From an uncultured Pelagibacteraceae bacterium (lineage in GTDB: Bacteria; Pseudomonadota; Alphaproteobacteria; Pelagibacterales; Pelagibacteraceae), in the NCBI GenBank assembly GCA_902619665.1, contig CACNFB010000005.1, positions 1-56,084 on the forward strand: a DNA stretch of 56,084 bases, given 5' to 3'. Of this stretch, positions 1 through 56,084 are shown piece by piece (positions within the stretch are counted from its first letter, which is position 1; every line of letters starts with the position of its first letter). The position numbers and the translations under genes are program-made. The notes beneath the pieces were generated by a model, which saw nothing but the letters and a program-made list of their open reading frames with translations, was not told the origin of the DNA and did no database searches.

Positions 1-1689
1 TTGGGTGTTTTTATATTTATTGTTTTAACTCTCTGGTACGTTTTTAGAAAAGTAATCTGGATATTAATTCCAATTAGTAGTTGTTTTTTTTCAGTACTTA
101 TAATGATGGGTTTTTTGGGAATAATGAACTGGAAAGTGACTGTAATTTCATCAAACTTTATTGCTTTAATGTTGATTTTAACAATGGCAATGAATATTCA
201 CATTAGCACTAGATTTCTTCAATTAAGAAGCAAATTTCCTAATTCATCATTATTGGAGATTATTTTATTAACAACAGAAAAAATGGTTTGGCCGATTATA
301 TACACTGTTCTTACTACGATGATTGCGTTTTTATCTCTAGTGTTTAGCGATATAAAACCAATTATTGACTTTGGTTTTATGATGTCATTTGGATTGCTAA
401 CTTCATTTATCGTAACATTCACACTTCTTCCAACATTATTAAATCTATTTGAGTCTAAAAAAGTATACGTGGAAGAAAAATCATTTTCTGCATTTACAAA
501 CATGCTGTCAGAATTTTCAATAAATAACGAAAAATTAATTGTATCAATATCAATATTTTTAATGATTTTAAGTGTTTTTGGTATTTCAAAATTAAAAGTA
601 GAAAATAGTTTTATTAATTATTTTAGTAAAGACACTGAAATTTATAAGGGTATGAAGCTAATAGATGAAAAGCTTGGTGGAACCACTCCTTTAAATGTAA
701 TACTTAAATTTGATACTAATGAAGTAGATGTAGTTAAAGAAGGAGACGATCAATTTGATGATTGGGATGAAGAAAGTAGTGAGACAGATCAGAGTAAATA
801 CTGGTTTACAAAAGACAAAGTTGACAGAATTAAAAATGTACATTTATATTTAGAGGGGCTAGATTATGTTGGTAAGGTTCTTTCTTTTTATTCGATTATT
901 GAAATAGCTACTAAACTTAATAATAATAAAGAGCTTGGTACATTAGAGATGGGAGTACTTTATAGCAAACTGCCAGATACAATTAAAAAGGAAATTGTTG
1001 ATCCATATATATCTGTTAGAAATAATGAGGCCAGAATAAATTTGAGAATTAAAGACTCCTCTGAAAATTTAAGAAGAAATTTATTAATAAATAAAATTAA
1101 TAAAGAATTGAAAACTGAAGTTGGTTTAAAAGATAACGACTTTAAATTAAGTGGTATTTTAATATTGTTTAATAATCTTTTACAAAGTTTATTTAAATCA
1201 CAAATTCTAACACTAGGATTTGTAATGTTGGGCATTTTTTTTATGTTTTTAATTTTATTTAGAAATTTAAAGATATCTCTTATTGGGGTAATACCAAATT
1301 TTATTGCAGCGTTTACAATATTAGGATTAATTGGAATATTAAATATCCCATTAGATATGATGACAATAACTATTGCAGCAATTACAATTGGTATTGCTGT
1401 TGATAATAGTATTCATTACATTTATCGCTTTATTGAGGAATATGGAAATAATAAAAATTATAAAGATGTAGTTAAAATTTGCCATTCTACTGTTGGAATT
1501 GCAATATTTAATACGTCTATCACTATCGTTTTTGGTTTCTCTATACTTATTTTATCTAATTTTATCCCAACTATTTATTTTGGAATTTTTACAGGAATAG
1601 CAATGTTGCTAGCAATGATTCTTGTTTTGACTTTGTTGCCAAGTTTAATTATTTTAATGAAGCCCTTTGGCATTGAAAAAAATGTCTAA
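1..1689 (+). CDS. RND/MMPL-superfamily exporter, C-terminal 562 residues (5' end outside window)
   Basis: The frame is open at base 1, so this is the C-terminal part of a larger protein. The visible part starts inside the first membrane domain (hydrophobic to about residue 150). It then has a soluble periplasmic loop (about 200-390) and a second bundle of five or six membrane helices (about 395-555). The stretch GIAVDNSIHYIYRF in the second bundle is the helix-4 type motif of the RND superfamily exporters (COG1033, related to HpnN and MMPL proteins). Such proteins move lipids or small hydrophobic molecules using the proton gradient. The substrate cannot be told from sequence. The 3' end overlaps cvpA by 8 bases. 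The acidic insert at about residues 240-265 (many D and E) is loop sequence. The family call is firm, the role is not. Confidence 0.85.
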   Translation: MGVFIFIVLTLWYVFRKVIWILIPISSCFFSVLIMMGFLGIMNWKVTVISSNFIALMLILTMAMNIHISTRFLQLRSKFPNSSLLEIILLTTEKMVWPIIYTVLTTMIAFLSLVFSDIKPIIDFGFMMSFGLLTSFIVTFTLLPTLLNLFESKKVYVEEKSFSAFTNMLSEFSINNEKLIVSISIFLMILSVFGISKLKVENSFINYFSKDTEIYKGMKLIDEKLGGTTPLNVILKFDTNEVDVVKEGDDQFDDWDEESSETDQSKYWFTKDKVDRIKNVHLYLEGLDYVGKVLSFYSIIEIATKLNNNKELGTLEMGVLYSKLPDTIKKEIVDPYISVRNNEARINLRIKDSSENLRRNLLINKINKELKTEVGLKDNDFKLSGILILFNNLLQSLFKSQILTLGFVMLGIFFMFLILFRNLKISLIGVIPNFIAAFTILGLIGILNIPLDMMTITIAAITIGIAVDNSIHYIYRFIEEYGNNKNYKDVVKICHSTVGIAIFNTSITIVFGFSILILSNFIPTIYFGIFTGIAMLLAMILVLTLLPSLIILMKPFGIEKNV

Positions 1690-2227
1690 TCAAGTTATTG
1701 AATTACTTAATAAAATTTTAATTTTTGACCTAATTTTTATTTTTTTAATCATTTTATCTTTAATTAAATGTACATCTAAGGGTTTTGTTTTAAGTTTATT
1801 ATCTGCAAGTAAATGGTTACTGGCTTATATTTTAACTTTATTTCTTTTTCCAAAAATTAAACCTTATGTAGACGGTATAATTGATAATAAATATGTTTTG
1901 GATGTCGTTTTAGGAGTATTTATTTTTGTGGTAATAATTTTTTTAATTTTAATGATAAATAAAGGAATCAGTAAAGCTGTGAGTTATTCTGGAATAGGAA
2001 CTTTAGATAAAATATTCGGTTTTTTCTTTGGTTTCTTGAGGGCATATGTAATTTCTGTATGCATTTTTGCTACAATAGACATAATTTACAATCATAAAAA
2101 ATGGCCAATAAATCTTGACCATTCTTATAGCTTTCCTTATGTTCTTAAAGGTAGTAATTATTTAATTAAAGAATTTCCAAATGAAAAAGATTATCAAAAC
2201 ACTAAAGAAAAAGTTCAAGAATTATAA
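1682..2227 (+). CDS. cvpA: CvpA-family membrane protein
   Basis: The protein has four hydrophobic segments (roughly residues 12-30, 42-60, 75-98 and 115-135) with the CvpA-type layout, including the GxGxLDKxxGxxFGxxRA-like stretch near residue 105. CvpA is an inner-membrane protein linked to colicin V production in E. coli and more generally to envelope stress and biofilm. Its exact function is unsettled. I chose the ATG at 1682. An in-frame TTG at 1667 would add five residues and lies deeper in the upstream gene. The gene directly precedes purF, the classic cvpA-purF neighbour pair, and overlaps it by 47 bases. Confidence 0.8.
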   Translation: MSNQVIELLNKILIFDLIFIFLIILSLIKCTSKGFVLSLLSASKWLLAYILTLFLFPKIKPYVDGIIDNKYVLDVVLGVFIFVVIIFLILMINKGISKAVSYSGIGTLDKIFGFFFGFLRAYVISVCIFATIDIIYNHKKWPINLDHSYSFPYVLKGSNYLIKEFPNEKDYQNTKEKVQEL

Positions 2228-3662
2228 TCCAAAAATAAAAGAGGAGTGTGGGATTTTCGGAATTAGCAATAATGAAGATGCATCAACTTTAACTGCGCTT
2301 GGGTTACATGCTTTACAACATAGGGGTCAGGAAGGTTGTGGAATAGTCTCATTTGATGGCAAAAAATATCATTCAGAAAAAAGGTTTGGTTTAGTTGGGG
2401 ATAATTTTAATAAAGAGAAGGTTTTAAAGTCTCTACCTGGAAATTACGCAATAGGCCATAATAGATATAGCACTACGGGAGGTACAACTTTAAGAAACAT
2501 ACAGCCTTTTTTTGCAGATACAAATACTGGAGGAATTGGAGTGTCTCACAACGGTAATTTAACAAATGCAATAACGCTCAGAAAGAAATTGGTTGAGGAT
2601 GGTGCTATTTTTTATACAACATCTGATACAGAAACAATTGTGCAATTAATTGCAAGATCTAAAAGAATAAAAACTATAGATAAAATTATAGATGCATTAT
2701 TTCAAATTCAAGGCGGATATGCTTTAGTAATGTTAACTCAAAATACTTTGATTGGAGTTAGAGATCCTTTTGGAATAAGGCCGCTTGTTATTGGAAAATT
2801 AAATAACTCTTATGTTTTTGCATCAGAAACATGCGCGCTAGATATAATTGGTGCTAAATATATTAGAGATGTTGAAAATGGTGAAATTGTATCTGCTCAA
2901 GATGATAGGTTAGTAAGTATAAAACCTTTCCCTATTAAAAAAATTAGACCTTGTGTTTTTGAATATATTTATTTTTCAAGGCCGGATAGTTTATTAAATG
3001 GTAAATGTGCTTATGAGTATAGAAAAAATTTTGGAGCGGAGCTTGCAAAAGAAAACTCATTAAAAGCACACTTAGTAGTCCCTGTTCCAGACTCAGGTAA
3101 TGCCGCAGCGATAGGCTTTAGTCAATTAACTAAAATACCATTTGATCTTGGTTTGATCAGGAATCATTATGTTGGTAGAACTTTTATAGAGCCAGCTCAA
3201 AAAATTAGAAGTCTAGGTGTTAAACTTAAACTTAATGCAAACAAAACAACAGTAAAAAATAAGATTATTATTTTAATAGATGACTCTTTAGTTCGTGGTA
3301 CAACTTCACATAAAATAGTTAAAATGTTATATGATGCTGGTGCAAAAGAAGTTCATGTAAGAATAGCTTGTCCAGAAATTAAATACCCAGATTTTTATGG
3401 TGTTGATACACCAACTAAAAAAGAATTGCTTGCAGCAAATATGAATAAAAATCAAATATGTGAATATATAAATGCTAAATCACTAGAATTTTTGAGTATT
3501 GATGGATTGTATAAAGCCATGGGTTTTGAGAATAGAAATAAAACATATCCTCAACTCACTGATCATTACTTTACTGGTGATTATCCCGTAAAATTAATAG
3601 ATAATCTTGGCGATAATAAAGTGACGCAGTTGTCATTGTTAAGTACTGCATCTAATAATTAA
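2181..3662 (+). CDS. purF: Amidophosphoribosyltransferase (PurF)
   Basis: This enzyme catalyses the first committed step of purine synthesis, making phosphoribosylamine from PRPP and glutamine. The N-terminal nucleophile glutaminase begins at Cys23 in EECGIFGI, so residues 1-22 form a propeptide that must be removed. The motifs GHNRYSTTGG and VSHNGNLTN follow. The phosphoribosyltransferase half has VVPVPDSGNAAAIGF and the PRPP loop IIILIDDSLVRGTTS. Where Fe-S type enzymes have a Cys-x-x-Cys near the C-terminus, this protein reads TDHYFTGDYP, so it probably lacks the cluster. The whole basic propeptide is encoded inside the end of cvpA. The length of 493 residues is normal. Confidence 0.97.
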   Translation: MKKIIKTLKKKFKNYNPKIKEECGIFGISNNEDASTLTALGLHALQHRGQEGCGIVSFDGKKYHSEKRFGLVGDNFNKEKVLKSLPGNYAIGHNRYSTTGGTTLRNIQPFFADTNTGGIGVSHNGNLTNAITLRKKLVEDGAIFYTTSDTETIVQLIARSKRIKTIDKIIDALFQIQGGYALVMLTQNTLIGVRDPFGIRPLVIGKLNNSYVFASETCALDIIGAKYIRDVENGEIVSAQDDRLVSIKPFPIKKIRPCVFEYIYFSRPDSLLNGKCAYEYRKNFGAELAKENSLKAHLVVPVPDSGNAAAIGFSQLTKIPFDLGLIRNHYVGRTFIEPAQKIRSLGVKLKLNANKTTVKNKIIILIDDSLVRGTTSHKIVKMLYDAGAKEVHVRIACPEIKYPDFYGVDTPTKKELLAANMNKNQICEYINAKSLEFLSIDGLYKAMGFENRNKTYPQLTDHYFTGDYPVKLIDNLGDNKVTQLSLLSTASNN

Positions 3663-3665
3663 ATT

Positions 3666-4223
3666 ATGAAAAAAGTAAATTTCACAGAAATGAAAAATGG
3701 TACTAAGGAAGACTACATGTTTTTAGACAAACTTGAAAAAGAATATGTAGGTGAAACTGCAGATAGAATATTAGGTTTTTTATCAAGAATGACTTCTACT
3801 TTAGAAGGTTACAAAATTTCAAGATTAGAACACTCTTTGCAGAGTGCTACTAGAGCTTATAAAAATAAAGAAAGTGAAGAAATGATAGTCGCATGTTTGT
3901 TGCATGATATAGGTGACGAACTTGCTCCATTAAATCACTCAGAATATGCGGCAACAGTATTGAAGCCATATGTCTCTGAAAAAACTCATTGGATAATAGA
4001 AAAACACGGTGAGTTTCAAATGTATTATTATGCGCACCATCTAGGTGCTGATAGGTTTAAGAGAGAAAAATACAAAGACCACAAATACTACCAAGCGACA
4101 GTAGATTTTTGCGAGAAATATGATCAATGTTCTTTTGATCCAAATTACAAATCTATGAGTCTTAAGGATTTTGAACCTATGGTTAGAAATATATTTTCAA
4201 GAAAACCATATTCTCACTTTTAA
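3666..4223 (+). CDS. HD-domain protein (HD phosphohydrolase/oxygenase superfamily)
   Basis: The metal-binding HD pattern is visible: His in SRLEHSLQ, the paired His-Asp in LLHDIGDE, then NHSEY, KHG and AHHLG, giving enough ligands for one or two metals. This compact layout resembles the PhnZ/MIOX-like branch of HD proteins, some of which are diiron oxygenases. It could equally be a phosphohydrolase, and no substrate can be named. I recall similar proteins of about 185 residues as common in alphaproteobacteria. The gene starts 3 bases after purF and ends 1 base before the next gene, so it is probably co-transcribed with them. Confidence 0.75.
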   Translation: MKKVNFTEMKNGTKEDYMFLDKLEKEYVGETADRILGFLSRMTSTLEGYKISRLEHSLQSATRAYKNKESEEMIVACLLHDIGDELAPLNHSEYAATVLKPYVSEKTHWIIEKHGEFQMYYYAHHLGADRFKREKYKDHKYYQATVDFCEKYDQCSFDPNYKSMSLKDFEPMVRNIFSRKPYSHF

Positions 4224-4224
4224 A

Positions 4225-6174
4225 TTGTCTAATAAATTAAAATCTGAAAAAAGTCCTTACCTTAAACAACATGAAAATAATCCTGTTCATTGGTTGGCAT
4301 GGAATAAGGATAGTTTAAAAAAAGCACAGGTTGAAAGAAAACCAATTTTTTTAAGCATTGGATATGCTAGTTGCCATTGGTGTCATGTAATGGCTCATGA
4401 AAGTTTTGAAAATATAGAGATAGCAAAAGTAATGAATGATAATTTTATTAATATAAAAGTTGATAGAGAAGAGAGGCCAGATTTAGATTTTATATTTCAA
4501 AGAAGTCTAGGGATATTAACCGGTGCACAAGGAGGTTGGCCTTTGTCAATGTTTTTAGATGAAAATGGTGTGCCTTTTACTGGAGGTACATATTTTCCAC
4601 CTAAAGAAATGCAAGGTAGACCAAGTTTTGTTCAAGTTCTTGAAAATGTTTCGAAGGTTTATGAAGAGAATAGGGAAAAAATTATAAATCAGGTTGAACA
4701 AATGAAGCTAGTTTTTAATGAATTAAATTTAAAAACTGCTGTTGTTAAACAAGATCTTGAGCCATTAGTAGAAAAAATTTTACAGTACATGGATGAAAAA
4801 AATGGTGGGTTTAAAGGAGCGCCAAAGTTTCCGCAATTATATATTTTTGACACAATATTATACTTTTATAATAAGAGTAAAAAAATTGCTTTCTTAGATG
4901 TAGTTAGAAAATTACTAAATAATATTTCTTCTAAAGGTATTTATGATCACCTTGAAGGTGGTATTTCGAGGTATACTGTCGATGAAAAATGGATAGTTCC
5001 TCATTTTGAAAAAATGTTTTACGATAATATTTTATTCGTGAGAACCGTAAATAATTATTTAGCTAATAAACAAGATAAAAAATTGAATGATAAACTAATC
5101 CAAACAATCAATTTTATAAATAATGAATTCCTTAACGATAAAAATTTATTAGGCTCAGCTTATGATGCTGATAGTGAGGGTATTGAAGGTAAATATTATA
5201 TATGGAGTTATGAAGAAATTAAAGGACTACTTGGTAACGATATAGACATATTTAAAAAAAAATATTTAGTTACAAAAGAAGGAAACTTTGAAGGATCAAA
5301 TATTTTAATTGAAAATGACAATTTTGGATTGAATAAAAATGAGTTAGAAATCATAAATAAAAGTGAAAAGAAGCTTCTTGAGGAAAGAAAAAAAAGAATA
5401 AAACCTTTTTTTGACGATAAAAGTCAGACTGATTTAAACTGTTTCTGGATATATACTTTATTACATTCATCATTTGTTCTTAAGAATAAATCACTTAGAG
5501 ATAAATCATTTGAACTTTTAGAGATTTTACAAAAAACTCTTAAAAAAAAGATTTATCATTGTTACGATAAACAGGGAGAAATAGATGTATTTTTGGAAGA
5601 TTACGCATATTTTGCACTAGTTTTAGTAAGTTTTTACGAAGTAACAAGTGATGAAAAATATCTAAATAAGAGTGAAGAAATATTAAAAGAAACATGGGTT
5701 CTTTTCTATGATGAGGAGACAAAAACTTTACAAAAAAATTCACAAAAAATAAATGATCTATTCGTAAAACCTATAGATATAATTGATAATAATATTCCTA
5801 ATGGAAACAGCATTTTTCTGCTAACATTGAATAAAATTTTTAACATAACTGAAAATAATATTTATAAAAATAAAATAGAAAATCTTACAAAGTCTTTTTA
5901 TTCATTAATAGACAGAAACTACTCACAAATGTTTAGCTATTATAAAACCTTAGATATTTGTGAAAATAATATTACTTTTACATTCTTTGGTTTTAATGAC
6001 GAATTTCAAAAAATTAAAGATTTTTTACTGTTAAATTACTTCGAAAAATCTACATTTATTTACAAAAAATCAAATAATGAGCAATATATTTTAATTTGTA
6101 AAAATAAAACTTGTTCACAAAAACTAAAAAATATTTCTGAAATTAATAAATATTTAAATGAAAGATCTATCTAA
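4225..6174 (+). CDS. DUF255 thioredoxin-fold protein (YyaL/SPATA20 family)
   Basis: The N-terminal thioredoxin-like domain shows the family hallmark YASCHWCHVMAHESF (CxxC) and VDREERPDLD. A large all-helical domain resembling (alpha/alpha)6 glycosidase or epimerase barrels follows, with GGFKGAPKFPQ, GGISRYTVDEKWIVPHFEKM and GSAYDADSEG. Function is not established for the family. I chose the TTG at 4225, which gives the standard SNKLKSEKSPYLKQH N-terminus. A longer ATG start at 4171 would run through the end of the HD gene and add residues that look unlike the family. The resulting 649 residues match the usual length. The stop overlaps the next gene by 17 bases. Confidence 0.85.
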   Translation: MSNKLKSEKSPYLKQHENNPVHWLAWNKDSLKKAQVERKPIFLSIGYASCHWCHVMAHESFENIEIAKVMNDNFINIKVDREERPDLDFIFQRSLGILTGAQGGWPLSMFLDENGVPFTGGTYFPPKEMQGRPSFVQVLENVSKVYEENREKIINQVEQMKLVFNELNLKTAVVKQDLEPLVEKILQYMDEKNGGFKGAPKFPQLYIFDTILYFYNKSKKIAFLDVVRKLLNNISSKGIYDHLEGGISRYTVDEKWIVPHFEKMFYDNILFVRTVNNYLANKQDKKLNDKLIQTINFINNEFLNDKNLLGSAYDADSEGIEGKYYIWSYEEIKGLLGNDIDIFKKKYLVTKEGNFEGSNILIENDNFGLNKNELEIINKSEKKLLEERKKRIKPFFDDKSQTDLNCFWIYTLLHSSFVLKNKSLRDKSFELLEILQKTLKKKIYHCYDKQGEIDVFLEDYAYFALVLVSFYEVTSDEKYLNKSEEILKETWVLFYDEETKTLQKNSQKINDLFVKPIDIIDNNIPNGNSIFLLTLNKIFNITENNIYKNKIENLTKSFYSLIDRNYSQMFSYYKTLDICENNITFTFFGFNDEFQKIKDFLLLNYFEKSTFIYKKSNNEQYILICKNKTCSQKLKNISEINKYLNERSI

Positions 6175-7018
6175 TCAAAAAAAAGGATCACTGATGGCTT
6201 TTGTGGCCGTGATGTTAATCACCCCTGACTCTTTATTCATAAGATTATCATTAATTGATACCTGGGGTTTAGTTTTTTATAGGGGGGTTATCCCTTTTGG
6301 TGTCGTTTTTATAGGTATGATGATAATTTATCAAAATAGATTTTTTAAAATTTTATTTTCAAATGGCTACAAGGGGATCGCTTATATAGTAACTTTTTCG
6401 ATAACAAACATAGCGTTTGTTGTTTCAATTCAAAATACAAATGTTGCGAATACTCTGGTCATGATTGCAACAGCACCAATGTTATCTGCAATCTTGAGTA
6501 ATATTTTTTTAAAAGAAAACCCTGATAAAAAAACTTGGACAGCTATAATTATTACTTTTGTATCGGTAATATATATTTTTTATGATTCAATTAAAATTGG
6601 TAACTTCTATGGAGATATTCTTGGTTTTATTGCAGCGCTAGGATTGGCAATCGGTGCTGTAATAATAAGGTCTGCAAAAAAATTAAATTTGGTTCCATCA
6701 GCAGTAATTGGTAAATTGTTTGTAGCATGCTTTGCTGTAATTTTTATTGAAGATTATTCTCTTATTGGAAATGATTTAATAATTGTTCCTTTAATGTGTT
6801 TAATGTGTGTTGCAATACCATTTGTTTTAGTCACTATCGCTCCAAGATTTATAACTGCAGCAGAGGTAAATCTTTTCTTTTTATTAGAAACCATCATTGG
6901 TCCAATTTGGGTTTGGTTAATAATCAAAGAACAGCCAACAACTGAAACAATCCTTGGTGGTATAGTTATAATTGTTACAATTGCTGTTCACTCTTTTTTA
7001 AAGTTAAAAAAATCATAA
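6158..7018 (+). CDS. EamA/DMT-superfamily permease
   Basis: This is a roughly 286-residue protein of about ten membrane helices in two repeats, each ending in the EamA pattern. Helices 4-5 carry NTNVANTLVMIATAPMLSAIL and the second half carries FFLLETIIGPIWVWLIIKEQP. DMT permeases export or import small metabolites such as amino acids, and this one's substrate is unknown. The start overlaps the DUF255 gene by 17 bases, which suggests translational coupling. Two further paralogs lie at 10389-11294 and 24955-25830. Confidence 0.88.
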   Translation: MKDLSNQKKGSLMAFVAVMLITPDSLFIRLSLIDTWGLVFYRGVIPFGVVFIGMMIIYQNRFFKILFSNGYKGIAYIVTFSITNIAFVVSIQNTNVANTLVMIATAPMLSAILSNIFLKENPDKKTWTAIIITFVSVIYIFYDSIKIGNFYGDILGFIAALGLAIGAVIIRSAKKLNLVPSAVIGKLFVACFAVIFIEDYSLIGNDLIIVPLMCLMCVAIPFVLVTIAPRFITAAEVNLFFLLETIIGPIWVWLIIKEQPTTETILGGIVIIVTIAVHSFLKLKKS

Positions 7019-7076
7019 GTTAGACATAATAATTTCTTGATTTAGTCTAAAATCACAAATAATAAGCAGTCGGTTT

Positions 7077-8444
7077 ATGAATAAAATTGTAAAAAATTCT
7101 TGGGCACTATTTCTGGGTATGGGTATGATTATGTTATCATATGGATACCAAAGTTCTCTTCTCGGGGTAAGGGCCGTTGTAGAAAATTTTAGTTTAGCTT
7201 CTACAGGTTTCATGATGTCTGGCTATTTTGTTGGTTATTTTATTGGAGCTAGAACTGCTACACCTGTAATTTCAAGCGTTGGACACATAAGAGTTTTTGC
7301 TGCTTTTGCATCCATTGCATCTTTATCGATTTTATTACACTCAATTTTTGTAAATCCACTCTCATGGTTTTTATTAAGAGTTGTGACAGGATATTCAATG
7401 GTTTTAATTTATACAATTGCAGAAAGTTGGTTAAACGATAGAGCAAGTAATAAAAATAGAGGAAAAGTCTTATCTATATATATGATCATTCTATACGGAA
7501 GTATGGGGCTAGGAATGTTTTTACTTAATTTTAGTAAACCAGAAAATTTCGAACCATTTATTTTAATATCTGCGATTATGTCTTTAGCGCTGATACCAAT
7601 TTTGTTAACTAAAAGAAAGGCGCCAACTTTTAAAAAAATTAGCACTATGTCTATTAAAGATTTATATAATTCATCACCACTTGGTACAGTTGGTGCATTA
7701 TTATTGGGCACTGTTCACTCAGCAGTTTTTTTATTTTTTGCAGTGTATGCAGCTGAAATGAATTTTTCAATTCTTGAAATTTCAATTGTTACTTTTCTTT
7801 TAACAATTTCAGGAGCTATCGCTCAATATCCTATTGGTTATATTTCAGATAAATTTGATAGAAGAAAAGTAATTGTTTTTACAACTTTTGGTGCAGCTTT
7901 TTTTGCATTATTGCTCATTTTTTCTAGTGGCACAATGTATTTACCGCAAGGGTTGGGCTCATCAAAAATTTGGTTTTATTTTTTCGTAGTTTTATTTTCG
8001 TTTTGTAGTTTGCCTTTGTTTTCTCTAATTTTAGCACACACTAATGATTATATTACTAAAGATAAATTCGTAGCAGCAGGAGCCAGTCTACAATTTGCTT
8101 TTGGTTTTGGCGCAATGAGCGGTCCCTTCCTCTGTTCAATTTTTATGAATTTGCTTGGAAATAACGGTTTTTTTATATTTATTATTATATTTCATTCAAT
8201 GATTGGGTTTTTTGGTATACATCGAATGAAAGTAAGGCCATCTTTAGATAATCCAGACTCTCAGTTTGTTCCTATGCCTCAGACTATAACGCCAGTTGGA
8301 ATGGAATTAAATCCTTCAACCGAGCATATTGATGAACCTTACTCAGAAAAAGTTGAGAAAATGCTTAAAAGAAAAGGTGTTGTAATTAAAAAAAAAGTTG
8401 AAGAAAATAAAAAAGAAGAAGAATTGAATTTAATGAAAAATTAA
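7077..8444 (+). CDS. MFS permease (YcaD-like)
   Basis: Twelve hydrophobic segments span residues 8 to about 385. The first-half sequence GYQSSLLGVRAVVENFSLASTGFMMSGYFVG... with TGYSMVLIYTIAESWLNDRA, and the loop GYISDKFDRRKVIV between helices, match the YcaD-type major facilitator group. No substrate is known for this group. After the last helix there is a roughly 65-residue cytoplasmic tail that becomes strongly Lys/Glu rich (KRKGVVIKKKVEENKKEEE). That tail is unusual for MFS permeases and is followed by a separately encoded Lys/Glu-rich coiled coil. Fifty-eight bases separate it from the upstream gene. Confidence 0.85.
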   Translation: MNKIVKNSWALFLGMGMIMLSYGYQSSLLGVRAVVENFSLASTGFMMSGYFVGYFIGARTATPVISSVGHIRVFAAFASIASLSILLHSIFVNPLSWFLLRVVTGYSMVLIYTIAESWLNDRASNKNRGKVLSIYMIILYGSMGLGMFLLNFSKPENFEPFILISAIMSLALIPILLTKRKAPTFKKISTMSIKDLYNSSPLGTVGALLLGTVHSAVFLFFAVYAAEMNFSILEISIVTFLLTISGAIAQYPIGYISDKFDRRKVIVFTTFGAAFFALLLIFSSGTMYLPQGLGSSKIWFYFFVVLFSFCSLPLFSLILAHTNDYITKDKFVAAGASLQFAFGFGAMSGPFLCSIFMNLLGNNGFFIFIIIFHSMIGFFGIHRMKVRPSLDNPDSQFVPMPQTITPVGMELNPSTEHIDEPYSEKVEKMLKRKGVVIKKKVEENKKEEELNLMKN

Positions 8445-8532
8445 TTTTTCGCTTTAGAGTTGCACCTCATTTTGAACTACAAATTATAAAATTCTTGTTA
8501 AAAAACATTAATTTTGCTTTAATGAGCTCTTT

Positions 8533-9267
8533 ATGAAAAAAAAGTTTAAGAATAAGCTGGATAATGGGGCTATTGCTAAATTAGCGTCTATAACATCAAG
8601 TGCCATAACTACTTTTAAAGAAAAACAAAAACAGAAGCAAAAAGAATTAGCACAAAAACGTAAAAAAGAAGAATTTAGCAAATTAAATTTAGAAAAAAAA
8701 GAAATTAATAAAAAGATAGACCAATTAAAAAAACAAGAAGAAAAAATTTCAATGAAGTTTGAAGAGTTAAGATTAAAAGAAAAAGAAATAAATTTAAAGG
8801 AAATAGATATAACAAATAAACAAGAACAATTAAAAAATAGAGAAACTAATTTAATAGAAAAAGAAAATAATATTGAACTTAGTCGTATTGAAATTAAAAA
8901 AATAGAAAAAAATTTACAATTAAAACATGATGAACAAAAAAGAAAAGATGTAGATCTTAAAGTTAGAGAAGATGAGCAAAAACAAAAGGAGTTAAGAGAT
9001 TCAAGGAGAAAAAGAAGAGAACAAAAACAACTAGAGCAAAAAATTAACAATCAAAAAATGTTAGAAGAGCAGAAACTCAAAGAATGGGAAGAAAAATTTG
9101 ATAGAGAACAAAAAATTAAAGAAGATCAAGAAAGGTTGAAAGAAGAAAAACTTAAACAATTAGATTTACAGCAAAGAAAACTGAGAGATCAAGATTATCA
9201 GAATTTAAGTGATGAAATTTCAACCCAACTTAAAGACTTAGATATAAAAAGCACTACTAAAAATTAA
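8533..9267 (+). CDS. Lys/Glu/Gln-rich coiled-coil protein, function unknown
   Basis: Of the 244 residues, those from about 30 to 225 form one continuous heptad-rich helix of K, E, Q, R, L and I with almost no Pro or Gly. The N-terminus (to about residue 28, KNKLDNGAIAKLASITSSAITTF) is a short amphipathic stretch. There is no signal peptide or membrane helix, so it is likely cytoplasmic. I do not recognise a family, and such sequences match many unrelated coiled coils. It stands 88 bases after the MFS gene, whose tail has a similar charge make-up, and it converges on the amidinotransferase gene with a 2-base gap. Confidence 0.6.
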   Translation: MKKKFKNKLDNGAIAKLASITSSAITTFKEKQKQKQKELAQKRKKEEFSKLNLEKKEINKKIDQLKKQEEKISMKFEELRLKEKEINLKEIDITNKQEQLKNRETNLIEKENNIELSRIEIKKIEKNLQLKHDEQKRKDVDLKVREDEQKQKELRDSRRKRREQKQLEQKINNQKMLEEQKLKEWEEKFDREQKIKEDQERLKEEKLKQLDLQQRKLRDQDYQNLSDEISTQLKDLDIKSTTKN

Positions 9268-9269
9268 TA

Positions 9270-10382
9270 TTATTGATTGGGAAAATAATCCTTTAAATCA
9301 CCCTCTCGATAAACATCTGCAGTGCAACAATGCAATCCACCACCAAAGGCATATGCATCTCTAAGATCTATAGGAATTACCTCTATCCCTAATTTATCTA
9401 ATTGTTCTGCCTGATAAACTTCACTTTTTTCGACACAAACAGTTTTTGGATCTAATACAAGGACATTCATTGATAACCAAACCGATGAATAACAAAGCGG
9501 TGGTGGTGTATTATGTGCAGGTTGAGCAGAATCTATAATTTCCCAACCATTTTTTTCAAATAGCGATCTTTGATCCTTTGGAAGTTTTCTTTGAGGATTG
9601 TTTATAATTAATCCTTCTCTAATAGGTGTAAAAGTTGCATCAATATGTATAGGGTATGGATCTCCTGGAAAATTAACTGCATGTACTCTATGACTTTTAA
9701 AATGTCTTCTTAGCCAATCAATACCTTTTAAATTTGTTGTAAAACCATGTTGTACTACTAAATCTTTTCCAAATCTTAGTATATCTGCTGCATCAAACAA
9801 AGGTTCTTCTTCTGTAGTGACAAAAAATTTTTTCTCAGTCCACTCTAATCTTTTTTTATTTCCTATTTTATCAGACAAATAATCTTTTCTGTAATCAAGA
9901 TCAGTTAGTCTTGGTTTTGGAGCAGTTTCATGCTTCATATTTTTGTCCTCATTAAAATATTTTTGTAGAAGCGGTCTATAATTTAAATATTCAAACCATC
10001 TGCATCTATAACTCATAGTTGCCTCTAGAATTTCATTTCCCACTGTCAATAAAATATCTCTTGCTGGCATACAGCCAAACATGCTTTCAACTTCCCAGTC
10101 AGGTGTTGAGATTTTTTGATTATGTTTTAAAGGTGTGGGTCTGTCTACTTTTATACCTCTTTTTTTTAAAATCTCTGAAAAGTCATCTAATAATTGATTA
10201 GCTTTATCAACTGTATCTTTTAATCTGGGTCCGTGAGTTCCTTTCATATCAGAATCTTCAGGTACTTTTGCATCTAATGCTGGCTCAGGTGCTGGAATAC
10301 AGCAACCATCTGCTCTACCAACGATAACATGTTTTAAAGGATCCCATTCATTCCAACTATTTACAACAGTTTTGTTTGACAT
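9270..10382 (-). CDS. Glycine amidinotransferase (AGAT-like)
   Basis: This enzyme moves the amidino group of arginine to glycine (giving guanidinoacetate and ornithine) or to a related amine. The catalytic triad of the family is visible. The Asp lies in FDAADILRFGKD, the His in PYPIHIDATF and the nucleophile is Cys352 in GGGLHCCTADV near the C-terminus. Conserved stretches such as LSMNVLVLDPK and GIDWLRRHF closely follow animal AGAT, and the 370-residue length suits the bacterial forms. The true acceptor may not be glycine, because related bacterial enzymes use other amines. Six bases separate it from the upstream EamA permease on the same strand, so the two probably form an operon. Confidence 0.88.
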   Translation of the reverse strand: MSNKTVVNSWNEWDPLKHVIVGRADGCCIPAPEPALDAKVPEDSDMKGTHGPRLKDTVDKANQLLDDFSEILKKRGIKVDRPTPLKHNQKISTPDWEVESMFGCMPARDILLTVGNEILEATMSYRCRWFEYLNYRPLLQKYFNEDKNMKHETAPKPRLTDLDYRKDYLSDKIGNKKRLEWTEKKFFVTTEEEPLFDAADILRFGKDLVVQHGFTTNLKGIDWLRRHFKSHRVHAVNFPGDPYPIHIDATFTPIREGLIINNPQRKLPKDQRSLFEKNGWEIIDSAQPAHNTPPPLCYSSVWLSMNVLVLDPKTVCVEKSEVYQAEQLDKLGIEVIPIDLRDAYAFGGGLHCCTADVYREGDLKDYFPNQ

Positions 10383-10388
10383 TTTATT

Positions 10389-11294
10389 TTAATTTAAAGC
10401 AATAAATCTTCTATTGTTTTTAATTATTAAACTATAATAAATTATCGCAATAAAAATTAAGAAACCACCTATAATAGTATTATTAGATGGTACTTCGTTT
10501 ATTCCCAGAATAGGTAGCCATACCCAGAAAATTCCACCTATGACTTCAGTTAATGAGAGAAGAGTTAACTCAGCTGCTTGAATAGATTTTGATCCAATTG
10601 AATATAAAATTAAGCCCATGCATACTAGAGTCCCATGTACTGAAAAAAGCCCTTGATTTCTGCTAGATGATACAAGATTACTATCTGTCTCTACTAAAAT
10701 AACGATTGATACAATTGCGCATATCAAGCCAGCAATTGCAACTGTTGTGAATTTTGGGGTCTCCTTTCTCCATCTTAATGATACTGAAAAAACTGAAAAA
10801 CCCAATGCCGAGGTAAGACCAAACAGTAATCCAATTAGTGTGCCTGCAGAAAAATTACCAATTGCTATTATAATAATTCCTATTGATGCTAATATAATTG
10901 CTACCCAAACATTAAAGGAAATTTTTTCATGTAAGAACAAAAAGCCCAAAAAAGCTGTCATAAATGGCATTGCCGCAAGACACAACAAAGTAACTGCTGC
11001 TGAGGTATTTGTAATTGACCAAATAAAACTGATCATAGCTATGCCTAAACCTGTACCACCTATCAAACCAGACCAACCAATTCTTTTATAATTTTTATAA
11101 AAATCAATTCCTTCTTCGAAAAAAAGATAGAGATTAAGTAATAAAAAAATTGTTACTCCCCTGCCCAATAGATACTGCCATGGTACAAGCTCTGGTTGAT
11201 CGATATACCTTACTACTAAGGGTCCAAAAGACCAAAGAATTCCAGCAAATAAAACTACTGGTATTGCTATTTTTTCGTTTTTTAATTCCAGCAT
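10389..11294 (-). CDS. EamA/DMT-superfamily permease
   Basis: This 301-residue protein has ten predicted membrane helices and the EamA double repeat. ITNTSAAVTLLCLAAMPFMTA closes the first half, and LTLLSLTEVIGGIFWVWLP the second. It heads the two-gene - strand unit with the amidinotransferase, so a guanidino compound or its precursor is a reasonable but unproven substrate. The upstream 140 bases are shared with the divergent SufU-like gene. I saw no clear promoter pair there. Confidence 0.87.
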   Translation of the reverse strand: MLELKNEKIAIPVVLFAGILWSFGPLVVRYIDQPELVPWQYLLGRGVTIFLLLNLYLFFEEGIDFYKNYKRIGWSGLIGGTGLGIAMISFIWSITNTSAAVTLLCLAAMPFMTAFLGFLFLHEKISFNVWVAIILASIGIIIIAIGNFSAGTLIGLLFGLTSALGFSVFSVSLRWRKETPKFTTVAIAGLICAIVSIVILVETDSNLVSSSRNQGLFSVHGTLVCMGLILYSIGSKSIQAAELTLLSLTEVIGGIFWVWLPILGINEVPSNNTIIGGFLIFIAIIYYSLIIKNNRRFIALN

Positions 11295-11434
11295 TTCAGA
11301 CTCTTAGTATTAATTAATATTTTAAACAACTAATTTTTAATGGTTATTGCCCTAAATCTAAGTCATTTTGGGTTAATTTAATTCGCTTTTTTAATAAAAT
11401 AGTCTATTGATAATTGAAAAAATTAAAGCATTTA

Positions 11435-11848
11435 ATGGATTTACAAATTATAAAAATAGCTTCGGACAATAAAAATCAAAAAATACTTAAAAAATATACT
11501 CATGATATTAAAAATAAAAATTCAATATGCGGTGATGAGATAACTATAAAGCTATTAATCAATAATAAAATAATTAAAGATATTGGTTACGATTGTAAAT
11601 CATGTGTATTTTGCCAGGCTTCTGTAAATTTGTTAAGTAAGAAAATAGTTAACATGAATTCTGATAAAGCATTCGATTTATGCAATGATGCAATTAATTT
11701 TTATAAATCAAAAGAAAATAAAATGATTAAAAAGTTGAATTTTTTTAAAAAAATTTTAACAGAAAATAATTATTCTAGAAAAGAATGCTTATTATTGCCT
11801 TTTGAAACTTTAAAAAAAGGTTTAAAATCTGATTATGGAAAAAATTAA
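11435..11848 (+). CDS. SufU/NifU-like iron-sulfur scaffold protein
   Basis: Three conserved Cys positions of the IscU/SufU fold are present: SICGDEI, then the DCKSCVFCQAS stretch, then ECLLLPFETL. SufU-type proteins receive sulfur from a cysteine desulfurase and hold or pass on a nascent Fe-S cluster or zinc. I took the ATG at 11435, which gives the MDL... start usual in this family. A TTG at 11414 in the same frame would add seven residues. No suf or isc partner is in this window. The end overlaps the HPP gene by 14 bases. Confidence 0.75.
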   Translation: MDLQIIKIASDNKNQKILKKYTHDIKNKNSICGDEITIKLLINNKIIKDIGYDCKSCVFCQASVNLLSKKIVNMNSDKAFDLCNDAINFYKSKENKMIKKLNFFKKILTENNYSRKECLLLPFETLKKGLKSDYGKN

Positions 11849-12308
11849 ACTGTCATTTTTAGCAGGCTTATTTTCTTTTTTTACAATCGGAGTTTTGTCT
11901 GCGTTAACTTATAAGACTGATTACGGAGTTTTTTTAATAGCATCATTTGGTTCAACTATGGTTATACTCTATGGTTATCCAGATAGTCCCTTTGCACAAC
12001 CAAAAAATATTTTTTTTGGTCATTTGCTCACATCGTTTGTAGGAGTAATTTTTGTTTCTTTCATTCAATTACCATTATTCATAATTTTACCCTTGGCTGT
12101 AGGATTTGGAGTTGGTCTCATGATACTTTGTAATGTCCCTCATCCACCTGCAGGTGGAAATCCTATAATAGTAATCCTTGGGTCTGTTTCGTTTGATTAT
12201 CTTTTAAACCCCATTATGGTCGGTTCAATTATCATCATTGTGTTTGGAATTATTTTAAACAGATTTATTCTTAAGAAAAAATATCCGAAAAATAATTTGT
12301 TTGCCTGA
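11835..12308 (+). CDS. HPP-family integral membrane protein
   Basis: This 157-residue protein has four membrane helices and the signature that names the family, VPHPPAGGNPIIV, around residues 100-112. FGSTMVILYGYPDSPFAQPKN, upstream, is also typical. Some HPP proteins of cyanobacteria and chloroplasts carry nitrite, while most bacterial ones are uncharacterised. It overlaps the SufU-like gene and lies 65 bases before formate dehydrogenase. Confidence 0.82.
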   Translation: MEKIKLSFLAGLFSFFTIGVLSALTYKTDYGVFLIASFGSTMVILYGYPDSPFAQPKNIFFGHLLTSFVGVIFVSFIQLPLFIILPLAVGFGVGLMILCNVPHPPAGGNPIIVILGSVSFDYLLNPIMVGSIIIIVFGIILNRFILKKKYPKNNLFA

Positions 12309-12373
12309 GTATCCTTTTTCATGATAGACTAAATTTGTCAAAAAGACGTTCTTAAAAAGTTTAAGGAGAAAAA

Positions 12374-13573
12374 ATGAAAATATTATGTGTATTATATGAC
12401 GACCCAAAAGGAGGAATGCCAAAGTCTTATCCTTTATCAGATTTACCAAAATTAGAAAAATATCCTGATGGAATGAGTTTACCAACTCCAAAGGGTAGAG
12501 ATTTTACACCTGGTCAATTACTAGGATGTGTGTCAGGAGAATTAGGACTTAGAAAATTTTTAGAGAGCAATGGTCACGAATTTATTGTTACAAATAGCAA
12601 AGATGGTGATGGATGTGAAGCAGACAAACATATAGTTGACGCAGATATAGTTATCTCACAACCGTTTTTTCCTTATTACTTAACTGCAGAAAGAATCAAG
12701 AAAGCAAAAAATTTGAAAATGGCAATAACCGCAGGAATAGGATCAGATCACGTTGATTTACAAGCTGCTATGGATAACAAAATTGATGTAGTTGAAGTTA
12801 CTTTTTGTAATTCAAGATCTGTGGCAGAACACATAGTAATGATGATTGTTTCAATGGTTAGAGATTATCATAACCAACACAGAATAGTAAACGAGGGTGG
12901 TTGGAATATAGCTGATGCAGTTCACAGAAGTTATGATGTTGAGGGAATGCACATAGGCACGGTAGCAGCTGGAAGAATTGGACTAGATGCATTAAGAAAA
13001 ATGAAGCCGTTCGATGTTCATTTACACTATTTTGATAGACACAAACTACCTGACAGCGTTGAGAAGGAATTAAATTTAACATTTCATAATTCAGTTGAAT
13101 CTATGGTTAAGGTTTGTGATGTAGTTACAATTAATTGTCCGCTACACCCTGAAACTGAAAATCTTTTTAATAAAGATTTAATCAGCAAAATGAAGAAAGG
13201 CGCGTATATCGTGAATACTGCAAGAGGAAAAATTTGTAATAAAGACGATATTGCAGACGCTCTAAAATCAGGCCAACTAAGTGGCTATGCTGGTGATGTC
13301 TGGTTCCCGCAACCAGCTCCTAATGATCACGTTTGGAGAAGTATGCCTAATCATGGAATGACTCCCCATACATCTGGGACATCATTATCAGCTCAAGCAA
13401 GATATGCAGATGGTGTAAGAGAAATTCTAGAATGTTTTTTTGATAAAAAACCTATTAGAGATCAGTATTTAATCGTAAAAGATGGGCAATTAGCTGGAAT
13501 GGGTGCCCACTCATACAGTAAAGGTTCAGCAACAAGTGGTTCGGAGGAGGCTGCTAAATACAAGAAAAAATAA
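12374..13573 (+). CDS. fdh: NAD-dependent formate dehydrogenase
   Basis: This enzyme oxidises formate to CO2 with NAD+, draining one-carbon units for energy. The 399-residue protein carries the D-2-hydroxyacid dehydrogenase fold with features specific to FDH. These are the N-terminal extension with YDDPKGGMP, the nucleotide loop GTVAAGRIGLDALRKMKPF, NCPLHPETENLF, and the active-site segment QPAPNDHVWRSMPNHGMTPH with its catalytic Gln and His. It has one of the best ribosome-binding sites in the window, AAGGAG at 12363-12368, five bases before the ATG, which suggests high expression. The gene stands near glycine-cleavage and amine-oxidising genes, fitting a one-carbon theme. Confidence 0.96.
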   Translation: MKILCVLYDDPKGGMPKSYPLSDLPKLEKYPDGMSLPTPKGRDFTPGQLLGCVSGELGLRKFLESNGHEFIVTNSKDGDGCEADKHIVDADIVISQPFFPYYLTAERIKKAKNLKMAITAGIGSDHVDLQAAMDNKIDVVEVTFCNSRSVAEHIVMMIVSMVRDYHNQHRIVNEGGWNIADAVHRSYDVEGMHIGTVAAGRIGLDALRKMKPFDVHLHYFDRHKLPDSVEKELNLTFHNSVESMVKVCDVVTINCPLHPETENLFNKDLISKMKKGAYIVNTARGKICNKDDIADALKSGQLSGYAGDVWFPQPAPNDHVWRSMPNHGMTPHTSGTSLSAQARYADGVREILECFFDKKPIRDQYLIVKDGQLAGMGAHSYSKGSATSGSEEAAKYKKK

Positions 13574-13575
13574 AT

Positions 13576-13749
13576 TTGAAAATAAAAAAATTTTTAAAAC
13601 CTTTTATTTTAACTTATTTATTTTTTAGTGTTGCTATAAGTTTTTATCCATCTTTTGACTTTTATTCTTTAAAAGGTCAATTTATTGTTTTATCGGTATC
13701 ATTATTTAATGGGATTTTAGGATTATTTGTAAAAAAAATTGGAGAATGA
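13576..13749 (+). CDS. Small membrane protein, 57 residues, function unknown
   Basis: The frame opens with TTG at 13576, two bases after the formate dehydrogenase stop, and closes with TGA at 13747-13749, four bases before the convergent FAD oxidoreductase gene. The protein has a basic start (KIKKFLK) and two hydrophobic segments (about residues 9-23 and 36-52) joined by a short FYPSFDFYSLKGQ loop. It ends in KKIGE. It exactly fills the 180-base gap and has a plausible topology, so I think it is real, but I do not recognise it. The weak point is the TTG start, which has no clear ribosome-binding site. Confidence 0.5.
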   Translation: MKIKKFLKPFILTYLFFSVAISFYPSFDFYSLKGQFIVLSVSLFNGILGLFVKKIGE

Positions 13750-13753
13750 ATAA

Positions 13754-14857
13754 TTATAAAACGTAAGGTTCTACTCTCTCCTCTTGCTTTAATACTCTTT
13801 CAACAGAAAAACAACCTAAATCGATTGTTTGATAAGAGCCTGTTGTAATCAATTCTGTCAAAGCTCTGCCAATACCAGGTGCTTGCATTAAACCTCTTCC
13901 AGTAAATCCAGATGCCATATACACATTTTTATATCCTGGGTGTTTACCTACTACTGCATTATTGTCCAGTTTATTGCAATCATAGTAGCCAGCCCAAGCA
14001 CCAGTCATTTTAATTTCTTCAAAAACTGAAATTCTTTTTGCTAAACCTGGCCAAACTAATTCTTCAAAATCATTCCATTCTGGTTCCAAATCTTCAGCAT
14101 CCCATACAGGTTTCGGTGATCCAGCTAAATATTCTTTACCTTCGGGTCTCCAATATACTCCTGTTGTTAAATCACCCGTTAATGGCATTTCAGGAATATG
14201 TTTAGGGCATTTAAATCTAAAAACAGTATGCTTTTGAGGAAAAACTGGGATATCATTTAAAAGTTCATTAGTCCAACAACCTGCGGCAGATACTATTGCA
14301 TTTGCTTTAATTTCTTTTAAACTTTTAACATCTCCTTTAATAAATTCTGCACCCAATTCTACAGCTTTATTTTTTAAAGCATTATGAAATAAATATGGGT
14401 CTATCCAACCTTCAATTTTTGTATCGGAGTAAGTTGCTGTTTCAATACCCTCTTCACTTATATATGGAAATACTTGTTTTAATTCTGAACCTTTAATATT
14501 TTTTGTACCAGCCTCACAAGCTTTATGATTTTCTAAAGCTAAATACTGTTCTTGAGCATGTTCTGGACCAAAAAGTAAAAGGTAACCATTTGGTACCATG
14601 CTGACTGTTGGGCTTGGGTTATTTTTAGTTTTTAGATCACTAGGAACATTTAACAAAAATTCTCTCGAAAACTTTCCTAACATGATGTTCTCTTTTTGAA
14701 AAAATTGTCTTCTAAAACCACCTAAAGATAATGGAAATGAGGCTTTTTTGTAAGTTGGATCTTTTTCAATTACTTTTACTTTTCTACCTTCCTTTGAGAG
14801 GAAATAAGCCGTGGACGCTCCAATTATTCCACCTCCAACTACTACTATGTCATCCAT
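13754..14857 (-). CDS. FAD-dependent oxidoreductase, DAO family (FOXRED1/sarcosine-oxidase-like)
   Basis: The N-terminus has the dinucleotide motif VVVGGGIIGASTAYFLS and the C-terminus the DAO closing motif MASGFTGRGLMQAPGIGRALTELI. Between them lie LGGFRRQFF and the substrate-domain strand TGVYWRPEGKEYLAGSP. The 367-residue length fits enzymes that oxidise secondary or tertiary amino acids such as sarcosine or dimethylglycine. The substrate is not fixed by the sequence. It lies close to the formate dehydrogenase and glycine cleavage genes, which suggests a role in methylated amine or glycine breakdown, but that is inference. It is one base from tspO on the same strand. Confidence 0.85.
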   Translation of the reverse strand: MDDIVVVGGGIIGASTAYFLSKEGRKVKVIEKDPTYKKASFPLSLGGFRRQFFQKENIMLGKFSREFLLNVPSDLKTKNNPSPTVSMVPNGYLLLFGPEHAQEQYLALENHKACEAGTKNIKGSELKQVFPYISEEGIETATYSDTKIEGWIDPYLFHNALKNKAVELGAEFIKGDVKSLKEIKANAIVSAAGCWTNELLNDIPVFPQKHTVFRFKCPKHIPEMPLTGDLTTGVYWRPEGKEYLAGSPKPVWDAEDLEPEWNDFEELVWPGLAKRISVFEEIKMTGAWAGYYDCNKLDNNAVVGKHPGYKNVYMASGFTGRGLMQAPGIGRALTELITTGSYQTIDLGCFSVERVLKQEERVEPYVL

Positions 14858-14858
14858 A

Positions 14859-15341
14859 TTAATTTAATAAAACTAAAGTAAAATTAAGAATTAATGCATA
14901 ACAGCTCCAAAGTAAATATGGAATCATTAGATAAAAACTTAAATTATTTATTTTTTTATATTTGAAAGTTAATATTACTATAAATGTTAATATTACTATC
15001 AAATTTAATAATGCTAATTCAATGTTGTGGAAAACAAAAAAAACTATACTCCAAGTTGTATTGAAACATAAATGCATTAAATAAATTAAAACTAAATTTA
15101 TATTATAATTCTTATGCCAAGCTGACCAAATGGCTATAGCCATAAAAAGATATAAAGTTGTCCATACTGGTGCAAATACCCAGTCTGGGGGTGTTAAAAA
15201 AGATTTATTTAAGGTCGAATACCATGGTTCTTTGTAAGAAATTGTCGCTATACTTCCTATAAATGATGCAGAATAAGTAATTATTGCAAATATGATAAAA
15301 GATATAAATTTATTTTTTAACATATTCATATTATACATCAT
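14859..15341 (-). CDS. tspO: TspO/MBR-family tryptophan-rich sensory protein
   Basis: Five membrane helices are visible, with the family segments TPPDWVFAPVWTTLYLFMAIAIWSAW and CFNTTWSIVFF. TspO proteins bind porphyrins and related ligands and affect oxygen- or light-dependent regulation in Rhodobacter. Several in-frame ATGs (15341, 15338, 15329, 15323) lie before the first helix. Comparison with the family favours one of the later ones. With the outermost start, only six bases separate it from the divergent SDR gene. Confidence 0.88.
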   Translation of the reverse strand: MMYNMNMLKNKFISFIIFAIITYSASFIGSIATISYKEPWYSTLNKSFLTPPDWVFAPVWTTLYLFMAIAIWSAWHKNYNINLVLIYLMHLCFNTTWSIVFFVFHNIELALLNLIVILTFIVILTFKYKKINNLSFYLMIPYLLWSCYALILNFTLVLLN

Positions 15342-15347
15342 TTTTAT

Positions 15348-16106
15348 ATGAATAATAAATCAATATGGATAACTGGAGCTAGTAGTGGGATTGGTAAAGC
15401 ACTAGCATTAAAATTTGCAAAAGAAGGTTGGAAGGTAGCAATTTCAGCGAGAAGAGAAAATTTGTTAAATGAAATATCTCAAAGTAATGTTAATATAATG
15501 CCATTTCCTTTAGATGTTACGGACAGTGAAAAGTGCAAAAATGTTTTCGAAAATATTAAAAATAAAATTGGGGAGATTGATATATCTGTATTCTGCACAG
15601 GTATTCATGATCCAAAATCAGAGAAAAGTTTGAATCTTGAGAAGGTTAAGAAAATTATGGAAGTTAATTTTTTCGGTACCATACACTCAATAAATTCAGT
15701 ATACGATTATTATAAAAATAGAAAATCAGGTCATATATCTATAGTATCTTCAGTAGCAGGTTACAGGGGTTTGCCTGCAGCAGGTGCATATTGTGCGTCT
15801 AAATCCGCCCTAAGTAGTTTTGCAGAAAGTCTATACTTTGATCTAAAAAGATTTAATGTTCGTGTTTCTCTTGTAAGTCCTGGTTTTATAAAAACACCAA
15901 TGACTGATAAAAATGATTTTCCAATGCCAATGATTAAATCTCCAGAGTTTGCTGCAGATCAAATGTTTAAGGGCTTAACAAAAAATAAGGGATTTGAAAT
16001 TCATTTTCCAAAATCTTTCACATCTATAATGAAGGTCCTAAAAGTAATGCCAAATGGACTGTATTTTAAAATAATTGAAAAAGGTATGAAAAAGATTGTT
16101 GATTAG
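15348..16106 (+). CDS. Short-chain dehydrogenase/reductase
   Basis: This is a classical SDR of 252 residues. It has the cofactor motif TGASSGIGKAL at the N-terminus, a Thr/Gly pair in the CTGIHD region (replacing the common NAG), a catalytic Ser in SIVSSVAGYRG, and YCASK as the active-site Tyr/Lys pair. RR after the second strand (SARREN) suggests NADP(H). The substrate is unknown. Its stop overlaps the DUF3833 gene's stop by four bases on the opposite strand. SDRs accompany Cfa/DUF1365/FAD clusters elsewhere, so it may belong to the lipid cluster next door. Confidence 0.87.
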   Translation: MNNKSIWITGASSGIGKALALKFAKEGWKVAISARRENLLNEISQSNVNIMPFPLDVTDSEKCKNVFENIKNKIGEIDISVFCTGIHDPKSEKSLNLEKVKKIMEVNFFGTIHSINSVYDYYKNRKSGHISIVSSVAGYRGLPAAGAYCASKSALSSFAESLYFDLKRFNVRVSLVSPGFIKTPMTDKNDFPMPMIKSPEFAADQMFKGLTKNKGFEIHFPKSFTSIMKVLKVMPNGLYFKIIEKGMKKIVD

Positions 16107-16636
16107 TCTCTCATAAAAAAGACTGTCAACTCACCAACTTTAAAACCAAATTTAGTTAAAGTCGCTCTGTTTATTGCAACTTTTTCATCTTGTTTAAATA
16201 TCCAATCATCAAATGAGACTTTGATATTTTTATTTTTGAATGGAACTAATAAATCATATTTAAATTTAAATGCTGATCCATATTGCACACCAGTTGCTTC
16301 TCCAACAACATCTGGTGCGGTTCCTATATAATTGTTATTATCTATTTTTTTTATTTTCCAAGTTCTTTTTTGTTTTTCACCATCAGTCCAATAAAAGTCT
16401 TCATCTAAAGTAATAATATTGTCATTAAAGGAACCGATTAGATCTGCTTTGAATTGACGTGTCACCTTTCCACTTCTGTCTTGGAGAATGCCCCATGCCT
16501 TCACTTTACCATTAAAATATTCCTCGATTAGTAAAGTAGGCTCGGTATTTTTAAAATCTTCTGGCTTCATATTATTTGAACAGCTTGTAACTAAGGACAA
16601 GACAATAATCAATAGAATTGATTTTATTAATTTCAT
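16103..16636 (-). CDS. DUF3833 lipoprotein
   Basis: The N-terminus is a lipoprotein signal (KLIKSILLIIVLSLVTSCSNN), with the lipobox Cys at about residue 19. The rest is beta-rich, with FNGKVKAWGILQDRSGKVTRQF and DEDFYWTDGEKQKRTW, which is the DUF3833 pattern. No function is proven. The gene closes the - strand set Cfa-like / DUF1365 / FAD oxidoreductase with a one-base gap, and that company suggests a role in modifying or carrying membrane lipids. Confidence 0.82.
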   Translation of the reverse strand: MKLIKSILLIIVLSLVTSCSNNMKPEDFKNTEPTLLIEEYFNGKVKAWGILQDRSGKVTRQFKADLIGSFNDNIITLDEDFYWTDGEKQKRTWKIKKIDNNNYIGTAPDVVGEATGVQYGSAFKFKYDLLVPFKNKNIKVSFDDWIFKQDEKVAINRATLTKFGFKVGELTVFFMRD

Positions 16637-16637
16637 A

Positions 16638-17813
16638 TTATTTGTTTTTAAGCAAAGAGAACTGTATTAAGTCAATATTTTTTGATCTAAAGCCAGCTTC
16701 ACAATAAGATAAATAGAAATTCCACATTCTCTTAAATGTGTTATCAAAACCTTGTTTAGATATATGTTCCCAACTTTTAAAAAATTTTTCTCTCCAAATT
16801 TTAAGAGTATTGCTATAATGTGCTCCATAAGAATTACATTGTGTAAACTCTAGACCGGTCTTTTTTGCGTATTCAACTAAGGAGTTTTTTGATGGAAGAA
16901 ATCCACCTGGGAAAATATATTTTTGAATAAAATCCTCTTTTTTTTTATATCTATTGAATAATTTATCATCGATCGTGATTGCTTGAATTGCAGCTTTGCC
17001 ATCATCTTTTAAATACTTTTTAATACTTTGAAAATAATTTTTAAGATAATCTTGTCCTACTGCTTCAATCATTTCAATTGAAGCAATTGAATTATATTTA
17101 TTTTGTACATCTCTATAATCCTGCATTTTAATATTGATTTTTTCGTTGAGACCTATTTTATAAATTCTATTTTTAGCGTAATCGAATTGTTTTTTTGAAA
17201 TTGTTATACAATCTAGTTTGACATCATAATTTTTTCCTATGAATTCTGCAAAACCACCCCACCCACAACCTATCTCTAAAACTTTGTCACCGATTTTAGG
17301 CTTAATAAGTGAAGTTAGTTTTTTATATTTATTTATTTGTGCTTTTTCCAAATCTAACTTATCATTTTCGAAAATAGCACTAGAGTAAGTCAAAGTATCG
17401 TCTAACCAAAGGGAAAAAAACTCATTTCCTAAATCATAATGTTTTGAGATATTTTTTTTACTATTTGATTTCGTATTTTTATTAAAAATATTTTTTACAT
17501 AATTAATAAAAGATAGGTCTAAAATACCTGAAAACTTATGTACAATTTCAATATTTTTAGCAGTTAATTCTATCAACTTTGATAAGTTGTCAGTTTCAAA
17601 TTCGTTACTCATGTAAGCCTCTGCCATACCAATGCTACCTTTTGATATTATTTTTTTAAAAAAATCTGATCTATTAATTTTTACAAAAACAATTAAATTT
17701 TCATCGTTACCAAATATATGTTTGCTTTGATCATAATCCGTTACAATAATCTTTCCGTACTTAATCATTTTTAAAGCTGAAAAAGCAATTTTTTTTGAAA
17801 AATTATTAATCAT
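16638..17813 (-). CDS. Cyclopropane-fatty-acyl-phospholipid synthase-like methyltransferase
   Basis: An N-terminal lipid-binding-like domain (about 1-110) precedes a SAM methyltransferase core with KVLEIGCGWGGFAEF and SIEMIEAVGQDYL. KHYDLGNEFFSLWLDDTLTYSSA before it is the Cfa signature. The family methylates double bonds of phospholipid acyl chains. Where E. coli Cfa has a His-Thr-Ile motif tied to bicarbonate binding, this protein reads QAITIDD. It may therefore be one of the Cfa-like enzymes that add a methyl branch rather than a cyclopropane ring. That is inference. It overlaps the DUF1365 gene by one base (ATG/stop). Confidence 0.87.
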   Translation of the reverse strand: MINNFSKKIAFSALKMIKYGKIIVTDYDQSKHIFGNDENLIVFVKINRSDFFKKIISKGSIGMAEAYMSNEFETDNLSKLIELTAKNIEIVHKFSGILDLSFINYVKNIFNKNTKSNSKKNISKHYDLGNEFFSLWLDDTLTYSSAIFENDKLDLEKAQINKYKKLTSLIKPKIGDKVLEIGCGWGGFAEFIGKNYDVKLDCITISKKQFDYAKNRIYKIGLNEKINIKMQDYRDVQNKYNSIASIEMIEAVGQDYLKNYFQSIKKYLKDDGKAAIQAITIDDKLFNRYKKKEDFIQKYIFPGGFLPSKNSLVEYAKKTGLEFTQCNSYGAHYSNTLKIWREKFFKSWEHISKQGFDNTFKRMWNFYLSYCEAGFRSKNIDLIQFSLLKNK

Positions 17814-18580
17814 TAATTTTCGTAACTAGTATTGTTTTTAATTTTTAAGTTCTTTTTAACCAATTTAATGCCTTTGATCCAAAGTTTTAATGCCTCATAA
17901 TGTATTGCTGAAATTATTTTGAGGGTCATTAAAGGATGTTTTAGATACGATATAAGCAGATTTTTTGAGCTTAATTTTAGTCTTTCTCCTTCTTGTGAGG
18001 CAAATAATAGTTTTCCCTCTTTGTCTCTCTGATCAATGATCACCGAGAGTCTTTCATTAGGAATCAGCACTTTAAAAAAATATTTTGATTCTAAATTCAT
18101 AAAAGGTGATACATAAAATTTCTTTTTACAATTATTAAAGATCTGTTTATTTTTTATATCAATTTTAAAGACATAAGTATGTTGTTCACCAAAAGTATTT
18201 TTAACTTCGTATAATATTGCTACTGGGTTTGAGTCTGCATCGTAGATAAAAAAAATACTCAACGGATTAAAAACATACCCGAATATTCTTGGATAGCATA
18301 ATATTTTAATTTTAATATTTATTGTAGAAATATTTTTTTTTTGCAATACATGAATTAACCAATCTTTAATTGATGAGCCATCTCTATAACCATGGTCTTT
18401 ATCAAAAAAACTTAAAATATTAAATTTATTGTATGAAAAAAAAGGAATTTTCTGATCAAGTTCATTTATTTCATCGAGATCTAAGAAAAGAGAAAAAACG
18501 CTATATTTAAAAAAATGTTTCTTAGGTTTAAATCTTTTATGAATTACGCTACCAATATAAATGCAAGAATTATTAATCAT
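17813..18580 (-). CDS. DUF1365 family protein
   Basis: This 255-residue protein shows the DUF1365 motifs: YIGSVIHKRFKPKKHFFKYSVFS near the start, then the YPRIFGYVFNPLSIFFIYD segment, EVKNTFGEQHTYVF, and KKFYVSPFMNLES. The family has no proven biochemical role but nearly always lies beside an FAD amine-oxidase-like gene and a Cfa-like gene, as it does here. It overlaps the FAD gene by eight bases, so the products are made together. Confidence 0.87.
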   Translation of the reverse strand: MINNSCIYIGSVIHKRFKPKKHFFKYSVFSLFLDLDEINELDQKIPFFSYNKFNILSFFDKDHGYRDGSSIKDWLIHVLQKKNISTINIKIKILCYPRIFGYVFNPLSIFFIYDADSNPVAILYEVKNTFGEQHTYVFKIDIKNKQIFNNCKKKFYVSPFMNLESKYFFKVLIPNERLSVIIDQRDKEGKLLFASQEGERLKLSSKNLLISYLKHPLMTLKIISAIHYEALKLWIKGIKLVKKNLKIKNNTSYEN

Positions 18581-19808
18581 TCAAAAATTTAATCATTTCT
18601 AATGTAGATTTAATACCATCTTCATGAAATCCATTACCAAAGTAACTACCACAAAATAATATATTTTTTTTATTTTGTATCAAATGTAAATTTTTCTGAT
18701 TTTTTAGTGTATTATGATCGTAATAAGGGTGAGTAAATTCAACTTTCTTTATTATCTTATCTGTATTAATCTTTTCAAAAGGATTCAGAGTTAAAAAGAT
18801 ATTTTTATTTATTTTGAAATTTTGAAGTAAATTTAACCAATAAGTTACAGAACTATTTTTTTTAGAAATTGATGTATTCCACGCAGACCAATTAAATCTT
18901 TTTTGAGGCATAACTACTTCATCTGAGTGAATTATGGCTAAATTTTTTTTATATTGAAAACTCCCTAAAATTTCAGCTTCTTCTTCAGATTTGTCCTCTA
19001 TCATTTTTTTTGCTTCATCAGCATGAGTAGCAATAATAACTTTATCATAATCAAAATATTCATTTTCTGAACCATAAAAAATTCGCACAAAATTTGAAAT
19101 TCTTTTAATTTTCTCAATTTTGTAATTTTTAAAATGTTCACCGCTAATTTTTTCTATTACTTTATTTACATATTGTCTGCTTCTGTTTTTTACTGTGTAC
19201 CACTGTGGTCTTTTACGTAAATTAAATAGACCATGATTTTGAAAAAACTTCATAAAAAATTTAATTGGCATTTTTTTTGCATCATAGGGTGGCATTGACC
19301 AAATTGCGGATACCATAGGAATTAAATGGTAATTAATAAAATATTCGGAATGTTTTTCATTAACTAAATATTCACCAAGACTTATATCTTCATTAAATTC
19401 GTTTAATTTAGAACTTTTTTTATAAAATTTTAAAATTTCTAAAAACATTTTGAAAAAATTATAATTAAGTAAGTTTTTTTTATGCGAAAAAATTCCTTTT
19501 AATCCTTTTCCACAATATTCTAAATCTATGTCTTTAGACATAAATGATAAGCTCATATTGCTTTTTTCTATGTCTACATCTATTTCTTTAAAAAAATTAA
19601 TTAAATTTGGATAAGTTTTTTTATTAAAAACAATAAAACCAATATCTGCATGAATTTTATTTTTATCTTTGTCTAATTTAATATCAATTGTGTGAGCGTG
19701 CCCTCCAAAACGATCTTCTTTTTCAAATAAATCAACTTTATATTTTTTTGATAAAAAATATGCAGCACTTAGTCCTGAAATACCTGAGCCAATGACTGCA
19801 ACTTTCAT
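18573..19808 (-). CDS. FAD-dependent amine oxidase/desaturase-like protein
   Basis: The N-terminal Rossmann motif VAVIGSGISGLSAAYFLS and the following FEKEDRFGGHAHT bind FAD. The C-terminal end has the flavin-binding NILFCGSYFGNGFHEDGIKS. The 411-residue length and the motif SAIWSMPPYDAKKMPIKFFMKFFQNHG match the NAD(P)-binding amine oxidase group found with DUF1365. By context it probably oxidises an acyl chain or a lipid intermediate. It heads the four-gene - strand lipid cluster and lies five bases downstream of gcvP, so read-through from the glycine operon is possible. Confidence 0.85.
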   Translation of the reverse strand: MKVAVIGSGISGLSAAYFLSKKYKVDLFEKEDRFGGHAHTIDIKLDKDKNKIHADIGFIVFNKKTYPNLINFFKEIDVDIEKSNMSLSFMSKDIDLEYCGKGLKGIFSHKKNLLNYNFFKMFLEILKFYKKSSKLNEFNEDISLGEYLVNEKHSEYFINYHLIPMVSAIWSMPPYDAKKMPIKFFMKFFQNHGLFNLRKRPQWYTVKNRSRQYVNKVIEKISGEHFKNYKIEKIKRISNFVRIFYGSENEYFDYDKVIIATHADEAKKMIEDKSEEEAEILGSFQYKKNLAIIHSDEVVMPQKRFNWSAWNTSISKKNSSVTYWLNLLQNFKINKNIFLTLNPFEKINTDKIIKKVEFTHPYYDHNTLKNQKNLHLIQNKKNILFCGSYFGNGFHEDGIKSTLEMIKFLND

Positions 19809-19813
19809 TAATT

Positions 19814-22684
19814 TTAAGCTGCGTCTTCTTTAAACTCATCCATACTTGGGCAAGTACAGAATATATTTTTATCTCCATATACGTTATCTACTCTAGCAAC
19901 TGGTGGCCAAAATTTATTGCTTTTCAAATATTTAGATGGGTAAGCTGCCTCTTCACGTGTGTATTTATGGCTCCATTCATCAGATGAAAGTTCTAAATCT
20001 GTGTGAGGTGCATTCTTTATAGGATTGTCTATTTTATCAAATTTACCCGATTTTATATTATCAATTTCAGATTTGATTTTAATAAGCGTATCACAGAATC
20101 TATTTATCTCTCTCAAATTTTCACTCTCAGTTGGTTCTATCATCATAGTGCCAGCGACAGGCCAGGACATAGTTGGTGCATGAAAACCATAATCAATTAA
20201 TCTTTTCGCAATATCTTCCTCTGTTATTCCTGTTTCTGATTTAATATTTCTAATATCAATAATGCATTCGTGTGCCACATTGCCATTTGACCCTTTATAC
20301 AAAATTGGAAAGTGATCTTTTAATCTATGAGCTATATAATTTGCATTCAATATCGCAACTTGAGTAGCAAGCTTTAATCCAGCTGATCCCATCATTTTAA
20401 TATACATCCAAGAAATTGATAAAATGCTTGAACTTCCCCAAGGCGCTGCAGAAACTGCCCCAATTCCAGATGTTGGTCCACAATCTTTTATTACTGGGTG
20501 GTTGGGCAAGTAAACTTGTAAATGTCTTTTACAAGCAATTGGTCCCATTCCAGGTCCTCCCCCACCATGAGGAATACAAAATGTTTTATGTAGGTTAATA
20601 TGACAAACGTCTGGACCAAAATTTCCTGGTTTAGCAATTCCCACTAATGCATTTAGATTTGCACCATCCATATAAACCTGACCACCATGTTTATGAACTA
20701 ACTCACAAATATCTGATATTTTTTCTTCAAATACTCCATGAGTGGATGGGTAAGTTACCATTAATGCCCCAAGGTTTTCAGAATGTTGTTCTGCTTTTTT
20801 CTTTAAGTCATCAAAATCAACATTTCCTTCTTTATCACAATTAACAACAACAACTTTCATTCCAGCCATTTGTGCACTTGCTGGATTAGTACCGTGTGCT
20901 GAACTTGGAATTAAACATATGTTTCGATTAGCCTCATCTCTATCTAAATGATACTTTCGGATAACCATTAATCCCGCATATTCACCTTGAGCACCTGCAT
21001 TAGGTTGAAGAGAAACACCTGAAAAACCAGTTATGGAACGCAACCAATTTTTTAGATCTGTAAATAGATCTCTGAATCCTTCCATTTGTTCAATTGGTAC
21101 AAATGGATGAGGTTCTGCAAACTCTTTCCATGAAATTGGTATCATCTCTGCTGCAGCATTTAACTTCATTGTACATGAACCAAGTGCAATCATTGTTCTA
21201 TTCAATGCTATATCCTTATCTTCTAATCTTTTTAAATATCTCAGCATTTCTGTTTCAGAATGATATGAGTTGAAAACTGGATGTTCTAAATATTTTGAAG
21301 TTCTCAATAAGTTTTTTGGAAGATTGGGTAAACTTACTGAAGGATCCTCTTTTTTGATTGATTCAGCTGCGTTAAAAATTTTTAATAGTTGATTTACTCT
21401 ATAAACATTTTTTCTTTCATCAAAAGAAACTGCAAGCATTTCAGAATTTACTTTACGTATATTAACTTTTTGATTTAAAGCATTTTTATAAATTTGATCA
21501 GTTTTTTCTTTAGTAATAATTGTAACAGTATCAAAAAAATGATTGGAATAAAGTTCGTATCCAGACTGTTTTATTTTGTCAGCAAAACTTTTTGCTAATT
21601 GTGACACTCTTTCAGAAATGTTCTTAATTCCATCTGGGCCGTGATAAATAGAATATGCTGCTGACACAATTGCTAATAGAGCTTGAGCAGTACAAATGTT
21701 ACTTGTCGCCTTGTCTCTTCTGATATGTTGCTCTCTAGTTTGTAAGGACAATCTATATGCCTTATTACCGTGTCTATCAACTGACACACCGACAATTCTT
21801 CCTGGCATTGATCTTTTGTACTCATCTTTTGTTGCAAAAAAAGCTGCATGTGGACCGCCATATCCCATTGGAATACCAAATCTTTGTGAGCTTCCAACTG
21901 CTATATCTGCACCAAGTTCTCTTGGTGTTTTTAATTTTGCTAATGCTAACAAATCACAAGCTAATACAGCCTTACCATTCTTTTTATGAATTTTGCTAAT
22001 TGCTTCACTTGGGTCTTTGATATCTCCTAAAGTTCCAGGATATTGTAAAATTCCACAAACTAAATCTTCTTTTAACTGGTCTAAAACGTCATCTTCTTTG
22101 CCAACTATTACTTTTAAACCCAACGGTTCAGCTCTAGTTTGAATTACATTTATTGTTTGAGGATGACAATCCTCAGATACAAAAACTAAATTACTATCTT
22201 TTTTGTTCAATCTGTGACTTAGGCCCATAGCCTCTGCTGCTGCTGTACCCTCGTCTAATAAAGAGGCATTAGCGATATCCATGCCTGTAAAGTCAACGAT
22301 CATTTGTTGAAAATTTAATAACATCTCAAGTCTTCCTTGAGCTACCTCTGGCTGATAAGGTGTATATGAAGTATACCAACCTGGATTTTCTAATATATTT
22401 CTTAAAATTACATAAGGTGTATACGTTCCATAATAACCCATACCAATAAAGTTTGAGTAAACTTGATTTTTTTTTGAAATTGCTCTTAATTTTCTTAACG
22501 CTTCATATTCTGAATTTGATACACCAATATTTAATTCACCTCTAAACTTTATTTTTTCTGGTACTGTGCTGTCAATTAAATCATCTAGTGATTGATAATT
22601 TAATTCTTTTAGCATTTTTGATTGATCTTCTTTAGAAGGTCCAATGTGTCTCTTTAAAAAATCTTTTTCTGAATTTGGTAACAT
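19814..22684 (-). CDS. gcvP: Glycine dehydrogenase (decarboxylating), P-protein
   Basis: This 956-residue single-chain P-protein decarboxylates glycine on pyridoxal phosphate and loads the aminomethyl group on the H-protein lipoyl arm. The PLP lysine is Lys700 in INLHKTFCIPHGGGGPG. The N-terminal half has FLKRHIGPS and the FIGMGYYGTYTP region, and the C-terminal half has ALGSCTMKLNAA. Fusion of both halves in one chain is the usual form in proteobacteria. The start codon overlaps the gcvH stop by one base. Confidence 0.97.
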   Translation of the reverse strand: MLPNSEKDFLKRHIGPSKEDQSKMLKELNYQSLDDLIDSTVPEKIKFRGELNIGVSNSEYEALRKLRAISKKNQVYSNFIGMGYYGTYTPYVILRNILENPGWYTSYTPYQPEVAQGRLEMLLNFQQMIVDFTGMDIANASLLDEGTAAAEAMGLSHRLNKKDSNLVFVSEDCHPQTINVIQTRAEPLGLKVIVGKEDDVLDQLKEDLVCGILQYPGTLGDIKDPSEAISKIHKKNGKAVLACDLLALAKLKTPRELGADIAVGSSQRFGIPMGYGGPHAAFFATKDEYKRSMPGRIVGVSVDRHGNKAYRLSLQTREQHIRRDKATSNICTAQALLAIVSAAYSIYHGPDGIKNISERVSQLAKSFADKIKQSGYELYSNHFFDTVTIITKEKTDQIYKNALNQKVNIRKVNSEMLAVSFDERKNVYRVNQLLKIFNAAESIKKEDPSVSLPNLPKNLLRTSKYLEHPVFNSYHSETEMLRYLKRLEDKDIALNRTMIALGSCTMKLNAAAEMIPISWKEFAEPHPFVPIEQMEGFRDLFTDLKNWLRSITGFSGVSLQPNAGAQGEYAGLMVIRKYHLDRDEANRNICLIPSSAHGTNPASAQMAGMKVVVVNCDKEGNVDFDDLKKKAEQHSENLGALMVTYPSTHGVFEEKISDICELVHKHGGQVYMDGANLNALVGIAKPGNFGPDVCHINLHKTFCIPHGGGGPGMGPIACKRHLQVYLPNHPVIKDCGPTSGIGAVSAAPWGSSSILSISWMYIKMMGSAGLKLATQVAILNANYIAHRLKDHFPILYKGSNGNVAHECIIDIRNIKSETGITEEDIAKRLIDYGFHAPTMSWPVAGTMMIEPTESENLREINRFCDTLIKIKSEIDNIKSGKFDKIDNPIKNAPHTDLELSSDEWSHKYTREEAAYPSKYLKSNKFWPPVARVDNVYGDKNIFCTCPSMDEFKEDAA

Positions 22685-23064
22685 TATGCTGATGTCTCCT
22701 TTGCAAATTTATCGTACTCTTCTTTATTCATAAGAGTATCAAATTCTGATTTATCTTTTAACTTTAATTTAAAAAACCACGCTCCACCCTCTGGGTCAGC
22801 ATTAATTTTTGACGGATCATCAACGATTGATTGATTAATTTCTACAATCTCGCCACTTACTGGAGTATATACATCGCTAGCGGCTTTTGTTGACTCTACC
22901 ACCCCTGCGGTTCGGTCTTTTTCAACATTAGATCCTTTCTCAGGTAATTCAGCAAAAACTATGTCACCTAACATTTCAGTTGCATGTTTTGTAATTCCAA
23001 TAGTTCCAACCTCCCCATCTAATGTAATCCATTCATGTTCTTTCGAAAATTTTGTATTAGACAT
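22684..23064 (-). CDS. gcvH: Glycine cleavage system H protein
   Basis: This is a 126-residue lipoyl carrier that shuttles the aminomethyl group between P and T proteins. The lipoylated residue is Lys60 in [27 protein letters not shown] at the start and the [13 protein letters not shown] strand near the end are typical. It overlaps gcvT by eight bases and gcvP by one, so the three make a single unit in the order T-H-P. Confidence 0.97.
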
Positions 23065-24160
23065 TAGCTTCTCCTTTCACATAACTTTTTTTATAAAACG
23101 GTAAATCACAAACATTGGCAGGTACTTTTTTCCCTCTTACTTCTAAGAAAACTTTTGTATCTGTTTTAGAATGAGAATTTGAAATATAACCCATCGCGAT
23201 AGATGCATTAACACTTGGTCCAAATGTGCCACTAGTAACTTTTCCAATCTCATTGTCTTTCTCGTCAAAAATTTTGGTTGACTCTCTTGCTATAACTCTA
23301 GTCTCTGGTTTGATGCCAACTCTTAATTTTGATACACCTTCTTCAATTTGTTTTTTTATTTTTTGTGACCCTGTAAAATTATCATTTATTCTGTTTTTTG
23401 AAATAGCCCACTTTAAATTTGCTTCAACTGGACTGGTATTCTCATTTATATCATGGCCGTACAAGCACAAACCTGCTTCTAATCTTAAAGTATCTCTTGC
23501 ACCTAAACCGATTAAAGTTGACCCTTGTGAAATTAATTCTTCTACAAAATAGATTGCAACTTTATTAGGTATTGATATTTCAAAACCATCTTCACCTGTA
23601 TATCCAGATCTTGTTATAAAGATTTCGTTATTTTCAAAAAAAAAGTTTCCTCCATTCATAAATTTTAATTTTGATACGTTTGAAACTACATTTTCAAGAA
23701 CTGTTTTAGACTCTGGACCTTGTATCGCTATAAGAGATAAGTCATTGTTCATATCCAAACTTTGATCATTCAATTTATTTTTAATAATCTGAAGATCGTT
23801 TTGTTTACAAGCAGCATTTAAAATAATCATGTACTGATCTTTCATCCTAGTGATGATAAGATCATCGTATATTCCCCCGTTCTCTTTCATTAAAAATGAA
23901 TACTTACTTTGATTAATTTTTAAATTTTTAAGATCAGTCGGTAAAATTTCTTGGAGCTTATCTGTTATGTCATCACTATATTTAATGAATAGCTGCCCCA
24001 TATGCGAAACATCAAAAATTCCGGACTTATTTCTTGTAATATTATGCTCTTTTACAATCCCCTCAGAGTATTGAATCGGCATACTATAGCCAGCGAACTC
24101 AACTAACTTTGCGCTATGCTTTTTGTGTAATTTGTACAGTGCTGTTTTTTTTATATTCAT
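23057..24160 (-). CDS. gcvT: Aminomethyltransferase, glycine cleavage T protein
   Basis: This enzyme transfers the methylene group from the H protein to tetrahydrofolate and releases ammonia. Motifs include [37 protein letters not shown] and [21 protein letters not shown] chose the ATG at 24160, which has an AAAGAG ribosome-binding site just upstream. A TTG at 24175 would add five residues and cover that site. The gene follows a tandem glycine riboswitch. Confidence 0.96.
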
Positions 24161-24176
24161 ATTAACTCTTTTCAAA

Positions 24177-24320
24177 CCCCCTCTGTCGGTGTGCCTGAGA
24201 GATTTTGGCTCCTTCGGCGAGAATTTATCTCTTTCCAGAGTTAATATGTACGGTCCTTTTGCCTGAGAGTTTCCGGGGTGGTTGCTCCTTCGGCGCTACA
24301 AATACGTAGTCTCTCCCGTA
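24177..24320 (-). promoter_or_regulatory. Tandem glycine riboswitch upstream of gcvT
   Basis: Read on the - strand, two aptamers follow each other. Each has the conserved core GCCGAAGGAGC (24284-24294, then 24208-24218) followed by CTCAGGC (24261-24267, then 24193-24199). The first core is followed by AAAAGGACCG and the second by a shorter ACACCGACAG. This is the known gcvT-type double aptamer that turns the glycine cleavage operon on when glycine is plentiful. The G-rich end of aptamer II lies only about 17 bases before the gcvT start. Control may therefore act on ribosome access rather than through a long terminator. I see no T-run terminator between them. Confidence 0.95.
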
Positions 24321-24331
24321 TATTTTTTTTT

Positions 24332-24360
24332 AGCATATAAATTTACAAAAAGATAGATAA
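24332..24360 (-). promoter_or_regulatory. Possible promoter of the gcv operon
   Basis: On the - strand, TTATCT (24355-24360) and TATGCT (24332-24337) are spaced by 17 bases. They lie just upstream of where the riboswitch begins, so the transcript would start within about ten bases of aptamer I. The -35 match is weak and the region is very AT-rich, so this is a position-based guess. Confidence 0.35.
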
Positions 24361-24422
24361 AAAATATATTAAAAAATCAGATTAAATAAGGTTATTTATG
24401 GCAGGAAAGATTATAATAAATT

Positions 24423-24917
24423 TTATTCATCCATGTAATTAAAGTTTATTACAACCCTCCTTAGCGAATCTGTGCAATCTACCCCACAATGTAGAGTTCT
24501 ACCATCAAATACTACTGCTCTATTTGCCTTGCTTTCAACTTTTTTACCGTTTTCAAACATAGTGGAGCCGTTATTAGTATTACAATAAAAAACTGCAGTC
24601 TTAAATTTTTCTTCGTCTTTCCTCGTAACATCTATATGCATTTCAGACTAAATATTTTCCTTTTTTTTAAATGTTTTATTAGCTTTAATTCTTATAACTT
24701 TTTTCATGTTTAGTTTGCTTATAAAAGGATCCAAAATAGTTACAAATTTAGACACAACCTTACCCGATAATATAAAATTATGGCAAAACTGAAAATTTCC
24801 GTCTCCAGACTTAACTTTATAAGTAAGAAAATACCACGGAAATTCTGGGCCCATTAATACATCATTTAATTTTTTAAACTCTTCCGGACTTAACAGATTA
24901 TCAACAACTTTTACCAT
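24423..24917 (-). pseudogene. 2OG-Fe(II) oxygenase (phage-type), interrupted by an in-frame TAG
   Basis: Two pieces lie in the same frame. Residues 1-89 (from ATG 24917) start with MVKVVDNLLSPEEFKKLNDVL and end KKKENI at TAG 24648-24650. After two more codons the frame continues with MHIDVTRKDEEKFKTAVFYC to the stop at 24423. The second piece holds the whole iron site: His and Asp in MHID, a distal His in LHCGVDC, and the 2OG-binding Arg in LRRVVINFNY. NTNNGSTMFENGKKVES is typical of small oxygenases in marine phages. So one amber codon, not a frameshift, splits the gene. An ATG eight bases past the stop could let ribosomes restart. It could also be a sequence error or a polymorphism. Confidence 0.75.
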
Positions 24918-24954
24918 TATATAATTTTAGAATTTATTTTTTAGAAGTCAATTT

Positions 24955-25830
24955 TTAAACTACTTGTGAATTTTCTTTTTTTTTCATAAATAAGAATTGT
25001 AACAAAACTGCAAAAATAATTACACTTCCTCCTATAAGGACAGTCAACGGAGGATTTTCGTTAGCAAACATCCATGCCCACAAAGGACCTAATACAGCTT
25101 CGGTGATCATGATGATTCCTACTACTGCTGAAGGGGTATTTCTTGCACCTATTGTGATAAATATAAAACCAAAACCTAATTGAAAAAAACCTGCTAAAAA
25201 ACCTAAAAAAATATCGTGATATGAAATATTAATTTTGCCGGCTATTAGATAACCAACAATCATTGCAACGATGCCTGCTATCAACTGTAGTGGTATCATG
25301 TCTACATGTGGATACTTACGGATAATTAAAATTAAAATAGCAAAAGATATTGGCATTATAAAAGCAGCCAAGTTACCTGTCATCTGGCCAGGTGATAATG
25401 AAGAACCAATCATTAATATTACACCTACAATTGCTAAAAATATTGAAATCAAAGTTATCTTAGTAATTTTCTCTTTAAGAAAAATATAACCAAATATCGC
25501 TAAAAATAAAATTTGAGTTTGAATTATAAAATTTGTATTTGCAACGGTTGTGTTATACATAGCAAACACATATCCACAAAATCCAGACGATAAAACAATT
25601 CCACCAATTAAACCAGGTAAGCCTGATTTTTTAAAAGCATTTAAAACTTCTGTTTTGTAAGTTAAAAGTAAAAATATAGTTACAATCAATATAAAAAATA
25701 AGGATCTCCAAAATAAAATTTGCCAAAGTGTTGCACCTTCAAATGACTTTACAATAAGTCCCCCAAAACTAAGACTGCATGCACCTAAAAATACTAAAAA
25801 AGGACCTGGTATTTTATTTATAAAATTCAC
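24955..25830 (-). CDS. EamA/DMT-superfamily permease
   Basis: This 291-residue protein has ten membrane helices and EamA repeats. YNTTVANTNFIIQTQILFLAI closes the first half and GIIMITEAVLGPLWAWMFANE the second. It is the third paralog of this kind in the window and lies two bases after the guaA stop, at the end of a long - strand run of genes. The substrate is unknown. Confidence 0.87.
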   Translation of the reverse strand: MNFINKIPGPFLVFLGACSLSFGGLIVKSFEGATLWQILFWRSLFFILIVTIFLLLTYKTEVLNAFKKSGLPGLIGGIVLSSGFCGYVFAMYNTTVANTNFIIQTQILFLAIFGYIFLKEKITKITLISIFLAIVGVILMIGSSLSPGQMTGNLAAFIMPISFAILILIIRKYPHVDMIPLQLIAGIVAMIVGYLIAGKINISYHDIFLGFLAGFFQLGFGFIFITIGARNTPSAVVGIIMITEAVLGPLWAWMFANENPPLTVLIGGSVIIFAVLLQFLFMKKKENSQVV

Positions 25831-25832
25831 TA

Positions 25833-27404
25833 TTACTCCAACTCAATTGTGCTTGGAGGTTTTGAGGTTACATCGTAAACAACCCTATTTATACCTTTAA
25901 TATTATTAATGATTTTGTTTGATACATTTTGCATAAATTTTTTTGAAAAATCAAAGTAATCCGCTGTCATTCCATCTGATGAAGTTATAGCTCTTAAAAG
26001 ACAAATATAATCGTAAGTTCTATTATCTCCCATAACACCGACAGTTTTTACTGGCAATAATGCAGCATAGGCCTGCCATATTTTATCGTATAAATTCTCT
26101 CTTTTTAATTCATTTATGAAATAATTATCTGCTTCTTTTAAAATCTTAATTTTCTCTCTTGTTATTTGTCCTGGCATTCTGATTGCTAAACCTGGCCCTG
26201 GAAAAGGATGTCTTGATATAATTTGTTTAGAAAGTTTGAGTTCTAATCCTAATTTTCTTACTTCGTCTTTAAACAAAAGTCTTAAAGGTTCAACTAATTT
26301 TAATTTCATTTTTTTTGGTAGGCCACCAACATTATGATGTGACTTAATTTTTGACGTTTGTGAACCAGTCACAGATTTGCTCTCAATCAAATCTGGATAC
26401 AATGTTCCTTGTGCTAAAAATTTAACTTTTTTGATTTTTTTTGCATATTTTTCAAATATCTTAATGAATAAATTACCAATAATTTTTCTTTTCTTTTCTG
26501 GATCTGTAACATTTTTTAATTTACTTAAAAACTGTTTTTCCGCGTTCACATAAATTAAATCAATTTTTAGTTTTTTCTTAAATGTATCAACTACTTGTCT
26601 TTCCTCATTTTTTCTTAAGAGACCCGTATTAACGAAGATACATTTTAATTGTTTACCTATAGATTTATTTAGTAGTTGAGCAACTACACTGCTGTCTACT
26701 CCTCCTGACAAAGCACAGATAACTTTTTCTTTTCCAACCTGCTTTTTGACTTTTTTTATTAGATTATTTTTTTGGTGTTTTGGAGACCAATTTTTTTTTG
26801 CCTTACAAATTTTAAAAACAAAATTTTTGAGTAGGATTTTTCCTTTAATAGTGTGTGTTACTTCTGGGTGAAATTGTACACCAAATCTTTTTAATTTAGG
26901 ATTTTCAATAATTGTATATTTAGAGTTTTTAGTTGAAGCAATTTTTTTAAAATTTTTTGGAATTTTTGTTACATGGTCTGCGTGGCTCATCCAAACATTG
27001 TTTGTATTTTTCTTATCAAAAAAATTCTTTGTTAGCATAGAATTTTTTATTTTTTTAATCTTTGCAAAACCAAATTCTCTTGTTTTGGAGCTTTTTACAT
27101 GGCCACCATAAAACTTAGATATGATTTGGTGGCCAAAACAAATGCCTAATATTGGGCAATCAAATTTAAAAATATTTTTATTCAATTTAATTTTTTTATC
27201 TTGATAAACATTTAATGGTCCACCTGAAAGAATAACTCCAAATAAGTCGTTCTGATCTAAATTTTTTAATTGCTTATGGCTTACGATTTCTGAAAAAACC
27301 CCAAGTTCCCTTATTCTTCTCGCGATTAGCTGAGTAAATTGTGAACCGAAATCAATTATTAGAATTTTTTTGAGCTTAGTTAGTCTTTGCATTATTTGCT
27401 TCAA
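25833..27404 (-). CDS. guaA: GMP synthase (glutamine-hydrolysing)
   Basis: This enzyme converts XMP to GMP using glutamine and ATP. The N-terminal amidotransferase has the nucleophile Cys89 in LGICFGHQ and the HPEVTHT triad segment. The ATP pyrophosphatase domain has the P-loop [10 protein letters not shown], and the C-terminal dimerisation domain ends in [12 protein letters not shown], the standard finish. The length of 523 residues is normal. The start overlaps the TPR gene by 29 bases. An internal ATG at 27392 is an alternative start. With guaB two genes upstream, both steps from IMP to GMP are encoded together. Confidence 0.97.
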
Positions 27405-27819
27405 GATCTTGAAGAGACTTACTTATTTCTGTTTTTTTATTGCACATTTTTTTACAAATACTTGTAAATCTTTCCACTAATGAATTTGCTTTATCAAAAT
27501 TTGATCTATCTAATTGAATATTGATTAACATATAAATAGCTTCCTCATTATTTGGTTCCAAGAGAAGAGCAGTGTCTAAGTTTTTCTCTTCCTCTTCCTG
27601 ATTTTCCTCAGTTTTAAATATTTTTGCTAAGTAAAGATAAGACTCAGCATTTTTTGGATTAAATACAATATTTCTTTGAAATAAAAATTTCGATTTTTCG
27701 TAATCTTTTTTTTCAAATTTCTTTTTTGCTTCTTCAAATAAGTTATCAGCAGCGCTCACTGTAATAAAGTAATTCAAGCTGATAAGAATTATTAATGTAA
27801 ACTTTTTTATTAATTTCAT
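27376..27819 (-). CDS. Secreted tetratricopeptide-repeat protein
   Basis: A signal peptide (residues 1-23, [22 protein letters not shown]) is followed by two or three TPR units between about 25 and 125 ([20 protein letters not shown], then [20 protein letters not shown] and [18 protein letters not shown]). It probably works in the periplasm as a protein-binding adaptor. It is placed between guaB and guaA with overlaps at both ends, so it is co-translated with the GMP genes, although no functional link is obvious. Confidence 0.7.
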
Positions 27820-28892
27820 AAATACTCACTATTTTTTTTAACTTCGTCTATACTATGTACCATACTTTCGTAAAAACCTGCTTTTGTAATTTTAACAAAT
27901 TTAGCTTTTTTATTTAGATGTTTTATTTGCTCAGCACCCAAATATCCCATTGAAGATTTAAGGCCTCCCACTAATTTGTTAATAGTTTTGCTCACGTCTC
28001 CTTTATATTTGATTAAACCCTCAACTCCCTCAGGTACATACTTAGATTTATCTTTTTGTTTTTTTTGAAAATATCTATCGGCAGAACCTTTGTTCATAGC
28101 TCCCACAGAGCCCATTCCTCTAAAAACTTTAAATAATTTACCTTTCTTTTTTATAATTTTTCCTGGTGCCTCAGAAGTGCCCGCAAGCATTGAGCCAACC
28201 ATTACTGCATCAGCTCCTGCTGCTAAAGCTTTTGCAATGTCACCAGAAAATTTAATACCACCGTCGGAAATCATTTTTACTTTTTTGTTTAGTCCCTTCT
28301 TAACATCTAATAACGCACTCAATTGTGGAACACCAATACCTGCAACTAGTCTTGTTGTACAAATTGAGCCAGGCCCAATACCAACTTTTATAATATCAAC
28401 TCCTAACTTACACAAAAATCTTGCCGCTTCTGCAGTAGCTATATTGCCTGCACATAAAGTAGTTTTTTTTGATTTAATTTTTCTAATTTTTAAAATTGTA
28501 TCTGCAACTTTTTGACTATGTCCATGAGCTGTATCTACTACAATTAAATCGATATTAAGTTTCAGAATATTCTTTATTCTATTTAATTCACTTTCATTGG
28601 TTCCAACAGCAGCTCCTACTATAAAACTTTTCGACTTTACTTTTTTTATTTCATTAATTTGTTTAGATATACTTAAATTTCTATGAATAACGCCTATCCC
28701 TCCTTGTTTTGCTAAAGCAATAGCCATCTTTGACTCTGTAACAGTATCCATCGCAGATGAAATAATTGGGATATCTAATTTTAATTGATTTGATAATATA
28801 GTTCTTGTTGATACATCAGATGGTAGGACTTTAGAATATTGCGGCGCTAACGTAACATCATCGAAGGTAAGTGCTTCTTTTATAGGATCCAT
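27816..28892 (-). CDS. guaB: IMP dehydrogenase lacking the CBS domains
   Basis: This enzyme oxidises IMP to XMP. The catalytic loop is clear: GIGPGSICTTRLVAG with Cys178. LTFDDVTLAPQYS at the start and SDGGIKFSGDIAKALAAGADAVMVGSMLAGT are diagnostic. The 358 residues compare with about 480-500 in most bacteria. The sequence runs directly from HRNLSISKQINEIKKVK into FIVGAAVG, so the roughly 120-residue regulatory CBS pair is missing cleanly while the barrel is complete. That should remove nucleotide control through the CBS module. The mobile flap (KGSADRYFQ) is present. Confidence 0.95.
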   Translation of the reverse strand: MDPIKEALTFDDVTLAPQYSKVLPSDVSTRTILSNQLKLDIPIISSAMDTVTESKMAIALAKQGGIGVIHRNLSISKQINEIKKVKSKSFIVGAAVGTNESELNRIKNILKLNIDLIVVDTAHGHSQKVADTILKIRKIKSKKTTLCAGNIATAEAARFLCKLGVDIIKVGIGPGSICTTRLVAGIGVPQLSALLDVKKGLNKKVKMISDGGIKFSGDIAKALAAGADAVMVGSMLAGTSEAPGKIIKKKGKLFKVFRGMGSVGAMNKGSADRYFQKKQKDKSKYVPEGVEGLIKYKGDVSKTINKLVGGLKSSMGYLGAEQIKHLNKKAKFVKITKAGFYESMVHSIDEVKKNSEYL

Positions 28893-28929
28893 AATAGTTT
28901 ATATATGATTCTATAAATTTTTAAAGCGT

Positions 28930-29541
28930 CTATCTAATTTTTTTACAAATAATGAAGCTTTCCTTAGAATCTTTACGACTAGATGGGGGTTTATAAATTT
29001 TGACTTCTTTGAAGTTTTTTTTACAATTTTCAACGATTTCATTAAAAGTGGATCCCATAAATATTTTTGAGATAAAAATGCCATTTTTTTTTAAATTTCT
29101 GACAGAAAATTCCATAGCATTAATACTCAATTCTCCAGTAGAAATTGCATCTAAATTCTTGTTGCCAGTAGTATTAACAGCCATATCAGATACTATAAGA
29201 TCTAATTTATCCTCAAAAAAATTAGATATTATTGTCTGATTTTTTTCATCTAAAAAATCTCCTATCAAGTGAGTTACGTTTTGGATTTTTTCAATATCTT
29301 TTAGGTCAATAGATAATATTTTTGAATTTTTAGACTTTTCAGATAAATATTGTGACCAACTTCCTGGAGCTGATCCTAAATCAACAACTTTAATTCCATT
29401 TCTTATAATTTTGAATTTATCATCAATCTCTTTAAGTTTATAAATTGCCCTAGATCTATAACCTTCTAGCTTTGATTTTCTTACGTAAATATCTTTTTTC
29501 TGCTTATTGATCCAATTTTTAGAAATTCTATTTTTTTTCAA
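28930..29541 (-). CDS. rlmE: 23S rRNA 2'-O-ribose U2552 methyltransferase (RlmE/FtsJ)
   Basis: This 203-residue SAM methyltransferase modifies the A-loop of 23S rRNA late in large-subunit assembly. It has the RlmE start YRSRAIYKLKEIDDKF, the SAM motif VVDLGSAPGSWSQYL, the catalytic Asp in IVSDMAVNTTG, Lys in FISKIFMG, and KPPSSRKDSKESFIIC at the end, giving the K-D-K-E set. It overlaps the glycosyltransferase gene by four bases. Confidence 0.93.
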   Translation of the reverse strand: MKKNRISKNWINKQKKDIYVRKSKLEGYRSRAIYKLKEIDDKFKIIRNGIKVVDLGSAPGSWSQYLSEKSKNSKILSIDLKDIEKIQNVTHLIGDFLDEKNQTIISNFFEDKLDLIVSDMAVNTTGNKNLDAISTGELSINAMEFSVRNLKKNGIFISKIFMGSTFNEIVENCKKNFKEVKIYKPPSSRKDSKESFIICKKIR

Positions 29542-30452
29542 TTTTTTTCAAACCTTAAACTTTTGTAAATAGTATTATCGTTAAGAGATTTAATTTCAAT
29601 TTTAATACTTTTATCTAATCTCATATCTTTTCCTTCTTTCCATATTCCCGCTGCCAGGTGCATAATTCCAATTTTATTATTAGGTAAATAAGGTTCAACA
29701 AATTCTCTTTTACTTTCATCAAATTTTGGCAATACATTACTTGCTATCCAATTACATCCTACTGGTAAAAACTCTGTATCAACGTTATCAACATAAACAC
29801 TTAGATTTATTGCTAGTCCTTCTGATCCAAATATTCTTCCGTGTTTTAAAGTTTCCTTAAGATTATTTTGCCAAATACTCCATACTGGGGAACTATTTTC
29901 TAAGGAGAATACTCCGATGTTTATGTGTGGTGCAAATGCAATTTTTCTAGCCTTTTGCATATTTATTTTTGATGATACGGCGTGTTTAAAATTTTGAGAT
30001 TTAATGATTGCAATTTTACCAAATAACCATTTGACTTTAGATAATACTCGATATCCTGGTCCAATTGATTGGGTAATACCTAATTTGCCTTTGTCACAAG
30101 CTTTAAAATAAAGTTCTACTGAACTCCAATCACTTACCCAGGCATCGCAATCTATCCATAGATACTTTTTATAATTAGGGAAATATTTAGGAAGAAAGGC
30201 CCTTGAAACTTGGCTTTTTAACCACTCCTTGCCTTTGACTTTTAAAGATGAAACTTCAATATCCCATTCTGCTTTTTTTATTTCATCAACTTTGTTTTTA
30301 ATTTTATCTATCTGATCCTGGTTTAGACCTGCATCAAGTACGCATATTGCGATATTTTTACTCTCTGGGAAACTTTTAATAGAATTGATTAATTCCTCTA
30401 GCAACTCAAAATATTTTTCATCCGCTAGAGAAACAATAGTATTTTCTTTCAT
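29538..30452 (-). CDS. Glycosyltransferase-like protein (GT-A fold, GT8-like)
   Basis: The 304-residue protein has a nucleotide-sugar-transferase layout. The N-terminus reads NTIVSLADEKYFELLEELI and a central DxD-type motif lies in YLWIDCDAWVSDW. Later come FGSEGLAINL and GIMHLAAGIWKEG. These features fit GT8-like enzymes. The acceptor is unknown. Its position between rlmE and the phosphatidylserine genes, with small overlaps at both ends, hints at envelope work but does not prove it. Confidence 0.65.
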   Translation of the reverse strand: MKENTIVSLADEKYFELLEELINSIKSFPESKNIAICVLDAGLNQDQIDKIKNKVDEIKKAEWDIEVSSLKVKGKEWLKSQVSRAFLPKYFPNYKKYLWIDCDAWVSDWSSVELYFKACDKGKLGITQSIGPGYRVLSKVKWLFGKIAIIKSQNFKHAVSSKINMQKARKIAFAPHINIGVFSLENSSPVWSIWQNNLKETLKHGRIFGSEGLAINLSVYVDNVDTEFLPVGCNWIASNVLPKFDESKREFVEPYLPNNKIGIMHLAAGIWKEGKDMRLDKSIKIEIKSLNDNTIYKSLRFEKN

Positions 30453-31249
30453 TAAAGAATATCTTCGTGTTCCTCGTTATCAATATTTTCGTTTACAAAT
30501 TTTTTATTTAGATTCTGAAAATGAAAAATACTTATAGGAATTAATGCTAAATATAATAAGCTAGATATTACAATTACGTTATAAGTATAGATTAGAAGTA
30601 ATCCAAAAAATAAAACAACACCAAAAAGAAGAAATATAGTTAGTCTTCTCGGCACTGCAATTTTCTTAAAAGAGTATGTCGGTAATTTACTTATTAATAA
30701 TAAAGAAATTAATATAAATAAAATTGGTACAAAATATGAATTGTCAATATTTAAAATTTGTATTTCACTTTTGCTATAAATTAATGGCATCAAGACTAAA
30801 ATACCTCCAGCAGGAGATGGAACCCCTTCAAAAAAGTTATCTTTCCATGAAGGTTGTGTTTCGGAATTTACATTAAATCTTGCAAGTCTTAACGCAACGC
30901 ATATTACATAAACTAAACAAATTAACCATCCAACTCTACCAAGAGTATTTAGTTGCCAAAAATACATTATAAAAGCTGGGGCAACTCCAAAACTTATGAC
31001 GTCTGTTAAAGAGTCTAATTCTTTTCCTACTTGAGAAGTTCCTTTTATCAATCTTGCTATTCTTCCATCTAAACCATCTATTAAACCTGCAACAATAATA
31101 CAAATGATTGCTAATCCAAATCTTTCATCAAATGCGAATTTTATAGATGTTAGACCTATACAAACACCTACTAATGTAAACATATTAGGCAGAATAGTTC
31201 TTGTTTTTTTGTTAGAAACTAATTTAAACTTTTTATTTGTTTCTTGCAT
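30452..31249 (-). CDS. pssA: CDP-diacylglycerol-serine O-phosphatidyltransferase
   Basis: This enzyme makes phosphatidylserine from CDP-diacylglycerol and serine. The CDP-alcohol phosphotransferase signature is present as DGLDGRIARLIKGTSQVGKELDSLTD (D-G-x2-A-R-x8-G-x3-D-x3-D pattern). About six to eight membrane helices follow. The 265-residue length fits the membrane-bound (Bacillus-type) form. The C-terminal tail is acidic (NENIDNEEHEDIL). It lies three bases after psd, so the two consecutive steps to phosphatidylethanolamine are encoded as a pair. Confidence 0.94.
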   Translation of the reverse strand: MQETNKKFKLVSNKKTRTILPNMFTLVGVCIGLTSIKFAFDERFGLAIICIIVAGLIDGLDGRIARLIKGTSQVGKELDSLTDVISFGVAPAFIMYFWQLNTLGRVGWLICLVYVICVALRLARFNVNSETQPSWKDNFFEGVPSPAGGILVLMPLIYSKSEIQILNIDNSYFVPILFILISLLLISKLPTYSFKKIAVPRRLTIFLLFGVVLFFGLLLIYTYNVIVISSLLYLALIPISIFHFQNLNKKFVNENIDNEEHEDIL

Positions 31250-31252
31250 TTG

Positions 31253-31900
31253 CTATCTTTTAGCTATTAATGTTTCACCTGCTATAGTTTTTTGATCCAC
31301 TTTTACAAGTGGTTTGTAATTTTCGAAATATAATTCTGCTCTACTTCCAAATCTTATCATTCCAATTCTTGAACCTTGGTCGAGCTTTTCACCTTTAGAT
31401 GTTTCAGTCACTATTCTTCTTGCAACTAATCCAGCAATCTGCACCACTACGATATCTTCTCCAAAACTATTTTTAATTTTATAATAATTTCTCTCATTAT
31501 CCTCGCTAGCTTTATCAAGCGAAGCATTCAGAAATTTTCCAGCAACATATAATATTTCGTCTATTTCTCCACTGCATGGGGTTCTATTAACATGACAATC
31601 AAAAACGTTCATAAAGATACTTACTTTGGTAAATTTTTTATTCTCTAAATTTAGCTCCTTTGGACCGTTAGTTTCCATAACTTGCAGAACAACTCCATCT
31701 GCAGGACTAACTAAATAATCCTCATCATTAATTGAAATTCTGTCTGGATCTCTAAAAAAATAATATACCCAAACAGTAAGAACTATTCCGATTAATCCAA
31801 GAAAACCATTTATTAGATAAAGGACAAGCGTTGCTAAGCCAAAAATTACTAAAAATTTATAGCCTTCGTTGTGTAATTTAGGAAATATTTTATCAAACAT
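31253..31900 (-). CDS. psd: Phosphatidylserine decarboxylase
   Basis: This enzyme makes phosphatidylethanolamine. The 215-residue protein is the short form. It has an N-terminal membrane helix pair (residues about 15-48), then DYLVSPADGVVLQV, FMNVFDCHVNRTPCSGEI, and the self-cleavage site FGSR with Ser186, which becomes the pyruvoyl group. It heads the - strand run psd-pssA-glycosyltransferase-rlmE, and 77 bases separate it from the divergent icd gene. Confidence 0.95.
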   Translation of the reverse strand: MFDKIFPKLHNEGYKFLVIFGLATLVLYLINGFLGLIGIVLTVWVYYFFRDPDRISINDEDYLVSPADGVVLQVMETNGPKELNLENKKFTKVSIFMNVFDCHVNRTPCSGEIDEILYVAGKFLNASLDKASEDNERNYYKIKNSFGEDIVVVQIAGLVARRIVTETSKGEKLDQGSRIGMIRFGSRAELYFENYKPLVKVDQKTIAGETLIAKR

Positions 31901-31911
31901 AATACTTTTTT

Positions 31912-31941
31912 TTGCTAATTTCTGATTAATATGTATATAAA
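31912..31941 (+). promoter_or_regulatory. Possible icd promoter
   Basis: TTGCTA (31912-31917) and TATAAA (31936-31941) are spaced by 18 bases on the + strand, about 37 bases before the icd start and inside the psd/icd divergent gap. The -10 match is good (five of six) and the -35 fair. AT-rich background makes chance matches common. Confidence 0.4.
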
Positions 31942-31977
31942 AAGCAAAAATTCAATTAATAAGATTTATAAGTAAAT

Positions 31978-33192
31978 ATGAGCAAAATTAAGGTCAAAAA
32001 CCCAGTAGTAGAGTTGGATGGCGATGAAATGACAAGGGTTATATGGGAATTTATCAAGAAGAAATTGATCCTTCCATATCTGGACCTTGGAATTGAATAT
32101 TACGATCTTGGGATGAAGAGCAGAGATGATACCTCAGACCAAATTACAATTGATTGTGCTAATGCGATTAAAAAAAATGGGGTTGGGATTAAATGCGCAA
32201 CAATCACTCCAGATGAAGCTCGAGTAAAAGAATTCAACTTAAAAAAAATGTGGAGATCTCCCAATGGAACAATAAGAAATATCATTGGAGGGACTGTATT
32301 CAGAGAACCGATAATTTGTAAAAATGTTCCTAGATTAGTTCCATCATGGACAGATCCGGTTATTATAGGAAGACATGCTTTTGGTGATCAGTACAGAGCA
32401 ACAGATTTCAAGGTTCCTGGTAAAGGAAAATTAGAGGTAAAATGGACATCAGAAGATGGAAAAGATAATAAAAGTTATGAGGTGTTTAATTTTCCTGGAC
32501 CTGGAGTTGCGCTTTCAATGTATAATTTAGATAAATCAATCGAAGACTTTGCAAGATCATGTTTTAATTATGGGTTAATAAAAAAATGGCCTGTTTATTT
32601 ATCTACAAAGAATACTATTTTAAAAACTTACGATGGAAGATTTAAAGATATATTCCATGCAGTATTTGAAAAAGAATTCAAGTCTGATTTTGATAAACAT
32701 AATTTAACTTATGAACATAGACTTATTGATGATATGGTAGCGTGTGCAATGAAGTGGAGTGGTAAGTATATATGGGCATGTAAAAATTATGATGGGGATG
32801 TTCAATCAGATACTGTGGCACAAGGCTATGGTTCATTAGGATTGATGACAAGTGTGTTGTTGGCCCCAGATGGAAGAACAATGGAGGCAGAAGCGGCACA
32901 CGGGACTGTGACGAGACATTACAGAATGCACCAACAAGGAAAAGAAACTTCAACCAATCCTATTGCTTCAATATTTGCTTGGACAAGGGGTCTCGCTCAT
33001 AGAGGAAAATTAGACTCAAATGATGAGTTAATTAAATTTTCTAAAACTTTAGAAGATGTATGCATTAATTGTGTTGAAACCGGTTCAATGACAAAAGATC
33101 TAGCAATCTTAATTGATAAAAATCAAAAGTATTTAAGCACAAATCAATTTTTAGATGCTATTGATGGAAATCTTAAAAAGAAATTAAACTAA
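31978..33192 (+). CDS. icd: NADP-dependent isocitrate dehydrogenase (eukaryote-type)
   Basis: This TCA-cycle enzyme converts isocitrate to 2-oxoglutarate. The 404-residue sequence is of the homodimeric type seen in alphaproteobacteria and mitochondria rather than the E. coli type. It begins [18 protein letters not shown] and continues with [27 protein letters not shown] and [14 protein letters not shown]. The late cofactor segment is [12 protein letters not shown]. It stands alone on the + strand and its stop overlaps the convergent pilY1 stop by four bases. Confidence 0.96.
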
Positions 33193-36100
33193 AAACTACT
33201 ATCTCTCCAGCCACCTTTATTTTGCATAATTTCACCAGGGATTGATAATATTGAGAATAATGTATCTGCATCCCCTGTTGGACCAGCAACGTTTGCAAAT
33301 AGTTTATCAGCAAATATTACCAACTCAGATAAAATACCTTTTCTTACAAATGCGCATGCATTTGCTCCTGGATTATTAACGTCAGCTGGTGCTGAAGGTA
33401 ATTTTAATTTTGCCGAATTATTATAACCACACTCATCATCCGATACACAAATAAATGCAGATCCTTGAGCACATCTATCTACACCGCTGTCTGGTGGTTG
33501 GTAAATAGGAAAATATACTTGGCCTTTGAATAAAGTTGGTGACGCAGATGCTTTTCTAAATGTTTTAGGCAAATAAAAATTATTACTTTCATCCTGACCT
33601 AATTTAATTACCCAAGCCTGCTTACCTTCAATACATTTTGAAAAATCAGTTGCACCAGTTACATTTTTACAATGAGCAGCATTGTCAATACCGGGTGCAG
33701 CATTAGCACCTTGGTGAGCTAATTGGAAAAATGTTGTATTATCACCTCTTGGAACTTTACCACCTCCACCAAGATTTAAATGTTTAAAATACGGATAATC
33801 AGGGTCAGTTATTCCATACATAATATTATCCATATTTGGTTCTCTACCACCAAGATCTGTGAAATTTCCTGTGGCTCCAAATAACATTAATTGATTTGTA
33901 TTCACTCCTATTCCTGCATCCATTGCAAAATATGAGTAACGTGCATTATCTGTATTCGCATCTAATCTAAACAATGTTGTTTGATCGAAAAGTGCTGCAG
34001 AATTTCTTGTGGAATTTGTTAAATTTATCTTAGTAATTTTACCCTCTAAATCGTTTATATATACAAGGGCTCCTCTCCATGGAATACCAAAAGCAGTGTC
34101 AGGAGTAATAACAACTGGAGCTGCGGGGATTGCATTAACTATATCACTTCCGTTTTCAGTAGCAGTCTTAGTACCTCCGACCATTATACCATCTGGTGTT
34201 GTGTCAACAATTGTAATTGGACCTCCATTTTCTTCAGCAGCATAAATTCTTCCAGGTTTATCTCTTTCATCTAAATGTAGATCTACTAAAAATATAGCAG
34301 AGCCTGCACAAGTATCATTTTTACTCATTCCTCCGCCCATAATTGCAACATATCTGTCCTCATTAATACCACCCCCATCTACTGAAGGTATTCTGACTAT
34401 TCTTGGTGTAGACCATGTCTCACCTAATTGTGAATAATCATATTCAGTTGGAAGACCTGTTGCACCTTTGCAAGATGTAGAAATACTAAACTGATTTGTC
34501 TCTTTGTCTGCTCCTGCTACGTGTGCAATTCTATTAGCATTAATGGTTAATTTTCGATCAAATTTTACTTTTAATAGACCACCCGACATTCTTGCATCTG
34601 CAATACCTAGAGGTGTCATCAAGCCTGTTACGTTGTCTCTTTGTTGTGCGCTTAAAACACCGTCATCAATTTTTGTATTATCATCAACATCTAATGTGAT
34701 ATTAGCAAAATGAAAGGTGTCACTCGTGTAACAAGAGCTTGTACCTTCATCTCTATATGCTGGATCAGCAGCAGTTAAATCATCACTATCTACACATGCT
34801 GCAATTGCATCTTGTTCTACACAATCAACTACAGCATCATCAAGACTATTGCATACTTCATTACCATCTGCATCTTTATCTGCATCTCTTGCCGTCTGAT
34901 AATTTGCATATGCTTTAATACCTTCTTCCGATTGAAGAAAAGATGAAAAGCCTGAATTATAAGGTTCTTCTGTTATATTTCCCTCGTAATCAGCTATTAG
35001 AATTTTTTTATTTATTTGATCGTTAAAAATAGAAAACATATGAATAGGGCCGCTACTATCTTCAATAATTGGATTAGTAATATCAAGAACAGAGAAGCCT
35101 GCACCACCTCTTCCATAAGGGACAAACAATATTGTTCGCCACTGTTTGCCTGTCTCATTACCTAGTGCATCGTAGCCTTCAATTAATGCATCATGAACAA
35201 CTGGAGAACCATCAACACCAAATACTGGGTTTGTACCACCAGCGGGAGCTGTAATTGCAATTGGTTTTCCATCAGCATCCAACTTTGGATTTCCATCAGC
35301 ATCTAACACATAAGATATTACAGCATCAATATTACCATCATATCCTTTATTAATAACTTGAGGTAGTAATGCTGCAATAAAAGGTGGAATGAAACCCCAT
35401 TCTTCTTCTCCAGTCTCTGCATTAATTGCATGGAGTACTCCACTGTTAGAGCCAGCGTAAATTATATTCCTTCTTTGTGAATGTTTTGACATGAAGCCCT
35501 GATAATTATTTGTACTTCTATGATAGGCCTCTTCATTTCTATTTGAAAAATCTAAACTTGCATCTGGAGGACCTACTTCAATTAATTGAGAGTGATAAAT
35601 ATCACCCATTACATGTTTTCTTAACTCTTCAATGTCGCAATCTCCATCATAATCAAAATAATCATTACCTTTCATAAATTTTATTAATCCTTCAATGTCA
35701 TCAGCATTGCCATTTGGGCCAACATGTTTTTTGCCTGTATCTCTTGTTGCACAATAGGATGATGAATTATGGTAATCAGGAACGGTATATCCAAGCATAT
35801 CAAATAAATCTGTTGCTATAATGCTGGAATTTCCAACATTAAAATTATCCCAATTTCCAAAATATGATGCCCCTGGTATCGCTGACCACAAGTGTCTCTC
35901 ATCTTTTGCATCACCTGCTCTAGATTGGCCTCTAACTTTTACTGCAGCACTCCAATTTCCGTGTGCGTTAGGCTCAGTGGTTTCGTGTTCTACTGTTCCA
36001 TCTGAATTAAGTTTTTTTCTTAAAATTGTACCTTTCCATTCTCCAAACTGTTCGTAAGCAAATTGTGCTTGATACAGTGAACCACCCTCTTGAATGGTTG

Positions 36101-38069
36101 CTGTAATAGATGGGGCGGTAAATGCAAGTTTGTCTGCAATAATTTGTCTAATTTTACTCGTTAGTTCAGATTTTAACTCTTCAGGAGTATTTGCAATTAT
36201 TACTTCCTCACAGTCTTTGTCCCCAAGCGTTTCACAGGAACCTGCTCTTGCAAATGTTTTAAACATACTCATGGATTTACCTCTTATTCCTCCACCGTAA
36301 GCAACATATAAAGATTTAATACCTTTCTTTCTTAATTCCTCCATTCGGCCTATAGATTTACCTTTACTAGCATGGCCAATATTAACTCCATCAACTGCCT
36401 TACCAATACCAGTATTTGTCATTGCACCATCTCCAATTACAATCACGTAATTTAATTGGCATAAAGAATCCTCATCAAACACTAAACCTCCTGCTTTAGG
36501 ATCGTTGAAGTATTTAGTAGCTATGTCCGAGAATGCTTGCGAGTCTGTTCCCCAAGCAAGACCCATAGGTTCTAAAACTCTCATGATTTGACTAGCTCCT
36601 TTAGAGCTTATTCCAACGTTTAAGCAAGAGTCTGTATTACACAAAACACTTGTTCCTGCAGGGTGTTCGCCCTTCCAGCCATCATAATAGGTACACTTAT
36701 CATTTCTATGACAATAAGCTCCACCATTTTTAGAGTTTTTGCCTAAACCGCTCCTACCTGCGTTCCAGTGACCAAATCCAAAATGTGCACCAGTTGTCAG
36801 AGTTGTATCGTTTACAATAGCATTAATTGCATCTTTTACTCCGTCCCATCTTCTTACTCTTGGACCTCCCATTTGTTGAAGCCACGATGTATCTCTGTTA
36901 GCAACAGTGAAATTAGTTTCATTAAATTCGTCTACATATCCTCTAGTGGTTGCTGTTAGTATTCTATTTCTTTCTGCATCTACATGTATTCCCCAAACTC
37001 TTGAAAATCGAACATCATCTGCTGCTGTATCTCCAGAGGTCCCTTTATTTGATATAACTGAATTTACTCCAGAACCAATACTTGCACGTACAACGCAATC
37101 AGTATCTGAAGTAAACTCTAATTTTTGTATTGCATGATTAATGTGCGAGCCAATATAAAGAATATTGCTATCATCAGGAGAAACGGCAATAGTCGTTGCA
37201 TGCATGACATCATTACTTAAATCTGGATTGTTAACTTTTGTACAGGTTCTATTTGGCATAGTTATTGAAGCTAAAGGAGTTGGGCTTGCTAAATCCAAAT
37301 TAAATCCCCTAACATTTCCATCTCTATAATCTGTCATATAAACCATAGTACCTTCATTATTAACTGATAATCTTCCCATAGTTCTTAAAGTATTTCTCCC
37401 CCTAAATTCTTGATTGGTACATGCCATCGTCGAAAGGTTGCAAACTTTAAAAAAGCCACCTCTTCTCCAAGGACCACCCAAAAACATATAATATGTGCCC
37501 CCAATTTCTTTAATATCAAGATCATGAATTCTGGCTCGTTGTGACTGAGCACGTAAAGCGAATAAACATTCTGTTCCATCCTCAGTAAAACCAAAGACCA
37601 TATCTCTGTCGTGTCTTTCTAGGGCATTAAAGAAAAACATATTTTTATTTGAAATATTTTTACCTGAAAATCCTTCTACAAAACGTAATCCTCTATTTCT
37701 TCTTACATTTCTTCTTACTGTGGACCTGGTAGTGTCATAAACATTAGCGCATCCAGCTGCAGGAGTTACTCGAATTGGTGTAAAGTCAGTATCTCTTTTA
37801 CCAGCTGAAGTATATCTAACTATACCAACAGCTCTTCTGCCACTTTGATTAATTAATATGTTTCCATTTGAGTCATAAACTGCTTTTGGAGCTGCGCCTA
37901 ACCCATCAGAACCAATCCATGATTGCATACTCGCAGAACTATCAACCAAAAATAAAATATTTGCTGCAACATCACCATCTCCTGCTCCTGGTGGCACAGG
38001 TTTTGAATAAGTAATATTATTATTGTTGATTAATAAAAAAATTATCGGTATTAATTTTAAATATTTCAT
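33189..38069 (-). CDS. pilY1: PilY1-like pilus tip adhesin with VWA domain and beta-propeller
   Basis: This 1626-residue exported protein belongs to the type IV pilus tip. I chose the ATG at 38069, which gives a clean signal peptide (1-22). An ATG at 38087 is also possible. The VWA metal site DSSAS lies at residues 43-47. The rest of the VWA fold resumes only near residue 405 ([14 protein letters not shown], later [10 protein letters not shown]) and runs to about 645. Residues of about 105-400 look like beta-propeller repeats ([15 protein letters not shown]). The C-terminal PilY1 propeller starts near 870 ([20 protein letters not shown]), with a Ca-binding-type loop [13 protein letters not shown] at 923-935. 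PilY1 controls pilus extension and adhesion. There are many Cys residues, which suits a periplasmic or surface protein. Confidence 0.9.
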
Positions 38070-38073
38070 TAGT

Positions 38074-38661
38074 TTATCCAGTTGCATTCATCACCCTTTC
38101 ACCTACGGTAAAATCCAACATCTCGGGGCTTGTTATTTCTAAATATTCAATTGTTTCGTTTGCAATTTTCGTTTTACCATAAAAGATGAGTAATTCTCCT
38201 ATGCTTAAATTTTTATAGCCTGTCCAATTATTACTCTTAGTTTCACTTCCTGGGTCTGATATAAAATTTTTTACAAATTCATAAATTTCATTTTGACTAT
38301 TATTGTGTGAGTTTACTAAATTTATCCCTGCAATTTTAGAGTTATAAACTATAACTTCTAAATCTGCATTCTCAAGTGATGAGCCCTCACAATAATCTTG
38401 GGCATAATCTTGATATTTTGCTGAAAATTCATCTCCATAAATATCTGTACTATATGCATCTATAAATTCAAATGTAGAAACCGCGCTACTAACATTTGAT
38501 CCAATTGGGACATTTAGAAGCTGACACGCAAAGGACTTGTTAAAGATAAATAATAATAAAATAATATAAAAATATATTTTTTTCACAGATATAAATTTAA
38601 ATAATTGAGAAAATTTTTCAACACAGTTAATAAATAATTTATGTCCAATTTGACCAAGCAT
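38074..38661 (-). CDS. Secreted protein of unknown function in the pilus operon
   Basis: It lies between pilX and pilY1 with no spacer on one side and four bases on the other, so it is co-transcribed. The ATG at 38661 gives an unusually long n-region. A GTG at 38586 would give a textbook signal peptide (KKIYFYIILLLFIFNKSFA) and a 170-residue protein, and I think that start is more likely. The mature part is acidic and begins CQLLNVPIGSNVSSAVSTFEF. I do not recognise a family. Its place suggests a pilus tip or assembly accessory. Confidence 0.65.
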   Translation of the reverse strand: MLGQIGHKLFINCVEKFSQLFKFISVKKIYFYIILLLFIFNKSFACQLLNVPIGSNVSSAVSTFEFIDAYSTDIYGDEFSAKYQDYAQDYCEGSSLENADLEVIVYNSKIAGINLVNSHNNSQNEIYEFVKNFISDPGSETKSNNWTGYKNLSIGELLIFYGKTKIANETIEYLEITSPEMLDFTVGERVMNATG

Positions 38662-39315
38662 TTAGTGAGATAATATAGCTATGGTCTCTAACGGGACTAA
38701 AATTTCTGGTTTTGAAACACTTCCCATTATACCGCAGGCATAGATTCTGTAAGCGGTTCCTTGTCTTTGAACACTTGAAGAAGTTTTCTTTAAGCTGCCT
38801 CCAACAGATTTATAATCAGCAGAACCTGCGTTCACAGAAAAGTATTCATATTTAAATTTTTTCATTCTATTAATTTCACCTGTTACCTGTTTGCTGCTAC
38901 CGAAATTAGAAGTTTCGTCTAATATAGGAGAAATAATATCATAAAAACTTACATCTTGAATGTGCTCAACGACCTTAAAATCTTTTCTACTTATATTTCT
39001 AAAACTTTTGTAACAAGGGGTTCCGTCATCTAATTTAGAGATTGCTTGTTCTACATTTGTTGGTATATGCCTTTTATCCTCATCTCTTGTACCGTCGTCT
39101 TTTACATTTCCCATCATACTATTTATTAAGGATTTTTGAGCTTCTAATAATGCATGTTCTGCAACATAAAAAGTTTGTTGAAAGTCGTCACTGCTATTAT
39201 TGCTTTGATGGTCTGATGATGAAATAACTATTAAACCACCTCCCATTAGTGACATTGCAAGAAGTAAAACTAAAGACATCACTAATGTAAAACCTTTTTC
39301 ATTTTTTTTTATCAT
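38662..39315 (-). CDS. pilX: PilX-like minor pilin
   Basis: The prepilin leader KKNEKG is followed by the hydrophobic helix FTLVMSLVLLLAMSLMGGGL. The residue at mature position 5 is Met, not Glu, as in the PilX/GspK group that caps the pilus tip. A helical stalk with YVAEHALLEAQKSL follows. The 217-residue length fits. It starts on the last base of pilW. Priming minor pilins and PilY1 together form the pilus tip complex. Confidence 0.85.
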   Translation of the reverse strand: MIKKNEKGFTLVMSLVLLLAMSLMGGGLIVISSSDHQSNNSSDDFQQTFYVAEHALLEAQKSLINSMMGNVKDDGTRDEDKRHIPTNVEQAISKLDDGTPCYKSFRNISRKDFKVVEHIQDVSFYDIISPILDETSNFGSSKQVTGEINRMKKFKYEYFSVNAGSADYKSVGGSLKKTSSSVQRQGTAYRIYACGIMGSVSKPEILVPLETIAILSH

Positions 39316-40334
39316 TAGAATAAAGTTCCTCCAATGTTTCTTGTATTAACTGTTACAATTACTGAATCTCTTAATAGTCTGTCTTCAGCCTCAATCTTTC
39401 GATCATCTAATCCAACTACTTCTCTTTTTTGTGTCTCTTTATAAAAGTTGTCTTTAGATCTAAAAGTTAACCTGACATCTACACCTGCAATATCAAATAA
39501 TCTGTCTCTCAAATTATCAATCTCAGGAGCAGGGTAATTCCCTGCACTATCTCTGATTATAAGTCCATCTCTATCAAATGGAATAAATTCCATATCTTCA
39601 ATATGATCCCTCACAAGATCTTTCTCTATACATTGTGGACAATCAGTTACCCATTGACCACCTGTTGCAGGAAAAATACAAATTTCTTCATCTTCGCCAA
39701 TTTTAGCGACGTCTGAAGCAACTCTTTCTTGCCTCCATGACTCAACTGTTTTGTAGACAGCTAATCTAACTATATTTTTTTCACCTATCTTTTCATCAGC
39801 ATAATATGTAATCCTATACCTTTTAAATGGTTGGTCTAAATCGTTTTGATTAAAATCTTCATAAACAATCTCTATTTGGTCACAACACTTATTTGTTGAA
39901 TTTGCATTCGATTTAATTGAATCACTATCATCGCCTGATGTTTGGAAACCAAGTCTATTTTTTCTTATTACAATAGGGTTATGACTTAATTTATGATCAT
40001 TAAATCCATTATCAAAAGTCAGATAACTTTTATTAGGAAGAACGAGACCAGGGTCACAACTTCTCTTTTTAAATGTATCTTCGGCAAACTTGGCTATTGT
40101 TTGAGATCCAGCGTAATATTTAAATCCAGCCATTCGAATATCTCTCATCAGCATTGAAACTAAATCTCTACTAGATCTACTAATTTTTGCTTTTTCACTA
40201 ACTTGTGAATAAGTGTTATTTACAACATTATACGTGGTATATAATGCACCCATCATTAATGTTGTGATTAAAATACCAATTAAAATTTCAACAAGTGTTA
40301 AACCTTTTTGATTTCTAAAATACTCTTTATTCAT
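39315..40334 (-). CDS. pilW: PilW-like minor pilin
   Basis: Prepilin peptidase motif NQKG followed by LTLVEILIGILITTLMMGAL, with Glu at mature position 5. The characteristic PilW stretch SRSSRDLVSMLMRDIRMAGF comes next. The 339-residue length and a C-terminal ending SVIVTVNTRNIGG also match. It is a large minor pilin of the tip-priming complex. Paired Cys residues (CPQCIEKD) occur in the globular domain. The spacing to pilV is four bases. Confidence 0.88.
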   Translation of the reverse strand: MNKEYFRNQKGLTLVEILIGILITTLMMGALYTTYNVVNNTYSQVSEKAKISRSSRDLVSMLMRDIRMAGFKYYAGSQTIAKFAEDTFKKRSCDPGLVLPNKSYLTFDNGFNDHKLSHNPIVIRKNRLGFQTSGDDSDSIKSNANSTNKCCDQIEIVYEDFNQNDLDQPFKRYRITYYADEKIGEKNIVRLAVYKTVESWRQERVASDVAKIGEDEEICIFPATGGQWVTDCPQCIEKDLVRDHIEDMEFIPFDRDGLIIRDSAGNYPAPEIDNLRDRLFDIAGVDVRLTFRSKDNFYKETQKREVVGLDDRKIEAEDRLLRDSVIVTVNTRNIGGTLF

Positions 40335-40338
40335 TTGT

Positions 40339-40932
40339 TTAATTTACTCCTTGTAACTTATAATCCGACTGAAAATATAAATACTTTCTTTTTTTTCCGT
40401 CATTTAAATTTATTTGAACTCGGCCAATATACATTTCTAAATCCTGCATGTTTGGATTATTATTAGTGCAACCCGATCTGCATATTTTGTAAACTTGAAA
40501 TTTTCTAGTTTCATTTGTTCCTCTACATCTTAAATATGACTTGCTATCTAAAATTGCTTCCCATTTACTTTTTTTTCTTGCATGTGCATCAGTTCCTGTA
40601 GTGTTATAAATTTTTCCTGCGTTAGCAGATCCAGTACCATCTTTTACTTTACATGCCTCAGACTCGAATATTGGTTTGCCGTCATCTGCGCCAAGTAAAT
40701 ATTCTGTAAAATTAGAGTCAGAAGAAGTTGCGGTATCTCTTGCGCTTATAACGTCCTCAGCAATTATATTAGTCAAAAAGTTTGCTTTAGTTCTTTCGCC
40801 TGAGGAATGCATTGATTGAACTGAGTAATTAGTCATCTGTAAAATTGCAACAAATCCAATTCCAATAATTGCAGTAGATACCAAAGCTTCTAATAAAGAA
40901 AGACCTAATATATTTTTGTTTCTAAAAATCAT
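40339..40932 (-). CDS. pilV: PilV-like minor pilin
   Basis: The leader ends in NKNILG, followed by LSLLEALVSTAIIGIGFVAIL with Glu at position 5 and then MTNYSVQSMHSSGERTKAN. This matches PilV, the minor pilin found between FimU/PilW homologs. The 197-residue globular domain has several Cys (CKVKDG, CRGTNE, CRSGC). It begins directly after the fimU-like stop. Confidence 0.85.
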   Translation of the reverse strand: MIFRNKNILGLSLLEALVSTAIIGIGFVAILQMTNYSVQSMHSSGERTKANFLTNIIAEDVISARDTATSSDSNFTEYLLGADDGKPIFESEACKVKDGTGSANAGKIYNTTGTDAHARKKSKWEAILDSKSYLRCRGTNETRKFQVYKICRSGCTNNNPNMQDLEMYIGRVQINLNDGKKRKYLYFQSDYKLQGVN

Positions 40933-41757
40933 TTATTCAATCCAACCACTGCCACTCCATTTAGTTATAGCAAAGTTTCCAAACCTAGACCATTTAATAG
41001 CATTTAAGTATTCTGCGGTATTTCCATCATCATCTGTACCAGGGGGTAATTCTTTATCTAAATCACTATCACTATACCCAACATTACAGTCCTCACCTTC
41101 ATTAACTCTTCTGCAAATATATATAAAATCAAATGGCTTATTTGAGTTGCTTAATAAGCCCCCATTGGCCTCATAAAATTTTCCATTCCTTGAAAAGCAA
41201 ACTGCTCCAACATCCCCTTCTGCGCCTGCTCCATCATCACCACCTAGCATATCTACTGGCACTGCGTCTCCCTCCTCGCCACCTACAGCATCAGCTTGTT
41301 CCTCGGTCACTTTCATTGATGCTGTGATATCACTAAAATTTGTTTTACTAACAAAATTTTTAATTTCACCCGCATCTGCAGCATCTGTATCCCAATAATC
41401 TTCATCTAAGGAACATCTACTTGTAACGTTATCAGGGAATTCTTGGTTCCAAGGATCATCTCCATTGTTTATTTTTGATGCGAGTGTATCCATAGTCATC
41501 CCTTTAGTTTCAACCTGTAAATATTTGTCAGTATTAGTAAATTTTACTTGTACATAAGCAAATGTTCCTTGTTGTGTTTGTATTTGAATATTTTTTACTA
41601 TGGATAATATTTTATTAACTGCACTCCTAACCTTTCTTTCTTTATTCCATGAAGAAAAATTTGGATATGCTACAGCTGAAACAATTCCAACAATAGTTAA
41701 GACGACTATTAATTCAAGAATGGTGAAAGCTTTAGTGTTCTTTTCCAGCACCCGCAT
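40933..41757 (-). CDS. GspH/FimU-like pseudopilin
   Basis: The prepilin helix FTILELIVVLTIVGIVSAVAYPNFSSW with Glu at position 5 and the following KERKVRSAVNKILSIV match the GspH/FimT/FimU group. Unusually the residue before the cleavage point is Ala (NTKA|FTILE) instead of the near-invariant Gly. An acidic stretch (EEQADAVGGEEGDAVPVDML) lies mid-domain. The start overlaps the end of pilT by 26 bases. It would be part of the tip-priming minor pilin set. Confidence 0.8.
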   Translation of the reverse strand: MRVLEKNTKAFTILELIVVLTIVGIVSAVAYPNFSSWNKERKVRSAVNKILSIVKNIQIQTQQGTFAYVQVKFTNTDKYLQVETKGMTMDTLASKINNGDDPWNQEFPDNVTSRCSLDEDYWDTDAADAGEIKNFVSKTNFSDITASMKVTEEQADAVGGEEGDAVPVDMLGGDDGAGAEGDVGAVCFSRNGKFYEANGGLLSNSNKPFDFIYICRRVNEGEDCNVGYSDSDLDKELPPGTDDDGNTAEYLNAIKWSRFGNFAITKWSGSGWIE

Positions 41758-42745
41758 CTATTTTCCCTGCTTTGACTAATTCTTCTAAAGACTTAGTCAT
41801 GGTAATCATACCATCTTTTACTGCAGTCTGCATGATGCTTGGGATTTGATGAATTTTTGCTTCTCTTATTAAGTTTTGAATTGGAGCTGTACACTTCATC
41901 ACCTCAAAAGCACCACAACGTCCTTGACCGTCTTTGGTTTTTAAAAGTCTTTGTGTAACAACCATCTTTAATGATGTTGAAATCTGTGCTCTTATTTGAG
42001 CTTGTTGTTCCGGCGGGAAGACATCAATAATTCTATTTATTGTATTTGGTGCACCACTTGTGTGTAATGTTCCAAATACCAGGTGGCCTGTCTCTGCAGC
42101 TGTTAAGGCAAGTCCAACAGTTTCTAAATCTCTCATCTCTCCAACTAAAATTACATCTGGATCTTCTCGTAGAGCAGCTTTTAACGCACTTGCAAAAGTT
42201 TGTGTTTGTTTTCCAACTTCTCTATGAGAGACAATACTTTTTATATCTTTATGGATAAATTCAACAGGATCTTCAACTGTAATAATATTTGCAGTTCTAG
42301 TTTTATTTATTTCATTTACAATTGCAGCAAGCGTTGTAGATTTTCCTGATCCAGTAGGACCAGTTACTAAAACTAAACCTTTGTGCATATCAATTATATC
42401 ATAAAGAGCTGGCGGTAAATCAAATTGACCCATTTCTGGAATAACGCTCTCTACTCTTCTTAATACCGCTGCTGGACCGTTAATTGTTTTATAAAAATTA
42501 GCTCTAAATCTTAATCCGCTTAATGTAACAGACGAGTCTAACTCATGAGTATCATTAAACTTTTTCATTTCAACTTCATTACAATTAGTTGAAATAAGAT
42601 CTTGTAGATCTTGTGCCTTAACTATTACATCTTGAACTTTATGAATTTCACCTGTTTGCCTATAAGCTAAAGGCCAACCACTTCTAATATGAAAATCTGA
42701 AATTTTTTTATTATTTTTTGCAAGTTCTTCTAATTTTTCAAACAT
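41732..42745 (-). CDS. pilT: Type IV pilus retraction ATPase PilT
   Basis: This 337-residue hexameric ATPase depolymerises the pilus. It has Walker A GPTGSGKSTTLAAI, the Asp box ITVEDPVEFIH, Walker B DPDVILVGEMRDLET, the His box GHLVFGTLHTSGA, and SLKMVVTQRLL. No zinc-binding tetracysteine is present, as expected for PilT. The signature N-terminus (SDFHIRSGWPLAYRQTGEI) is present. No pilU homolog is in this window. Here pilT is transcribed with a sensor phosphatase and the minor pilins, not with pilB/pilC. Confidence 0.95.
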   Translation of the reverse strand: MFEKLEELAKNNKKISDFHIRSGWPLAYRQTGEIHKVQDVIVKAQDLQDLISTNCNEVEMKKFNDTHELDSSVTLSGLRFRANFYKTINGPAAVLRRVESVIPEMGQFDLPPALYDIIDMHKGLVLVTGPTGSGKSTTLAAIVNEINKTRTANIITVEDPVEFIHKDIKSIVSHREVGKQTQTFASALKAALREDPDVILVGEMRDLETVGLALTAAETGHLVFGTLHTSGAPNTINRIIDVFPPEQQAQIRAQISTSLKMVVTQRLLKTKDGQGRCGAFEVMKCTAPIQNLIREAKIHQIPSIMQTAVKDGMITMTKSLEELVKAGKIDAGAGKEH

Positions 42746-42768
42746 TTTAATAATATTATCTCAATTCC

Positions 42769-45171
42769 TCAAAATTTTCCAGACACTTCTAGGTTGGTAA
42801 AATACTCAGAACTGTTCTCTAAGCTTTGATTTGAGTTAATTTTAAAGTCTAAACCATGAATATTTTTTGAATAGCTCAAATTGGTTTGGTGAGCATTGAT
42901 TGGATCATAATTTAATGCAAATTGATCATCCTCTTCTTTTGAACGACTAAACTTTATTATAAAAGTATCCGTACTAAATCCAGGAGCTTCACTAGTATCA
43001 TTTAATCTTATTATTCTCTGATACTCAGTTGATACTGTAAAACCATTTAAGTGAATTGCTTCAAAACCAATTGAGGTCTTTAGATTTTGCCTTGAAAATG
43101 GTGAATGTATAGTTTCTTTATTGACATGAGTTCCACCCTGATAAACATATTTATAATCAACGTCATTAGTTAAATCATATAATATCTCTATTCCACCCAT
43201 TGGCTGAACTGTTCCTTGATCAGTTTCAATGATATCAGTTTCAAATAAAAATCCAGCTGCCAGTTCCCCGCTGGTAAATGTGTCCTCTTTATATATCACG
43301 TCTCTAGCTGGTAGCCCTGAGGCTTTAGCTAAGAAATCTGTAAATTCTGATAATCTTGTTACGCCATATGTAAGTTTACCTGTTGGGGTTACATTAAGAA
43401 TTCCATATTTTTCTTTAGTTCTATAATTTATTGTTGCAAAAGCTTGTTTTCCTTTTCTCTCACCTGATAGATTACCCATATATCTATGATCGTACCATAA
43501 ATGACTTAAGCCTACTACAGCATTTATGTATTGATTATCTTTAGAGGGTAAAATTCCATATAGGTTTAAAGTTAAAGACTCCATAGTTACATCTTGTTTT
43601 GAAAATTTGATGTCGGAACTACTATCACCGTATCTAAGTGCTAGTCCAAAAAATTTGTTGTCTCCAAATTTTCTATCTGTTCCTAAGGTTAAACCTCTGG
43701 TATTTAGATCTTTTGCTTTTACTGAACCGTCTATTTCAAAAATACTCAAAGATATATCTGCTAAGCTCCAGCTAGACCACTTTGATTTTTTATTTTCTGT
43801 TTTATGTTTGCTAATAAAAGATGCAACATTATTTCTTACCGATGGTTCAAATTTATTAGCTAAAGTTTTCAATAAAGGATCTTCGTAATTTATTTTAAAG
43901 TTATGAGCAGATAAATTTTCATCATCACGATTTCTTTTTATCCATTCAAATCTTTTAAAAATAGTATTAACATTTAAACTTATATTTTGTTTAGCAAGTT
44001 CAAATTGAGCTTCAATTGACGAAGACGTGTCTGAAGAACACTTAGCTATTCCATAAGGACATTGAAGATTATATTGAAAAATCTGATCTACTGCAGGTCC
44101 TGTAAATCTTTGTGATGTAAAAAGTTTCATTCCATCGCTAGAAAAAGTGAAACCTCCCATCCATCCATTATTGTTTTCACGACCAACAAATGGTGTTGCG
44201 ACGGAACCTATATGGCTTGCTGTTGATACATCATAATTTTTACCTAAACTAAATTGGTGAATTCTCTCTAATACATCTCCTTCTTGATTAAATACTGATA
44301 TAAACATCTCGCTTCCATCATCATTAAATTCTACATCTGTAGCACTTGAATTTTCTCCATCCACTAAATCAATTCCTATCGTTGACAAATCTACGATATG
44401 TATTTGGGTAGGAGTAATGGAAGTATTAAAAGGTGATGATAATGAAAATGTTGTAAGTTCCATAGTATTATGTTCAGCATTTAAAGCAAACAATCTTGTC
44501 CCGTCCTTGCTAAAAGAAAAAGAGTTAATTTCACTGTTTAAAGCAAATTCATTTTCATAAGTAGCTGTCCTAAAATCGAAAGATTTACTTAAATTGTATT
44601 TATGTAATTCACCTGTCTCACTTAAAATAAAAAAAATTGTACCATTAAGTGCAGCATGGATGCTTACATATTCAGTTGTATCAGCACTCATGCCTTGTGC
44701 CAGAAAATCTGGATGATCAACATCAAAACCATCAATATCATCACAAGTGTGTATTCCAAGTGTAGTTTTTACAGTTTTTAATTCAAACGGATCTCTAACT
44801 TTATTCATAGACAAATCAAGGTCACCCATGTAGCCATTCTTAGTTCTATTCATATTATCATTTATTGTAAAAACCATTGTACCGTCATCGCTCCATAAAA
44901 CATCTCGTATGTCTTCTGTTCTATCGTGCTTAAGTTCTGTAGCGTAGGTTTGTACTGATGTTGTATTAAGAATTTGCTCTAATTTAGAACTAAAACAACC
45001 AGTTGCTCCCGCAGGAATTCTATTATCTACATGTGTGATAGTTAAAGCGGCCGCTAGAGCTAGTGAAGAAAAAAAAGCTGCAAATAAGATAAAAAAAATA
45101 TTAGTACTTAAAACACCTGATTTTAAAGACCTAAAAATTTTTTTGATATTTAATTTTTTAATAATTTTCAT
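42769..45171 (-). CDS. Autotransporter-like outer-membrane protein with beta-propeller-like passenger
   Basis: An N-terminal hydrophobic export segment (residues about 22-43) precedes a passenger of repeated strands (about 60-390). Each repeat resembles DVLWSDDGTMVFTIND, SFSKDGTRLFALN or FNDDGSEMFISVFN, as in seven-bladed propellers. From about residue 470 to 800 the sequence alternates polar and non-polar residues and carries autotransporter-barrel signs (TLGTDRKFGDNKFFGLALRYG). It ends in LEVSGKF, with the terminal Phe that the BAM complex recognises. The gene sits between the phosphatase and pilT with gaps of 11 and 23 bases. It is probably an anchored surface protein. Confidence 0.75.
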   Translation of the reverse strand: MKIIKKLNIKKIFRSLKSGVLSTNIFFILFAAFFSSLALAAALTITHVDNRIPAGATGCFSSKLEQILNTTSVQTYATELKHDRTEDIRDVLWSDDGTMVFTINDNMNRTKNGYMGDLDLSMNKVRDPFELKTVKTTLGIHTCDDIDGFDVDHPDFLAQGMSADTTEYVSIHAALNGTIFFILSETGELHKYNLSKSFDFRTATYENEFALNSEINSFSFSKDGTRLFALNAEHNTMELTTFSLSSPFNTSITPTQIHIVDLSTIGIDLVDGENSSATDVEFNDDGSEMFISVFNQEGDVLERIHQFSLGKNYDVSTASHIGSVATPFVGRENNNGWMGGFTFSSDGMKLFTSQRFTGPAVDQIFQYNLQCPYGIAKCSSDTSSSIEAQFELAKQNISLNVNTIFKRFEWIKRNRDDENLSAHNFKINYEDPLLKTLANKFEPSVRNNVASFISKHKTENKKSKWSSWSLADISLSIFEIDGSVKAKDLNTRGLTLGTDRKFGDNKFFGLALRYGDSSSDIKFSKQDVTMESLTLNLYGILPSKDNQYINAVVGLSHLWYDHRYMGNLSGERKGKQAFATINYRTKEKYGILNVTPTGKLTYGVTRLSEFTDFLAKASGLPARDVIYKEDTFTSGELAAGFLFETDIIETDQGTVQPMGGIEILYDLTNDVDYKYVYQGGTHVNKETIHSPFSRQNLKTSIGFEAIHLNGFTVSTEYQRIIRLNDTSEAPGFSTDTFIIKFSRSKEEDDQFALNYDPINAHQTNLSYSKNIHGLDFKINSNQSLENSSEYFTNLEVSGKF

Positions 45172-45182
45172 GATGTTAAGAT

Positions 45183-47237
45183 TTACTTCTTTTTGATCAG
45201 CTCAGTATTTTCTATATTAATAGCCATACAAGTAATATCGTCCCTTAATTTTTCTGCCCCCCAATTGAGCTCTTTTTCTATACCAAGTACTATATTTTTT
45301 GGATTAATATTTTCAATACTGTTTATGATATTTTGAACACCTTCTGCTCCCAGTTCTTCACCATTTTTAAGGTATCCTTCTGTCACACCGTCTGTGTAGA
45401 CCACGAATGTTTTATCTTTAAGATTTATAGTATTTGATTTTACCATCGACTCTGTGAAATATTTTACAATTCCAATTGGCGGCATATCAGACTTTATATA
45501 TTCATAATTTTTACCCTTATCAAAAGTTAGAATACTTTCATGACCAGCGTTAATAAATACTAGTTCTCCTGTTTTAATATTCAGTTTCCCAAATACTGCT
45601 GTTACAAACATTCCTTTAAATTTAGCTTCGACGAGTTCATTATTGACCCCAAAGACAACTTTTTCTAAAGGAAACTTTAAATTGGTAAGTGTTCTAAATA
45701 TAGATGATGCTTTAGCCATGTACATACCAGCCTTAACACCCTTACCTGATACATCGGCTAGTGTGAAAAAATACTCTTCAGGTGTTGATCTTACAACATC
45801 AAAGTAATCTCCTGATACATCTCTTGCAGGAACGTTTTTAGCGAAAATAAAGTTTTCAAATTTTGAAATATCTGGGAATAAACTTTTCTGAACTCCTGCA
45901 GCAAGTTCTCTTTCTTTTAAAAGTTTTGCTTCTTTTTGTAAGTTTGCAAGTGCTAGTTTATTTTCCTCTATAAATCTAAAATACAAACCTGTTAAAAAAG
46001 TAATTGTTAAAATAAATATTGGATAGCTTATATCAACAAGTTCAGATCTAAATTTATAGATAGAAAATCCAATTATTATAATGAATAACAAATTACCAAA
46101 GAAAACAGATAAACTGTATTTTGGTTTAATCTTTTGAGATAAAATAAAAGTTAAAAGTGCAATAATTATAGAAAATAATAACTCGAAAATATAAGTGTTT
46201 GGATTTCTAACCAAATAAGATTGATCTAATATGTTTTCTATAACATTAGCGTGAACTTCAACTCCAGGAATTGTAATTCCAAGTGGAGTTTTAACTAAAT
46301 CGAATAACCCTTGGGCTGATGCACCAATTAAAACGTATTTATCTTTAAAAAAATCTGTTTGAAATTTTCCGTCAAATACATCTCCAGCTGAAATATATTG
46401 TTTTTTTTGAGGTTGTTTATACTTAATCCAAATAATTCCATTTGGATCAGAATCTACTTTATAGGGTCTTGCACTTATTCTATTTATTCCAACTTCATTT
46501 AACTCAATATAAATATTTTTTTGATTTGCTCCTACTCGGACCATCTCTAAACCCATAGTTGGATATATCTTGTTATTAAATCTTACAATCAATGGAAGTG
46601 ATCTAATTATTCCGTCTAATTGATCTAAAAAAGAGATTGACCCTAATCCTTTAACTTCTTTTTCCAATTTTTCTAATGAACCAATTGAATATGGATAAGA
46701 ATAAGTAAATTTTTTTGGATCACCACCTTTTGATAAAAATCTTGCTTTTGCTTTACGATCATAATTTGAATGTGACGGAACATTACTGCCTAAAACTGCA
46801 GTGACTGTTTTTGCACTTTTTAATTTATCAGCAAATACATCATCGTGTCCCTTTAATTTTTGAAGATCAACAATATCAGAGGGGATTAAGCCATAAGATT
46901 TTATGATTTCATCTGGGGATTGTTTATCTTTTTCAGTAAAAAAAATATCGAAACCAATTGCTTTTGGATTTGAGGTTTCAACTTGTTCTATTATTTTTGC
47001 AAAAACAGATCTACTCCATGGAAATTGTCCAAATTTACCTAAACTTGTTTCGTCAATATCTATAATTACGACATCAGTATCCTCTTTTTTTTCTACGAAA
47101 ACTTTTTGATATAAATCGAAACTTAAATATGAAATTGATTTAATTATGGATGGATTGATTACTTTTAGAGAAATTAGAATTAATAAAAGAAATGAAAAGA
47201 TTAAGTAATTTAAGTTTTTTTCAAAAAAAGCAAGCAC
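45183..47237 (-). CDS. CHASE2 sensor - three-helix membrane domain - SpoIIE/PP2C phosphatase
   Basis: Residue 1 is encoded by GTG. A first membrane helix (about 11-30) is followed by an extracytoplasmic CHASE2 domain (about 35-335, with DVVIIDIDETSLGKFGQFPW and YVLIGASAQGLFDLVKTPLG). Three helices (about 347-421), a short coiled linker (about 425-445) and the phosphatase come next. The metal ligands are visible: RDVSGDYFDV (Asp477), LADVSGKGVKAGMYMA (Asp495), GHESIL and YTDGVTEG. SpoIIE-type PP2C enzymes dephosphorylate STAS proteins, and two such proteins are encoded at 51572-52152. It is predicted to turn an envelope signal into dephosphorylation of those switches. It lies 11 bases upstream of the autotransporter gene. 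Confidence 0.92.
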   Translation of the reverse strand: MLAFFEKNLNYLIFSFLLLILISLKVINPSIIKSISYLSFDLYQKVFVEKKEDTDVVIIDIDETSLGKFGQFPWSRSVFAKIIEQVETSNPKAIGFDIFFTEKDKQSPDEIIKSYGLIPSDIVDLQKLKGHDDVFADKLKSAKTVTAVLGSNVPSHSNYDRKAKARFLSKGGDPKKFTYSYPYSIGSLEKLEKEVKGLGSISFLDQLDGIIRSLPLIVRFNNKIYPTMGLEMVRVGANQKNIYIELNEVGINRISARPYKVDSDPNGIIWIKYKQPQKKQYISAGDVFDGKFQTDFFKDKYVLIGASAQGLFDLVKTPLGITIPGVEVHANVIENILDQSYLVRNPNTYIFELLFSIIIALLTFILSQKIKPKYSLSVFFGNLLFIIIIGFSIYKFRSELVDISYPIFILTITFLTGLYFRFIEENKLALANLQKEAKLLKERELAAGVQKSLFPDISKFENFIFAKNVPARDVSGDYFDVVRSTPEEYFFTLADVSGKGVKAGMYMAKASSIFRTLTNLKFPLEKVVFGVNNELVEAKFKGMFVTAVFGKLNIKTGELVFINAGHESILTFDKGKNYEYIKSDMPPIGIVKYFTESMVKSNTINLKDKTFVVYTDGVTEGYLKNGEELGAEGVQNIINSIENINPKNIVLGIEKELNWGAEKLRDDITCMAINIENTELIKKK

Positions 47238-47294
47238 ATTAATGAGTGTATATCTTAATTATGTAATGTAAATCTTTATGAGATTATAAGCTAA

Positions 47295-48551
47295 TTACTT
47301 TTTCTTTTTTCTTTTTCTCTTATTCTTTTTCTTCTTAGCTGCTTTTCTTTTCTTAGCTACTTTTTTAATTTTTTTCTTTTTAGGCTTTTTCTTTTTAACT
47401 ACTTTTTTCTTTTTAGGTTTTGGTTTTTTCTTAACGGCTTTTTTCTTTTTAGGTTTTGGTTTTTTCTTAGCTGCTTTTTTCTTGGTAGCTTTTTTCTTAG
47501 TAGCTTTTTTCTTAGGTGCAGCTTTTTTCTTAGTAGCTTTTTTCTTAGTAGCTTTTTTCTTTTTACCTTTTTTACCTTCTGCTTTAGCTTTTTTCTTTTT
47601 ACCTTTTTTACCTTCAGCTTTTGCTTTTTTCTTTTTACCTTTTTTGCCTTCTTTTACTTTACCTTTTTTCTTTTTACCTTTTTTACCTTCAGCTTTTGCT
47701 TTTTTCTTTTTCTTTTTCTCTGCTTTTTTTTCTGTTTTTAAAGCAATTTTCTTTTCTTTATCTTTTTTAATATTCTCTTTAATTATTGATTTAATTTCGT
47801 CTTTTTCAAAACCTAAAGATTTTAATTCTTTCTTTAATTCTTTTCTTGCAGCTTTTCTTGCAATTTTCTTTTCACCTTTATCACCTTTGCTTTTACTCAA
47901 AGCTCTCATTTTTTTATTGAACTTTTTAAGTTGATCTCTTGTTGCTTTTCTTGCTCTGTCTGGGGCTTTACCTTTGCTCATTGAAGTAACGCTGTAAGGA
48001 TTGTCTAATAAAGTTTTTCCAAATTTGTTACTTGCTAAAACTGCTCCTGGTCTCATACCTAAAGTGTTGTTTTTACCTGGACCAATTAATAAAGTATCTG
48101 TTTTACCTTTTGATACTATAGTTTGAAATTCTGTACCTCTTGATCCAAGAGTTCCTTCGGGAACAGTAACTGTTAAAGCATCTGGATCTTTTTGACTAAT
48201 TAAACCGGATATTACTTTTAAACTTCCTTGTTTAACACTTGCAACAATTTTACCGTCATTAGTTTTTGGATCATATATAAAAGTATCCATTACAACTTCA
48301 GAGTCTTCACCCACAGTAAAAGTTGATTGATCTAAAAGTAAAATTTGTGTTCCTGAGCCTTTAGCAGCATAAATTGTTTCATTAAGGTAAATTTTATCAC
48401 CTTCTTTTAATTCTCTTGTTTCAGTTTTTACTGTACCTGAAATTGCTCCAACAATACCTACAAGTTGTTTTTCAATTGTAAGAGTTTCTTCGGCGTATGA
48501 GTTAAAAGTCATAAGCGCAAAGCACATTAATGCTGTAATTAGTCTTTTCAT
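47295..48551 (-). CDS. Exported FecR-domain protein with a long Lys-rich tail
   Basis: A signal peptide (1-20, ending NSYA) leads into a FecR-type domain (about 28-165; IVGAISGTVKTETRELKEGDKIY, QSTFTVGEDSEVVMDTF, GTLGSRGTEF). Residues of about 200-418 are overwhelmingly Lys with Ala, Gly and Pro. They include repeats of KKAKAEGKKGKK, then KKKAT, then KKKPKPKK, ending in KRKRKKKK. FecR domains next to CHASE2 proteins are known from other genomes. The tail resembles histone-H1-like sequences and should bind polyanions such as DNA, LPS or peptidoglycan-linked polymers. It would act in the periplasm or at the surface. The gene heads the unit running to pilY1. Confidence 0.85.
   Translation of the reverse strand: MKRLITALMCFALMTFNSYAEETLTIEKQLVGIVGAISGTVKTETRELKEGDKIYLNETIYAAKGSGTQILLLDQSTFTVGEDSEVVMDTFIYDPKTNDGKIVASVKQGSLKVISGLISQKDPDALTVTVPEGTLGSRGTEFQTIVSKGKTDTLLIGPGKNNTLGMRPGAVLASNKFGKTLLDNPYSVTSMSKGKAPDRARKATRDQLKKFNKKMRALSKSKGDKGEKKIARKAARKELKKELKSLGFEKDEIKSIIKENIKKDKEKKIALKTEKKAEKKKKKKAKAEGKKGKKKKGKVKEGKKGKKKKAKAEGKKGKKKKAKAEGKKGKKKKATKKKATKKKAAPKKKATKKKATKKKAAKKKPKPKKKKAVKKKPKPKKKKVVKKKKPKKKKIKKVAKKRKAAKKKKNKRKRKKKK
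47394..47711 (-). repeat. In-frame repeats coding the Lys-rich tail
   Basis: Within the FecR gene three kinds of short direct repeats lie in series. The first is about 39-base units for KKAKAEGKKGKKK (47547-47711), the second 15-base units for KKKAT (around 47472-47560), and the third two units for KPKPKKKKAV (47394-47465). On the + strand these read as T-rich runs broken by tagct and acctt words. Such arrays change length easily by slippage or unequal recombination. Confidence 0.8.
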
Positions 48552-48663
48552 TTATTAAAAAAATAACATTTTTTTAGAAAAAATAAACCGTTATTAACTC
48601 AGTTTGATCAGAAAAAATATCTATATTTTTTAGGGTTTTTCACCTTATTGACGAATTTTGACC

Positions 48664-49971
48664 TCAAAAAGATTTAGTAAGACTCATCGAGAAAGAATCT
48701 GCGATGTAATCGTAGTTTAATGTATTCGCCTCTGATATCACTTTTTCGTAAGATAAGTTAATAAATAAATTTCTGTTTTGATCGATTACAGGAAAAAAAT
48801 CTCCAATTGCTTTTGTTAACATTATATCAAAAGTATTTGTAAAATCTGATCTTAATCTATCAGAGGCAACGCTACTATCTTCTTTTTTGTAATCATTAAA
48901 ACTCATTCCATTTGAAATTGCGATATAAGCCCAAGGAAAAGATAAGTTTAATCCTAAACTAAAATCATATGTTTCATAATCGTTACCAGCATCCACTACA
49001 GCATCGCTATCGCTATATCCTAATCCAATAGATGTAGAAATAATTTGAGTAAAAATGTAGTCATGATTAAATGTATAGCCATGTGATATTGAATTAGTAT
49101 CTTGAGCACTATCATCCATTGAGTTGTGATTTCCTTTTGAATCAGAATATGAGTAACCGTAACTGAACGAATTTCTTTCACCTACAGTAAAGAAACCTCC
49201 TATGCCAAACATTTTAGAAACACTGTCAGCGTCAGTGTGATAATCAGATTTACTTAACATAATATATGGACTTATACTTTGACCACCCAACACTGTATCC
49301 AAACCAAGTGTTAATCCATAACTTTGGAAATCATCATCATGTTCTTGGTGTTGATTTGAAAGTGAATGTGAAATGTTTGCTAAAAAAGAAGATTCTTCAC
49401 CAACTGGTCTTGTAGCTGAAAAGCTTAATCCAGCGCTAGCGGTTTTATCGTGCATTGGGGATGTAAACTCTGCAACTTCACCTTCCTCGCTTTTTTTTCT
49501 AGTTTTAGAGACACTGTTAACATTGCTACTATAAAGGCCAGCTAAACTAATGTCAGAAGAAAAATTCCATAAACCTGGTTCTTTATCTTTTAAATCCTGT
49601 TCTATTTCTTGAAGTGTTTCTAGATCTTCAGACTCTAAATCTGTTCTAAGTTTCATTTCTTCAATTAAACTTCTTGCCTTATCAGGAGAGTCTATTTGAA
49701 CTAAAACAGATAACAAATATAACTTAATCTCAATGTTATCTGGATATAACATTGTTAATCTTTCAAGTGTTGAGATAGTTTGTTTATAATTACCCATCTT
49801 ACCTTGTTGCTGAGCATATTTAAGATTTAGATCAAGATCTTTTGGTTTCTGCAATATTTGCATATAAGTAATATTCTTTTCTACAGAAAATGATGGAAAT
49901 ATAAAAATAGACAAAACTAAAAAGTTTATAAAAATATTTTTCCAGACATATTTAGAAACATAAAATTTCAT
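48664..49971 (-). CDS. TPR protein with C-terminal outer-membrane beta-barrel
   Basis: I chose the ATG at 49971, which gives a basic start and one hydrophobic export segment (about 8-28). The ATG at 50007 would add a second, unlikely one. A TPR region (about 35-130, with QQGKMGNYKQTISTLERLTMLYPDN) is followed by a barrel of roughly 290 residues. The barrel begins WNFSSDISLAGLYSSNVNS and has alternating strands, ending in SFSMSLTKSF with terminal Phe. The layout recalls the TPR-plus-barrel (DUF560/SLAM-like) proteins, but I cannot assign it to that family. It may help place or anchor a surface partner, such as the lipoprotein or FecR protein next to it. Confidence 0.7.
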   Translation of the reverse strand: MKFYVSKYVWKNIFINFLVLSIFIFPSFSVEKNITYMQILQKPKDLDLNLKYAQQQGKMGNYKQTISTLERLTMLYPDNIEIKLYLLSVLVQIDSPDKARSLIEEMKLRTDLESEDLETLQEIEQDLKDKEPGLWNFSSDISLAGLYSSNVNSVSKTRKKSEEGEVAEFTSPMHDKTASAGLSFSATRPVGEESSFLANISHSLSNQHQEHDDDFQSYGLTLGLDTVLGGQSISPYIMLSKSDYHTDADSVSKMFGIGGFFTVGERNSFSYGYSYSDSKGNHNSMDDSAQDTNSISHGYTFNHDYIFTQIISTSIGLGYSDSDAVVDAGNDYETYDFSLGLNLSFPWAYIAISNGMSFNDYKKEDSSVASDRLRSDFTNTFDIMLTKAIGDFFPVIDQNRNLFINLSYEKVISEANTLNYDYIADSFSMSLTKSF

Positions 49972-50083
49972 AAACCAGCAGAATAGATAAATTGTTTGAA
50001 ATATCAATTTTTAAAAAGCTATTAAAGACAAGGTAAATTAGAGACTATTATTAAATTTTGGCTTAAAAATTTTTAAAATTTTA

Positions 50084-50374
50084 TTATCTATAAATACTCA
50101 TTGGATCAAAGAAACAATTGTCTCTTTCTTGAGTCTCAAAGAATATTTTAGATAAATCTGAGCTATGATATGTTGGACAAATCTTTTCAACATTTTCTTC
50201 CTCAGAAATATTTTTTCTCGCAAGACTTAAGGTATAAGATTTTCCATAAGAAGTTGTTGCTTGGAGAACACTACCAGTTTCAACTAGAGTAAGGCTTGGT
50301 CCTATCATTGATGTGTATTGCCCGCATCCACTTAATGACAAACAAAAAGCTAAATACAAAATATACTTTTTCAT
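50084..50374 (-). CDS. Small lipoprotein, function unknown
   Basis: This 96-residue protein has a clear lipoprotein signal, KKYILYLAFCLSLSGCGQY, with the lipid-bearing Cys at about residue 17. The mature part is polar, with a second Cys pair (EKICPTY and RDNCFFD) that could form a disulfide. It ends in FDPMSIYR. I do not recognise a family. It lies between the minor pilin-like gene (50-base gap) and the TPR-barrel gene (112-base gap), so it may serve pilus assembly or surface export. Confidence 0.65.
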   Translation of the reverse strand: MKKYILYLAFCLSLSGCGQYTSMIGPSLTLVETGSVLQATTSYGKSYTLSLARKNISEEENVEKICPTYHSSDLSKIFFETQERDNCFFDPMSIYR

Positions 50375-50424
50375 GAGAATTGATTAAATCAACTTAGATT
50401 TAAAATCAATAGGTTATATTGTTA

Positions 50425-50856
50425 TTAACAGTTCTCTCTTTGTATTGAGCTATTTTTAGAAAGAGTTAATTTACAATCAGAACCTCTAGACTCAGCAACA
50501 ATCGTGAAAGAAGTTTCGCTTGAATAGGCACAAAAATTATATTCCATATCGTCAACAGCTATATAATTACTATCATCAAAAAGTGCAGTTCCTAAATCCT
50601 TGTGACTTGTGTCAGTTGTTGCGCAACTATCGGATACACCATCTGGATAATACTCACCAGTATTTGTGTAATATTCTAGTTGAGCCAATGAGAGCTGTTG
50701 TAAAGTATTTTCAGCTGTCTTCATTTTGGCACTTTTAACGTAACCGTTATAAGAAATTACACCAACAGATGAAAGTATTCCCAAAATTGCAACGACCACA
50801 AGAAGTTCTATTAAAGTAAAACCAGAACTTCTTGTGATATTAATTTTTTTTATCAA
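50425..50856 (-). CDS. Type IV pilin (second pilin, PilE-like)
   Basis: The leader ends in ITRSSG, followed by the classic helix FTLIELLVVVAILGILSSVGVISYNGY. The 143-residue length and PilE-type NYCAYSS/SDCKLTLSK Cys pair at the end of the globular domain fit a pilin. The region AENTLQQLSLAQLEYYTNTGEYYPDG is the PilE/ComP-like stretch. It lies 22 bases after the major pilin gene. It may be a minor subunit or an alternative fibre subunit. Confidence 0.88.
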   Translation of the reverse strand: MIKKINITRSSGFTLIELLVVVAILGILSSVGVISYNGYVKSAKMKTAENTLQQLSLAQLEYYTNTGEYYPDGVSDSCATTDTSHKDLGTALFDDSNYIAVDDMEYNFCAYSSETSFTIVAESRGSDCKLTLSKNSSIQRENC

Positions 50857-50878
50857 GTTAGTTATATTTAATTTACAA

Positions 50879-51388
50879 CTACTCTATTGCAATAGTATTT
50901 GAAACAACAGATTCCGCATTATCCATTACACATGCATCACCAACTTCTGCAAAACAAGTTGCTACATATACGTTGTCTCCATCATCAGCTACGCTAACCT
51001 GTCCTAATACAACTGTCATTTCTGTTACTACTGGCGGATCTACAGAGTCGTCTACAGAAGCTGCATCAACTTTTTTAACACCGTCACCCGCAGAATCCTC
51101 AGAGTTTTTAAAATCTGATAATGCACTCTCTATAGCTGTTGCAGCGTTTCCAGCAGTTTTTCTTACATTGCATGCAGCACTTTTAGCATATGTTGACTCG
51201 CCGACATTACATTTTTGTAGTTCTGCGGCTACATATTTAACTACAGAAGCATGATTAGATTTTGTTGCATTTTTCTTAGCACTAGCTGTGTAACCTGTAT
51301 AAGCAACTGTACCAACAGCTGCAAGAATACCAATAATAGCCACAACAACTAATAGCTCGATAAGCGTAAATCCTTTATTGTTTTTCAT
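50879..51388 (-). CDS. pilA: Major type IV pilin (PilA-like)
   Basis: The leader KNNKG is followed by FTLIELLVVVAIIGILAAVGTVAYTGYTASAKK. The 169-residue chain has two Cys pairs (KCNVGES/AACNVRK and ATCFAE/ACVMDN). A ribosome-binding site AGAGG lies eight bases before the ATG, one of few good ones in the locus, as expected for an abundant product. The 183-base gap upstream is shared with the divergent STAS operon. I could not find a clear sigma-70 or sigma-54 promoter for pilA in it. Confidence 0.88.
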   Translation of the reverse strand: MKNNKGFTLIELLVVVAIIGILAAVGTVAYTGYTASAKKNATKSNHASVVKYVAAELQKCNVGESTYAKSAACNVRKTAGNAATAIESALSDFKNSEDSAGDGVKKVDAASVDDSVDPPVVTEMTVVLGQVSVADDGDNVYVATCFAEVGDACVMDNAESVVSNTIAIE

Positions 51389-51515
51389 TTGGGCCTCTTT
51401 ATTTATTTATTAATATTAATTACGTAATTTTTAATAAATTTTTAAAATAAGTAAATACTTTAAAATGCCTGTAACTGCTTGTTTAATTGATATCTTTATT
51501 TTTTTTGTAGAATAA

Positions 51516-51544
51516 TTGACATATCTGCTCATAATGAGCAAAAT
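51516..51544 (+). promoter_or_regulatory. Likely sigma-70 promoter of the STAS/kinase operon
   Basis: A perfect -35 hexamer TTGACA (51516-51521) is followed at 17 bases by CAAAAT (51539-51544), four of six to the -10 consensus. Transcription would start near 51551, about 20 bases before the first STAS gene. That leaves a short leader without a clear ribosome-binding site. The spacer holds a palindrome. Confidence 0.5.
51526..51540. promoter_or_regulatory. Inverted repeat within the STAS promoter spacer (candidate operator)
   Basis: TGCTCAT-A-ATGAGCA is a 7-base perfect inverted repeat around one central base. It lies between the -35 and -10 elements, overlapping the first two bases of the -10. 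That is the position where a bound repressor dimer would block polymerase. The pilA gene faces the other way from the same gap, so a regulator here could affect both. Confidence 0.5.
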
Positions 51545-51571
51545 TGCAAAAATTATTAATTAATTTACTGA

Positions 51572-51856
51572 ATGACATATAAAATAGAAGAAAATGGTAA
51601 TTCTAGAATTGTACATCTAACAGGTGAAATTGATATGGATGTAGCAGACAAAGCAAGGCAATCGATATTGCCATTGATTGAAGCGGGACATGAAGTTCAT
51701 TTAAATTTGAGTAAAGTTGAATATATGGACTCATCTGGAATTTCAGTTTTAATTGAAAGTAAAAAATTGTCAGAAAAGAAAAATACAAAGTTTGAACTAG
51801 TTGAAGTTAGCAAACCAGTTGAAAAAGTTTTAGCAATGGCGAGGAAATTTTTATGA
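51572..51856 (+). CDS. STAS-domain anti-sigma factor antagonist (SpoIIAA/RsbV-like) 1
   Basis: The 94-residue single STAS domain has the phosphorylation site YMDSSGISVLIES (Ser54/Ser55 after Asp53) and LTGEIDMDVADKAR at the start. Unphosphorylated SpoIIAA-type proteins bind the kinase/anti-sigma partner and release its target, while phosphorylated ones cannot. The stop overlaps the start of the second STAS gene (ATGA), with GAGGAAA as that gene's ribosome-binding site. Cognate kinase and candidate phosphatase are encoded in this locus. Confidence 0.92.
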   Translation: MTYKIEENGNSRIVHLTGEIDMDVADKARQSILPLIEAGHEVHLNLSKVEYMDSSGISVLIESKKLSEKKNTKFELVEVSKPVEKVLAMARKFL

Positions 51857-52152
51857 GTTACAAAGTTACTGAAGAAGGAAATGTAGCAACTATTCATCTA
51901 GATGGTGAAATAGATATGGACGTTACAGAAAAAGCTAAAGAAGTAATTTTCCCACATATAGAGGGAGGAAAAGAAGTTCATTTAAATCTAAGCAATGTTC
52001 AATACATGGATTCATCTGGCATTTCTGTATTGATTGAAAGTCACCAGAAAGCACTAGAAAAGAATACTAAAGTTATAATTAAAGATGTGAGTAAATCAGT
52101 TCTTAAAGTCATCATGATGGCTAAGTTAGAACAAATATTAAATTTGGAATAA
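51853..52152 (+). CDS. STAS-domain anti-sigma factor antagonist (SpoIIAA/RsbV-like) 2
   Basis: This is a close paralog of the gene before it. The 99 residues align along the whole length (LDGEIDMDV, GKEVHLNLSNVQYMDSSGISVLIES), with the same Asp53-Ser-Ser-Gly site. The C-terminal half diverges (SHQKALEKNTKVIIKDVSKSVLKVIMMAK). Tandem duplication followed by divergence is the simplest origin. Both copies keep the phospho-site, so both should be switchable. Confidence 0.92.
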   Translation: MSYKVTEEGNVATIHLDGEIDMDVTEKAKEVIFPHIEGGKEVHLNLSNVQYMDSSGISVLIESHQKALEKNTKVIIKDVSKSVLKVIMMAKLEQILNLE

Positions 52153-52158
52153 ATTTTT

Positions 52159-52590
52159 ATGAGTGAAATTGCTCACCAAAATCATAGTGAAAAAAAAGCA
52201 TTTTTAGTGAATTCATCTAGCTTAAGGGATGTAAGAAGTTTTTGTAGAGGAGTGTTTGAAAAACTTCAAATTAACAATGATTTAAAAGAAGAATTAGTTT
52301 TAGCTATCGCAGAGGCTGCACAAAATATCGTTAAGCATGCATTTAAAAATAACGCAGATGCAAACGAATTAATGGTGGTCCAAATCAGTTGTGAGAGCAA
52401 CAAACTGCAAATTGCCTTTTATGACAGAGGCACACCTGTGGATCCTAAAAAAGTTAAGCATAGAGAAATTGATAATGTAAAACCTGGGGGGCTAGGGACT
52501 TTTTTTATTCAGGAAATAATGGACGCTGTTGAGTTTAAAGATGGTAAAAGGCCTTGGATAAACCATCTAGTTTTAACCAAGCAACTATAA
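52159..52590 (+). CDS. Serine kinase/anti-sigma factor (RsbW/SpoIIAB-like HATPase)
   Basis: The 143-residue GHKL ATPase carries the N-box ELVLAIAEAAQNIVKHAF (Glu52, Asn56), the G1 box FYDRGTPVDP (Asp89) and the G2-type loop GGLGTFFIQEIMDAVEF. Such proteins phosphorylate their STAS partner and bind a sigma factor or another target. The gene is six bases after the second STAS gene and ends six bases from the convergent pilC stop. No sigma factor gene is present, so the target is unknown. Confidence 0.92.
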   Translation: MSEIAHQNHSEKKAFLVNSSSLRDVRSFCRGVFEKLQINNDLKEELVLAIAEAAQNIVKHAFKNNADANELMVVQISCESNKLQIAFYDRGTPVDPKKVKHREIDNVKPGGLGTFFIQEIMDAVEFKDGKRPWINHLVLTKQL

Positions 52591-52596
52591 TTATAT

Positions 52597-53838
52597 TTAT
52601 CCGATTAAAGCACCAACGTTGAAAATTGGAGAGTACATTGCGATCATTAATCCTCCAATCATTAAACCCATAAACACAATCATAATAGGCTCAATTAAAG
52701 AAGATAAATTCTCTACCACTGTATCAAATTCAGACTCGTAGTATTTGGCAACTGATCCAAACATTTCATCTAACTGACCAGTTTGTTCACCTACAGAAAT
52801 CAATTGACTAAAAGTAGGCGGAAAAAGAGGATCTTTTAAAAATAATTTTGTTAAAGTATCTCCAGAAAATACTCCTTTTTTTACATTTTCTAAAGACTCT
52901 AATACAACAACATTATTGCTTACTGATTTTGCAATTTCTAAACTCTCTAGTAAATTTACACCTGCAGCACTTAGATTACCCATAATTAAAGAAATCCTAG
53001 CTAACATTGATTTTAGTATCATGTCGCCAAAAACTGGTAATTTTAAAACTTGTTTGTGCCACAGATATTTTATTTTCTCGTTTTTCGATGTTAAATATCT
53101 GAACCCGAAAAAAGATCCTAATAAAGTTAAAAATAATATCTTGCCGCCTGTGCCTCTGAGGAAATCACTCATTCCCATAATGGTTGCTGTTGCAGCAGGA
53201 AGTTCAATACCCATACCATCATACATTTTTGCAAATACTGGAACTACTTTTATTAACATAAATGCGCTTACTGTTATTGCAACAGTGAACATTATGCTCG
53301 GATACATAAGAGCACCTTTTATCTTCTTTTTTATTGCTTCTTTTTTTTCAAGTGACTCAACTATTTTTAATAAAAATACATCTAACTTACCGCTAGCCTC
53401 TCCAGCTTTTATTAAGTTAATATAGACATTGTCAAATAACTCGGGAAACTTTTCAAAACACTTAGATAAAGTTACACCTCCCTCTAAGCTTTTTCTAATA
53501 TCCTCGACAACATCTTTCATTGCAGGGCTTTCTAATTGGTCTCTTAACATCCCTAAAACTTGAAGAATTGGTAAACCTGCTTTGACCATTGTTGCGAATT
53601 GCTTTGAAAAAATTAAGACATCCTCTACTTTTGCTTTCTTTTTACCGAATAAAGATGAACCTTTTTTCTTTTTTGTCTCTTTATCCTCTTTTTTTTTGCC
53701 TTTAACAGCTCTAACTAAGTTTGTGATTATTATTTTTTGCTCTTTTAATTTGTGAGATGCTTCATCTTGATTTAGAGCTTCGATATCTCCTTCTACATAT
53801 TTACCATCTGAAATTCCTTTATAAGCGTAAGTGTCCAT
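52597..53838 (-). CDS. pilC: Type IV pilus inner-membrane platform protein PilC
   Basis: This 413-residue protein has two T2SSF repeats (about 70-190 and 275-400), each with conserved helices (FSKQFATMVKAGLPILQVLGML and MLARISLIMGNLSAAGVNLLESL). Membrane segments lie near 170-195, 220-245 and 380-405. The N-terminal part (DTYAYKGISDGKYVEGDIEA) is usual. A Lys-rich linker at residues 45-70 is slightly long. It forms the base that PilB and PilT turn. The pilC and pilB genes are 13 bases apart. Confidence 0.95.
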   Translation of the reverse strand: MDTYAYKGISDGKYVEGDIEALNQDEASHKLKEQKIIITNLVRAVKGKKKEDKETKKKKGSSLFGKKKAKVEDVLIFSKQFATMVKAGLPILQVLGMLRDQLESPAMKDVVEDIRKSLEGGVTLSKCFEKFPELFDNVYINLIKAGEASGKLDVFLLKIVESLEKKEAIKKKIKGALMYPSIMFTVAITVSAFMLIKVVPVFAKMYDGMGIELPAATATIMGMSDFLRGTGGKILFLTLLGSFFGFRYLTSKNEKIKYLWHKQVLKLPVFGDMILKSMLARISLIMGNLSAAGVNLLESLEIAKSVSNNVVVLESLENVKKGVFSGDTLTKLFLKDPLFPPTFSQLISVGEQTGQLDEMFGSVAKYYESEFDTVVENLSSLIEPIMIVFMGLMIGGLMIAMYSPIFNVGALIG

Positions 53839-53851
53839 AAGATTTTATTTA

Positions 53852-55600
53852 TTACTCACCCGATAATACTCTTTCGTATTCTCTAAAATTCAAATCCCCA
53901 CTTGCAATCAACCTTTTACCCATGTCTTGCATGGTTTGAAAACCTTCTTTCACAGCAATCTGTCTTAGTTCAGGCGTAGTTGCTTTTCTTAAAATTGCTT
54001 CTTTTAAAGGTTTTGAAACAACTAATATCTCATAGATACCTTGTCTGCCTTTGTATCCTGTATTACTACAAGTTTCACATCCTTTTCCTTTAATAGCTTT
54101 TACTCTTGAAGCTTGCTCTGCACTAAATCCTAAATCTTGTAATACTTTTGGATTAACATCGTCATCTGGAATTTTGCATTTTTTACAATTTTTTCTGGCA
54201 AGTCTTTGAGCAACAACCAATTGACATGCCGCGCTAATTAAATAATCAGGCGTTCCCATGTTTTGTAATCTTGTAATTGTACTTGGTGCATCATTAGTGT
54301 GAAGTGTACTAAAAACTAGGTGACCTGTTAAAGCTGCTTTTAATCCAATATCTACAGTCTCTTTATCTCGCATCTCACCAACTAGAATTATTTCTGGGTC
54401 TTGTCTTAAAAATGATCTTAACGCTGATGCAAATGTTAAACCAATATCATCTTTAATTTGAACTTGCCCAACACCATCTAATTCATATTCAACTGGATCC
54501 TCTGCAGTTAAAATATTTAAGTGAGGTTTGCTAACTTCTTTTAATATACTATAAAGAGTAGTTGACTTACCTGATCCAGTTGGTCCAGTAACTAATATAA
54601 GACCTTGTGTGGAGTGAATTGATTTTCTGAGACTTTTCAAATCTTGTTCTTCAAAGTTTAATTGCTCAAGAGTAATGTCTCCCGCATCTTTATTTAAGAT
54701 ACGCATAACTATTCTTTCATTGTTTGCTGTTGGCAAAATAGATAAACGAAGATCAACCACTTTCCCTTCTATTTTAAAATTAATTGCACCGTCCTGTGGT
54801 AGTCTACGTTCAGCGATATCAAGCTTACCCATAATTTTAAAACGAGTTACTACCGCTCCATAGTTATCATGAAGAAATTGTTTATATTGTTCTTGCTCTT
54901 GTAACATTCCATCAAGTCTGTATCTTACACGAGATGAGAACCTATAAGGCTCTATATGAATATCACTAACTCCTTTTTTAATTGCTTCAGCAACTACAGC
55001 AGTACTAAATTTTATAACTTCAGACTCATTTTCAATTGCCTCAACATCTTCTTCGGGAGCTTTCTCTAAAACTTCTCCGGCATCTCCTAAATCAGAGTCA
55101 AACGTTTTTTGTTTTTCTCTATTTTCTTTTCTAATCGATGCAGTTGTAACTTCTCCATCGCTTGATAAATTTTCAATAAACTCTGAAATTTGAGTTAACG
55201 GCGCAGCGTGTAATTCAATATTTTTTTTTGTAATTGCTTTTAAGTTTCTCATTAAAGTTAATTTAGAACTATCTGGGATTGCTATATGAAGAGTTTTGCC
55301 ATCGACTTTGAAAGGAGCAACAAAATTAACTTTTATATAGTTTGATGGGAGAACAGATTTTATTTCAGGAGATACTTCAACTTTTTTCAAATCTACAATA
55401 TCAAGATTTTGCTCTTTTACTAAAATATCTAATATTTTTTTTTCATCTGTAAGTTTTAAGTCAAAAACAGCTTCAATTTGAGATTTGTTACCTTCTGAAC
55501 TTTTTTTTTTAATATTAATTAAATCTTTTCCTGAAATAACGTCATTGTCTATTAAGACGTTAATTAAATTGATTTCACTTTCTCTACTAATCTTTAACAT
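53852..55600 (-). CDS. pilB: Type IV pilus extension ATPase PilB
   Basis: This 582-residue protein has an N-terminal MshEN-like domain (about 1-150, LKISRESEINLINVLIDNDVI), an acidic linker and the ATPase core. The core has SDIHIEPYRFSSRVRYRLDG, Walker A GPTGSGKSTTLYSIL, Walker B DPEIILVGEMRDKET, and the zinc tetracysteine CKKCKIP...CETCSNTGYKGRQGIYEIL that separates PilB from PilT. It drives pilus polymerisation. The MshEN domain binds c-di-GMP in some relatives. Whether this one does is untested. Confidence 0.95.
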   Translation of the reverse strand: MLKISRESEINLINVLIDNDVISGKDLINIKKKSSEGNKSQIEAVFDLKLTDEKKILDILVKEQNLDIVDLKKVEVSPEIKSVLPSNYIKVNFVAPFKVDGKTLHIAIPDSSKLTLMRNLKAITKKNIELHAAPLTQISEFIENLSSDGEVTTASIRKENREKQKTFDSDLGDAGEVLEKAPEEDVEAIENESEVIKFSTAVVAEAIKKGVSDIHIEPYRFSSRVRYRLDGMLQEQEQYKQFLHDNYGAVVTRFKIMGKLDIAERRLPQDGAINFKIEGKVVDLRLSILPTANNERIVMRILNKDAGDITLEQLNFEEQDLKSLRKSIHSTQGLILVTGPTGSGKSTTLYSILKEVSKPHLNILTAEDPVEYELDGVGQVQIKDDIGLTFASALRSFLRQDPEIILVGEMRDKETVDIGLKAALTGHLVFSTLHTNDAPSTITRLQNMGTPDYLISAACQLVVAQRLARKNCKKCKIPDDDVNPKVLQDLGFSAEQASRVKAIKGKGCETCSNTGYKGRQGIYEILVVSKPLKEAILRKATTPELRQIAVKEGFQTMQDMGKRLIASGDLNFREYERVLSGE

Positions 55601-55607
55601 AATAATC

Positions 55608-56084
55608 TTATAAAATTCTTGGTGCTATAAATACCAATAGTTCGTTTAGTTTATCTGATTTTGACGAACCTTGAAACATTTTTCCTAAAATAGGCACTTT
55701 TGAAACCCCGGGCACAGCGTCTTTTGAATTTGCTACTTCATTTTTTTTAATTCCACCAATTACAACAATATCTCCGTCTGCTACTAACAATTTTGTTGTA
55801 ATTTCCATCTTATTTATTCCAATTGAACCAGGATTTGTCCTATCCGGAGTGTCATTATTTACCTGTATTTCCATCAAAACATTTCCATCACCAATAATAC
55901 TTGGTTTAATTTTTAATATTAATGCAGCATCAACAAGTTGTGGACCTGTATCGCCGCTACCAGGTAGCTGAATTTGTACACCTTGTTTAATTTGCGCGGT
56001 TTGGTTATCTAATGAGAAAAGTTTTGGATTTGAAATTGTTTTACTTAAGCCTTCTGTTTCTAATGCATCCAATTGAAGTTTTAA
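55608..56084 (-). CDS. pilQ: PilQ outer-membrane secretin, C-terminal part (5' end outside window)
   Basis: The frame is open to the window edge and reads LKLQLDALETEGLSK at its visible start, mid-domain in secretins. The visible 158 residues include SNPKLFSLDNQTAQIKQGVQI, the VVIGGIKKNEVANSKDAVPGVSKVPILGKMFQ segment and LNELLVFIAPRIL, the standard secretin end. A TTG at 56072 is not a real start. It forms the outer-membrane channel for the pilus. It is seven bases upstream of pilB, and the rest of the pil genes (pilM-P) would be expected beyond the window. Confidence 0.92.
   Translation of the reverse strand, partial: LKLQLDALETEGLSKTISNPKLFSLDNQTAQIKQGVQIQLPGSGDTGPQLVDAALILKIKPSIIGDGNVLMEIQVNNDTPDRTNPGSIGINKMEITTKLLVADGDIVVIGGIKKNEVANSKDAVPGVSKVPILGKMFQGSSKSDKLNELLVFIAPRIL

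Follow-up and report, generated by a model that had tools for sequence, protein, structure and literature searches.

A single in-frame amber codon that probably silences a chromosomal 2OG-Fe(II) oxygenase in one Pelagibacter-type genome

LpxO, a membrane protein, is a lipid A 2-hydroxylase, and KdoO is likewise an oxygenase tied to lipid A. The SAR11 oxygenase described here resembles these enzymes solely in being tied to lipid A through the gene position of its distant copies. It differs from LpxO in that no LpxO-type model appears among the Pfam matches of the SAR11 oxygenases, and, whereas LpxO is membrane-bound, no hydrophobic stretch of membrane-span strength was found in it. Enzymes of the prolyl hydroxylase fold (PHD2/EGLN1, P4H) have the HxD...H...R residues in common with the SAR11 family, and prolyl hydroxylases show about 15% sequence identity to the SAR11 oxygenase. 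In sequence, the oxygenase belongs with PHROG_274, a family of cyanophage and pelagiphage genes whose profile match spans positions 8-179 of 192 in the window oxygenase. Unlike the phage genes, the window copy lies on a bacterial chromosome at a fixed site, is broken, and groups with SAR11 copies in trees. Phage PHROG_274 members are annotated as 'DNA endonuclease V' or denV, and in the study by Sullivan and co-workers denV is listed separately from 2OG-FeII oxygenases (PMC3037559). For uncultured pelagiphages, another study describes eight non-orthologous 2OG-Fe(II) genes, often close to ferrochelatase genes, and judges viral 2OG-Fe(II) proteins unsuitable for origin tracing (PMC9599517).

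The window, by which we mean the whole analysed stretch of 56,084 nucleotides (contig CACNFB010000005.1, assembly GCA_902619665.1), comes from an uncultured Pelagibacteraceae bacterium of Pelagibacter type (SAR11), whose genome assembly amounts to 979 kb, is split into 28 contigs and is 87% complete. Its oxygenase locus comprises two open reading frames, 24917-24648 and 24641-24423, which share one minus-strand frame and have a TAG as their sole separator. Since this frame, with the stop read as X, aligns end to end with orthologues, the pair is not a chance arrangement and is, judged by alignment, a single split gene. In the following list residues carry full-length numbering, and the iron and 2-oxoglutarate roles given for H94, D96, H143 and R154 are those of the corresponding residues in the superfamily.

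24423..24917, minus strand: whole oxygenase frame (PHROG_274 / 2OG-Fe(II) superfamily), 164 codons plus stop, with one interruption
24648..24917, minus strand: N-terminal piece, 89 aa, with no catalytic residue
24648..24650, minus strand: in-frame TAG, codon 90, private to the window genome among the homologues examined
24423..24641, minus strand: C-terminal ORF, 72 aa, whose first residue is the Met of MHID and which carries all catalytic residues
24630..24638, minus strand: presumed iron-binding HxD motif H94-I-D96, H94 and D96 invariant in 24/24 homologues
24489..24491, minus strand: presumed distal iron-binding His, H143, invariant in 24/24 homologues
24456..24458, minus strand: presumed 2-oxoglutarate-binding Arg, R154, invariant in 24/24 homologues
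24955..25830, minus strand: EamA-family transporter, upstream neighbour, 37 bases from the oxygenase
24241..24328, minus strand: glycine riboswitch aptamer RF00504, after the oxygenase and before gcvT
23057..24160, minus strand: gcvT, downstream neighbour, start set by the match to the relative G277

The start of gcvT is a TTG at 24175 in the ORF listing, as against 24160 by the G277 match. By eye, 24180-24240 resembles a further aptamer, such as would make the glycine riboswitch a tandem one; at gathering score, Rfam gave a single match. The preliminary description of this DNA had recognized an oxygenase split by a single in-frame amber codon, family conservation in both halves and the position of the TAG ahead of the MHID motif, and all three points hold: H94 and D96 lie downstream of codon 90, as do H143 and R154. 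Its statement that an ATG follows eight bases past the stop needs correction, as six bases intervene and the ATG is at 24641. Elsewhere in the window, just one gene of the region 33189-51388 finds a match in the close relative G277. The region encodes a 1632-aa protein without a Pfam family, a protein whose N-terminus bears a pilin-type motif, a type II/IV secretion ATPase, an autotransporter and a CHASE2-SpoIIE protein; two STAS-domain genes come after it.

The two pieces match consecutive stretches of the PHROG_274 profile (length 192), the N-terminal piece at positions 8-101 (E 9e-18) and the C-terminal piece at 107-179 (E 5e-25). The Pfam family 2OG-FeII_Oxy_3 (PF13640) is matched in the window by the C-terminal piece only, at 25.3 bits against a curated cut-off of 27; intact SAR11 copies stay below the cut-off too (L024, 24.1 bits; L074, 24.2 bits), and one phage PHROG_274 member passes it with 30.8 bits. 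DUF6445 (PF20043, cut-off 24) is passed by the window piece (27.1) and by L024 (26.3), with L074 (20.5) and L075 (20.9) remaining under it. NCBIfam returned no family for the two oxygenase copies submitted, and a sequence search of solved structures gave two weak antibody-fragment matches. The HxD...H triad and the Arg are present in the window frame past the stop and are invariant in all 24 intact homologues aligned (10 near orthologues, eight lpx-site copies, five other SAR11 copies and one viral contig); as a reading frame, the window gene is interrupted by the TAG at codon 90.

The structural model of the intact orthologue L022 (pLDDT 93.2, pTM 0.90) has the double-stranded beta-helix fold, and the PDB entries that match it best come from prolyl hydroxylases and further 2OG oxygenases, among them PHD2/EGLN1 (6yvx, VIA Z 15.1, rmsd 3.0, 154 residues) and the Pseudomonas putida P4H (PDB 4j25, 4j25_H, Z 14.1, rmsd 3.3, 149 residues). 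In this model residue 90 falls between core strands 71-83 and 106-111, and the core strands come from both sides of codon 90. The C-terminal piece would be without strands 3-6, 43-50 and 71-83 and the N-terminal piece without any catalytic residue; going by the model, neither piece is likely to be an enzyme alone.

A scan of genome contigs yielded 10 near orthologues with 80-96% amino acid identity, hosted by nine uncultured Pelagibacteraceae assemblies and Ca. Pelagibacter ubique SCGC AAA795-F16. All 10 are intact and occupy the same site, flanked by the EamA transporter gene and gcvT. The window frame aligns with them over its entire length, and they themselves align with 14 more distant homologues. 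Comparison with orthologues, which the preliminary description had proposed, thus found every near and distant homologue intact: the TAG occurs in 0 of the 24 and is, among the copies compared, unique to the window, at a position that is variable (four residue types among the 24). A survey of 399 genus genomes, drawn evenly out of a larger group, found 19 matches in 18 genomes, 18 of them stop-free and the window copy being the exception; three genomes of this set, G277, G276 and G345, coincide with assemblies that host near orthologues among the 10. For the gcv site, ten other genomes were searched with the transporter as query, nine of which gave a clear copy. In six of these nine, gcvT comes next, with aligned ends 181-214 bases apart, as against about 790-800 bases in the window and L022, where the oxygenase is present; in one the gap is longer and holds no oxygenase, and two have no gcvT inside the flank. 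The neighbouring gcvT itself (window 22684-24175 for the stretch concerned) comes in two diverged allele types in the 10 near relatives, with 70.7-72.2% identity to the window's gcvT in four and 93.2-95.9% in six. The gcvH gene tracks the gcvT allele type where covered, and the adjacent gcvP is 97.9-99.4% identical where covered; this split in gcvT sequence suggests allele replacement by recombination beside the riboswitch.

We consider it probable (about 0.6) that the TAG is a real, very recent nonsense allele switching off a chromosomal oxygenase in the cell line from which the window derives. The stop is present in the window sequence and absent from the relatives examined, the catalytic residues are downstream of it, and the frame is otherwise intact. 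On this view one Pelagibacter lineage carries the gene on its chromosome as an accessory 2OG-Fe(II) oxygenase, retained intact under purifying selection in relatives, and a single very recent nonsense substitution would have inactivated it here. Translation would stop after 89 residues and never reach the residues that bind iron and 2-oxoglutarate, so an active enzyme is not expected. We infer three things: the stop is a real change, its product is non-functional, and the intact enzyme is a hydroxylase whose substrate perhaps belongs to the lipid A pathway.

The age of the lesion can be judged from its surroundings. The 38 window genes with a match in G277 contain a single internal stop in 12,335 codons, namely the oxygenase TAG, the other 37 genes being stop-free; no frameshift was flagged in these 38 genes within the matched stretches, ends excluded. 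Compared with all seven close relatives, the private changes of the window branch in the oxygenase are one nonsynonymous, two synonymous and one nonsense. Eight neighbour genes together have 51 nonsynonymous and 127 synonymous private changes (four to seven relatives per gene, after removal, gene by gene, of relatives no more than 85% identical to the window copy and of loci spanning less than 85% of it); Fisher's test against the oxygenase gives p = 1.0 at low power. The oxygenase dN/dS is 0.059 against the nearest relative L022 and 0.03-0.20 among relatives. At the power of this comparison (1:2 against 51:127), relaxed selection was not detected, nor was any lesion beyond the one, and the lesion is therefore either very young or an error; purifying selection acted on the oxygenase until very recently, or is ongoing with the stop as error. 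The idea of a fresh pseudogene, one of the options raised in the preliminary description, fits best among them, with an assembly or amplification error remaining its live rival.

That rival, a base error in amplification, sequencing or assembly that made the stop while the living cell's gene is intact, is a real if minority possibility. An error predicts the absence of relaxed selection just as a young loss does, and the Fisher test, resting on three non-stop private changes, has little power. A single substitution in one genome, with no accompanying decay, in a partial assembly of 28 contigs, is what an error would look like. However, the rarity of internal stops and the lack of flagged frameshifts make the assembly look clean locally, and changes of the oxidation type are not significantly enriched (5/101 in the window against 13/501 in six relatives, p = 0.20), which leaves no significant excess of a DNA damage signature in this comparison.

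Reinitiation at the ATG past the stop, with the two pieces assembling into an active oxygenase, was also offered in the preliminary description, and we regard it as very improbable. An in-frame ATG does lie close behind the stop, the catalytic residues are all in the C-terminal piece, and sequence conservation is kept in both halves. Yet the proposed restart codon encodes Met93 of the MHxD motif, which is present in 18 of the 24 stop-free homologues and is thus a residue of intact proteins and not a novel start, which speaks against reinitiation by design. Conserved halves are expected anyway if the stop is young, and the predicted core draws strands from both pieces.

It is very unlikely that the window organism reads through the amber codon in a programmed way or has recoded TAG, even if an inserted residue might do no harm at so variable a codon, because RF1 was found in the genome above the curated cut-off, TAG is a normal terminator (31 TAA, 3 TGA and 3 TAG among the 37 matched window genes with a readable end), the internal stop is single and absent from every homologue examined, no CUA anticodon was found among the 22 tRNAs of the 87% complete genome, and the RNA past the TAG folds no better than shuffles (z -0.20). 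A suppressor tRNA could lie in the missing part of that genome, and low-level natural readthrough at the tolerant codon 90 could give some enzyme.

More informative than the stop is the location of the distant homologues. In eight of 13 distant SAR11 loci fetched, the oxygenase gene lies between lpxA and lpxI (genomes G016, G033, G242, G314, G393, G013, G252 and G077); these cases were picked for holding the gene, and the only valid frequency is eight of the 399 genomes searched.

L074-L081, e.g. L075:5135-5623: lpx-site oxygenase loci

The gene order in G033 is bamA-like, ompH-like, fabZ, lpxD, lpxA, oxygenase, lpxI, lpxB, with gltX next on the opposite strand. In each of the eight loci, the ORF ends give an overlap of 1 or 4 bases between the oxygenase and lpxI, an arrangement shown by translationally coupled genes. 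The oxygenase is absent from nine other lpx operons, among them those of the window genome, G277, G276 and G345, in which about 10 bases separate lpxA from lpxI; in G034, the tenth genome searched for the operon, lpxA was not found. The lpx position is thus held by eight distant homologues, and the window copy and its 10 near orthologues lie elsewhere; conversely, in G016 and G033, which have the oxygenase at lpx, the gcv site is empty. As a reading of gene order, the lpx-operon position suggests, without proving it, a role in lipid A chemistry. A literature search limited to open-licence papers found no oxygenase in a SAR11 lpx operon in titles and abstract openings. A second, more distant SAR11 oxygenase group (L083:5077-5607, L084:4998-5528 and L086:5020-5589) shows the same order of ORF lengths in its three loci, and its L083 member is flanked by an M24 peptidase and an ABC transporter ATPase.

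The suggestion that the window gene is a phage-derived remnant is right about the family and fails for this copy. The family is indeed common in marine phages: a tblastn search of phage sequences matched 261 records, all below 60% identity, a second search with an lpx-site copy as query matched 267 records from largely the same groups, and IMG/VR gave one relative at 40%. The window copy itself sits at a site shared by 10/10 near orthologues, has a low dN/dS, and has its nearest off-site kin in the SAR11 lpx copies; synteny, purifying selection and tree placement together argue against a phage remnant. Across the class, PHROG_274 matched 82 of 385 genomes, a tally not used as a count of true members, as 3/14 controls also matched and, beside the window match at E 4.2e-50, the others have E 1.7e-9 or weaker, many of them partial. 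In a tree with four phage rows, the gcv-site and lpx copies fall together, apart from phage, with support of 100/99; with eleven phage rows the same grouping has 89/86 and is not starred. Phage branches are long and many forks open, leaving the deep order unsure. Topology tests do not reject one origin for the gcv-site copies (p-AU 0.241) and are borderline for a single, separate lpx clade (p-AU 0.050). The favoured history, though not a proven one, is that in the window lineage the gene left the lpx operon and came to lie at the gcv site.

The phage name of the family deserves a comment of its own. When five phage members were compared with Pfam, four matched 2OG-FeII_Oxy_3, one of them above the cut-off (and also matching DUF6445), and one matched nothing; none of the five matched an endonuclease family at E 0.1. 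A T4 DenV-type endonuclease V is thus a poor identity for them, the SAR11 relative having an oxygenase fold. Phage loci named denV, such as L113:1495-1977 and L117:1474-1989, look like 2OG-Fe(II) oxygenases, mostly below the Pfam cut-off. 'DNA endonuclease V' looks like an old annotation that spread, and so a misnomer.

Taken further, and only tentatively, since we hold it to be unlikely as a whole, the SAR11 members of PHROG_274 may be soluble hydroxylases of a lipid A intermediate, acting for example on a sugar or an acyl chain at the stage between LpxA and LpxI. In one lineage the gene would have left the lpx operon for the glycine riboswitch locus, and losing it would switch cell surface chemistry, as the amber allele would; the copies in marine phages would possibly carry out the same chemistry. 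For the window itself, the TAG allele is an ordinary single lesion and should not be cited as a case of readthrough or of a two-piece enzyme. The broader point is that a large marine phage family, seemingly misnamed, has chromosomal kin inside the SAR11 lipid A operon. This link is a positional hint of the substrate pathway of the PHROG_274 family, and it is the lead worth pursuing over the stop.
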